DNA of 40,807 nucleotides, taken from Halonotius terrestris. Lineage in GTDB: Archaea; Halobacteriota; Halobacteria; Halobacteriales; Haloferacaceae. Under the pieces are notes generated by a model, which ran no database searches, was not told where the DNA came from, and worked only from the letters and a program-made list of their open reading frames with translations. A program made the translations under genes and the position numbers. The DNA is taken from NCBI RefSeq assembly GCF_006861665.1, contig NZ_RKLU01000008.1, positions 3,981-44,787 on the forward strand. The letters run 5' to 3'. This document shows positions 1 through 40,807 of this stretch, in pieces (position 1 is the first letter of the stretch; every line of letters starts with the position of its first letter).

Positions 1-232
1 GCTCCGGAGTCAAGCGTCGGAAGCTGGCGTCGACATCGAGACAGCAATGCAACATGGTCAACCCGCCGAGACCATCGTTGCGTACGCCGATACCCACGAC
101 ATTGATTTGCTCGTACTCGGTACCAAACGCCGACCGGACGAATATCGCGCTCTACTCGGCAGTGTTACTGACCGCGTCCTCCGATTGACGACCAGGCCAG
201 CGACCGTCGTGAAAACCGAAGTCAGCGAGTAG
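1..232 (+). CDS. UspA-family universal stress protein, C-terminal part
   Basis: The reading frame is open from base 2, so the start lies outside the window and only about 76 residues are present. The segment has the end of a Usp alpha/beta fold: a hydrophobic strand (DLLVLGT), then a G..R...LLGSVTDRVLR stretch that matches the nucleotide-binding G-2X-G-9X-G(S/T) end of the family, then a last strand (RPATVVKTE). The first G-2X-G part is altered here (GTKR), so ATP binding cannot be judged. Usp proteins are cytosolic stress proteins and are numerous in haloarchaea. The gene ends 230 bp before the copper ATPase on the same strand. Confidence 0.85.
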   Translation, partial: LRSQASEAGVDIETAMQHGQPAETIVAYADTHDIDLLVLGTKRRPDEYRALLGSVTDRVLRLTTRPATVVKTEVSE

Positions 233-462
233 CAACCAACCAATCGCTAGCGGCCATCGTCAGGTGTGAGACAAGCAAAACGAACACTGCTCTGTCCTGT
301 TGAATCCGTCGAACGTGTATGGGCCGCCCAAGATACTGAGTAATGGCAAACTGTCGGTTTTGTATTCCAATATAGCCGCTAAAGATAGTCCGCTCAACGG
401 GATCTAAACTGCCCACACACCCAACACCCTCCAGGGCGAACTACTGCCTAAGAGGCCAATCA

Positions 463-2724
463 ATGGATGACCACGATCACTCAAAAGACACTGAGAAGTC
501 GTCGGTTCAACCACCCGATGACGGTACCCACCACGACCATCATCCAGAACGTAATGCTGGCTCCGATGAGGGAGACTCTCGGACTGAGCAGGCTCTGCTT
601 GAGGGGGAAGCCGAAGATACAGACGGGGTCGAACGGGAACTGAATGAACACTCCGAGCACCGGATAGATCACGGAAATGGAGGAGACAACCACGGAGATC
701 ACGGCGGAATGCATGAAGGACACGAACAGATGTTTCGCCGCCGATTCTTCGTTTCGATGGTTCTCTCTATTCCTGTCCTCCTCTACAGTGAGACACTTCA
801 GGAGTGGCTCGGGTTCTCTGTCCCAGCGTTCCCGGGCAGCGAGTGGATCAACCCTGTCTTTGCAGTGATTGTCTTCGGATACGGCGGGATTCCGTTCCTC
901 CAGATGGCGGTGCCGGAGCTAAAAGACCGGTCGCCGGGGATGATGACCCTCATCTCGATGGCGATCAGCGTCGCGTTCGTCTACAGCTTAGCCACCGTCA
1001 TCTTTCCTGCACAGTCGGCGTTCTTCTGGGAACTCGTGACGCTGATCGACATCATGTTGCTGGGCCACTGGATCGAAATGCGGTCGGTGCGGCGGGCCTC
1101 AAGCGCACTCGACGAACTGGCGAAACTGATGCCCGACACTGCCGAACGCATCGTCGACGAAGGTGATACTGAAGAAGTCCCTGTCAGTGAACTCTCCGAA
1201 GGGGACCTTGTCCTCGTTCGACCGGGCGCAAGCGTTCCTGCTGACGGCGTCGTTGAGAAGGGCGATTCGGACGTCAATGAGTCGATGATTACCGGCGAGT
1301 CGAAACCGGTCTCGAAAGAGCCGGAAGACAAGGTTATTGGCGGGACAATCAACGGTGACGGAAGTCTTCGGATTCGGATTGGTGCAACTGGTGAAGAGAC
1401 GACACTTGCTGGGATAATGCGGCTAGTCGACGAAGCCCAGCAGAGCAAGTCTCAGACGCAGGTGCTGGCCGATCGCGCAGCTGGCTGGCTATTCTACCTT
1501 GCTGTCGCAGTTGCTGGTCTAACCGCGATTGCGTGGACGGTTGCGGTATCGTTCAATGCCACAGTCATCGAGCGCGTCGTCACCGTTCTCGTCATCGCCT
1601 GCCCGCACGCACTCGGGCTCGCGATTCCACTGGTCGTCGCGATCAACACGTCACTCGCGGCTCGCAACGGGATGCTCATCCGTGACCGGATCGCTATGGA
1701 AGAGGCACGGAACTTGGATGCGATCATCTTCGATAAGACAGGGACACTCACCGAAGGGGAGCACGGCGTCGTCGACATGGCAACCGTCGACGGCGTCACC
1801 GGAGACAACGCGCTCGCGTTGGCAGCGGCCGTCGAGAGCGACTCAGAGCACATGATTGCACGGGCCATCCGCGAAGCAGCTGAAGAGCGAGATCTCACTG
1901 CTCCTGATGCGGCAGACTTCGAGGCGATCAAAGGCAGGGGCGTCCGAGCGAACGTCAACGGGAACGAGGTGTACGTCGGCGGGCCGAACCTGCTGACCCA
2001 ACTCGACAGTGAGGTCCCCGCCCATCTCCAGCGATTTGCTGACGAAGCCGGCCAGAATGCCCATACAGTAGTGTATCTTGTTCGCGAAAGAGAGCTGATT
2101 GCCGCCTTCGCGATGGCTGACGTAATTCGCAATGAGAGTTACCGCGTCGTCGACGCCCTCCACGATCTCGGAATTGAGGTGGCGATGCTGACTGGCGACT
2201 CCGAGGACGTCGCAAACGCTGTCGCCGATGAACTGGGCATCGATACAGTGTTCGCGGAAGTTCTCCCCGAAGATAAAGACGAGAAGGTACAGGAACTCCA
2301 AAATCAGGACAAGCTCGTAGGGATGGTCGGCGATGGGGTGAACGACGCACCAGCGCTGACACGAGCCGACGTCGGAATCGCTATTGGAAGCGGAACCGAC
2401 GTTGCGGTCCAGTCGGCCGATGTCATCCTCGTGCAGAACAACCCAATGGACGTGGTTCGGCTCGTCAAGCTCAGCAAGGCGAGCTACCGGAAGATGCAGG
2501 AGAATATCGTCTGGGCAGCCGGATACAACGTCTTCGCGCTCCCACTTGCAGCGGGCGTATTGGCTCCGATAGGAATTCTGCTGTCGCCTGCTGTTGGCGC
2601 ACTGCTAATGTCGCTGAGTACGGTCATCGTCGCCATCAACGCCCAACTGCTCCGGCGAGTGGATCTATCGATTCCCGAGCTTCCAGGAGTGTCATCACCC
2701 ACTGACGCTCAAGTTGCAGACTGA
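463..2724 (+). CDS. copB: CopB-type (P1B-3) copper-translocating P-type ATPase
   Basis: A 753-residue heavy-metal ATPase of the cytoplasmic membrane. The first 90 or so residues are rich in His, Asp and Glu ([20 protein letters not shown]) and replace the Cys-based HMA domain; this is typical of CopB. The membrane metal site is CPH (Cys380-Pro381-His382) rather than CPC, the mark of P1B-3 pumps, linked to Cu(II) or Cu(I) export. The phosphorylation loop DKTGTLTEG begins at Asp424, the actuator motif TGES lies near residue 278 and the hinge GDGVNDAP near residue 625. The length is normal and all catalytic motifs are intact. No regulator is adjacent. Metal specificity is inferred from the CPH class. 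Confidence 0.93.
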
Positions 2725-2920
2725 TGCGGTCGTATTGAATCAACTACAATTCCACTAAACGACTATCTAAATTAATTGGGATTTTGACAAAAGAGCCCAC
2801 GTTTTCTTAGCAAAGTTCTGCTTCAAAATCGTCAGTATCACCACGCGCAATATCGGCGTCCTCGATACGACAACAGGACTGTTCACCTCTGTATCTACTG
2901 TCGCTAGTATGGTCCGCGTA

Positions 2921-3277
2921 CTACGGTTCGTTTTCGAGTCGTTCTCGCCGTCGCTCGTATTCGTCGTCGCTCAGATCGCCGCGAGCGTAGGCGGCGCGTA
3001 ACTCCCCGAGAGCTGGATCCGACTCACCTTGGTCGGAGCCACGGAGCACTCTATAGAGGAGATAACCGAGCCCGACAACAATTATCAGTGGAACGAGCCA
3101 CATAAGACCCCACATCCAAGTCGCTCCTGTGCCGTCGACCATGCCGCCATTCCACATATATCCGCCACCCCACATTCCCATTGCAGGCATCATGACTAGC
3201 ATCATGACGAGAGGAAGGACGACAACTGCGATGACAGCAATGAGCAGGAGTTTGAGAAGCGTATCAGTTGAAGTCAT
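2921..3277 (-). CDS. SHOCT-domain small membrane protein
   Basis: A 118-residue protein with two hydrophobic segments (about residues 8-36 and 53-75). They are separated by a Met/Gly/Trp-rich stretch (MWGGGYMWNGGM). It ends in a SHOCT-like helix pair, LGELRAAYARGDLSDDEYERR. SHOCT domains are short C-terminal oligomerisation modules on many prokaryotic membrane proteins and have no known catalytic role. The Met/Trp-rich segment could bind Cu(I), which would fit the copper pump 196 bp away on the opposite strand, but that is only an inference. The gene converges on copB. Confidence 0.75.
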   Translation of the reverse strand: MTSTDTLLKLLLIAVIAVVVLPLVMMLVMMPAMGMWGGGYMWNGGMVDGTGATWMWGLMWLVPLIIVVGLGYLLYRVLRGSDQGESDPALGELRAAYARGDLSDDEYERRRERLENEP

Positions 3278-3447
3278 GAGGTTCTATTTTCTGCTGGGAG
3301 AGTATAGTTCTACTTGCCAATTGGAAGGTGGAATCAGTGGACGTGTGTATGGTGATCTTGGGTAACTGTTCAGTGAGAACTGCTCAATAAATAAGCAGGG
3401 GTCGCCAACGAGTAGATTATCGCCGTTCAAAAAGGTGTACATGAACG

Positions 3448-4443
3448 CTATTGTTTTGCGAGCAACTGCTCTTCGCGTATATTTTCAAACCCGAGGATAA
3501 CGATTATCACGCTCATCACTAGCGCTCCTCCTAAAAGAAGCATCAAACTGAGATTATGTAGCAGTTCAATGTCATACGTGTGACTCACAGTTTTACTTGC
3601 CACCGAAATACTCCCGATGAGTAACATGACGCCGAAGGCTGTTTTGAGTTCAGCGTCGTCGAGATGATCTGTGAGTCTAGCACCGATGCGGGTTCCGACC
3701 GTGCTACCGACGAGCAGGGGAAGTAACATCGCGAAGTGAATCGATCCCCGTTGCCCGTATACGAATGACCCATACGCACTGGAAATTGTGATCTGAAAAA
3801 TATCTGTTCCGACGGCGACAGCTCCTGGCATCGTCAGGCCATACATGAGTGCAGGCACCATCAAGAACCCGCCACCGACACCAAGGAATCCCGAGAGGCT
3901 TCCAATTACCACTGCGATCAAGAGTATGATCCATACAGAGATCTTAACACCAGTATCGAACGACAGCATCGGCGGGATGGATACTTGTTCGAGATAGGAT
4001 GTGACCGTTGACTGGTTCACAACAGTGCTCTCATTCTCGATCGCGGGTTGTCGACCGTCTTGGATGACGAACACACCAACGGCCGCGAGAAGGACAACAT
4101 ACAACACACTCACTACGATATCTGCAAGTCCAATATCTACCAGTAAAAGGAGCACTCGTCTTCCAATTTCGATACCAGTTGTCATCCCTGCAATCAACAG
4201 GAGACCGATCCGATAGTCGATGTGGTCAAGGTCACGATGTGTCACGGTCGCTGTCAGTGATGTCCAAAATACGAACGCGAGTCCAGTTCCGACTGCAGTC
4301 GGTGCGGAATGTCCGAGAACGAGAAGCGAAGGGGTGACAAAGAAGCTTCCGCCCATCCCGAAAAAACCAAACAGAATTCCGACTGTCAGACCGAACATAA
4401 CAAACAGAACGATGAGAGGAATGCTCAATTCGAAGAGACCCAT
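3448..4443 (-). CDS. TauE/SafE-family membrane permease
   Basis: About 331 residues with roughly eight to nine membrane segments. It has the two-repeat layout of TauE/SafE (DUF81) transporters: an N-terminal GFFGMGGSFFVTPSLL and, near residue 185, GFLGVGGGFLMVPALM. Family members export or import small organic or inorganic anions such as sulfite, sulfoacetate or thiosulfate; the substrate here cannot be read. A GTG at 4470 could extend the protein by nine residues. I prefer the ATG at 4443 because GGGAGGAG ends two bases before it, and the upstream TATA-like element fits a transcript with a short leader. It is expressed alone. Confidence 0.88.
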   Translation of the reverse strand: MGLFELSIPLIVLFVMFGLTVGILFGFFGMGGSFFVTPSLLVLGHSAPTAVGTGLAFVFWTSLTATVTHRDLDHIDYRIGLLLIAGMTTGIEIGRRVLLLLVDIGLADIVVSVLYVVLLAAVGVFVIQDGRQPAIENESTVVNQSTVTSYLEQVSIPPMLSFDTGVKISVWIILLIAVVIGSLSGFLGVGGGFLMVPALMYGLTMPGAVAVGTDIFQITISSAYGSFVYGQRGSIHFAMLLPLLVGSTVGTRIGARLTDHLDDAELKTAFGVMLLIGSISVASKTVSHTYDIELLHNLSLMLLLGGALVMSVIIVILGFENIREEQLLAKQ

Positions 4444-4445
4444 AG

Positions 4446-4495
4446 CTCCTCCCACGGCTGCAGACAGCACAGTTGTTTTGCTTGTTTATATTTAT
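4446..4495 (-). promoter_or_regulatory. Promoter and Shine-Dalgarno of the TauE/SafE gene
   Basis: On the minus strand an A/T-rich TATA-like element (TAAATATAAA, complement of 4486-4495) lies about 45 nt before the preferred ATG. A GGGAGGAG Shine-Dalgarno sequence (complement of 4446-4453) sits just before that ATG. The distance implies a leader of about 20 nt, so this gene probably uses a ribosome binding site rather than leaderless initiation. Confidence 0.5.
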
Positions 4496-4796
4496 GAAGT
4501 AAAGATAGCATTCCGGCTTCATACTGGACAGTAGAGTAACACCCTAACTGTGGTAGGTGAGATAACACTAATCACGAAGGTCGGAATAACATTCATAATA
4601 TGTTCCTATATTTCTCGGTATGTTGACCTTATTTATTCAGTCCGCCCTGTTTTTTGGACGGGGACCCACCCTACAGATGAGAAATGCTATCATAACATAT
4701 CAAAATCAACTACTAATCACTATTCAATTGTGAATTTCCATCCGATTCGCTACTGTCGACGCGAACTACATTAGTTGAACATGGCGATATCACGGT

Positions 4797-6386
4797 ATGA
4801 CGAGTCGGTCGCGTCGTCTCACCGATGCGTATAGTGTTGGAATCGATCTACGCGAGAAGATCCGCGATGGAACAGCACTTACTCACGCACTAGCCTCTTT
4901 AGAAAGCTCGTTTGATACGCTAGAAGATGGGTATCCAGATTGGCACCCCGCCCCATATTCATTCGATGGCGTACTCCGTTTGTTTCTCTACCGAGAAATT
5001 ACAGGCCAAAGCTACCGGACACTCGCACAGTATCCAGAACTCGCAGAAGCGTTCGGGTTAGATGCCATCCCGGACGAGTCAGTACTATCCCGAACGTGGC
5101 GAAAGCGGTTCGATGACAGGGTCCGTGAGTTCGTGAAGATTGCAGCTCACTTCGTCGTCAAGGAGGTCCACGACCGTGATATCTCAGCTCCAGTTGTTCG
5201 GCCGAAGTCAGAGGTTGTCAACGAAGAGAACCATTCCATCGAGGACGACGAGGCAGCTGGTCGAGAGTTTACTGACGAGCAAATCTATCGAACGACCCGA
5301 CTTGCTCGTGACCACGGCTTTGGCGGGTTCGATTCCGGTCGTGCTACGAATGCTACGTATGAGGACACGCAGTTCTTCGAGTTGCAGACGTTCATGGGGA
5401 TGGTCGGCTGCGGGACGCCACAGGGGGCAACCAGATTTCAGTACCGACACGGGCCGGATAGCGGTCCACACGGCGATACGCACCTCAGGACAGTCAAACA
5501 GTTCAAGCCAGAGGTGCTGATTGATGGATTCGAGGTAGCAACAGATCGACTGCTCTCGGTGATCGAATCCGAAGGGTCGTTCCGTCGACCGGTGACAGCC
5601 GCGATCGATATTACGACTGTTCCGTACTATGGCGATGTCGACGGGATGCCGATGGTAAGTGGGCTTGATCAGGAGAACCGAGCGTTCAAATTCGCCACGC
5701 TATCGATTGTCGGGCAGAATATTCCACTCGTCTTGGCTGTCGAACCTGTGCGGGAGAGCTCAGCATGGGACGAGAACCCATCTAATCAGGTCCATCGAAT
5801 TGTCCGTCGACTCGTCCAGCGTGCTAAAGAGCATGTGCCTATCGAGACAGTACTGTGCGACCGGGAGTTCGATTCTATGCGAGTCTACCAGACACTCTCG
5901 AATCTCGGAATAAATTACCTCATCCCGAAACGGATCACCAGTTCTGAACAGGACGTACTCGATCACTTGGAAGCGGATGATCAAGAGGTCGCTGTTGAGT
6001 CGGCCTCCGTTCACGTCGAGACGGGATCGCATCCGATGCGGTTCCTATACGTTCCGTCGACGAAAGGCGAAGGAACGGTAGTATTTGCAACTAATCTCAG
6101 GGTCAGTCCAGATGAAGCCGAAGCTCTCTGTCGCCGGTATAGTCACCGGTGGCAGATCGAAAATGAGTACAAAAGCATCAAGAACGACTTCTTGGCGAAG
6201 ACGTCCTCGAAGGACTATCGGGTTCGGCTATTCTACTTCGTGTTCGCCGTGCTATTGTACAATATCTGGCGGCTCACTGACTTCCTGTTGAAAGCCGGTG
6301 TCGACGGTGAGATGGACTATGCGCCGGTCCTGACAGCAGGAGAGTGCGTAGAGTTGGTATGTGGAGAACTGATACCGCCTGATTAA
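4797..6386 (+). CDS. IS4-type DDE transposase (529 aa)
   Basis: An intact, large transposase. The N-terminal part (GVLRLFLYREITGQSYR, then SVLSRTWRKRF) is a helical DNA-binding-like region. The RNase H-like core has Asp271 (TAAIDITTVPYYGD), Asp355 (VLCDREFDS) and Glu455. Glu455 sits in the Y-x2-R-x3-E-x6-K signature (Tyr448, Arg451, Glu455, Lys462) that marks IS4-group transposases. I could not find convincing terminal inverted repeats or a target duplication in the 325 bp upstream or 257 bp downstream, so the element's borders stay undefined and it may be a stranded copy. The exact IS subgroup is not assigned. Confidence 0.88.
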   Translation: MTSRSRRLTDAYSVGIDLREKIRDGTALTHALASLESSFDTLEDGYPDWHPAPYSFDGVLRLFLYREITGQSYRTLAQYPELAEAFGLDAIPDESVLSRTWRKRFDDRVREFVKIAAHFVVKEVHDRDISAPVVRPKSEVVNEENHSIEDDEAAGREFTDEQIYRTTRLARDHGFGGFDSGRATNATYEDTQFFELQTFMGMVGCGTPQGATRFQYRHGPDSGPHGDTHLRTVKQFKPEVLIDGFEVATDRLLSVIESEGSFRRPVTAAIDITTVPYYGDVDGMPMVSGLDQENRAFKFATLSIVGQNIPLVLAVEPVRESSAWDENPSNQVHRIVRRLVQRAKEHVPIETVLCDREFDSMRVYQTLSNLGINYLIPKRITSSEQDVLDHLEADDQEVAVESASVHVETGSHPMRFLYVPSTKGEGTVVFATNLRVSPDEAEALCRRYSHRWQIENEYKSIKNDFLAKTSSKDYRVRLFYFVFAVLLYNIWRLTDFLLKAGVDGEMDYAPVLTAGECVELVCGELIPPD

Positions 6387-6556
6387 ACGGGTATCTCTCC
6401 AATGGCTCGCGTTTCTTGAGTGGCAACATTCCGATTCGAGGCCAAATACCGATTAATTTCTGGAGCGTATCGAATAGAAACCCACGATGGTTCGTCTGTC
6501 GGCTACTCGATCAGCTGTGATTACTGAAAAATAGCGAGAACAGGCCAGTTCTACCC

Positions 6557-6596
6557 CATCCTCCGAAATTGTGGGAGAACACAACTTCGGAGGATG
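6557..6596. other. Long near-perfect hairpin between convergent genes
   Basis: Left arm CATCCTCCGAA, one A/C mismatch, then TTGTG; loop GGAGAA; right arm CACAA, mismatch, TTCGGAGGATG. This gives 16 base pairs plus one mismatch and a 6-nt loop. It lies between the 3' ends of the transposase (6386, plus) and the antiporter (6644, minus). Neither flank is T-rich, so it is not a standard terminator on either strand. It may be a bidirectional 3'-end structure or a relict mobile-element end. Confidence 0.6.
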
Positions 6597-6643
6597 AAAT
6601 TGATGTGTGCCTTCGTTTCATCACCAAAATAGTAATTTAATAA

Positions 6644-7876
6644 TTAGTTAGAAATACCAGTCAATTTCAGAACAGCAGGCATCAGCAGCCCCTGAACACC
6701 GACACTGAGGACAGCAACTCCAAAAACCATCGTTCGAATTTCTTCATAGAAGGGCATTCCCTCAGGAAGACTGAGAGCCAACGCCACTGGGATTACAGTA
6801 TGAAGGCTACCCCACACGATCACATGTTGGTACTGGATGGGAAGTGGGTCCGCAATTAATTGATTTATCCCTCCCATCGTGGGATAGACTACAAGAATAC
6901 GCGCGACGAGTACGAGAACTGCCGCACCAACAATGAGCCATACATATTCAAAAACCGTTCCCGGTGTAATCAGTTCACCAATAAGAATATAGATGAGCGT
7001 ATTGATGAGAAAAACCGCTGTCTGCCACACGCCTTTCATAAACAAGACTGTCTCTGACGGTCGTGTATCCCATTTACCCGTATGTCCAATAACGAGCCCG
7101 GCTGTCACCGCAGCGAGGACACCACTGATACCGAGAAATTGTGATGCAACAATGTAGCTCCCGTAAGCAGCGATGACGGTCAGGAGGAGTGTTGCCATTC
7201 GATCGGTAATTACTCGCGTAACTCCGTAGACGCCGAATCCAACGACCGCCCCAACGAGCAGCCCCCCGCCACCAACGATCAGCATCTCTACGAGTAGACG
7301 GACGACGGTGTCGACGCCGGTTACTTGCGTCACCGCATTACCCGTTTCTTGTTGGGTTAGGACTAGGTCCAACAGCACGGTAAACAGGACAATCGAGACA
7401 GTGTCGTTGAATACGCTCTCGCTTTTGATGATCGTCTCTAAGTCCGCTGGTGCCTCCAGCTGCTGAAACACAGCAAGCACGGCTGCCGGATCCGTCGGCG
7501 CGATGATTGCTCCGAAGAGAAGCGCGATAAGCAGTGGGATATCAAACAGCCAGGACCCGGCGAGTCCGATAATCCCTGCTGTCAGTGGGAGGCCAACGAA
7601 AACCATCGCAAGCGGAGCCAGCGGCAGGTCGCGTACCTGACCCAGTTCAAGTTCGGCGGCCCCCTGAAACAAGAGAATAGGCAAGAAGCCGATCATGATG
7701 AAGTCGCGGGAGAGCGAGATACCCAACTCGAACGGTGTGAACGCGACGGTGACGCCGATCAGGACCAGTGCAACCGGATAGACGATGTTCTCGCTGTGGA
7801 CGGCGACCAACCGGACGCCGAATCCGAGAATAAAAATGGAAACGACCTGGAGGACGATTGTCGCAATGTCGGCCAT
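6644..7876 (-). CDS. NhaP-type (CPA1) Na+/H+ antiporter
   Basis: A 410-residue polytopic membrane protein with about 12 membrane segments. It has the signatures of CPA1 cation:proton antiporters: FGAIIAPTDPAAVLAV (TDP at 128-130) and KSESVFNDTVSIVLF (ESVFND at 153-158), the latter holding the Asn-Asp pair of the ion-binding site. Its role would be exchange of cytosolic Na+ or K+ for external H+ at the cytoplasmic membrane. There is no long C-terminal regulatory tail such as a TrkA-C domain. The gene is single, with 373 bp upstream before the next gene. NhaP is the closest family; Na+ versus K+ preference cannot be read. Confidence 0.9.
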   Translation of the reverse strand: MADIATIVLQVVSIFILGFGVRLVAVHSENIVYPVALVLIGVTVAFTPFELGISLSRDFIMIGFLPILLFQGAAELELGQVRDLPLAPLAMVFVGLPLTAGIIGLAGSWLFDIPLLIALLFGAIIAPTDPAAVLAVFQQLEAPADLETIIKSESVFNDTVSIVLFTVLLDLVLTQQETGNAVTQVTGVDTVVRLLVEMLIVGGGGLLVGAVVGFGVYGVTRVITDRMATLLLTVIAAYGSYIVASQFLGISGVLAAVTAGLVIGHTGKWDTRPSETVLFMKGVWQTAVFLINTLIYILIGELITPGTVFEYVWLIVGAAVLVLVARILVVYPTMGGINQLIADPLPIQYQHVIVWGSLHTVIPVALALSLPEGMPFYEEIRTMVFGVAVLSVGVQGLLMPAVLKLTGISN

Positions 7877-8249
7877 TAGCGTCTCTGTAACTGCTTCCAG
7901 ATCGTTGTAATCGTACTGGCCAACCGATTGTCGACTCCAGTATGTCGCTGTCGGTGAGAAGTTTACCGCTGGGATCGATAGATTGGATCTCAGATGAGTT
8001 ATTCCCTGGAATTGTGTGTCTGACTCATATTAAATAGAGTTGAAATTAGGTGCTGCAAATATTGCATCTCATATTTTGGGGCGGGTTTGATCCCGGTGAA
8101 CTACTCACATCTCACTGTACTACTGTGAGGGGAAAAACATCACTCACATCAGGATCAATGATGAAATCTACGACTGAAATATACGGTGTATGAATTGAAC
8201 ATTTGATTCCTGCCATGATTTTTTGTGAGTGCTGTCGAAGAGAGAGGAG
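7877..8249. other. Intergenic stretch with no gene seen
   Basis: The 373 bp lie between two divergent genes. They contain A/T-rich promoter-like stretches and an imperfect inverted repeat, CTCAC-9 nt-GTGAG, near 8111-8130. No open frame longer than a few residues is credible. Confidence 0.5.
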
Positions 8250-8480
8250 ATGGAAACGTTTGAACTCGAACTTCCAGATGGAATGGAAGACGACATTGAG
8301 GAATATCTCTCCGAGAATAATTATTATTTAAACAAGAGTGAGCTGATGCGTGATGCATTACGGCACGTTCTGTATTCAGAGAATCCACCTGGATACAATG
8401 GCAGTATTCACGTCAATCAACAACAGATTGATCGGGTCGACTCAGATTCACTCGAAGATGTAAAATCGGAACAGGAGTAA
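8250..8480 (+). CDS. Ribbon-helix-helix (CopG/Arc-like) small DNA-binding protein
   Basis: 76 residues from the ATG at 8250; a GTG at 8229 would add seven residues. It opens with an alternating strand (METFELELPDGMEDDIEEYL), followed by a helix and the typical N-K-S-E-L-M-R-D-A-L-R segment of ribbon-helix-helix repressors or antitoxins. The C-terminal 30 residues are acidic and probably disordered. AGAGGAG directly precedes the ATG. No toxin-like partner follows, so a solitary transcription regulator is more likely than an antitoxin; the target is unknown. Confidence 0.75.
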   Translation: METFELELPDGMEDDIEEYLSENNYYLNKSELMRDALRHVLYSENPPGYNGSIHVNQQQIDRVDSDSLEDVKSEQE

Positions 8481-8723
8481 AATATACAATCAGTATAAAA
8501 ACAGCCTCTCGGCGTACATTCAGAACGAGGGCGACTAAGCCAAAGTAACTAGATGACGTTGTCCAGATGCGAATTGCTGCGCCGATGCGGATGTTGAGTG
8601 CGGCTTTCGAACATCGGCACCGAGACAAACTCCAAGAGCCCTCGCTATGATTTGGAACTATCTTCACTCACAGTCGACCGAACCGATACCGTACCGAACC
8701 ACTCCCGACCAACGGAGGATCCG

Positions 8724-9725
8724 ATGAACCCGTTGTATCTCATTATCGGCATTGTCATTCTCGGCGTCACCGTGATCGACCTCCTCTGGACGACGTTGTG
8801 GGTCGACGGCGGTGCAGGACCGTTGTCATCCCGACTGACGTCATGGGTCTGGCAGAAGCTCCGAAGCATTGGAAGCCAGCGCTCACGGATGTTGAGTCTC
8901 TCTGGGCCGCTCATTCTCACGCTGACGTTGGTCATGTGGGTCGGCTTCATTTGGGCGGGATGGACGTTTATTTTCGCTGGTGGCGACCCCTCGCTCATTG
9001 ACACGCGTGATCCAGGACCAGCCAGTTGGACTGGCCGGATCTACTTCGTCGCATACACGATGTTCACCATGGGCAACGGTGATTTCACGCCCGCCAACGG
9101 CGTCTGGCAGATCGCTACTGCTCTCACAACCGCCAGTGGGATGCTCTTTGTGACGCTTGCGGTCTCCTACGTACTGAACGTGCTCAGTGCGGTCTCTCAA
9201 AAGCGCTCCTTTGCCGGGAGTGTCACCGGTCTCGGAGACCGAAGCGAGACGTTCGTTCGCAATGGGTGGGATGACGGGGATTTTCGCGGCCTCGATCTCC
9301 CGATCAACACGCTCTCGTCAGATCTTGATCTCCTTGCTGAACAACACAAGTCGTATCCCATTCTCCACTATTACCACAGCGAGCAGGCCAAAACTTCCTC
9401 AGCGATGGCGGTTGCAATCTTCGATGAAGCGACGACGATCCTCCGACATGGTGTCCCCGAAGCCGACCGTCCTACCCATGCGCTCATCACAAATGCACGT
9501 TCAAGTGCAGACAGCTATCTGGAGACGCTCAGTGGTGCGTTCATCCACCCCGCCGACGAGACACCACCACCGCCGGATCTCGACCGGCTCCATGAGGCCG
9601 ATGTCCCGACGGTGTCGGACGCGGAGTTCGACGATGCCGTCGACGACCTACTCGACCGTCGGCGCAAACTCCTCGGAATGGTAACTGCTGACGAATGGCA
9701 CTGGCCGCCAGTGGACAACCAATGA
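8724..9725 (+). CDS. Ion-channel membrane protein with TMGNGD pore (Ion_trans_2-like)
   Basis: 333 residues from the ATG at 8724, which has GGAGG five bases upstream; an open frame reaches back to 8598 without membrane or domain sequence. Membrane helices lie at about 3-25, 62-85 and 127-155. Between the last two is a pore-loop segment, VAYTMFTMGNGDFTPANGVW, with filter residues 115-120 TMGNGD in place of the potassium-channel TVGYGD. A soluble, Asp-rich C-terminal half of about 175 residues follows; it has no recognised RCK domain. It probably conducts K+ or other monovalent cations. It overlaps the following DUF421 gene by ATGA, so the two were translationally coupled. Confidence 0.75.
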   Translation: MNPLYLIIGIVILGVTVIDLLWTTLWVDGGAGPLSSRLTSWVWQKLRSIGSQRSRMLSLSGPLILTLTLVMWVGFIWAGWTFIFAGGDPSLIDTRDPGPASWTGRIYFVAYTMFTMGNGDFTPANGVWQIATALTTASGMLFVTLAVSYVLNVLSAVSQKRSFAGSVTGLGDRSETFVRNGWDDGDFRGLDLPINTLSSDLDLLAEQHKSYPILHYYHSEQAKTSSAMAVAIFDEATTILRHGVPEADRPTHALITNARSSADSYLETLSGAFIHPADETPPPPDLDRLHEADVPTVSDAEFDDAVDDLLDRRRKLLGMVTADEWHWPPVDNQ

Positions 9726-10196
9726 GCGACGTCTCGTTTTTTCTCGGGATGGACACCACTGGTCCGAATTCTCGTTGTCGGCATCTCGATGTACATCTCG
9801 ATTGTCGTGTTCCTGCGGATCTCCGGCAGTCGGACACTAGCATCGATGAACGTCTTCGATTTTATCATCACAGTTGCGATTGGCTCTGCGTTCGGTCGCG
9901 CGCTTACTGCGAGCAATGTGGCGCTCGCCGAGGCCGTCGTTGCCTTCGCCCTGCTTATTGGGCTTCAATTCATCGTCGCGTGGGTCCAAACACGATTTCT
10001 CGGTGTTCAACGGTTCATCACGAATCCACCTGCACTCCTCTACTTTCAAGGGGAGTTCCTCCGGGAGAAGATGCGTTCCCAACGCGTGACCGAAGACGAA
10101 CTCTGGGCTGCCGTCCGGAAACAGAACCTCGGCTCGATGGAGCAGGTCGACGCTGATGATACTGTCGACGTTGATTCGGTGTCCCCGGCTCATTAG
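9722..10196 (+). pseudogene. DUF421 (YetF-like) membrane protein, frameshifted
   Basis: The gene should start at the ATG at 9722, inside the stop of the channel gene (ATGA overlap). Read from there it gives MSDVSFF and then leaves frame. The frame that carries the rest of the family reads TSRFFSGWTPLVRILVVGIS and then MYISIVVFLRISGSRTLASM, but has no ATG, GTG or TTG start before 9789. Removing one T from the T6 run at 9737-9742 joins the two into a complete N-terminus. The remainder has two more membrane helices and the soluble YetF-type part (FQGEFLREKM, then RVTEDELWAAVRKQ). The cause may be a real mutation, a sequencing error in the homopolymer, or slippage. The full protein would be about 157 residues. 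Confidence 0.75.
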
Positions 10197-10460
10197 CAGA
10201 TGCAATTCCACAAAGTGGTGTTACATACTGTGTTGAACGATCACCTGCAGTGATGGAACGGGTAAGCGGTGGTCGTAAGACCACTATATTTGATGACTAC
10301 ATCTACACACAACAAGTTGACAATGCCATTCGAATCAGAGCCGACGCGGAGCCGGTTCCGGTTTCTGTCGGTTCACAAACTGTCGTATTCCAATAATTAC
10401 AGCCTCGTTAGATGAACTTGATGAGGGTTGGCCGGAGGCGGCAACGAAGCTCTTTGAATA

Positions 10461-10611
10461 GACTCTCGTGAGAGATTGAATGAGTGAGTAAATTATATAC
10501 CACAAGATACCAAAGCTGTTAACGGACGAACCCACGAGGGATTGAAGATCATCTTTATACAATGTATAAAGAATTGTAGATTGTTCCAGGCGAACCCATG
10601 AGGGATTGAAG
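10461..10611 (+). repeat. Degenerate CRISPR-like repeat track
   Basis: Two clear copies of a haloarchaeal CRISPR-like repeat lie at 10518-10547 and 10583-10611. They share CGAACCCAYGAGGGATTGAAG and resemble the known Haloferax-type 30-nt repeat (GTTTCAGACGAACCC, then GGGATTGAAG). A more worn copy ends in AGAGATTGAA at 10471-10480. The ATTGAA boxes are 66 and 64 bp apart, as expected for a 30-nt repeat plus a 35-nt spacer. A further trace, GCGAACTCGTGGG, starts at 10643. The sequence after each of the two clear repeats is itself similar (TCATCTTTATAC), so this is not a normal array with unique spacers. No cas gene is in the window. Confidence 0.55.
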
Positions 10612-10727
10612 GTCATCTTTATACCTTGTATGATAAGAAGATGCGAACTCGTGGGCCGATTCGGTGAGCCTTTTGACGACAACGGATGCGGTCGAGTGGT
10701 CAGCTAAAGTCAACAGGGGCAACAGTG

Positions 10728-10839
10728 ATATCCTCCCCGCGGTAACGGTGGAGCTTCCCACACACGGTGGGAATGCCGGTCAGTCATCATCACAAGAACC
10801 AGAGGTTCTGGTTGGCTCACGAGACTTTGTCTCGTGAAC
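10728..10839 (-). other. IS200/IS605-type right end with a chain of hairpins
   Basis: This lies just past and within the 3' end of the TnpB relic. Three short perfect stems are seen: TTCCCAC/GTGGGAA (10755-10773), AGAACC/GGTTCT (10795-10809) and TCACGAGAC/GTCTCGTGA with a 3-nt loop (10817-10837). The CCTCCCCGCGGTAACGG stretch beside them is typical of the 3' ends of haloarchaeal tnpB elements. In active elements this zone encodes the guide (omega) RNA scaffold; here that is only inferred. Confidence 0.5.
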
Positions 10840-11270
10840 GCTGGCAGTGGGTTCTGACTCTCGAAACGCTGTGAGGGCCATCTGCGAGGACGTCTCGTTC
10901 GTCTCACGGTGAGTCGTGGCCGTTTCACTACGGCTCCCGTCCTGTGGCGAGTCATCGCTTCCTGTTTCACCGGCAGGCTCTCTCCCCACGGGTCTACGTG
11001 ATGTGCAATCTTTGCACTCGCGTTAATATCTGCTAGGAACGCCGATACGTGGCACTCTGGATTCTTGCACTTGAACTCAACTTGCCGAGGTTGATACCCG
11101 ATGTGCTTACACGAGTAGCACGTCTTCGAGGTGTACTTCGGGTGGACATGTCAAACTGGAATACCGGCGTCTTTCGCCTTGTCTTTGATACGGCCCTGTA
11201 GACGAGCAAAAGCTCACGAATGCAGGCGTCGGTTCATGTACTTTTCGTAGTCAAGCGACTCATAATATAA
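10780..11270 (-). pseudogene. TnpB (IS200/IS605) C-terminal fragment, decayed
   Basis: The minus strand encodes the last third of a TnpB nuclease. It reads LDYEKYMNRRLHS, a stop where Trp is expected, AFARLQGRIKDKAKDAGIPV, a second stop, and then the zinc-finger region YTSKTCYSCKHIGYQ and FKCKNPECHVSAFLADINAS. The four Cys and the ADINASAKIA motif of the RuvC-like C-terminus are still visible. After VDPWGE the frame shifts into the usual hydrophilic haloarchaeal tail (DSPQDGSRSETATTHRET). With two stops, at least one frameshift and the N-terminal two thirds missing, it cannot make a working nuclease. No tnpA is present. Confidence 0.8.
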
Positions 11271-11391
11271 ATAAATCTGATAGCTGCTCCATCCCGGTAA
11301 TAGCTGAAAATATCAGCAACTGGTTTGTATATAGATGAGCGATAAGACAAGAAGTGACACAGTGCGGTCCTCGTGATGGAGTAGACCATGT

Positions 11392-11398
11392 TTTATAT
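11392..11398 (+). promoter_or_regulatory. TATA box for the 11423 gene
   Basis: TTTATAT lies 25-31 nt before the ATG at 11423. This is the spacing expected for a leaderless haloarchaeal transcript. Confidence 0.5.
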
Positions 11399-11422
11399 GT
11401 GGACTCGCCCCGATAATCAACT

Positions 11423-11665
11423 ATGGCAGCAACATTACTCCAAGGGTTGTTGGCGAGGGCTTTTGAGTATCGGATGTATTTCCTCGGTGTCTCGGGTTTC
11501 GTTATCGCCGGACTTGCTGTCACCTATGGCGTCCAGACCGAAGACACGGTGGCAGCACTTGGTGCGCTGCTGTTCCTGCCGAACGCAGCCGTCCTCTTCG
11601 GTATCGGGCTCCGGGAACATGGATTGATCGATAATCCGTCGCCGCAGAGTTCAGACATAAAGTAA
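11423..11665 (+). CDS. Small two-helix membrane protein, function unknown
   Basis: 80 residues with two membrane helices (about 17-36 and 43-62) and a short polar C-terminus. I recognise no domain. The start at 11423 is supported by a TATA box at leaderless spacing. The gene converges on the cyd-linked gene, whose end at 11690 is 24 bp away. Confidence 0.6.
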   Translation: MAATLLQGLLARAFEYRMYFLGVSGFVIAGLAVTYGVQTEDTVAALGALLFLPNAAVLFGIGLREHGLIDNPSPQSSDIK

Positions 11666-11689
11666 CAACCCCTTGCTTGGATCGGCTTC

Positions 11690-12067
11690 TTATTCCGTTT
11701 TGATATCGGATAGTCGCTTCTGTATTAGCTGATCAACATTATATAGGAGTACGCCAACTGAGGCGAGCGCAGCCCCCAGAGAAATGATCAACTTTGGAGG
11801 TCCAGAAACCATTCCCCCGAGGATTGCGCCAGCGAACACAACGACGGTGAGCTCTCCCCATGTCAACAGGATGCGCGACAATAGCCACGTTCGATCCGCA
11901 TCGTTGGATTGCTCGTCGTTATTGTCGTCCTCACGTATTTCGGTTTCACTTGCACCACAAGTCCTCTCTTCGTTAGCAACAGCTTTGGTGTCACTGTCTT
12001 TAGTCACTGTCGACTCGTCGGATGAGACGGTAGGATCTTCGTCGACGGCAGCATCGGTGTCAATCAC
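11690..12067 (-). CDS. Cyd-linked small membrane protein, function unknown
   Basis: 125 residues starting with GTG, two bases after the cydB stop codon (TGACTGTGATT), so it is probably co-translated with cydB. The first 58 residues are acidic and low in complexity (many Asp, Glu, Ser, Thr). Two membrane helices follow at about 70-90 and 93-112, then a basic end (QKRLSDIKTE). It does not look like the 37-residue CydX. Its position makes an accessory or assembly factor for the bd oxidase plausible, but nothing in the sequence proves this. Confidence 0.65.
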   Translation of the reverse strand: MIDTDAAVDEDPTVSSDESTVTKDSDTKAVANEERTCGASETEIREDDNNDEQSNDADRTWLLSRILLTWGELTVVVFAGAILGGMVSGPPKLIISLGAALASVGVLLYNVDQLIQKRLSDIKTE

Positions 12068-12069
12068 AG

Positions 12070-13071
12070 TCAGTAAGCCTCCTCATGGGTAATCGGACCA
12101 CTGAATACCGAGTAGAGAACAACGAAGTATGACGCCACCAGCGGCAACAACAGCGCAGCCGCCATCGACATCAGGTTCAGCGGGAGCGTCGAGACGATGG
12201 TCTCGCTGATCGTCGCACCGGTTGCCGGGTCAATGGCGGGATACATGATAATCGCCACGACGGTCACTAGCCCGTAGGTGAGGACGGCCGCAGTCCCGAG
12301 TGCCAGTAGGCTCTCACCGCGCTGCATGGCGACGACATATCCCGCTGTGAGACCGATTGAGGTGACCACCAGCGCGATGATAGCCGGATGCAGCAGCGTC
12401 GACAGTCCACTGGGGAGTTGCACGGCGAGGATCACCAGCGTTGCCACCACTGCAAGCAGGTAGCCGCTGATTGCGTACTGGCCGTACGTCGACACTCGAT
12501 CTGGAAGATCGGTCGGAGCTTTAAGCTGGAGGAACGCTGCACCGGAGACGACTGTTAGCAGTGTCAGCGTGAGGCCAACAATGACACCGACCAGCGACAT
12601 GGAACCTTCGTTGCCGACGAGCCAGTTGCCAGCGAAGACACCGAGGAGGAATGGCGCAAGGACGCTACCAACGACGAAGGCGATACTCCATGCCTGCTGC
12701 CAGCGCTTGTCGTGACGCTGTTCGTACATTTCTGGAGCCAGCCCGCGTAGGATGAGCGCACCCAATATGCCAAACATTAGCAAGTAATGCCGGCTGAAAA
12801 GCGTCGCGTAGGCCTCCGGGAACGCCGCGAAAAGCGCGCCGCCGAAGACCACGAGCCAGACCTCGTTACCGTCCCAAAACGGACCGATGGCGGCGAGAAC
12901 GGTCTCGCGCTCATGATCGGTGTCAAGCAGACCGAATATCGCTCCAGCCCCGAAGTCGAACCCGTCGAGAAACAGGAACGTGGCCAGCAGCGCGAATATG
13001 AGTCCGAACCAGATCTCCGGTAGCGGGAGGCCGAACAGCGGCCCGGCACTGAGTGACTCAACGCTAATCAT
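12070..13071 (-). CDS. cydB: Cytochrome bd oxidase subunit II
   Basis: 333 residues from the ATG at 13071, which has GGGAGGTG six bases upstream; a longer frame to 13107 adds 12 residues with no family match. It has about nine membrane helices and the family's signature run WDGNEVWLVVFGGALFAAF, followed by PEAYATLFS. CydB pairs with CydA in the cytoplasmic membrane to form the quinol:O2 oxidoreductase, a high-affinity terminal oxidase that does not pump protons. It lies 50 bp after cydA, in one operon with the following small membrane protein. Confidence 0.92.
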   Translation of the reverse strand: MISVESLSAGPLFGLPLPEIWFGLIFALLATFLFLDGFDFGAGAIFGLLDTDHERETVLAAIGPFWDGNEVWLVVFGGALFAAFPEAYATLFSRHYLLMFGILGALILRGLAPEMYEQRHDKRWQQAWSIAFVVGSVLAPFLLGVFAGNWLVGNEGSMSLVGVIVGLTLTLLTVVSGAAFLQLKAPTDLPDRVSTYGQYAISGYLLAVVATLVILAVQLPSGLSTLLHPAIIALVVTSIGLTAGYVVAMQRGESLLALGTAAVLTYGLVTVVAIIMYPAIDPATGATISETIVSTLPLNLMSMAAALLLPLVASYFVVLYSVFSGPITHEEAY

Positions 13072-13121
13072 CGTCGACACCTCCCGGCAGTCCACTGTCG
13101 GTGTCACTCATTGTCAGCATG

Positions 13122-14558
13122 TCAGTCATTATCTGCGACCTCCATGGTGGGGCTCTCGGGCATCGGCGTACGGTCAGGTCGCTCACGGAGCTGTTCGCCC
13201 CGTGGTGGGCCATTGCGGATAACCCGGGCGATGACGTACGTGTATAGTCCGAGCAACGTAAGATAGACTACGAGGAAGCTGATCAGCGTTATCGTCGCCT
13301 CGGTACCAGTCAGCCCGGGGGAGACACCTTCGCTGGTCTTCATCACGCCCTGGATGATCCACGGCTGTCTGCCGACCTCAGTGACAACCCAGCCGAGTTC
13401 AACGGCGATGATACCCAGTAGTGACGACCCCATCAACGCCTTATGTAGCAGACCGTCGTCAAAGAGCTGGCCCTTGTACCATCGGTACCCACCCCAGAAC
13501 GACAGTAGGATGAACCAAAAGCCCATCCCAACCATTGCGCGGAAGGCCCAGAAGACGATTGCCACCGGCGGTGACTGGGCCTCAAAGGAGTTCAGCCCGC
13601 GTATTTCAGCGTTCGGATCTCCCCCGCTGGCTAGCCACGACGCACCGCCGGGTATCCCGAGGCCGAACAACTCCTTTGCCCGAGGATCAGTGATCGAATC
13701 GAGACTGGTCGGGAAGGCTATCATATACTCGGGCACGTATGAGTCAGTTTCCCAGACGGCCTCCATCGCCGCAAATTTCTGTGGTTGGGTTTCGGCGACC
13801 TGTCGGGCGTACATGTCGCCCTGATAGACTTGGAACGGTGCCGTAATCAACAGCGCAATCAGTGCGATCTTCAGCGTCGTCTCCCAGAAATTTACGTTGT
13901 CGATCTCTATGTTACGGACGTGGTGTTTAAAAACGTAGTAGGCAGCGATCCCGGCCATAAAGAGCGCAACCGACTCAACAGCCGCGTTCTGCATGTGGAC
14001 GAACATATAACCGAACCGAGGGTTAAAATAGGCCGCAATCGGGTCAACGAGTTTGATGATCATCTGGCCATCTTCGGTCACGGTCCTGAACCCCCGCGGC
14101 GTCTGCATCCACGAGTTGGCAATGAGGATCCAGACCGCCGAGAGCCACGTGCCGAGGCCAACGGCAACACTCGACAGGAAATAGAGTTTGTCACCGACAC
14201 GTTTGCGACCGAATACGAAGATACCGAGGAACGTTGCTTCCAGCATGAATGCCATCATTCCCTCAACGGCTAACGGGCCGCCGAACAGCTCGCCAGCAGC
14301 GGTCGCAAACGCTGCGAAGTTTGTTCCGAACTCGAATTCGAGAACAATCCCTGTGACGGTGCCAACAACAAAGGAGATAGCGAAAATCTTGGTCCAGAAT
14401 CGACGCAACTGTTCGTACACCGGTTTTCCAGTCCGAATATCCTTCCACGTAAAGTAGATGAGGAATGGGGCTAACCCCATGCTCATCACCGGGAAGATGA
14501 TGTGAACCATCGTGGTGAGGGCGAACTGGAGCCGGCTGGCGAGAAATGGATCGACCAT
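13122..14558 (-). CDS. cydA: Cytochrome bd oxidase subunit I
   Basis: 478 residues, the haem-bearing subunit of quinol oxidase bd. Haem ligands and proton-path residues fall at their usual places: His19 in SRLQFALTTMVH (haem b595), Glu99 and Glu107 in VEGMMAFMLEATF, His188 in FVHMQ and Met342 in FRAMVGMG (haem b558), and the motif GRQPW at 396-400. The loop between the quinol-side helices is short, as in the CydA-S class. It is the first gene of the cyd operon. Haloarchaeal enzymes of this family are thought to oxidise menaquinol under low oxygen. Confidence 0.94.
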   Translation of the reverse strand: MVDPFLASRLQFALTTMVHIIFPVMSMGLAPFLIYFTWKDIRTGKPVYEQLRRFWTKIFAISFVVGTVTGIVLEFEFGTNFAAFATAAGELFGGPLAVEGMMAFMLEATFLGIFVFGRKRVGDKLYFLSSVAVGLGTWLSAVWILIANSWMQTPRGFRTVTEDGQMIIKLVDPIAAYFNPRFGYMFVHMQNAAVESVALFMAGIAAYYVFKHHVRNIEIDNVNFWETTLKIALIALLITAPFQVYQGDMYARQVAETQPQKFAAMEAVWETDSYVPEYMIAFPTSLDSITDPRAKELFGLGIPGGASWLASGGDPNAEIRGLNSFEAQSPPVAIVFWAFRAMVGMGFWFILLSFWGGYRWYKGQLFDDGLLHKALMGSSLLGIIAVELGWVVTEVGRQPWIIQGVMKTSEGVSPGLTGTEATITLISFLVVYLTLLGLYTYVIARVIRNGPPRGEQLRERPDRTPMPESPTMEVADND

Positions 14559-14645
14559 GAGTAATCGCTGGGTAGTAATTGAAATTATTGGACTCTCTGG
14601 ATTAAGGATTTCTGTGTGTCCGAGACGCTGGGAACCGGCGAATCG

Positions 14646-14652
14646 TTTATAC
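14646..14652 (+). promoter_or_regulatory. TATA box for the 14675 small gene
   Basis: TTTATAC lies 23-29 nt before the ATG at 14675, correct for a leaderless transcript running away from cydA. Confidence 0.5.
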
Positions 14653-14674
14653 AGTCGAACGGTAACGACACGAT

Positions 14675-14854
14675 ATGGATACCCGTCGCGCTGTCCTCAT
14701 GCTCGTCTGTCTGGTGACGGTTATTATGGCGATTAGGGGGGTGATTGCGCTCCGAAACGGCGATTTCGGCACGTTTGGTCGACAACTCGGTGTGGGGGGT
14801 ATTGTGTTTGCCTTTGGGATCGCACTCGTCCGTCGCTGGGACGAGATCGGGTGA
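14675..14854 (+). CDS. Small two-helix membrane protein (59 aa)
   Basis: A short frame starting MDTRRAVLMLVCLVTVIMAI and ending VRRWDEIG. It has two hydrophobic segments (about 6-26 and 38-52), basic residues before the first and after the second. It starts 116 bp from the cydA start on the opposite strand and has its own well-placed TATA box, so it is more likely real than chance. No family is recognised. Divergence from cydA suggests, but does not show, co-regulation with the oxidase. Confidence 0.5.
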   Translation: MDTRRAVLMLVCLVTVIMAIRGVIALRNGDFGTFGRQLGVGGIVFAFGIALVRRWDEIG

Positions 14855-15083
14855 ACAGAACGGCGGCCACCGATTTTAACGGTATCCCACAAATAGTGAC
14901 ATTGTGATGGATGTCGATTGTTTTCATTCGTTTTGATGGGGAGTCAGACAAGTGCTTATGTATTATTCCATCGGTTCATATTATTTGTTGTAGATGAAGG
15001 ATTTCAATAATAGCGAGGAGAGTGAGCGAAATCAAGCCAGAACGTGTCAAGTTTTCGCAACCGGAATGGTCATATGCAACTGA

Positions 15084-15379
15084 CCACCGACTGTACTCGT
15101 ATCGTTCTTGTGTGGCCTGGTCGGACTCTTCATTGCAGTAACTTCCGGTCGAATATCGGCTATCGAACTTAGTCTCATCGAGTGGCCCCGTCCCGAAACG
15201 AAAGGCGATGTAGCAATGAATGCTATTGTATATAACAGCGTCTTGATTATTGGAACCGTTCTCGGACAGATTGTGTGGATATGTTGAATAGTCTCCTACT
15301 TGCTGTGGGGGTCGGCGCTCTTCTTCCACTCTGGTTTCTTAACCACCTTCAGATTTTGGTGTTTTTAGAAGTAGAGTAA
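15084..15379 (+). pseudogene. Possible decayed membrane-protein gene
   Basis: The frame 15084-15287 has no start codon near its 5' end but reads like a membrane protein: LCGLVGLFIAVTSGRISAI, then AMNAIVYNSVLIIGTVLGQ. It ends in a TGA that overlaps an ATG (ATGTTGA) in another frame, which continues as MLNSLLLAVGVGALLPLWFL to 15379. Together the pieces give three hydrophobic helices in a row. This pattern fits a frameshifted relic, though two coupled micro-ORFs or chance cannot be ruled out. The rest of the 14855-15516 stretch holds nothing I can support. Confidence 0.3.
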
Positions 15380-15516
15380 GTTTGTATATCAGATTCTCAG
15401 TGGTACTGAAGTCTTTTTAAAATCCTTGTACTTCCGGATTTCAATTTGATTCTTACTAAATGCAGTGAAACAGCGTGAGGATCACGGTATACCGCAGAAT
15501 GTGTTTGAATATGACC

Positions 15517-15708
15517 TTACTGGAGGGCACGGTACTCGCCGTGTTTCATCCCGAGCCAGAACGCGACTGCGGCGAAGATTGCCATCGACGGTAAGACCAT
15601 CATGAGTACCGTTTGGACGGCCATGACGCCACTCGCCGCTAAGCCACCGACACCAAAGACGATAATTGCAACCAGAAATCCGCCCGTGATAGGAAGGTTG
15701 AATTCCAT
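15517..15708 (-). CDS. Small haloarchaeal two-helix membrane protein
   Basis: 63 residues from the ATG at 15708; the open frame upstream to 15879 is polar and Cys-rich, unlike a protein. Two membrane helices lie at about 8-27 and 32-52, ending in WLGMKHGEYRALQ. It is divergent from the GluTR-like gene with 145 bp between the starts. No domain name can be given with confidence. Confidence 0.6.
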   Translation of the reverse strand: MEFNLPITGGFLVAIIVFGVGGLAASGVMAVQTVLMMVLPSMAIFAAVAFWLGMKHGEYRALQ

Positions 15709-15853
15709 GCTAACTGTTGAATGTCTGGACGTTAATACGTTTGGAATGGAAACGTCGCTTTTGTAATGAACCCTACTGTTTGTCCTGTCAAAAATCCTCG
15801 TTGGCAAATCACAACATACAGAGCATCTCTGTTGTAACGATTCACCACATACT

Positions 15854-16165
15854 ATGGAACAATATATCGACAATGACACTCAGCGACCCACGCCAGCCAC
15901 GGAGAGTGCAGTTGATCCAACGGCTGTTCGTCACGCAATTCGGGCGTACGGTGAACAGATTATACAGCAGGAACTCCAGTATGCATTCAGCCGACTTAGG
16001 GTTCATGGAACGCTGATGCCGGAGCAACGGCGAGTTGTTAATAAGATGGCGACAGCTATCCTCGATGAAGTACTCTCGTCACCCGAGTCAATCTTAGAGA
16101 ATCCCTCGCGGTACGACACGAAAACAATTCGGACAGCGGTCGACCTCTTCAGTCCGGATCAATGA
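15854..16165 (+). CDS. Orphan glutamyl-tRNA reductase C-terminal-like domain
   Basis: 103 residues that match only the helical dimerisation domain of haloarchaeal HemA. Tell-tale stretches are AIRAYGEQIIQQELQYAFSR, LMPEQRRVVNKMATAILDEV and LSSPESILENP, then TIRTAVDLFSPDQ; full HemA ends in a near-identical LF-P motif. The NADPH-binding and catalytic domains are absent, and the ATG at 15854 is a natural start, so this is a free-standing domain or a worn duplicate. A role in binding HemA or steering haem synthesis is an inference, though bd oxidase and ctaA-ctaB genes lie in the same window. An IS701 element sits 55 bp downstream. Confidence 0.65.
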   Translation: MEQYIDNDTQRPTPATESAVDPTAVRHAIRAYGEQIIQQELQYAFSRLRVHGTLMPEQRRVVNKMATAILDEVLSSPESILENPSRYDTKTIRTAVDLFSPDQ

Positions 16166-16220
16166 GCCGTTTTCGAGGAACACGAGTTGGTCCTTTGCCT
16201 GTTCTCGGCGTTAGGTAGTG

Positions 16221-17505
16221 ACTCAGCTTTGCACGTTGAAGTAGGAGCGTGACGTAGGCGGTGGCAAGGACGGATGATGCCGATTACGAAATTCTTGTCG
16301 TGTACGCGCGTGTTCGACGAGTTCGAGTCGCTGTCACCAGCACAACGTCATCACGCGAAAACCTACGCCGCCGGTCTTGTTGCGGCCAGCAACAAGACCG
16401 TGGCGGGTATCGCACGCGAAGTCCTTCCAGCTCAGGGGAAACGCGCTCTCAACAAGTTCCTCACCCAGTACGACTGGGACGAACAGGAGTTCAACCACGA
16501 ACGCCTCGAAGAGCTTCAGAAACACGGTGAAACGCGCTGGTCACAGGATGGCTACATCATCCTCGACGACACCATCACCGAGAAAACCGGGGACGAAGTC
16601 CCCGGCGTCGGCCGATTCTACGATCACGCTGAAGGCGACACTGTCTGGGGCCAAGACCTCATCTACGCGTTCTACGCTGACGACAAAACCGCCTATCCGC
16701 TCACTTTCCGCCTCTACGAACAGCAAGACGACGAGGACGATGACCACGATACCCAATACGATCTAGCCCGAGAGATCGTTACCGAACTCGAAGAAGAGGT
16801 AGGTGTGCCTGCGGACACCTACTTCTTCGACTCGTGGTTCGCTCACGATTCCGACCTTCCCGAACACATCGAATCCTACGACAAGGACTGGATCGGCCCG
16901 CTCCGGAGCAATCGACAGGTGACCTATGGTGGCGAAGAGATCCGCGTCGATGCGCTTGCAGAGCGCATCGACACGGTTGAGCGCGATGTCGATGACGACA
17001 CCTACCACATCTGGACGAAGAAGCTTCCCGTCTCCCAGCTGGGAGACGTGAAGCTGGTCATCGCCGAGAAAGAGACCGACGAAGACGAAGACGAAGAGAC
17101 CCCGGTCAAGTACCTCGCTACGAACAAAATCGACGCCCCGACCGAGCACGTGATTCGCTCCTACGGAATGCGATGGCGCATCGAGACGTTCTTCGAGGAC
17201 TCGAAGCAGGATCTCGGCCTAGGAGACTGCGAGATGCAGACCGATGAAGGTGCCAGTCGGCACTGGCACCTTCTGATGGCTGCCTACAGTCTCGTTCGTC
17301 TTGATCCTGAGTCGAGCGCCTTGGGGACGGTTCGCTCGAAAGCGTCATCGCTTCGAGCGAACCTCGAACACTCCCTGAAAGAAACCGTGTACAATCTCCT
17401 CTCGTGGGTTCGAGACAACGATGATCGTGGCGTTGATGACCTCATGGAAGAGATCGACCACCTCTTCGTTCACTCAACCGCCGACGCTAACGTGCAAAGC
17501 TGAGT
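16221..17505 (+). mobile_element. IS701-type insertion sequence, complete
   Basis: The 1285-bp element is bounded by 17-bp perfect inverted repeats, ACTCAGCTTTGCACGTT at 16221-16237 and its complement at 17489-17505. It is flanked by a 4-bp direct repeat AGTG (16217-16220 and 17506-17509), the size expected for IS701. It carries one intact transposase whose stop codon lies inside the right repeat. Intact ends and gene suggest a recent and possibly active copy. Confidence 0.88.
16274..17503 (+). CDS. IS701-family transposase
   Basis: 409 residues with an RNase H-like DDE core: Asp98 (YIILDDTITEKTG), Asp186 (YFFDSWFAHDSD) and the Glu of YGMRWRIETFFEDSK, which again follows Y-x2-R-x3-E-x6-K. 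The N-terminal part (RHHAKTYAAGLVAASNKTVAGI) matches the helical entry domain of IS701 enzymes. A second ATG follows the first directly, so the start may be 16277. The C-terminus is acidic. No stop or frameshift is present. Confidence 0.9.
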   Translation: MMPITKFLSCTRVFDEFESLSPAQRHHAKTYAAGLVAASNKTVAGIAREVLPAQGKRALNKFLTQYDWDEQEFNHERLEELQKHGETRWSQDGYIILDDTITEKTGDEVPGVGRFYDHAEGDTVWGQDLIYAFYADDKTAYPLTFRLYEQQDDEDDDHDTQYDLAREIVTELEEEVGVPADTYFFDSWFAHDSDLPEHIESYDKDWIGPLRSNRQVTYGGEEIRVDALAERIDTVERDVDDDTYHIWTKKLPVSQLGDVKLVIAEKETDEDEDEETPVKYLATNKIDAPTEHVIRSYGMRWRIETFFEDSKQDLGLGDCEMQTDEGASRHWHLLMAAYSLVRLDPESSALGTVRSKASSLRANLEHSLKETVYNLLSWVRDNDDRGVDDLMEEIDHLFVHSTADANVQS

Positions 17506-17514
17506 AGTGAGTTG

Positions 17515-17559
17515 TATGGTATGATTACGAGACTATGGATACGCAACCACCATACCATA
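17515..17559. repeat. 9-bp perfect inverted repeat between the two IS elements
   Basis: TATGGTATG (17515-17523) and CATACCATA (17551-17559) are perfect complements separated by 27 bp. They lie in the 68 bp of host DNA between the IS701 and IS4 insertions. They may be a stem in the original intergenic RNA or an operator-like site. Confidence 0.4.
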
Positions 17560-17577
17560 TTTATAGACTATTAGACT

Positions 17578-18979
17578 CATCCGTCTTTAGTTAAGACTCA
17601 CACCTCGGTTGCGTAGCGGTAGCGAGCGTTTCTTGGAGGATCGGCCGTTGCTGATGGATCTTTTGAGCGTCTTCAATCAATCGCTCCTGCAGTGGCTGTG
17701 GCGAGTATCCCAAGAACTCACCGAGTTTCGAGAGGATGAGCTGGGCGTGCGACCGGAAGGTCGCCGCCCAGCGTTCTGGTGGGAAAACGATCTCGTCATC
17801 AGCTACCTCGGTAACTAATCCCAACAAATCACGGCTCACGAGCAGTGAAAACAACGCTGCGTACACTAGAATTTCAACAACCGCTGGGTCGGATGTGTCG
17901 AACCCATCTAGCTCGTATTGTGTCTTGAGTTCACGGAACAGCAACTCTACCTACCACCGACACCGATACAGCGTTGCTAGATCTGACGGTAGAAACTCTT
18001 CTCTCGGGAGGTTCGTGATGTAGAGATGGTAGTCGTCGGCGTCCTCGTTGCGGACGCCGACGACGCGGAATCGATTCGTATCTAATGAGCGAGTGCCGTT
18101 GTACGGTCCTCGTTTGAACTCTGCTTCGACTTCTACGTCGATGTACGTGCGGTAGAGATCATCTACAACGTCATGAATCTGCTTTCCCTCCAAGCGAATG
18201 GCGTCGCCACGCCATTCGCGGAGTTCTTTCGTTATCACCGGGTTTGCGTTCTGTTTCAGTCGGCTGACGAAGTAGCCGCCATTCTCGTCGATCAGCACAA
18301 ACCGGCGGTACTTGAAATACGCCAAATCAAAGAGTATGAGCCGTCCTTGCAGCCACGACCCGGTTTTGAACAAGCTACTGTCGTGGGTTTTCTCGTGCGT
18401 GATCTCGAATCGTTCAATTGTCTTCTCGGTGGCATTGTGGAGCAGGTGGAGCTTCGCTCCAGCCTGCTCCTCTATCCGGGCTTTGTACTCCTCAGAAAGC
18501 AGCTCGTGAAGCCGAAGAATGGTCCCATCAGCGATCATCACGTCTCTAAACCGCTCAACATCAGCATCAACCGAGTCGGGAACAGCGACCTCGTCGAGAC
18601 GGCTCTCGACGAGATCGCTGAAGTACTCTGCGAGAGTTGGCGTCAATCGCTGATAGAATCCACCTGGAGAAAGCGTCTTGTCGGCTATTGAGTTGTAACA
18701 GCGTCGAAAGTCTGCAAGTGTTCGGCCTTCGCCAGCGGCGAAGTCGAACACGAATGCCCAAACGAAAGCCGGTATCTGGAGCTTCCGATCACGTTCGACC
18801 GTGCCGAGTTCCTCGGCGTGCTCTTCGAGGAACTCGGATGGAAAGAGGCTAGTGAGACGACGCATAAGCTGAGTTGAGGAGGCTTCTCTAGGCACACGAG
18901 CACCTCCTCATTCCTCTCGAAAAGAAGGCTCGATAAGCTACCGCTGTACCGCGGTTCCGTGACTAACTAAAGACGGATG
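17578..18979 (-). mobile_element. IS4-family insertion sequence with 12-bp target duplication
   Basis: The 1402-bp element has 16-bp perfect inverted repeats, CATCCGTCTTTAGTTA at 17578-17593 and its complement at 18964-18979. It is flanked by a perfect 12-bp direct repeat GACTATTAGACT (17566-17577 and 18980-18991); 10-13 bp is usual for several IS4 groups. The ends are pristine, but the transposase has a nonsense codon. Confidence 0.9.
17591..18895 (-). pseudogene. IS4-family transposase with an amber stop in its YREK signature
   Basis: The frame runs 435 codons through a single TAG at 17951-17953. Before it the protein ends YRCRW; after it, it continues VELLFRELKTQYELDGF. The standard signature would be YRCRWQVELLFRELK (Y-x2-R-x3-E-x6-K), so a CAG Gln codon became TAG by one C-to-T change. 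The first two acidic residues remain upstream (MIADGTILRL, LFDLAYFKYRRF), and the catalytic Glu lies two codons past the stop. The upstream piece alone (314 aa) lacks that Glu and should be inactive. The start is GTG at 18895 or ATG at 18865. Confidence 0.88.
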
Positions 18980-19094
18980 GACTATTAGACTATAATCTCT
19001 GTTCTATGTTTATAATATGATATATTGTATGCCTAAATGGTTGGTAGCCAGTCTCGGACGGAAGGCTCTAAACTTGTGATATGCTACGTTTGGT

Positions 19095-19373
19095 ATGACA
19101 ACTGATGATTCACAGGATGTTGAGAACAGCGGTCGACGACTCTTGCTGGCTCTCGGGGGGTTCGTGATTCTGCTTGGAGGGGTGTTAGGCTTCATCGTCG
19201 GAGCCAACGGTGGCGGAGATATTATGTCTGAACTCTCCGTCTTTGGGTTATTGACTGTCCCACTGACGCCGGGTGCGATGACGCTTTACGGAATGGTTGT
19301 GGTTACTGTTGCAATTGTCACACTCTATACTGCTGTTGAGCTGGCCTCACGATACGATACCGACGCGCCATGA
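19095..19373 (+). CDS. Small two-helix membrane protein, oxidase-linked type
   Basis: 92 residues: a polar start, a Gly-rich membrane helix (LLLALGGFVILLGGVLGFIV), a loop with LTVPLTPGAM, and a second helix ending in ASRYDTDAP. The layout resembles small haloarchaeal membrane proteins that often sit in haem-copper oxidase gene clusters, but no function is known and the match is from memory. It lies 103 bp after the IS4 element. Confidence 0.55.
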   Translation: MTTDDSQDVENSGRRLLLALGGFVILLGGVLGFIVGANGGGDIMSELSVFGLLTVPLTPGAMTLYGMVVVTVAIVTLYTAVELASRYDTDAP

Positions 19374-19909
19374 ATATATGCGCTACCACTCCGCTCATCC
19401 TCTAACGCGAGTTTCCTCAGGGTGTTACCAAATCTTGTAAATTCTAGTCGTCTGCCGACGCAGCCCGGCACTGTCGTCAGAAATTTCTAAGTTCTAACTA
19501 TCCAATAAAATATCTAATTCTATCATTAAATACATAAACTCTGATACTCTGCCAGACGTAGTCTTGCGAATGTGTTTTGAAGACTCCGAAATTGGTGTCC
19601 GTTGGGAGCGCTGTATCCATTCCCTAATGCTACTTGGTCGCTTCGCTCCCTACGTTGTCATCCGAATATTCGCGTTTTCCGGGATCACGAGAATCTTCGG
19701 TTCTTGAACTCCTCCTTGAGATAGAGAGCCTTCAGCCTATGATTAACTAAAATATAATATATGATTTTCTGAGAATATATTTCTGTTCTCATGTGCACTA
19801 TATTATAAGGACAGAACCCCCGATAATATTGTTTCAATGAGTATGACAGAAATAGTAGCTTGAAAAATAGTATCTATAGGGAGAACACGATAGTCTACCT
19901 GTGTGCTAG
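19374..19909. other. 536-bp A/T-rich stretch without a supportable gene
   Basis: Base composition falls below that of the neighbouring genes. Short frames exist (for example a 44-codon one starting near 19569), but none has a family look or a placed promoter. I see no IS ends or RNA gene in it. Confidence 0.45.
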
Positions 19910-20116
19910 TTAATTATGAGTTCCCAAATCGGGATTTCTCATTATCATACCATAGACTACTATACTGAGGATAAGCATCGCCCCTATAGAGCCATTAATA
20001 ATCAAGCTCATAGTCGGTGATGCCGCAGGATCTGGATATAATACGTACAAGATGTACGTTGTAATCATCAAGAGGAGCATTACGATCACTATTGTGTCGC
20101 CAAATTTGTTACCCAT
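19910..20116 (-). CDS. Small two-helix membrane protein, function unknown
   Basis: 68 residues, with membrane helices at about 8-28 and 36-58 joined by YPDPAASPTMS. No family is recognised. The surrounding DNA is A/T-rich. The hydrophobic pattern makes a real gene more likely than a chance frame. Confidence 0.45.
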   Translation of the reverse strand: MGNKFGDTIVIVMLLLMITTYILYVLYPDPAASPTMSLIINGSIGAMLILSIVVYGMIMRNPDLGTHN

Positions 20117-20308
20117 ATTTGAGAGTGCGTTTCACATAGTATAATTTAACCGGATCATGCTAACTGATGGATTGTAATTTATTGCATATCTTGACAGCAA
20201 AGAACTAGCTTAGCGTGCAGATAGAAACTCAGTATATGGGTATATAACTGATCATATCACGAATTTTGGACAGGAAGGTACAACCGCCGCCAATCATAAT
20301 ATGGTACT

Positions 20309-21043
20309 ATGGATACTAGACTACGACAGCGAGGGCGGAGCTTACTTACATCTGTTGTATTAGCGGTAAGTGGTTTTCTTCTTGGATCATTCGTCGTTTT
20401 TCTCACGGCTCAGTCACTCATCTTGGTAGGTGTTAATGTGGTCAACGCACCGGCAGTTCAACTCGTCATTTCGACAGTGATGTTACAGGGTGTCACTTTT
20501 GGACTCTTAGCGATCGGATACCTCAAATTGAGTGGACTTGGATTTGACTTTCTCGCACTTCGTCGTCCGACGATTAGAGATGCAGGCTGGATTGTCGGTG
20601 GACTGTTCATCTTTTTTATTCTCTATGTGGGAATGAATCTTATAATCTCTACACTCAGTGTTCCTGTCGCGGAGAATCGAGTAGCACAAATCGGTGGCCA
20701 AAATCCTGATGTGCTCTTGTTGCTAGTTCCATTCTCTCTGTTACTTATTGGTCCTGGCGAGGAGCTCTTATTCCGGGGATTAATCCAAGGAACCCTACGT
20801 CGTGCCTTTCAGCCGATAAGTTCAATCTTTCTTTCGAGTGCAATTTTCGCTGTGAGTCACGCGACAGCTCTCAGTGGCGACGGCCAGCTCACCTATATGG
20901 CAATCGTATTTGTTCTTGCGCTTGTTCTCGGTGCCACATACGAATATGCAGAGAACCTAGTAATTCCAGCGGTTATTCACGGGATTTATAATGCTGCTTT
21001 GTTCTCCGCTCTATATATTCAAATTATCTACTCACCATTATAA
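20309..21043 (+). CDS. CPBP-family intramembrane glutamic endopeptidase (CAAX protease-like)
   Basis: 244 residues, about eight membrane helices. It holds the CPBP (Abi) motifs in order: EELLFR (Glu151, Glu152, Arg156), FAVSH (Phe180, His184) and HGIYN (His224, Asn228). These form the active site of Rce1-type membrane proteases. In archaea the substrates are mostly unknown; proposals include protein sorting and peptide defence. Flanking DNA on both sides is A/T-rich and the gene seems to stand alone. A paralogue lies at 35318-36058. Confidence 0.88.
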   Translation: MDTRLRQRGRSLLTSVVLAVSGFLLGSFVVFLTAQSLILVGVNVVNAPAVQLVISTVMLQGVTFGLLAIGYLKLSGLGFDFLALRRPTIRDAGWIVGGLFIFFILYVGMNLIISTLSVPVAENRVAQIGGQNPDVLLLLVPFSLLLIGPGEELLFRGLIQGTLRRAFQPISSIFLSSAIFAVSHATALSGDGQLTYMAIVFVLALVLGATYEYAENLVIPAVIHGIYNAALFSALYIQIIYSPL

Positions 21044-21161
21044 TTTTATATATGTATCATATGCAGCATAGATTCAGTTTCTAATACACATAGTGACACT
21101 GATTGTGAGAATTCAATTAAGAATACCCGAGATTCAATCGGATATGATCAGTACAGGTCGT

Positions 21162-22619
21162 TTACTCAACGCAACAGCTCATCGTGGACGTATCTCGGCG
21201 GAAAGCCTGACAGGCGTGTTTTAATGCTTCACTGAAGGTCGGGAACGGGTGAATCGTATCGATAATATCGTCAACTGTCAGGCCGGATTTCACCGCAAGC
21301 GTTGCTTCCGGTATCATATCTGCAGCACGTGGTCCGACCATGTGTACCCCGACGATCTCATCGGTCTCGTGGTGCTTGACGACTTGGAGCAGCCCCCGCG
21401 TGTCCTTCACGGCTTTGGCTTTCGGCACATCGGCCATCTGTACCGTCCGACACGTACATGTCCCATGGTCGTCCATGTATTCGACTTCAGTTGTGCCGAC
21501 CGCGGCAACCTCAGGACTCGTAAAAACGACTGCGGGAACGGCGTTGTAATTGATCGTCTTCTCTTCATTTCCAAAGGCATTTTTTACTGCGTGATTGCCT
21601 TCCTTTGCAGCGACTGTTTCTAATTCGGGTTCACCGATAACATCACCCGCTGCGTACACATCCGGATTCTCCGTCTGGAAGTGTTTATCAACCACCACTG
21701 CACCACGGTCGTTCGTTTCGATGCCAACCGTATCGAGGCCGATATGTTCGCTGTTGGGCTTGACGCCGGTTGCAACGAACAGCTCTTCTGCGGCGAATTG
21801 TCGACTCTCACCATCGACCATAGTTTCGACAACGACCCTAGTTTCATTGAGTGAACCATCGTCATTCGCGTGGACAGATCGGACACGGTCAAAGTCGATT
21901 CCGGTGATAATCTCGATTCCTTCATCACGGAAACGTCGCTGGATTTCCCGACCGAGTTGGCCTTCCATCCCGGACAGAACGCGATCCGACCGTTGCAAGA
22001 TTGTAATATCGACGCCGACCCGGTGAAGAATCTGCCCCCATTCCAGAGCGATGTATCCTCCACCGATGAGAACGATACTCTCGGGGAGTACGCGGCGTTC
22101 GAGTATCGTCTCACTCGTCTCGTAATTGATGTCCGCAAGTCCGTCGATCGGTGCGGTCCACGGGGAGCTCCCCGTTGCAATAAGTACTTTCTCGCCGGTG
22201 ATACGAGCTCCTTTGTCCATGCCTTCGACGACTTCAATCGTCGTGTCATCGACGAATTGGCCGTATCCCTCGTAGATGTCGGTCTCGAAGTGGTCAGCGA
22301 TGGCGACGTAGTTCTCGTGACGGAGCTTTTCGACAAGCCAATTTTTCTCGTCGAGTGCAGCCGCCCAATCTACCGATGGTTCGTCGTCGCTGTACTTGAC
22401 GGCATCGAAGGGGTTGTGTGCTGGTTCGGAAGCAGTCTCAGCCATCGCAAGCAAGTGTTTGCTCGGGACACAGCCGACGTTGACACACGTTCCGCCGAGC
22501 GGGAGCCCGGTGTTGACCAGTGCAGTTGAGAGTTCGCGGGAACTGGCTTCAGTAATGGCAGCGAAGGCAGCCGCTCCCCCGCCGAGACTCACGAGATCAT
22601 ATGACTGCTGTTGAGGCAT
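21162..22619 (-). CDS. merA: Mercury(II) reductase
   Basis: 485 residues from the ATG at 22619; the 25 extra codons upstream look unlike protein, and a TATA box sits at leaderless distance from this ATG. It is an FAD/NAD(P)-dependent disulfide oxidoreductase: FAD-binding GGGAAAFAA near residue 13, the redox pair in GGTCVNVGCVPSK (Cys45, Cys50), a second nucleotide-binding GGGYIALEWG, and a dimerisation domain. The decisive mark is the C-terminal Cys482-Cys483 (MSCCVE), which passes Hg(II) to the active site of MerA. The N-terminal HMA (NmerA) domain is absent. It acts in the cytosol, reducing Hg(II) to volatile Hg(0). No merT or merP lies nearby. Confidence 0.9.
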   Translation of the reverse strand: MPQQQSYDLVSLGGGAAAFAAITEASSRELSTALVNTGLPLGGTCVNVGCVPSKHLLAMAETASEPAHNPFDAVKYSDDEPSVDWAAALDEKNWLVEKLRHENYVAIADHFETDIYEGYGQFVDDTTIEVVEGMDKGARITGEKVLIATGSSPWTAPIDGLADINYETSETILERRVLPESIVLIGGGYIALEWGQILHRVGVDITILQRSDRVLSGMEGQLGREIQRRFRDEGIEIITGIDFDRVRSVHANDDGSLNETRVVVETMVDGESRQFAAEELFVATGVKPNSEHIGLDTVGIETNDRGAVVVDKHFQTENPDVYAAGDVIGEPELETVAAKEGNHAVKNAFGNEEKTINYNAVPAVVFTSPEVAAVGTTEVEYMDDHGTCTCRTVQMADVPKAKAVKDTRGLLQVVKHHETDEIVGVHMVGPRAADMIPEATLAVKSGLTVDDIIDTIHPFPTFSEALKHACQAFRRDTSTMSCCVE

Positions 22620-22625
22620 AGAAAC

Positions 22626-22665
22626 GCTTTGGAGAGTGAAGTGTTTATACTGTGGAGTCCAAAGC
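22626..22665. promoter_or_regulatory. merA-hxlR divergent control region with inverted repeat
   Basis: GCTTTGGA (22626-22633) and TCCAAAGC (22658-22665) form a perfect 8-bp inverted repeat with 24 bp between the arms. The centre holds TTTATAC; read on the minus strand this is GTATAAA, a TATA box 24-30 nt before the merA ATG. A dimeric repressor bound here would block merA. The 74-bp gap makes shared control with the HxlR gene likely. Confidence 0.6.
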
Positions 22666-22693
22666 CATAGAGTAAGTTCGAGGCCACAAAGCA

Positions 22694-23056
22694 ATGGCAG
22701 ATTCTACCTCACAGTCGTCGCCAACGTGTGATGTTGACGGAACGTGTTATTGTCCGCTGACTGGGATCATCAATACGTTGAGCCGGAAGTACGCAATGCA
22801 GCTCATCAGCATCATCGGTGCGCATGAATCGATGCGGTTTGCTGAGATTGAAGCACACCTTTCGAAAGCAAGTACATCGACGATTTCAAAACGACTCAGC
22901 GAGTTTGAAAACGCCGGAATAGTGACACGAACACAGTACGACGAAATTCCGCCTCGAGTCGAATATGCGCTTACTGAGGAAGGGTATGCGGTTAGAGAGC
23001 GACTCGAACCGCTGCTTGAGTGGGCGGCTACTCGATCTGACACTATCGTTCAATAA
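22694..23056 (+). CDS. HxlR-family winged-helix regulator, probable merA regulator
   Basis: 120 residues. It has the HxlR pattern: CPLTGIINTLSRKYAMQLIS, MRFAEIEAHL, STISKRLSEFENAGIVTR (recognition helix and wing) and VEYALTEEGYAV. HxlR proteins bind DNA as dimers. Cysteines at 12, 18 and 20 (CDVDGTCYCP) lie before the DNA-binding domain and could sense thiophilic metal or redox state. It is divergent from merA, 74 bp apart, so it most likely controls merA and itself. The MerR family is not present here; the sensor role is inferred from position and cysteines. Confidence 0.82.
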   Translation: MADSTSQSSPTCDVDGTCYCPLTGIINTLSRKYAMQLISIIGAHESMRFAEIEAHLSKASTSTISKRLSEFENAGIVTRTQYDEIPPRVEYALTEEGYAVRERLEPLLEWAATRSDTIVQ

Positions 23057-23151
23057 GCACGTGGAGTGTTCAGTAGATTCACATGATTGGGTATCTAGAA
23101 ATAAGAGGACTTCAACAGGGCCAAGTGATTGTGAGTTGAGTGTGAAATATA

Positions 23152-24114
23152 TCAGTCATGGTCTGAGTACACCTCAAGAAGCTCTTGGTATCGTTTTCGA
23201 ATCGTGACCCTACTCACATATGCCACATTACTCACTGTCTTCTGTGTCAGTTTTTCGTTCGTGAGGGTAGTCGCAGCATAGAGTGCGGCAGCCGCCAACC
23301 CTGCTGGGCTCTTTCCACTATGTACTGCGTTATTTGTTGCCACTTCAAGTAGCTCACGAGAGAGCTGTTCTGCTTCATCGCTTACTTCCAGTGATGAAGC
23401 AAACTGTGGGAGATATCGTTTCGGATCTTCTGGCTCAATTTCTAAGTTGAGTTCACGCGAAAGATAACGATATGCTCGCTGGATTCGAATTTCTGTAACA
23501 TGGCTGACCTCGGCGAACTCGATTATTCGGCGTGGTATTCCGTGCTGTCGAGCAGCTGCATACAGTGAGGCAGTCGACATCCCTTCTATCGAACGACCGG
23601 GTAGTAGATTCTCTTCTACCGCACGCCGATAGAGAACGCCAGCCGTTTCATGAACCGGTTTAGGAAGACCGAGAGCCGACGCCATCCGGTTGATTTCACC
23701 AAGTGCCTGCTTGAGATTTCGTTCCTGTGCGTCCTTTGCTCGGAACCGCTCGTCCCAGGTTCGAAGACGCTGTAATTGTGAGCGTTTCCGAGCGGAGATC
23801 GATTGGCCGTAGGCGTCCTTGTCTTGCCAGCCGATGGTCGTACTCAATCCTTTGTCGTGCTTCAGTTGTGTCGTCGGAGCACCGACACGGCTCTTTTGAT
23901 CCCGTTCCTCTGCGGTGAAGGCTCGCCATTCCGGCCCACGGTCGACTGGATTCTCCTCGAAGACTAATCCACAGCTCTCACAGGTCGTCTCACTGCGGTC
24001 ACTATCTTGGGTGATGTGACCTTGGCACTCTGGACAAATATTACTCTCTACGGACTCTTGATCAGTTGTCGGTCTTTCTGGAGTTCGTTCACGGGCTTGT
24101 TTTGGGTTAGTCAT
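23152..24114 (-). CDS. tfb: Transcription initiation factor IIB (TFB) paralogue
   Basis: 320 residues. The N-terminal zinc ribbon has Cys27, Cys30, Cys45 and Cys48 (CPEC, CESC), followed by the B-reader segment with ENPVDRGPEWRAF. Two cyclin-like repeats follow (about 125-215 and 220-310), both with the family pattern: SIEGMSTASLYAAARQ and KSPAGLAAAALYAATTL. TFB bridges TBP-bound promoters and RNA polymerase. Haloarchaea carry several tfb genes that steer different regulons, and copies on accessory replicons are common. Its 3' end faces the HxlR gene. It is a single gene. Confidence 0.93.
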   Translation of the reverse strand: MTNPKQARERTPERPTTDQESVESNICPECQGHITQDSDRSETTCESCGLVFEENPVDRGPEWRAFTAEERDQKSRVGAPTTQLKHDKGLSTTIGWQDKDAYGQSISARKRSQLQRLRTWDERFRAKDAQERNLKQALGEINRMASALGLPKPVHETAGVLYRRAVEENLLPGRSIEGMSTASLYAAARQHGIPRRIIEFAEVSHVTEIRIQRAYRYLSRELNLEIEPEDPKRYLPQFASSLEVSDEAEQLSRELLEVATNNAVHSGKSPAGLAAAALYAATTLTNEKLTQKTVSNVAYVSRVTIRKRYQELLEVYSDHD

Positions 24115-24189
24115 GAAAGCCTAATGTAAATTTTAGCCAACAAATAATGTGCCTTCATGCCAATGTCATAGTATGGGTCTCCAATGAAC

Positions 24190-24231
24190 AAATGGCGGAA
24201 TCTCACAGATTGGGATTCCGATCTGCCATTT
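24190..24231. terminator. Hairpin downstream of the Mrp-like operon
   Basis: AAATGGC (24190-24196) pairs with GCCATTT (24225-24231), and inside it GGAATC (24197-24202) pairs with GATTCC (24214-24219), leaving a 5-nt bulge. On the plus strand it is followed by a T run. On the minus strand, where the operon ending at 24400 is read, only TTTGTTC follows. It may end that transcript or act in the tfb upstream region. Confidence 0.4.
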
Positions 24232-24399
24232 TTTAGTGAAGCAAAACTGTGTTTACAGGCGGTAAGAGACGAATAATACGAGGATTAACCCAGAGAAAGC
24301 TCACGATTCGAAGTCTCGTGATCTACTCATAAACACGTATTTTTAATTCAACCTATACTTAGTTTTAGAGTATGGCAGTTCTGCCGAACGCAGTTCCGG

Positions 24400-26205
24400 C
24401 TAGTTCATCAGAAGCACAGCCAATGCCACCACAACCAGCACAGTCAATAGGAAGACGCCCCGCCCGATCCCCGTCCGAAGCGTAACGGAATCAATTCCCG
24501 TAACCCGCTGTACGAACGCTTGGGGGTTGGTTCCGACCTGTTTGGCGCTCGAGACCGCTTTCATGACGATATTATCGACATCTGCCCACAGTTCAGTGAC
24601 GCCGATGACAAGTCCACGACTACCGTAGAACATCGTGGGGTTGTAGATTGTATCGACATCCGGTATCCGGCCGAGTTTGGACAGCGGCTTTTTTATAGTG
24701 GCGAAGCCGATCAATCCCACGACAGCAAGTGCCATACCCTCGACGATGTGGTCGACAGTGTAAGTCGTGTATGGATGTTCGAGTGCCGCGCTGGTCACAT
24801 CATACGGGAGGAGCGCAAACAGCGCACTGTCGACCACACCATAATAGATACAGAGAGCCGCGACTGACAGCATGGCAATGCTCTGTCCGCGGTTAGCATC
24901 TAGGACGCTCCCGTCGTAGCTGCCATGGAAGAAGGCGTAGTAGCCGAACTTGATGAACGACATGAACGTCCCGACCCCACCCAACAGGAGCAACCATTCG
25001 AGTGTCGTTCGATCGGCAAAGGCGAGCGGCCCGTCAATGAAGTTGTAGTGGCTCGCCGAGAGCACGATCCCCTTGCTCACAAAGCCGTTGAAGCCGGGGA
25101 ACCCGGCAATCGAGAGGGCGGCGATGGTGAACGCCACTGTGGTAATCGGCATCTGGCGAGCGAGTCCGCCGAGCTTTTCCAGGTTCTCCTCGCCAGTGCG
25201 GTAGATGACGACACCGGCAGTCATGAACAGCAGTCCCTTGTAGAGGATGTGGTTGAACACGTGGGCAAACGCCCCGGCCTGGGCGAGCGCGCCGCCGATA
25301 CCGACCCCGGCGATCATGTAGCCTACTTGGGATTGGATGTGGTACGATAGCAGTCGACGCATATCGTTCTGGAACAGCGCGTAGGTCGCCCCGAAGACGG
25401 CCATTGCGCCACCCATATAGGCGATAGCGAGACTTCCCTCAGGGAACGCACGGTACATCCCATACACACCGGTCTTCGTGGTGAACACACAGAGGAAGAC
25501 GCTAGCGGCGATGTGTGGCCGCGGGTAGGTATCCGGTAACCACGTGTGGAGACCGATAAAACCGACATTAACGCCGATGCCAATCGCCGCGAGCGCGGCC
25601 GGAAGTCCGGCTGTGATGCCAGCCACTTCGGGGCCACCCGGCACCGAGGCAAACAGGAAGGTGCCTTTTGCGACGTAGGTCTGAAGAATCGCAGCCATCA
25701 GCAGTGTCCCACTAATCCCATGGAAGATCGCATACCGATAGCCAGCCCGGATTGCTTTCCCCTTATAATGCCAGACTAACAGCGTGCTCGTGACCGCCAT
25801 CAGCTCCCAGAAGAAGATGAGCGTCAGCCAGTCACCGGCGAAGACAGCCCCGAAGCTTGTTGCTACGTACGAGAGTGCAATCCCTGTCTGGGTCGACTCG
25901 GCCTCGCTGGCATACGAGTAGAGTACCGCGACGATGCCGATCAGTGCGAAGATAATCCCCATCAGCCGCGAGAACTGGTCGACGTTGAACAACACGGCAT
26001 CGAAGCCGAGGAACTGCGTCTGGAGATAGGCTCCTGATGGAACCGTCCACACCCACGCGAGCGTCAGCGCCGAGGCACCGACACCGAGGGCGTGGCCAGC
26101 CCGCCGTGGCAGCAGTACAACGAGGATGGCAACCGCCAGCAGGACGACCACTGGCGGTACCGCGGTCAGCGCGCCCGCTGACACGGTCGTCAGTGCGGTC
26201 GCCAT
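24400..26205 (-). CDS. Mrp/NuoL-like proton-conducting membrane subunit (D type)
   Basis: 601 residues, about 14 membrane helices, proton antiporter-like (complex I/Mrp) family. Glu134 of the FFWELMAVTST helix, Lys244 (FTTKTGVYGMYR) and the Lys of HILYKGLLFMTAG are kept. However, the buried Lys of the discontinuous helix before LHTWLPD is missing: the motif reads GVNVGFIGLHTWLP with Asn213 where K is usual. It overlaps the upstream subunit by one base (TAATG), so the two are made together. The other Mrp or complex I subunits are not in the window. Role: ion translocation in a redox-independent or partner-dependent complex. Confidence 0.82.
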   Translation of the reverse strand: MATALTTVSAGALTAVPPVVVLLAVAILVVLLPRRAGHALGVGASALTLAWVWTVPSGAYLQTQFLGFDAVLFNVDQFSRLMGIIFALIGIVAVLYSYASEAESTQTGIALSYVATSFGAVFAGDWLTLIFFWELMAVTSTLLVWHYKGKAIRAGYRYAIFHGISGTLLMAAILQTYVAKGTFLFASVPGGPEVAGITAGLPAALAAIGIGVNVGFIGLHTWLPDTYPRPHIAASVFLCVFTTKTGVYGMYRAFPEGSLAIAYMGGAMAVFGATYALFQNDMRRLLSYHIQSQVGYMIAGVGIGGALAQAGAFAHVFNHILYKGLLFMTAGVVIYRTGEENLEKLGGLARQMPITTVAFTIAALSIAGFPGFNGFVSKGIVLSASHYNFIDGPLAFADRTTLEWLLLLGGVGTFMSFIKFGYYAFFHGSYDGSVLDANRGQSIAMLSVAALCIYYGVVDSALFALLPYDVTSAALEHPYTTYTVDHIVEGMALAVVGLIGFATIKKPLSKLGRIPDVDTIYNPTMFYGSRGLVIGVTELWADVDNIVMKAVSSAKQVGTNPQAFVQRVTGIDSVTLRTGIGRGVFLLTVLVVVALAVLLMN

Positions 26206-27938
26206 TAGACGACCACTCCCGGCAGATTCGACACAATCGTCTCGACGATTCGGAGGAAGACAATTGTGTGGGGAACGACTCCCAGCACGATCGACAGCAA
26301 CGCAACAGTCACAATCGGTCCGAGCATGAACCAGGTACTCTCACCGCCGCGCCAGTTACTCTTGGTCCATCCTCCCGGTGGCGGCCCGCCGTGATGGTCC
26401 TCGTGACCCTTGCCGATATGGTCGGCGTGTGTGGGATCCAGAATATCCTCACCTGTCGCGTCCTGCTGGTCGGTCGCGGCGCTATCACCACCGTCAGCAC
26501 GAACCACGTCCCGACCGCCGAATGGGCCTTCAATGAGCGGTTTTTCGTCGTGATCTTCGGGCGTCTCAAAGAAGGCCTGGTAGACGATGGGCCAGAAGTA
26601 GACAATATTGAGAATACCCGAGACCAACAATACCGCTGCGAAGATGCCATATCCGCCCTGGAAGGCCCCGATAACGATATACCACTTACTGACGAAGCCA
26701 GCCACGAGTGGAATTCCGGCCATTCCGGCGGCGGCCACCCCAAAGGCGACCATCGTCAGCGGCATCCGCCTGCCGATCCCAACCATATCGCTGATGTCGT
26801 CTGTGTGAGTTTCGACGTGGATGATTCCCGCACAGAAAAACAGGGTGAGCTTCATAAACGCGTGGGCTGGGATGTGGAGCAGGCCGCCGATGAGCGCGTT
26901 ACCCTCCAGCAGTGCAAGGCCGAGTACAATGTAGGAAAGCTGGCTCACTGTCGAGTAAGCCAGCCTACGCTTGAGGTTTTCCTGCCGCAGGGCAATGATG
27001 CTGGCGACCGTCAGCGTGATCGCCGCAACGATTGCAAGCGGGAGTGCGATGCCAAGATCGCCAAAGGCTTCGGGACCGAGTTGGGCCAGTGTCTCGGGAC
27101 CGAACACGTCAAGCACGACCCGTGCAATCCCGAACACACCGCTTTTGACGACTGCGACCGCGTGGAGCAGTCCAGAGACCGGCGTCGGCGCGATCATCGC
27201 GCTCGGCAGCCACTGGTGGAGCGGCATCAGTCCGGCTTTGACGCCGAAGCCCAGTGCGAGGATAATAAAGGCCAGCGAAGCGGCGGTTGGATCAGCGTTT
27301 GCGAGGGCAGCGATGCCGCCCGGTGTGAACGCAACCGTTGCGCTGTCGACACCCGGTGCCAGACTCGTCAGCCAGTAGACCACCACGGTCCCTGCCAGCA
27401 CCAATACACCGCCACCGAAGAAGGTGTAGGCAAGGTATTTCCGGCCTGCGGCGCGTGCCTTCGGTGTCTCGTCATGGACAACCAGTGGGTAGGTTGCTAC
27501 CGAGAGTACTTCATAAAAGATGAAGATCGTCAGGAGGTTCCCTGAGAAGGCGATGCCGACCGCCGAGGCGACCGAAACAGCGAACGATGCGAAGTAGCGT
27601 GTCTGGTTGTCCTCGTCGAGCCCACGCATATATCCAATACTGTAGAAGCTTGTGACGACCCACAGTAGACTCGCCAGTAACGCAAACAGCACGCCAAGCG
27701 GATCGACTCGAAGGACGAAGTCGACACCCGGGAGAATTGTCCCGAGATTGGTGACGTAGATCTCGCCAGCGAGGACGCCGGGCACCATGCTAGCGACGAT
27801 ACCGAACATGCTCACCGAAGCGAGGATCGTCCACGCCTCCCGAAGGTTCGGTCTACGGCCCGACGCGAGGATGAGTCCGGCGGCAACGAACGATACGACG
27901 ACGGCGGCAAGCGGACGGATAGCTGTGATTTCGTTCAT
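26205..27938 (-). CDS. Mrp/NuoL-like proton-conducting membrane subunit
   Basis: 577 residues, about 14 helices. All the usual charged residues of the proton path are present: Glu143 (FIFYEVLSVATYP), Lys234 (GFGVKAGLMPLHQWLP) and Lys265 (AVAVVKSGVFG). A hydrophilic, His/Asp-rich insert at about 455-520 (DHDEKPLIEG, HADHIGKGHEDHHGG) separates the last two helices. It is the middle gene of a three-gene operon, overlapping the 95-aa gene by ATGA and the 601-aa gene by one base. It would work in the cytoplasmic membrane, moving H+ or Na+. Confidence 0.85.
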   Translation of the reverse strand: MNEITAIRPLAAVVVSFVAAGLILASGRRPNLREAWTILASVSMFGIVASMVPGVLAGEIYVTNLGTILPGVDFVLRVDPLGVLFALLASLLWVVTSFYSIGYMRGLDEDNQTRYFASFAVSVASAVGIAFSGNLLTIFIFYEVLSVATYPLVVHDETPKARAAGRKYLAYTFFGGGVLVLAGTVVVYWLTSLAPGVDSATVAFTPGGIAALANADPTAASLAFIILALGFGVKAGLMPLHQWLPSAMIAPTPVSGLLHAVAVVKSGVFGIARVVLDVFGPETLAQLGPEAFGDLGIALPLAIVAAITLTVASIIALRQENLKRRLAYSTVSQLSYIVLGLALLEGNALIGGLLHIPAHAFMKLTLFFCAGIIHVETHTDDISDMVGIGRRMPLTMVAFGVAAAGMAGIPLVAGFVSKWYIVIGAFQGGYGIFAAVLLVSGILNIVYFWPIVYQAFFETPEDHDEKPLIEGPFGGRDVVRADGGDSAATDQQDATGEDILDPTHADHIGKGHEDHHGGPPPGGWTKSNWRGGESTWFMLGPIVTVALLSIVLGVVPHTIVFLRIVETIVSNLPGVVV

Positions 27939-28222
27939 GCGAAGAACCTCTCGAAGACCGGATTGAGTATCATAGCAAACAGGTCGGCCGAGGTGAACAG
28001 TGCGGGCATCAAGACAACGAAGACGACAACTGCCAGCCGCCCGAGGGCAACTAAACTCCCTGTTTGACCGCCGTCGGCCACCAGTGAATTTCTGAGTGAG
28101 ACATGATCCATAGATTCGCTTTTGGCGTTGAATAACCGTTGCATGGCGTAGTCGACTGTCTGTCGGAGCATCAAGGACCGATTCACGAGAACAAGTAACC
28201 GTTTGATGTCGCTATCGGTCAT
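27935..28222 (-). CDS. Single-helix protein leading the Mrp-like operon, function unknown
   Basis: 95 residues. An amphipathic, basic N-terminal half (SDIKRLLVLVNRSLMLRQT) is followed by one strong membrane helix (residues 63-85) and a short end. It does not match MrpB, C, E, F or G by eye. Its stop overlaps the start of the 577-aa gene by ATGA, and its start has a TATA box at leaderless distance. It may anchor or dock a partner for the two proton-channel subunits; this is an inference. Confidence 0.6.
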   Translation of the reverse strand: MTDSDIKRLLVLVNRSLMLRQTVDYAMQRLFNAKSESMDHVSLRNSLVADGGQTGSLVALGRLAVVVFVVLMPALFTSADLFAMILNPVFERFFA

Positions 28223-28244
28223 CAGTATCCCGCCTCAGTCTGGT

Positions 28245-29018
28245 TCATCTTATATACGAGCGGAATATTTGCTGCTTGCGAGTCTGGAGTTGTTCATGTA
28301 ATATTACGAAAATAGTCAAAATTGGATAGGTTACATCTAGCGAAGTATAGAGATATGGACAGAGAACACGGTATTCACCTTTGGTCGAATTCGTTGATCG
28401 ACGGTCATGAATTTGCTGTTGTCGTCGGTGGAGCCATTTCTCACACTCGTCATCCAATGATCGAATACTTTCATATTGTTCGATTAATCTCCTGTTCGAT
28501 AGTGTATTAAGTGAGTTATCTTCATTAGAAAACAGAGTCTGTTGAATCTTTTGGCATGTTGAATGAGCAGCTTTGAGCGTATTTTGCTCGTCTTCGAGAG
28601 TTTTCAGAAAAATACGCCGGCTGTTAATACACTGCTGAGCAGCCTGAAGAAGACGTTGCTTCAGGAGTGGAGAAAGCAATGTTGCCTCTAAAATCAAAAC
28701 TGCAACGTTATTCCCAAATTCAGCACTGATTTCATCTCCGAACGAATTACCGTAGACTTGTTCGTAGTGATCGACGGCCATTACGGTTTCACGATAACAT
28801 AATTCAATCACGTCGCGGACTGATTGCTCTGAGAAAGAGCGTATCTGTTGTGTTCTAAAAGATGGCTGGGTAATTTGTGGAATCTGTGTTTCAAGCGTTC
28901 GTATCCGCTGACAAAATCGTTTGAAAGCTTCACATTCTTGCTTAACTTCCATATGTTCTTGTCGAACGCTATCGGCTGCGGTCTCTATGTATACGGACCA
29001 AGAGTCTCGTTCAGGCAT
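28245..29018 (-). CDS. Haloarchaeal helical protein, uncharacterised (DUF7260-like)
   Basis: 257 residues from the ATG at 29018; the frame reaches to 29120 but the extra part looks non-coding. It is almost all helix, with long polar coiled-coil-like stretches (SVRQEHMEVKQECEAFKRFC, LKTLEDEQNTLKAAHSTCQK) and a central motif CYRETVMAVDHYEQVYGNSF. It ends in a hydrophobic segment, YPILTIFVILHEQL. I recall this pattern from a haloarchaeal family of unknown function (DUF7260), but could not verify it. Several Cys residues are present. The operon promoter downstream overlaps its last codons. Confidence 0.6.
   Translation of the reverse strand: MPERDSWSVYIETAADSVRQEHMEVKQECEAFKRFCQRIRTLETQIPQITQPSFRTQQIRSFSEQSVRDVIELCYRETVMAVDHYEQVYGNSFGDEISAEFGNNVAVLILEATLLSPLLKQRLLQAAQQCINSRRIFLKTLEDEQNTLKAAHSTCQKIQQTLFSNEDNSLNTLSNRRLIEQYESIRSLDDECEKWLHRRQQQIHDRRSTNSTKGEYRVLCPYLYTSLDVTYPILTIFVILHEQLQTRKQQIFRSYIR
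28250..28256 (-). promoter_or_regulatory. TATA box of the Mrp-like operon
   Basis: TATATAA on the minus strand lies 28-34 nt before the ATG at 28222, fitting a leaderless or near-leaderless start. It sits within the last codons of the preceding gene. Confidence 0.55.
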
Positions 29019-29120
29019 TATCTCAAAGGCATCGATTACTATGTATAGTACCAAATTACAATCAATGCGTAGTGTAGTCAGCAGATGATTCGGTTTGAGC
29101 GACCCATGCGTGTTTACCAA

Positions 29121-29666
29121 TTACCCGGAGAACTCGCTGTAGGAGACGCTCCCTTGGTCGACGATGGTCTGACTCTCAGGAACGGGTCCGTCTGGTGGCA
29201 TACTTCCTTCAGCAGGACCGCTAGGTTCACCAACGACGATTCGGCCGACCATACCCAAGGTCTTGTGTGGGAGACAGAAGTAGTCATACGTTCCCGTAGT
29301 TTCGAACGTGTGTTCATAGGTCGCACCCTGTTCGCTCAAAATTTCGCTATTGAACGCTGCTGCTCCATCTGGAATGCGAGTTACTGAGGCTGAACTCGTG
29401 TCTTCACTATAGGCAGTCGCCGAGTGACTCCCACTTTCAATTTCGAACGTAACCGTCTCGCCAGCCTCGACGAACAGCCCAATTGGATCGAAATAATACT
29501 CGCTACCTTCGGTAACCATCAAGACCGTATTTGAGTCTCCTGAGTTATCGGTTCCTGTCGATTCAGAACCACCGTTTCCGTCCCCAGATCCGGTACAGCC
29601 TGCGAGACTGGTTACGCCACCTGTCGAAATGATTCCAACAGTCTTGATGAGGTGTCGACGCTCCAT
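29121..29666 (-). CDS. Halocyanin-like blue copper lipoprotein
   Basis: About 181 residues; ATG at 29666 (a GTG two codons earlier is possible), with a TATA box 23-28 nt upstream. The signal has a twin arginine (ERRHLIKTVG) and a lipobox ending SLAGC, so the mature protein is a lipid-anchored, Tat-exported copper protein. A Ser/Gly/Asp linker follows, then one cupredoxin domain. The copper ligands are His in GSHSATAY and Cys, His and Met in YFCLPHKTLGM, a normal type 1 site. Halocyanins carry electrons at the outer membrane face to terminal oxidases. The C-terminal 35 residues are an extra polar tail. Confidence 0.88.
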   Translation of the reverse strand: MERRHLIKTVGIISTGGVTSLAGCTGSGDGNGGSESTGTDNSGDSNTVLMVTEGSEYYFDPIGLFVEAGETVTFEIESGSHSATAYSEDTSSASVTRIPDGAAAFNSEILSEQGATYEHTFETTGTYDYFCLPHKTLGMVGRIVVGEPSGPAEGSMPPDGPVPESQTIVDQGSVSYSEFSG

Positions 29667-29688
29667 ACCCACAGATCAGATACCCCGG

Positions 29689-29694
29689 TATAAG
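29689..29694 (-). promoter_or_regulatory. TATA box of the halocyanin gene
   Basis: CTTATA on the minus strand lies 23-28 nt before the ATG at 29666, the spacing of a leaderless haloarchaeal promoter. Confidence 0.45.
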
Positions 29695-29730
29695 TGGTAA
29701 ACGCGGATTCTCAGTATGTAGGATACCGCC

Positions 29731-30342
29731 TTACGTCTCAAAAAATTCTCGGACTGACTTCCACCCGATGAATCGGGGTGTCTGGTCACAGTACTCTTCG
29801 TATTCGTCCCCATACTGTTCACGCAGCCATGGTTCTTCTGCGAACGGGAAGAGTGCGTACACAATGATTGTCAGTATGCCATGCACCAATAATTTCCGAG
29901 AGTTTACTGCGACAATCGTGCCAATGATGAAAGGGATGAATCCTACGCTTTGGGGGTTTCGCGTGTATTGATAGATTCCGTCCGTCCGGAGTTCTCCTTC
30001 TCTTCCAGTGCTTTCCATCCACCCAAGCTCAAACAGAGCCGAGAGTGAAAAGCCCATACCGACCACTGAAAGAAGACCTCCGAGTGTTTTGCTCAGCTTG
30101 CTAGTGAATATGAATGAATCCCTATCGAGGTAGGCCAAAACGGGGAATCCGGCGAATACCACCGAGAGGTTTGACCAGTTGAACCACCACCGCCAAGAGC
30201 TATCGCCGATTGGCCATACCCGGCGCTCGGGATTTACTGCACTGATTAGGTATCCTATAATGAGAGTAACATTCGCAACTATCGTAATGAGGAGGGTTCG
30301 ATCTGATACTGATGACATAAATGGACATACGCTAGAGTTCAT
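29731..30342 (-). CDS. Isoprenylcysteine methyltransferase-like (ICMT/PEMT) membrane protein
   Basis: 203 residues (or 195 from the ATG at 30318), with about five membrane helices. The C-terminal half carries the ICMT/PEMT fold signature: GIYQYTRNPQSVGFIPFIIG, and FAEEPWLREQYGDEYEEYC followed by PRFI. In this fold the arginine-Asn-Pro and the Glu-Glu-x-x-L parts bind S-adenosylmethionine. The family methylates prenylated cysteines or lipids, but many prokaryotic members have no assigned substrate. It lies between a copper protein gene and a divergent membrane protein gene. Confidence 0.78.
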   Translation of the reverse strand: MNSSVCPFMSSVSDRTLLITIVANVTLIIGYLISAVNPERRVWPIGDSSWRWWFNWSNLSVVFAGFPVLAYLDRDSFIFTSKLSKTLGGLLSVVGMGFSLSALFELGWMESTGREGELRTDGIYQYTRNPQSVGFIPFIIGTIVAVNSRKLLVHGILTIIVYALFPFAEEPWLREQYGDEYEEYCDQTPRFIGWKSVREFFET

Positions 30343-30490
30343 AAGAAATTGGGGTACGTGGCGAGATCGTTACTTACGTCGTTATGCCTTATTATACTCC
30401 AGAATCAGCTACCACGACCGATAGTAAGGGTTGCTTATTTGGTATAAGCGAGGTCCTAACCAAGTATTTCTACGCTGTCGACAACACTAC

Positions 30491-30871
30491 ATGTCATTCG
30501 CCATCGTCCATTTTATTGTAGGATTTGTGAGTATTCTGACGGTCCTGTGGCTACTGTCAGTCACTCGCTTCCGTCTTACAGGAGCGTATTTCGGTGGGAT
30601 CTGGGCACTGCTACCTGATGCTGAGAAAATCTTTGATGGGAGCTTTGGAGAACTGGTTAGCGATGTTCACCACAGTTCAGTTGCTGATCTCTTCTTCTTT
30701 CACAATACGCTTGATCAGGAGTCGTTCCGTGCTGCGAATATTGAGTTAGGAGTGCTTGCACTTTCGGTTTTTGGCATTGCTTTACTGCTGTACGACTGGC
30801 GATTCGGTCGACGGTCCCCATCAGTGTCGATGTTCGAATCGTCAGTCGATACTGATGATAATCACGGATAA
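30491..30871 (+). CDS. Haloarchaeal small membrane protein (DUF457-like)
   Basis: 127 residues from the ATG at 30491; the frame extends 20 codons upstream without family look. It begins FAIVHFIVGF with a membrane helix, has a central GGIWALLPDAEKIF with ADLFFFHNTLD, and ends in another membrane helix. The His and Asp in HFxxG, PD and HHS/HN positions recall the membrane-bound metal-dependent hydrolase-like proteins of the DUF457 type, but the match is weak. Function unknown. It precedes the ctaA-ctaB fusion by 62 bp on the same strand. Confidence 0.55.
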   Translation: MSFAIVHFIVGFVSILTVLWLLSVTRFRLTGAYFGGIWALLPDAEKIFDGSFGELVSDVHHSSVADLFFFHNTLDQESFRAANIELGVLALSVFGIALLLYDWRFGRRSPSVSMFESSVDTDDNHG

Positions 30872-30933
30872 CTGTGAATTCCGCTTCAACGAGGGCGTCG
30901 GGATTAAGTGTTTGTCGACCGAATTTGTAGGTA

Positions 30934-32343
30934 GTGACATCGTGGTCCACTAATCGCTTTCCTGGACTCCTGGCGGCGACAGCAATCGGGATCTATTTGC
31001 TGCTGCTACTCGGCGCGACAACCGCATTGACAGATACAACTATATGCAATGCTTGGCCTCTCTGTGGAAGCGGGTGGACCCTCCCGACATCGGTCACAGG
31101 CTATCTCGTAGTTGGACACCGCCTCGCAGCGATCCTTGTTGGACTACTCGGTACAGTCACCGTCATCGCCAGCTGGCACAGCAGGATTGATCAGCGAGTG
31201 CGTACAGCACTGGCTATCTCAGGAATCCTCTATGTCATTCAAGCCGGGATCGGTGCCGTCGTAGCAATGAATGGCGAGTCGACGTATCTCTCTTCGATAC
31301 ACCTGCTCGTGGGGATGCTGATCTTCGCCGGAGTCATCGCTGCGCTCGCATGGACACTTGAGATAGAAACGGGTGATCCATCGGACGTTCCATCGACAGC
31401 AACGTCGTCTCCAGATCATGAACTGCCTTCAGAAACGGAGCGTAACGTAACGATGCCGACCAATTCGGTTACGCGGGCAAAGATGACTGCTTTTGCCTAT
31501 ATTAGATTGATGAAACCACGGCTAATGTGGTTGCTCTGTCTCGTCGCGTTCGCAGCAATGGCGCTCGCTGGAACCACTGGTCCAGGAGTAAGCTGGGAGA
31601 TCGTCCTAGCGACACTCGGTGGAGGTGTCCTCTCTATTGGTGCTAGTGGCACGTTCAACCACGTCCTTGAGCGTGATGTCGACCGTCGAATGGCCCGAAC
31701 AAGTGACCGGCCGCTCGCTACCGACCTCGTGCCCGTAGGTAATGCCATTGCATTCGGGTGTCTGCTGACGGTTGCCTCGCTTGGGTTGTTCGCTTGGGTT
31801 AACCTCCTCGCGGCTGCCTTCGGTCTCGCAGCTATCGTGTTTTATAGTATCGTCTATACGCTCATTCTGAAACCGAACACAGTCCAAAATACTGTTCTCG
31901 GGGGCTTCGCGGGGGCACTCCCAGCGTTCATTGGCTGGGTCGCCGTCACTGGAGAGATCGGATTCGGAGGGTTGGCACTCGCAACAGTCATCTTCCTTTG
32001 GACGCCCGCACACTTCTACAACCTGGCACTTGCTTACAAGGACGACTACGAACGAGGAGGATTCCCTATGTTACCAGTCGTCCGCGGAGAGACGGCCACC
32101 CGCCGTCATATTCTCTGGTATCTTGGAGCTACATTCCTCGCTACGGCTGTCCTCGCAGTCGTTGATACACTGGGTGCAACATATGTTCTCGGCAGCGTAG
32201 CCCTAGGTGCTGTGTTTCTGTGGGCAGTCATCCGACTCCATTATGAGCAGACAGAATCTGCAGCATTCCGTGCGTTCCACGCCTCAAACGCCTACCTCGG
32301 AACGCTTCTGATCGCCATCATCATCGATACACTCGCGTTCTGA
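30934..32343 (+). CDS. ctaB: CtaA-CtaB fusion: haem A synthase-like and haem O synthase
   Basis: 469 residues starting with GTG. Residues 1-145 form four helices of a half-length CtaA (haem A synthase) with the Cys pair CNAWPLC (Cys38, Cys44), GHR (His62) and SIHLLVG (His123). A 35-residue hydrophilic linker follows. Residues 185-469 are protoheme IX farnesyltransferase with KPRLMWL, FNHVLERDVDRRMARTSDRP (Asn242, Asp248, Asp250) and KDDYERGGFPML. The enzyme adds a farnesyl group to haem B in the membrane; the CtaA part would oxidise the product. Such fusions are known in haloarchaea. It serves haem-copper oxidases, which are not in the window. Confidence 0.88.
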   Translation: MTSWSTNRFPGLLAATAIGIYLLLLLGATTALTDTTICNAWPLCGSGWTLPTSVTGYLVVGHRLAAILVGLLGTVTVIASWHSRIDQRVRTALAISGILYVIQAGIGAVVAMNGESTYLSSIHLLVGMLIFAGVIAALAWTLEIETGDPSDVPSTATSSPDHELPSETERNVTMPTNSVTRAKMTAFAYIRLMKPRLMWLLCLVAFAAMALAGTTGPGVSWEIVLATLGGGVLSIGASGTFNHVLERDVDRRMARTSDRPLATDLVPVGNAIAFGCLLTVASLGLFAWVNLLAAAFGLAAIVFYSIVYTLILKPNTVQNTVLGGFAGALPAFIGWVAVTGEIGFGGLALATVIFLWTPAHFYNLALAYKDDYERGGFPMLPVVRGETATRRHILWYLGATFLATAVLAVVDTLGATYVLGSVALGAVFLWAVIRLHYEQTESAAFRAFHASNAYLGTLLIAIIIDTLAF

Positions 32344-32344
32344 A

Positions 32345-33409
32345 TCAGACGGTGACTTCGATAGGAGGCATATCGAAGAACGCCGTTTCATACCCGTCAT
32401 GACGCGACATCTGCGGTGGGGCGTCGACAGTAACTGTTACTGTATCACCAGACTGAAGCTGCCCGACAGTTCCTCCATAGTGATCGCCGAATACTGGATC
32501 AAGAGTCTCAGTGAGTATATCGTCGAATACGGTACTCCCGTCGCGTACCACTGTTGCGGACAGAGACATGAGTGGCAACATGATGCGATTATAGGGGGTT
32601 CGCGGCGAGACAGCGAGATACGATTGGTCACCGAACCGACTCGCGGTCTCTATATATGAGATGACAAACGTAGCATCGCCCGAACTAGCCGCTCCAATTA
32701 TCTCTCCAGGAAGCGCTGATTCCATTGGTGTTCTGCCAGCAGGCATCTCTTCCATCGTCGGTTCGACAGCACCACGTTCACCGGATTTTGTTCCGAGTCG
32801 TCGGAGGTCAAGATTGTAGGTGTTGGTCGTGTCGAATTCGAAATCGATCTCCGTCTCCATCGAGTTCTCGAATCGGGATTCGAATGATCCCGTTCGGCGT
32901 GCTTGTACTGGTCCGACGCTCAAACGTGCAGTATACTGTCCTTCATCGGGGAGGCTGAAGTTGTCGCCGTAATGGAAGCCCATGGTCTGAGAAAGCATCG
33001 GCCACAGTGATCGCTGTGTTACCGATTCACCGTCATTGAGGACTTCAAGCGAGATGTCTACCGGGAGAACGGTTTGGGACTCTGTATCCCAAAGGGAAGC
33101 CATGAGATGAAGTGAATCATCAGAGTTGACGACGACTCGCTGTTTATTTGATCCAGTTACCGTCCAAAACCGATGCGGATACGAAAACATCAGTGCGAAC
33201 GTGACCCCTTCAGCTGGCACCTCTTTCATCCCGTACATTCCCATCTCTTCGACAATTGCTGGGTAATAGACCGCATCTGGGCGATTCGATGGTAGTGGAG
33301 GATCGCGCCACGCAGACTGCGTCTGGAATCCAAGGGTATCGAGACACCCTGCGAGGGTTGCACTGGCTACAATACTACCACCCGCTCGGATAGCGTCTCG
33401 CCGTTTCAT
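32345..33409 (-). CDS. P19/Tp34-like metal-binding Tat lipoprotein
   Basis: 354 residues. The signal is KRRDAIRAGG with a lipobox ending LAGC (Cys22), so the protein is Tat-exported and lipid-anchored. The body matches the periplasmic iron-transporter domain (PF10634, P19/Tp34): a Met-rich loop EEMGMYGM at 55-61, YPHRFWTV, and GFHYGDNFSLPDEGQY at 144-159, close to the family's GPHYG-N motif whose His and Met bind Cu or Fe. The second half is an extra beta-rich domain. It is the last gene of a five-gene row. Its stop lies one base from that of the ctaA-ctaB fusion on the other strand. Confidence 0.65.
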   Translation of the reverse strand: MKRRDAIRAGGSIVASATLAGCLDTLGFQTQSAWRDPPLPSNRPDAVYYPAIVEEMGMYGMKEVPAEGVTFALMFSYPHRFWTVTGSNKQRVVVNSDDSLHLMASLWDTESQTVLPVDISLEVLNDGESVTQRSLWPMLSQTMGFHYGDNFSLPDEGQYTARLSVGPVQARRTGSFESRFENSMETEIDFEFDTTNTYNLDLRRLGTKSGERGAVEPTMEEMPAGRTPMESALPGEIIGAASSGDATFVISYIETASRFGDQSYLAVSPRTPYNRIMLPLMSLSATVVRDGSTVFDDILTETLDPVFGDHYGGTVGQLQSGDTVTVTVDAPPQMSRHDGYETAFFDMPPIEVTV

Positions 33410-33478
33410 ATACTGAGTTATAGGACGATTAGATTAGGACTTCCGATTCAACCAAAGAGAGACGCATAGATTTGTTCA

Positions 33479-34987
33479 CTACTGGAGGAAGGGTGGAATA
33501 GCACTCGGCAAAGAGATAATCCAGAGACTAATCACGGTGTATCCGATCATAACGAGAACAAATGGATACTGGCTGCGGATTGCGACCAGTCGACTTGCAA
33601 ATATCTTATACGAAACGGCATGTGCTGCCCCGATTGCCAAGAGGTGTCCAACCAAGATAGAGGCAATCGATAATCCACCAAACCAACCTGGGAGAGTGAG
33701 AACAATCGGGTTTGCAGGCGGCGTGAACGGTGACTGGAGGGCCATCACGAGTGCAGGACTCAACGAAATAAACAATCCTGCATAGTGGGCAAAGTGATAT
33801 CCTGCCGCAATTGCCAGTAGTGATGGAGCGAAGCTCCGTCGAAGTGTTTCTGTAGAGACATACGTTCCAACCCACTGCCGAGAGAGGTTCGCTGCGTACC
33901 AATATGCCGCAAAGAACACGAGGAAGCCGACCACGAAAAGAACGGTATAGACGACTGTTGCTTGCACTGTAGTGGGTATGAGTTCCACAGGGACGATTCC
34001 AACAAGAGTGGAGACGGTGCCAGCACCAGCACTCGTCGTGATGAAGCCGCTGAAGGTGAGTTCCCAAATAAGAGCGATGACAAATGCTATGTCTGATGTG
34101 TCAGAGAGTATCTCTGCATTCGTTAACTCACTGCCAGGGAGCTTCACCTGTATCGTACCATTACGGCGTTGTATGGGAGCCACAGCACCGTACAACCGGA
34201 AGAGAACAGCCAACGGGTCCGCATTCTCAAACCACGGGTCGACGCCGAAGACGACTGCACCTGCAAGGGTTACCACTGAATACCCAACAATAGCCGTTGC
34301 GAGGACGGTTGGAACCGTACTGACGGGAAATATGACTTCGATCCAGACTAACGTTAGGAGCCCGAAGACCGCAGGCCATCGTTTAATCTTCGATGGATAC
34401 GTCCGGAACCCGGTAGGGAGCACAAGAGCGATTGTCCGCCACGGATTGAGTATCGGCCACACGTTTCCAATGAGATAGGCGACTATTGGAAGTGCCGCCC
34501 GCCCACCTGCAAATGTAACGAGGATAGCGAAACTCGCGTTCGGGAGTTGCGGTCCAATATATCCAACAGATATTGTGAGAATGAGAATCATAACTCCGAC
34601 TGCTCGACCCACCTTCGTAACCACCCCTTCCCAGCGGTCGACCGGCAGTAATGGACGATTCCATTCATGGATGTTGCGGATGAATAGCCGATCCGTGACG
34701 AAACTCGCAAGCAGTGCAGAGGCACCAATAGTCGCTCCTCCAGTCCCGAGATAGAGCCATTGCGGGATGGCGAGTTCATCACGCGATCCACCAGACAGTG
34801 TCAGACCGTTCGCCGCAGACACAGTGTCGACGAAGAACGCTATCACAACGGTCCAGATAAGGAACTGGATTCCGAGGCGAAGCGGTCGACGGAATCGCAT
34901 CTGTTCGAGTTTTGTTGTTGGGTGATCGGTACTCGATTGAGTCTCCGATTCATCGACCGGCGGATCTGTATTATGCGAAGATGGCAT
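33479..34987 (-). CDS. Polytopic membrane protein with paired membrane histidines, function unknown
   Basis: 502 residues, about 11-12 membrane helices after an acidic, hydrophilic start. Three features stand out: NVWPILNPWRT near 175-184, AGYHFAHYAGLF (His398, His401), and GHLLAIGAAHAVSY (His448, His456). Histidine pairs inside membrane helices suggest haem or metal binding. The same layout is found in large actinobacterial membrane proteins of unknown function, as far as I recall. There is no REXXE motif, so it is not an Ftr1-type iron permease. Its first 17 bases overlap the zinc-finger gene, and the P19-like lipoprotein follows 69 bp on. Confidence 0.7.
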   Translation of the reverse strand: MPSSHNTDPPVDESETQSSTDHPTTKLEQMRFRRPLRLGIQFLIWTVVIAFFVDTVSAANGLTLSGGSRDELAIPQWLYLGTGGATIGASALLASFVTDRLFIRNIHEWNRPLLPVDRWEGVVTKVGRAVGVMILILTISVGYIGPQLPNASFAILVTFAGGRAALPIVAYLIGNVWPILNPWRTIALVLPTGFRTYPSKIKRWPAVFGLLTLVWIEVIFPVSTVPTVLATAIVGYSVVTLAGAVVFGVDPWFENADPLAVLFRLYGAVAPIQRRNGTIQVKLPGSELTNAEILSDTSDIAFVIALIWELTFSGFITTSAGAGTVSTLVGIVPVELIPTTVQATVVYTVLFVVGFLVFFAAYWYAANLSRQWVGTYVSTETLRRSFAPSLLAIAAGYHFAHYAGLFISLSPALVMALQSPFTPPANPIVLTLPGWFGGLSIASILVGHLLAIGAAHAVSYKIFASRLVAIRSQYPFVLVMIGYTVISLWIISLPSAIPPFLQ

Positions 34988-35237
34988 ACATTAGTAGAAG
35001 TCCGAAATACAGGATGACTAGCATTCCAAGGGCTTTGAGACGAAACGTCCGAAGTTCGGTGGCTTCGTCGGCGAGTTCGGATTTGAACGCCTCCTTCTCG
35101 GAAGCACTGATCACGCCGTAGTGTGCCAACCCCTTGTGGAGGTTGAGGCGATTCTGTGCTGCAAACGGTCGACCACAATAGTCACAGGAAGTGGCTGGTG
35201 CTTGTTTCGGTGGGACCTCTGTTCTGATGTAATCCAT
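34971..35237 (-). CDS. C2H2 zinc-finger protein with a membrane anchor
   Basis: 88 residues. A C2H2 finger comes first: Cys18, Cys21, His34 and His39 (SCDYCGRPFA, then NLHKGLAHYG). A charged helix follows (EKEAFKSELADEATELR), and then one C-terminal membrane helix (about 69-87). The finger should face the cytosol if the tail is embedded. It is translationally coupled to the next gene by a 17-bp overlap, so it is probably a small partner or regulator of that membrane protein. The family is haloarchaeal and uncharacterised. Confidence 0.72.
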   Translation of the reverse strand: MDYIRTEVPPKQAPATSCDYCGRPFAAQNRLNLHKGLAHYGVISASEKEAFKSELADEATELRTFRLKALGMLVILYFGLLLMYAIFA

Positions 35238-35317
35238 ACTATTTTACCTTATCTCGGAAGATAGCAGGTGGTCGTTTGAAGATGTTATGAAATTCTTAGA
35301 CCGAGGGGTTGTCCTCG

Positions 35318-36058
35318 TTAAAGAAGGCCGATCTCGCCCAGATACAGCCCTGCAAACAGTGTCGCATTGTAGCTGCCGTGAATCACTGCCGGAACAACGA
35401 TGTTGTCGGTCTTGACATACAGATATCCCAGCAGGACACCGAGAACTCCCGCCAGCAACGCATACGAGAGCTGGGCTCCGAACCCACCAGTTACTGCGGG
35501 AACATGAGACAATCCGAACAGGACTGTTGCCGCGATAATCGCGAGCCACTGTCCCCACGACTCGCTGAGTCGACCCTGCACGGCTCCCCGAAACAACAGC
35601 TCCTCGCCCGGACCGACAAACAGCAGTGAGACCGGTATCATAGCCAAGTAGTAGAGCGGATAGCCGACGCCAGTCAGCACTGCCTGATTGGCACCCGGCG
35701 CGACGTTTGCCAACTGGAGGAGTTGGTTAATGGCGTACTGGCTACCCAACAGGACGACCGTTCCGCCGACGATGAGCCCAATGGTACGACGACTGGGGAC
35801 CGCGAGCCTCACAAGCCGATCGGTGTCGATGGCTCGTAAATAGAAGGCAACGACGCCTATCACCGTCCCATACTGAATTATCGTCCGGGCAATCTTGGCC
35901 ATGTTGCTGTCGGCCGCAGAGCCAACAACCGCAGCCGTCAGTGGATCAGTGACTGCCACGACGATCCCTGCAATTAGATAGCTGCCGGCGAGTACGAGCA
36001 CCGCCTCACCGACGTGCTGGAGTCGAGTGTCCGTGGTCGGTGCTGCTGATTCCGTCAT
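35318..36058 (-). CDS. CPBP-family intramembrane glutamic endopeptidase
   Basis: 246 residues, about eight membrane helices. The three catalytic motifs are complete: EELLFR (Glu152, Glu153, Arg157), FGLSH (Phe181, His185) and HGSYN (His227, Asn231). It is a second copy related to the gene at 20309, but with higher GC, like its neighbours. It lies between the DyP-like gene and the zinc-finger gene on one strand. Its target, perhaps processing of a cluster component, is unknown. Confidence 0.87.
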   Translation of the reverse strand: MTESAAPTTDTRLQHVGEAVLVLAGSYLIAGIVVAVTDPLTAAVVGSAADSNMAKIARTIIQYGTVIGVVAFYLRAIDTDRLVRLAVPSRRTIGLIVGGTVVLLGSQYAINQLLQLANVAPGANQAVLTGVGYPLYYLAMIPVSLLFVGPGEELLFRGAVQGRLSESWGQWLAIIAATVLFGLSHVPAVTGGFGAQLSYALLAGVLGVLLGYLYVKTDNIVVPAVIHGSYNATLFAGLYLGEIGLL

Positions 36059-36189
36059 TACTGCCTGTTCCTACTGTCGGTCGACTGTTAGGCGCACCGA
36101 TTTGCAGACACCGTAGGCCGGAGAGATATCCCTCAGTAGACGGCTGTGCTGTTATGAGACAGTCGACAACGGTGAGTAGACCAATTTGA

Positions 36190-37461
36190 TCATGCTGGGT
36201 TTGGTGCGGGGAGCGATCTGTACTGGCGAGGTGGGATGAGATAATTGCCGCGACGTTTGACGGTCAAATACTGCAGAATACCGTTATTCGTTCGGGTTCC
36301 AACTGCGGAGTTCTCTGCGACATCGGTTCCATTCATTGCTTGTCTCGTAGCGGCGAAGTCAGCAATTGATTGCTGGAGTGAAACGAAGTGTACACCTGCC
36401 GCATCTCCGTCGGTCGTGTCGAAGTCCCGGCGGAGAATAACGGGTCTCTCACCGTCTTCGGCACGCGCAACTTTCTGTGCATGACCGACCATTCCCGACG
36501 TACGGGCATCCTCCTCCGTGTGTGCAGGACACGACCCAAGCTGGCTATCGTTCCCGAGGTTGTCTCCAGGACCCTCAACGGCGTCTTGTTCTGCATGAGC
36601 TGGACAAAACATTTTACCGACCCGTTGGGAACGACTGTCCTGATCATACCACTGGTCGAGATGAAGACGGATTCGGGAGATATGTTGTGTCGTTCCGTCT
36701 GCAAACGGACCGTCCTGGATCGTCACACGCTCTTCGGGTGCCTGATTCTTTTCGAATCCTGATTTAAATCCCATAAACAGCGGTGCGTCTTCAGGAACGG
36801 GCTCATCATCAGGTATCCCTTGGACATCCTGATTTTCTGCAGGGAGGCCGTCTCCGATAAATCCGGTTCGTCGATCTCGAACCTCAAACACCTCACCAAA
36901 TCCGGTCACTTCGACCTCGTTTACCGTCCCGCGGTTGCCTTTGAGTGCCTCCTCAGCTGCAAGCACAACCTGAGCGTAATCACTTGCGAGATGGACAACG
37001 GCATCCGGGTCATCAGGAGTTGGATCTTCGAACGGTGCAAGTGCCTCTGGGGTCGGTAGGTCGACGCCTCCTGGACCCGAATCGAACGCACGCTCGAAAT
37101 AGTAGGGAGAGTATCCAACCGTGAATAATAGTCCTTGAAACCCACGTTGATAGGCACGTTCGAGAGAGGTAAACGCCGCTTCGACAGTTTCGCGTTCACT
37201 CTCGGTCGGTGTGTCTCCTGTGTAGTCTACATACAGGAGAACGTGGTGGCGTGGCTGTTTGACGTTTCCATGGTCATCGCGCTCAAGAAATTGGTTCCAA
37301 GCATGTTGCCGGGGAGGCAGTGATGAGGGATCGTCAGTTCCTCGCGGGAGATCTGGCGTCTCGGTACGTTCGAGACAAGCAGACAATGCACTTGTCCCGC
37401 CGATGGCTACGGCTACTCGCATAAAGTCTCGTTTCGAAAGCCACCGCTGGGAGTCACTCAT
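36190..37461 (-). CDS. DyP-type peroxidase-like Tat lipoprotein with an altered GXXDG motif
   Basis: 423 residues. The signal has a Lys-Arg Tat-like motif (LSKRDFMRVAVAIGG) and lipobox LSAC (Cys29). The body follows the EfeB/DyP fold: HHVLLYVDYTG, QHISRIRLHLDQWY, ILRRDFDTTDG and GVHFVSLQQSIADF. A candidate proximal haem ligand is His327 (MVGHAQKVARA), and Arg263 or Arg265 fits the distal Arg. The catalytic Asp of GXXDG is replaced: the motif reads GFKSG (Ser234). An Asp does occur in GFIGDG at 200-205, but not at the usual place. It may bind haem without normal peroxidase chemistry. It heads the five-gene row. Confidence 0.75.
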   Translation of the reverse strand: MSDSQRWLSKRDFMRVAVAIGGTSALSACLERTETPDLPRGTDDPSSLPPRQHAWNQFLERDDHGNVKQPRHHVLLYVDYTGDTPTESERETVEAAFTSLERAYQRGFQGLLFTVGYSPYYFERAFDSGPGGVDLPTPEALAPFEDPTPDDPDAVVHLASDYAQVVLAAEEALKGNRGTVNEVEVTGFGEVFEVRDRRTGFIGDGLPAENQDVQGIPDDEPVPEDAPLFMGFKSGFEKNQAPEERVTIQDGPFADGTTQHISRIRLHLDQWYDQDSRSQRVGKMFCPAHAEQDAVEGPGDNLGNDSQLGSCPAHTEEDARTSGMVGHAQKVARAEDGERPVILRRDFDTTDGDAAGVHFVSLQQSIADFAATRQAMNGTDVAENSAVGTRTNNGILQYLTVKRRGNYLIPPRQYRSLPAPNPA

Positions 37462-37600
37462 TGTTTCGTCGTTGGGGTTGGTTCTGAAAATAGGTTCTGG
37501 TCAGTGCAGTGAGCATCAGCACCGTAGTTCGATAAGTTATTAACTCAATTCGATTTTGATAATAAGGACTACCAAGAGATGGCCGATATATAGCAGTCAA

Positions 37601-37611
37601 TTTAATAAATA
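37601..37611 (+). promoter_or_regulatory. TATA box of the zinc/cadmium ATPase gene
   Basis: TTTAATAAATA lies 21-31 nt before the ATG at 37632, fitting a leaderless transcript. Confidence 0.5.
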
Positions 37612-37631
37612 CTCGTCTCTACTCTCCGATA

Positions 37632-40073
37632 ATGAGCGACCAAGCAGATTCACCACCACCAGATATCGAGGACACATCGAACGAATCGACTAACGGACAC
37701 GATCACTCGCACGACCACAATCACGATCATCCTGATGGACACAAGGACACCCAGTCACAGACCGAGATAAACGGACACAGCGTTACCTTCGACGTCCCTG
37801 AGATGGACTGCCCTTCGTGTGCGGGGAAAGTTGAAAAAAGCATACAGTCCGTTGACGGCATAGAGTCGTTCGATACACGTCCAACATCAGGAACGGTAGT
37901 TGTCGCATACGATAGCTCCCGTAGTGACTCCAGTTCGTTCGTCCGTGCCATCGAGAGTGCTGGCTACGAAGTTACTGGCTCCTCGGCAGCGGATGATCTC
38001 GACTCACCGACTGAGGGAGACACTGACGACCGGTCGAGTGTCTGGCGGAGCCTCCGAGCAAAGAAGACCGCGGTGAGCGGTGTGTTTCTGGGCCTTGGTC
38101 TCCTTGTTGAGTGGGCACTAACAGGCCTCAACGGTGAGGTTGCGAATGTGCTTGGCGTGATATTTTCGCTCTCTGAGGTGTTTTTCCTTGCAGGAATTGG
38201 TTTCGGCGGACAAGAGATCGTCCGAAACGGCTACTACTCGGCTCGAAACCGCAACCTCGACATCGATTTCCTGATGAGTGTCGCAATTATCAGTGCCATC
38301 GTTGCAAGCCTACTCTCGCCTGCAACGAGTCTCTACTTCGAGGCTGCGACACTGGCGTTCCTCTTTAGCATCTCTGAACTACTCGAACGGTATTCGATGG
38401 ACCGGACGCGGAATTCACTCCGGGAACTCATGGATCTCTCGCCGGATGAGGCGACCGTGAAACGGGACGGTGAGGAGGTCACGATTCCAGTCGACGAGGT
38501 ATCGGTCGGCGACATCGTTGTCGTCCGGCCCGGGGAGAAAATTCCGATGGACGGCGAGGTTCGGGAGGGCGAAACCGCTGTTAACGAAGCCCCCATCACT
38601 GGCGAATCGGTTCCGATTGACAAAATTCCAGGCGACGAGGTGTTTGCTGGGACGATCAACGAAACGGGCTATCTCGAAATCGAAGTCACCTCGGAAGCGG
38701 GAGACAACACGCTGTCTCGGATCGTCGACCTCGTGGAAGATGCCCAGTCGAACAAGACCGAACGCGAACAGTTCGTCGAGCGATTCGCTGACATCTATAC
38801 GCCGGTAATGGTCGCTGTTGCGATTCTCGTCGCAGTTGTTCCACCACTGGTCTTCAGTGCGAATTGGACCCAGTGGTTCGTCTACGGGATCACGATGCTC
38901 GTGCTCGCGTGTCCCTGTGCGTTCGTCATTTCGACACCCGTCTCTGTCGTCTCAGGGATCACAAGCGCTGCAAAAAACGGCGTGCTCATCAAGGGTGGAA
39001 ATTACCTTGAGGCGATGGGTGATGTCGAGGCAATTGCCGTCGACAAGACTGGAACACTGACGAAGGGTGAGCTGACGGTCACCGACATCATCCCGCTAAA
39101 TGGTCACAGTGAGGAGGATGTCCTCCAGTGCGCTCGCGGGCTTGAAACGCGAAGTGAACATCCTATCGGTGAAGCGATCGTCGCCCATGCCGAGGGGAAA
39201 AACGTTCCCAGTCGTGAGGTGACCGACTTCGAGAGCCGAACCGGGAAGGGAGTGCAGGCGACCCTAGACGGTATTCCACACTATGCGGGTAAGCTTGGGT
39301 TCTTCGACGACCTCGGGTTCGATCTCGAACACGCCCATGTCGTTGGCCCGCAAAACGAACTCAGCAGTGAGGTTCGTGAGTTGTGTGATCGTCAGGGCTG
39401 TTTAAACCTCGTCGAAGATACCGTTCCACGGTTAGAAAACGAGGGGAAGACGGTTGTCCTCGTTGGAACCGAAGACGAAATCGAGGGGATCATCGCTGTT
39501 GCTGATGATATCCGTCCTGATGCAAAACAGACCGTCGACCGGCTGCAGGATCTCGGCGTGGAAGTCGTGATGCTCACCGGCGACAACAAACGGACTGCCC
39601 GTGCTATCGCCGACGAGGTCGGTGTCGAGGATTTCCGGGCAGAGCTCCTCCCGGAAGACAAGGTCAATGCTGTTGAGGAACTCCTTGAATCGTATGACGG
39701 TGTGGCGATGGTTGGAGATGGGATAAACGATGCCCCGGCACTTGCCACCGCGACAGTCGGTATTGCGATGGGTGCTGCCGGAACGGATACAGCTCTGGAG
39801 ACTGCCGATATTGCCCTCATGGGAGACGACCTCTCCAAACTGCCATACCTCTATGAGCTGTCACACGATGCCAACAGTGTCATTCGACAGAATATCTGGG
39901 CCAGTCTCGGCGTCAAAGCCCTGCTCGCGGTTGGAGTTCCGCTCGGATACGTAAGCGTCGCACTCGCGGTATTGATCGGCGATGCAGGAATGACTGTTGG
40001 TGTGACAGGCAACGCAATGCGGCTCTCACGCATACGACCGGATCGATCACAAGATAATGATATCAAGGATTAG
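37632..40073 (+). CDS. zntA: P1B-2-type Zn/Cd/Pb-translocating P-type ATPase
   Basis: 813 residues. An N-terminal His/Asp run (HDHSHDHNHDHPDGH) is followed by one HMA domain with MDCPSCA (Cys60, Cys63). The membrane site is CPC (427-429) in ACPCAFVISTPVSVVSGITS; phosphorylated Asp471 is in DKTGTLTKG; TGES and GDGINDAP are present. The last two helices have the P1B-2 signature: Lys in NIWASLGVKALLAVG and the Asp-Gly-type DAG in LIGDAGMTVGVTGNAMRL, which set Zn, Cd and Pb specificity rather than Cu. It exports these ions across the cytoplasmic membrane. A small membrane protein follows eight bases after the stop. Confidence 0.9.
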   Translation: MSDQADSPPPDIEDTSNESTNGHDHSHDHNHDHPDGHKDTQSQTEINGHSVTFDVPEMDCPSCAGKVEKSIQSVDGIESFDTRPTSGTVVVAYDSSRSDSSSFVRAIESAGYEVTGSSAADDLDSPTEGDTDDRSSVWRSLRAKKTAVSGVFLGLGLLVEWALTGLNGEVANVLGVIFSLSEVFFLAGIGFGGQEIVRNGYYSARNRNLDIDFLMSVAIISAIVASLLSPATSLYFEAATLAFLFSISELLERYSMDRTRNSLRELMDLSPDEATVKRDGEEVTIPVDEVSVGDIVVVRPGEKIPMDGEVREGETAVNEAPITGESVPIDKIPGDEVFAGTINETGYLEIEVTSEAGDNTLSRIVDLVEDAQSNKTEREQFVERFADIYTPVMVAVAILVAVVPPLVFSANWTQWFVYGITMLVLACPCAFVISTPVSVVSGITSAAKNGVLIKGGNYLEAMGDVEAIAVDKTGTLTKGELTVTDIIPLNGHSEEDVLQCARGLETRSEHPIGEAIVAHAEGKNVPSREVTDFESRTGKGVQATLDGIPHYAGKLGFFDDLGFDLEHAHVVGPQNELSSEVRELCDRQGCLNLVEDTVPRLENEGKTVVLVGTEDEIEGIIAVADDIRPDAKQTVDRLQDLGVEVVMLTGDNKRTARAIADEVGVEDFRAELLPEDKVNAVEELLESYDGVAMVGDGINDAPALATATVGIAMGAAGTDTALETADIALMGDDLSKLPYLYELSHDANSVIRQNIWASLGVKALLAVGVPLGYVSVALAVLIGDAGMTVGVTGNAMRLSRIRPDRSQDNDIKD

Positions 40074-40081
40074 TAATACAA

Positions 40082-40363
40082 ATGAATGAGCTATTCACCG
40101 GAAAACGGCGGTATGCTGTACTGTTAGTAGTCGTATTTGTCCTCACAGGAATTGTAGAGAACTATCTGGTCTCGATAGGATATGGAACGCTTGCAACGAT
40201 AGTGTTTATACTCGGATATGGTCACGTCGTTATCGGTGCGTGGTATATTTGGTTACGTCCGCTCGAAATGACGGGTCCCGTTGGAGATGCAGGAAACATC
40301 TGGGATTCCGATGATGACTCGGATAATCAGCCGGAGAAGACACCGACATCAACTGAAGAGTAA
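40082..40363 (+). CDS. Small membrane protein coupled to the Zn/Cd ATPase
   Basis: 93 residues, starting eight bases after the ATPase stop codon, so it is likely on the same transcript. Two membrane helices (about 11-30 and 36-58, LATIVFILGYGHVVIGAWY) are followed by an acidic, Asp/Ser-rich tail. No family is recognised. It could support the pump or be unrelated. Confidence 0.6.
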   Translation: MNELFTGKRRYAVLLVVVFVLTGIVENYLVSIGYGTLATIVFILGYGHVVIGAWYIWLRPLEMTGPVGDAGNIWDSDDDSDNQPEKTPTSTEE

Positions 40364-40388
40364 GGCCGGCTTCCCTTGTGTTTTACTG

Positions 40389-40807
40389 ACGCCACTAATC
40401 GGTGCATTCAGTGACCTCAGCCTTTTCGAGATGATGTCCAGCATGACAGCTCTCTACGGCAATATCGCTGATGGGGAATTCGAATATCTCGCTGATGCTG
40501 GTTATGAACTTGCGGCACTCAACTTCCTCAACGGTGGCATCACGACCGTGAACTCGATGGATGCCCGCCCGAAGGGAGGTGCGGAGACATTCGGTGAGGC
40601 AGGGCTACGAGGATTTTTCGGCCCGAGTATCTCTGATCTCTTTTTTGATCTGCCTGTCGATGAGCAGTTCGCTCGGGCTCGCAAATTCATCGAACAGCAT
40701 CACGACACCTATGATGGTCGGATTCGGGCGACGATTTGCCCGCATGATGACTGGTCGTGTACACGTGACCTCTGGAAACGAACCGCTACTCTTGCCAATG
40801 AGTATCC
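40389..40807 (+). pseudogene. Amidohydrolase-family gene, 5'-truncated, running off the window
   Basis: The frame reads TPLIGAFSDLSLFEMM, TALYGNIADGEFEYLADAGY, LNGGITTVNSMDARPKGGAE and ATICPHDDWSCT, a deaminase-like member of the amidohydrolase superfamily (SAH deaminase/chlorohydrolase type). The N-terminal part that precedes TPLIG in this family, with the metal-binding HxH motif, is absent. The frame simply opens out of the stop region of the previous gene, with no start codon until the ATG at 40431. Without HxH the protein should be inactive. The other end lies outside the window, so the extent of damage is not known. Confidence 0.65.

Follow-up and report, generated by a model that had tools for sequence, protein, structure and literature searches.

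A putative copper-handling module of zinc-finger anchor, undescribed membrane protein and P19-like lipoprotein in haloarchaea

The window analysed here is a 40,807-nucleotide stretch of Halonotius terrestris DNA (assembly GCF_006861665.1, contig NZ_RKLU01000008.1, positions 3,981 to 44,787), in which five ORFs on the minus strand lie beside a divergent metal ATPase gene:

32345..33409, minus strand: P19/FtrA-like Tat lipoprotein, with a PF10634 (Iron_transport) piece and PF24041 (DUF7350)
33479..34987, minus strand: undescribed polytopic membrane protein (MEM), ~11 helices, with conserved intramembrane His
34971..35237, minus strand: C2H2 zinc finger with a C-terminal transmembrane anchor, DUF7410-like (22 bits to DUF7410, cut-off 27.5)
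35318..36058, minus strand: CPBP/Rce1-like intramembrane protease (PF02517, E 1.4e-21, 77 bits against a cut-off of 22.4)
36190..37461, minus strand: DyP-like Tat lipoprotein, PF24152 (DUF7405), with a haem peroxidase fold, proximal His327 and distal Arg345
37632..40073, plus strand: heavy-metal P1B ATPase with a Zn/Cd/Pb-like (P1B-2) signature of CPC, NIWASLGVKALL and GDAG

The gaps across the five-gene run, from the DyP-like gene onward, are 131, 80, -17 and 69 bp. The gene count, shared strand, coordinates and gaps given in a first-pass annotation of this DNA agree exactly with the ORF listing. A bacterial-type promoter scan was discarded as uninformative for archaea. The same annotation had implied an EfeUOB-like five-gene system and asked whether the five families stay adjacent across haloarchaea. 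They do not: among 70 MEM loci, the full order was seen only in the window and in Halohasta litorea, and the conserved groupings are confined to zinc finger, MEM and P19, whose linkage extends over many genera, and to DyP and P19, which are paired in 16 of 20 chromosomal loci. The latter is a conserved pair of lipoproteins independent of the MEM module. The five-gene run is thus two older modules (zinc finger with MEM, and DyP with P19) joined together, plus a CPBP passenger. The CPBP gene occurs near MEM in just 4 of the 70 loci, which is the chance level, and its role as a passenger is therefore probable. The protease and the zinc-finger anchor had both been regarded as extra pieces, but the zinc finger is the constant partner of MEM and adjoins it on the same strand in 56/70 loci. 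The two genes overlap or lie no more than 10 bp apart in 46 of 55 measured pairs, in either order, and the sequences indicate that they are translationally coupled.

A profile search gave no Pfam or NCBIfam family match for MEM, and there was no PDB match by sequence or by fold; the best fold hit (E 0.013, TM 0.15) was not significant, and MEM was rejected as a known transporter or cytochrome fold. A likeness to proteins named 'fenitrothion hydrolase' was considered but not used, as no literature allowing a comparison was found. The AlphaFold2 model is confident (pLDDT 86) and bears out the earlier placement of two His pairs inside membrane helices: H398/H401 fall within helix 388-418 and H448/H456 within helix 435-462, and the depth of H401 is similar to that of H448 on the adjacent helix. 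These residues are also conserved, H401, H448 and H456 being invariant and H398 at least 90% conserved in 59 haloarchaeal homologues. The reported lack of the Ftr1 REXXE motif in the window protein was confirmed by regex, which found the motif in 6 of 70 MEM homologues. The FTR1 family gave no Pfam match to MEM, nor did CopD at E values up to 1.

In the MEM tree, the haloarchaeal proteins form two sister clades. Cytochrome c oxidase genes lie beside MEM in 29 of the 32 members of one, and a P19-like gene is linked in 31 of the 37 members of the other (support 100/98), to which the window belongs, so that the previously noted association of membrane protein and P19 is upheld. The labels cox and P19 need 2 changes on the tree, against 21 in shuffles. 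In the clade of the window, a P1B-type ATPase is often nearby as well, and Haloferax carries the row P19, zinc finger, MEM and P-type ATPase on one strand. MEM also has bacterial homologues at ~25% identity, in which the triad H401/H448/H456 is nearly invariant. Several of these adjoin copper genes, namely hmoCAB, CopC with oxidase subunit III, and PCu(A)C. The homologues beside hmoCAB, found in Mycolicibacterium chubuense NBB4 (as MYCCH_RS28725) and M. dioxanotrophicus, and those beside copper genes match MEM with an hhalign probability of 100 (E 9e-65) and have the same triad. In actinobacteria and Variovorax, the gene upstream of MEM is small and its product is cupredoxin-like by eye, with no Pfam match above cut-off. 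The partner of the hmoCAB- or copper-linked bacterial homologues is a small secreted, possibly cupredoxin-like protein, whereas haloarchaeal MEM is accompanied by the zinc finger and P19. Several alphaproteobacterial homologues lie beside nicotinate catabolism genes and not copper genes.

Both lipoproteins were correctly described in the first-pass annotation as exported relatives of metal-uptake components, P19/Tp34-like and DyP/EfeB-like, respectively. The P19-like protein matches PF10634 (28.2 bits, cut-off 21) and the FtrA profile (E 2e-7), and starts with a Tat-type signal whose lipobox Cys, C22, is invariant in the family. H79, H101, M103, M138, M143, H146, H337 and E341 are identical in 75/75 sequences. 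The copper ligands of Campylobacter jejuni P19 are His42, Met88, His95 and His132; the first three align with the invariant H101, M138 and H146, while the equivalent of His132 is lost. The acidic iron patch of P19 consists of Glu44, Asp46 and Asp92 (PMC9174327). In all 75 sequences, Glu44 and, by spacing, Asp92 are replaced by M103 and M143, and Asp46 by a non-acidic residue at position 105. The exchange of iron-site acids for invariant Met points to Cu(I) rather than iron, and the residues suggest that the lipoprotein may bind copper, most likely as Cu(I), at a His/Met site.

The DyP-like protein matches DUF7405 (E 1.4e-163) and, above cut-off, Dyp_perox_C (E 9.3e-6) in Pfam, and its AlphaFold2 model resembles DyP structures (Foldseek E 3.5e-16, probability 1.00, TM 0.5-0.7). 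It has a Tat-type signal and a family-wide invariant lipobox Cys (C29). H327 and R345, 18 residues apart, are invariant in 29 sequences and presumably correspond to the H226/R244 pair of DyPB. The catalytic distal Asp (GxxDG) is not kept, family members having D, E, S, A or P at position 204. H260 was rejected as haem ligand, since relatives have Q, T or V there and H327 fits instead, and a twin CPAH motif in the insertion of the window protein was dismissed as a metal site because it is not conserved. The literature searched held no paper on DUF7350 or DUF7405, and two papers on haloarchaeal copper, searched by term, named none of these proteins.

The best explanation, to which we give slightly less than an even chance, is that zinc finger, MEM and P19 form a copper-handling core, which would serve oxidase assembly in the cox-linked clade and manage copper beside a P1B-type exporter in the plasmid clade of the window. 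The membrane-anchored, Tat-secreted P19-like lipoprotein would bind copper outside and hand it to MEM, which would move it into the membrane, or through to the other side, by way of the conserved His cluster in the final helices; the zinc-finger anchor coupled to MEM may act as metal sensor or receiver at the cytoplasmic face. The DyP-like lipoprotein, recruited from its pair with P19, would bind haem and may set the extracellular metal redox state. Copper would thus be imported or inserted in the manner of P19/Ftr1 or YcnJ by way of an unrelated membrane protein. This explanation is favoured by the MEM-zinc finger coupling, the split of the cox and P19 clades, the replacements in the P19 site, the retention of the His triad in bacteria with several homologues beside copper genes, the Haloferax gene row and the precedent of YcnJ. 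It draws on linkage, conservation, lipoprotein folds and residue replacements read from sequence, from which metal identity, transport direction and physical contact are inferred. Weighing against it are the nicotinate-gene neighbours, the lost His132, the lack of a solved MEM relative and the P1B-2-type ATPase with frequent CDF genes, which fits tolerance to other metals. A broader proposal, rather unlikely in our judgement, is that MEM is the first of a new family of copper transporters or insertases common to archaea and bacteria, which would load haloarchaeal cytochrome oxidase and mycobacterial copper membrane monooxygenases and be fed by exported P19-like or cupredoxin-like carriers.

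It is rather unlikely that the genes confer metal tolerance without import, the lipoprotein being an extracellular metal sink and MEM, P1B ATPase and CDF expelling excess Zn, Cd or Cu. The plasmid location and the Haloferax order are consistent with this, as are the P1B-2-type ATPase within 7 kb of MEM in 17/70 loci and the CDF gene nearby in 12/70. The window ATPase passes the cut-offs of both TIGR01511 and TIGR01512, and a copper-type CopA was rejected since its K and DxG residues indicate P1B-2. Because these exporters look Zn/Cd-type, the metal and direction of the MEM module stay conditional, and so does the 'uptake' of the first-pass annotation. The sister clade, however, adjoins cytochrome oxidase and not exporters, and the Met-rich P19 site disfavours Zn and Cd.

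Distinctly less probable is a haem or redox role, in which two conserved His of MEM would ligate a b-type haem and the electron partner of MEM would be an oxidase, dehydrogenase or DyP-like protein. The similar depth of H401 and H448 on neighbouring helices would suit it, as would the presence of oxidases, monooxygenases, nicotinate dehydrogenase and DyP among the neighbours, but MEM matches no cytochrome b family or fold and its partners P19 and CopC/PCu(A)C carry metal, not electrons. The first-pass annotation had allowed for an undescribed haloarchaeal route for copper, iron or haem; the membrane protein is indeed undescribed and copper is favoured, while iron is weakened by the loss of the acidic site. 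Iron uptake of the EfeUOB or P19-Ftr1 kind draws support from the conserved pairing of the lipoproteins, but in view of that loss and of a MEM that resembles FTR1 neither in family nor in motif, with no EfeO/M75 protein, it is very improbable. Finally, a chance run of five genes with no common function would agree with the chance-level CPBP linkage and the rarity of the full order, but the two conserved groupings already contradict it for 4 of the 5 genes, and we give it hardly any credence.

If the copper-handling explanation is true, it describes a copper route without any previously described membrane component. Little is known of how archaea and hydrocarbon-oxidising mycobacteria supply copper to their membrane copper enzymes, and one family of membrane proteins, with a His triad conserved inside the membrane and metal carriers of its own, would be tied to cytochrome oxidase as well as to copper monooxygenases. 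MEM is a concrete deletion target in a genetically tractable haloarchaeon, and DUF7350, annotated today as 'iron transporter', is predicted to bind copper.

Among known systems, P19-Ftr1/FtrABCD (e.g. Azospirillum ftrABCD) likewise places an exported P19-family metal binder beside a polytopic membrane protein, but MEM is not FTR1, the iron acids of P19 are replaced, and the FtrB cupredoxin and FtrD are missing. EfeUOB shares a Tat-exported DyP-fold protein within a metal-related cluster, whereas the window cluster lacks EfeU/FTR1, its DyP catalytic Asp is variable, and no M75/imelysin match (EfeO) was found among the five proteins or scanned neighbours. The CopCD/YcnJ copper importers combine an exported copper-binding part with a membrane metal site and are tied to oxidase supply, YcnJ (CopC+CopD) providing copper for cytochrome aa3 in B. 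subtilis (PMC13344008). MEM does not belong to the CopD family by Pfam and the P19-like lipoprotein is not CopC. As judged from its genes, the haloarchaeal module probably directs copper to enzymes of respiration or handles it on plasmids.

The five minus-strand genes lie in the window at the coordinates and with the gaps reported in the first-pass annotation. The gene products and the flanking genes were assigned as follows (window positions).

36190-37461, minus strand: DyP-like lipoprotein (DyP), PF24152 (DUF7405) and Dyp_perox_C
minus strand: CPBP protein, PF02517
minus strand: zinc-finger protein (ZnF), DUF7410 match below cut-off
33479-34987, minus strand: polytopic membrane protein (MEM), no family in a Pfam-type family scan
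32345-33409, minus strand: P19/FtrA-like lipoprotein (P19), PF24041 (DUF7350) and PF10634
from 37632: P1B ATPase, divergent from the cluster
30934-32343: COX15/CtaB fusion haem O synthase, flanking on the side opposite the ATPase

A plastocyanin/azurin-type cupredoxin (29121-29672) and a PEMT/ICMT-like methyltransferase (29731-30342) also flank the cluster, the latter adjoining DyP in plasmid islands too. The window further encodes another P1B-type ATPase and CydAB, a cytochrome bd oxidase, at 463-2724 and 12070-14558, and a tandem pair of NADH-quinone oxidoreductase/Mrp-antiporter-like membrane subunits (24400-27938).

MEM is present in 112/147 related genomes, and the genome holding the window has five MEM matches (contigs C1, C7, C21, C25, which carries the window, and C26; two are truncated at contig ends), along with ten DUF7350 matches. 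About 80 neighborhoods, named genomes included, were collapsed to 70 non-redundant MEM loci, picked from hit lists to cover the similarity range rather than at random. Of these, 56 have ZnF next to MEM in the same orientation, 31 have P19 no more than 3 kb away (a proximity with an estimated chance well under 1%, assuming ~3 P19 genes per 3.5-Mb genome), and 17 and 15 have a P1B ATPase and DyP, respectively, within 7 kb. CPBP is near MEM in 4/70, which is no evidence of linkage because such proteins are abundant in the haloarchaeal genomes sampled, with several on the window's contig alone. From a search of these haloarchaeal genomes for DUF7405, 20 DyP loci were taken with P19 presence ignored; P19 directly adjoins DyP in 16, mostly on the same strand and in the order DyP then P19. 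The window thus unites two modules, DyP+P19 and ZnF+MEM+P19; the individual parts recognized earlier hold, but their reading as one five-gene system does not. In Haladaptatus salinisoli, a DyP-type protein directly follows a distant MEM homologue (neighborhood L134:6944-9596), an independent MEM-DyP association. A 17,506-bp stretch carrying the MEM/P19/DyP/P1B/CDF island (1001-18506 of neighborhoods L097, L098, L099, L100, L114 and L120) is shared at 100% identity by Halorussus marinus, Halorussus halobius, Haloarcula amylovorans, Halosegnis rubeus and Haloarcula japonica, and it matches Haloarcula marismortui pNG600 at 99.994%, reflecting either a plasmid that spread very recently or a contaminant common to them.

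The interesting element of the cluster is MEM, a family undescribed within the libraries searched and with no relative in the PDB by sequence or by fold. Its AlphaFold2 model, with a confident pLDDT of 86, is largely helical, and the predicted inner loops hold 14 K/R vs 1 in the outer loops, alternating as expected for an N-inside topology. Toward the inner half, helix 388-418 of the model carries H398 and H401, and helix 435-462 carries H448 and H456; H401, H448, H456, W177, W204, E217, W252, D257 and Y397 are invariant in 59 sequences. A maximum-likelihood tree splits MEM into a clade of 32, 29 of which adjoin cytochrome c oxidase genes, and a 37-member clade (support 100/98) that contains the window's copy and has P19 beside MEM in 31; mapping the context labels onto this tree takes 2 changes vs ~21 after shuffling. 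Gene order is MEM-ZnF at cox-linked and ZnF-MEM at P19-linked loci, and 46/55 pairs overlap or lie ≤10 bp apart, an arrangement that suggests translational coupling. DUF7541, weakly resembling cytochrome oxidase subunit IV, adjoins MEM in both settings.

MEM relatives also occur in Actinomycetota and Pseudomonadota, the haloarchaeal and bacterial profiles matching unambiguously (prob 100, E 9e-65), with the equivalents of H401 and H448 invariant and that of H456 nearly so. Their neighbors include hmoCAB copper monooxygenase genes (identity from PMC8784404), CopC, a metal-sensitive regulator and oxidase subunit III, elsewhere PCu(A)C, and also nicotinate catabolism genes. Several bacteria encode upstream of MEM a small secreted protein, cupredoxin-like by eye, for which Pfam gave no match above cut-off. 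In mycobacteria/Rhodococcus (neighborhoods L122:5207-7002, L130:6501-8404, L126:7756-9347), hmoCAB and related genes adjoin or enclose a MEM homologue together with a small gene that may be cupredoxin-like.

The P19-like family profile matched FtrA structures (E 2e-7). Alignment to genuine FtrA from the Azospirillum ftrABCD operon, concordant in three MAFFT modes, equates the copper-site His42, Met88 and His95 (C. jejuni numbering) with H101, M138 and H146. Within the iron-analogue site of P19 (Glu3, Glu44, Asp46, Asp92; PMC9174327), Glu44 becomes M103, Asp46 becomes S105 and Asp92, assigned by spacing before the His, becomes M143. All 75 haloarchaeal sequences compared are identical at H79, H101, M103, M138, M143, H146, H337 and E341, and the site is thus His/Met-rich. 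On general coordination chemistry such sites favor Cu(I) over iron, and judged from its sequence the lipoprotein appears better suited to Cu(I). A structure search with the DyP-like lipoprotein retrieved DyP peroxidases (E 3.5e-16). Its proximal-His/distal-Arg pair is invariant, with the 18-residue spacing of DyPB H226/R244, but the distal Asp varies across the family; haem binding is therefore likely, and ordinary DyP peroxidase chemistry uncertain.

Most likely, the P19-like lipoprotein would bind copper outside the cell and hand it to MEM at its membrane His site, and the zinc-finger anchor would lie on the cytoplasmic side. Metal tolerance competes seriously with uptake as the explanation, since the ATPase near the cluster has the residue pattern of Zn/Cd/Pb exporters (CPC / K / DxG) and CDF exporters are common near MEM loci. 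The proposed copper hand-over has parallels in P19-Ftr1 and in YcnJ (CopC+CopD), although the MEM module is a member of neither; Bacillus subtilis YcnJ supports cytochrome aa3 (PMC13344008).
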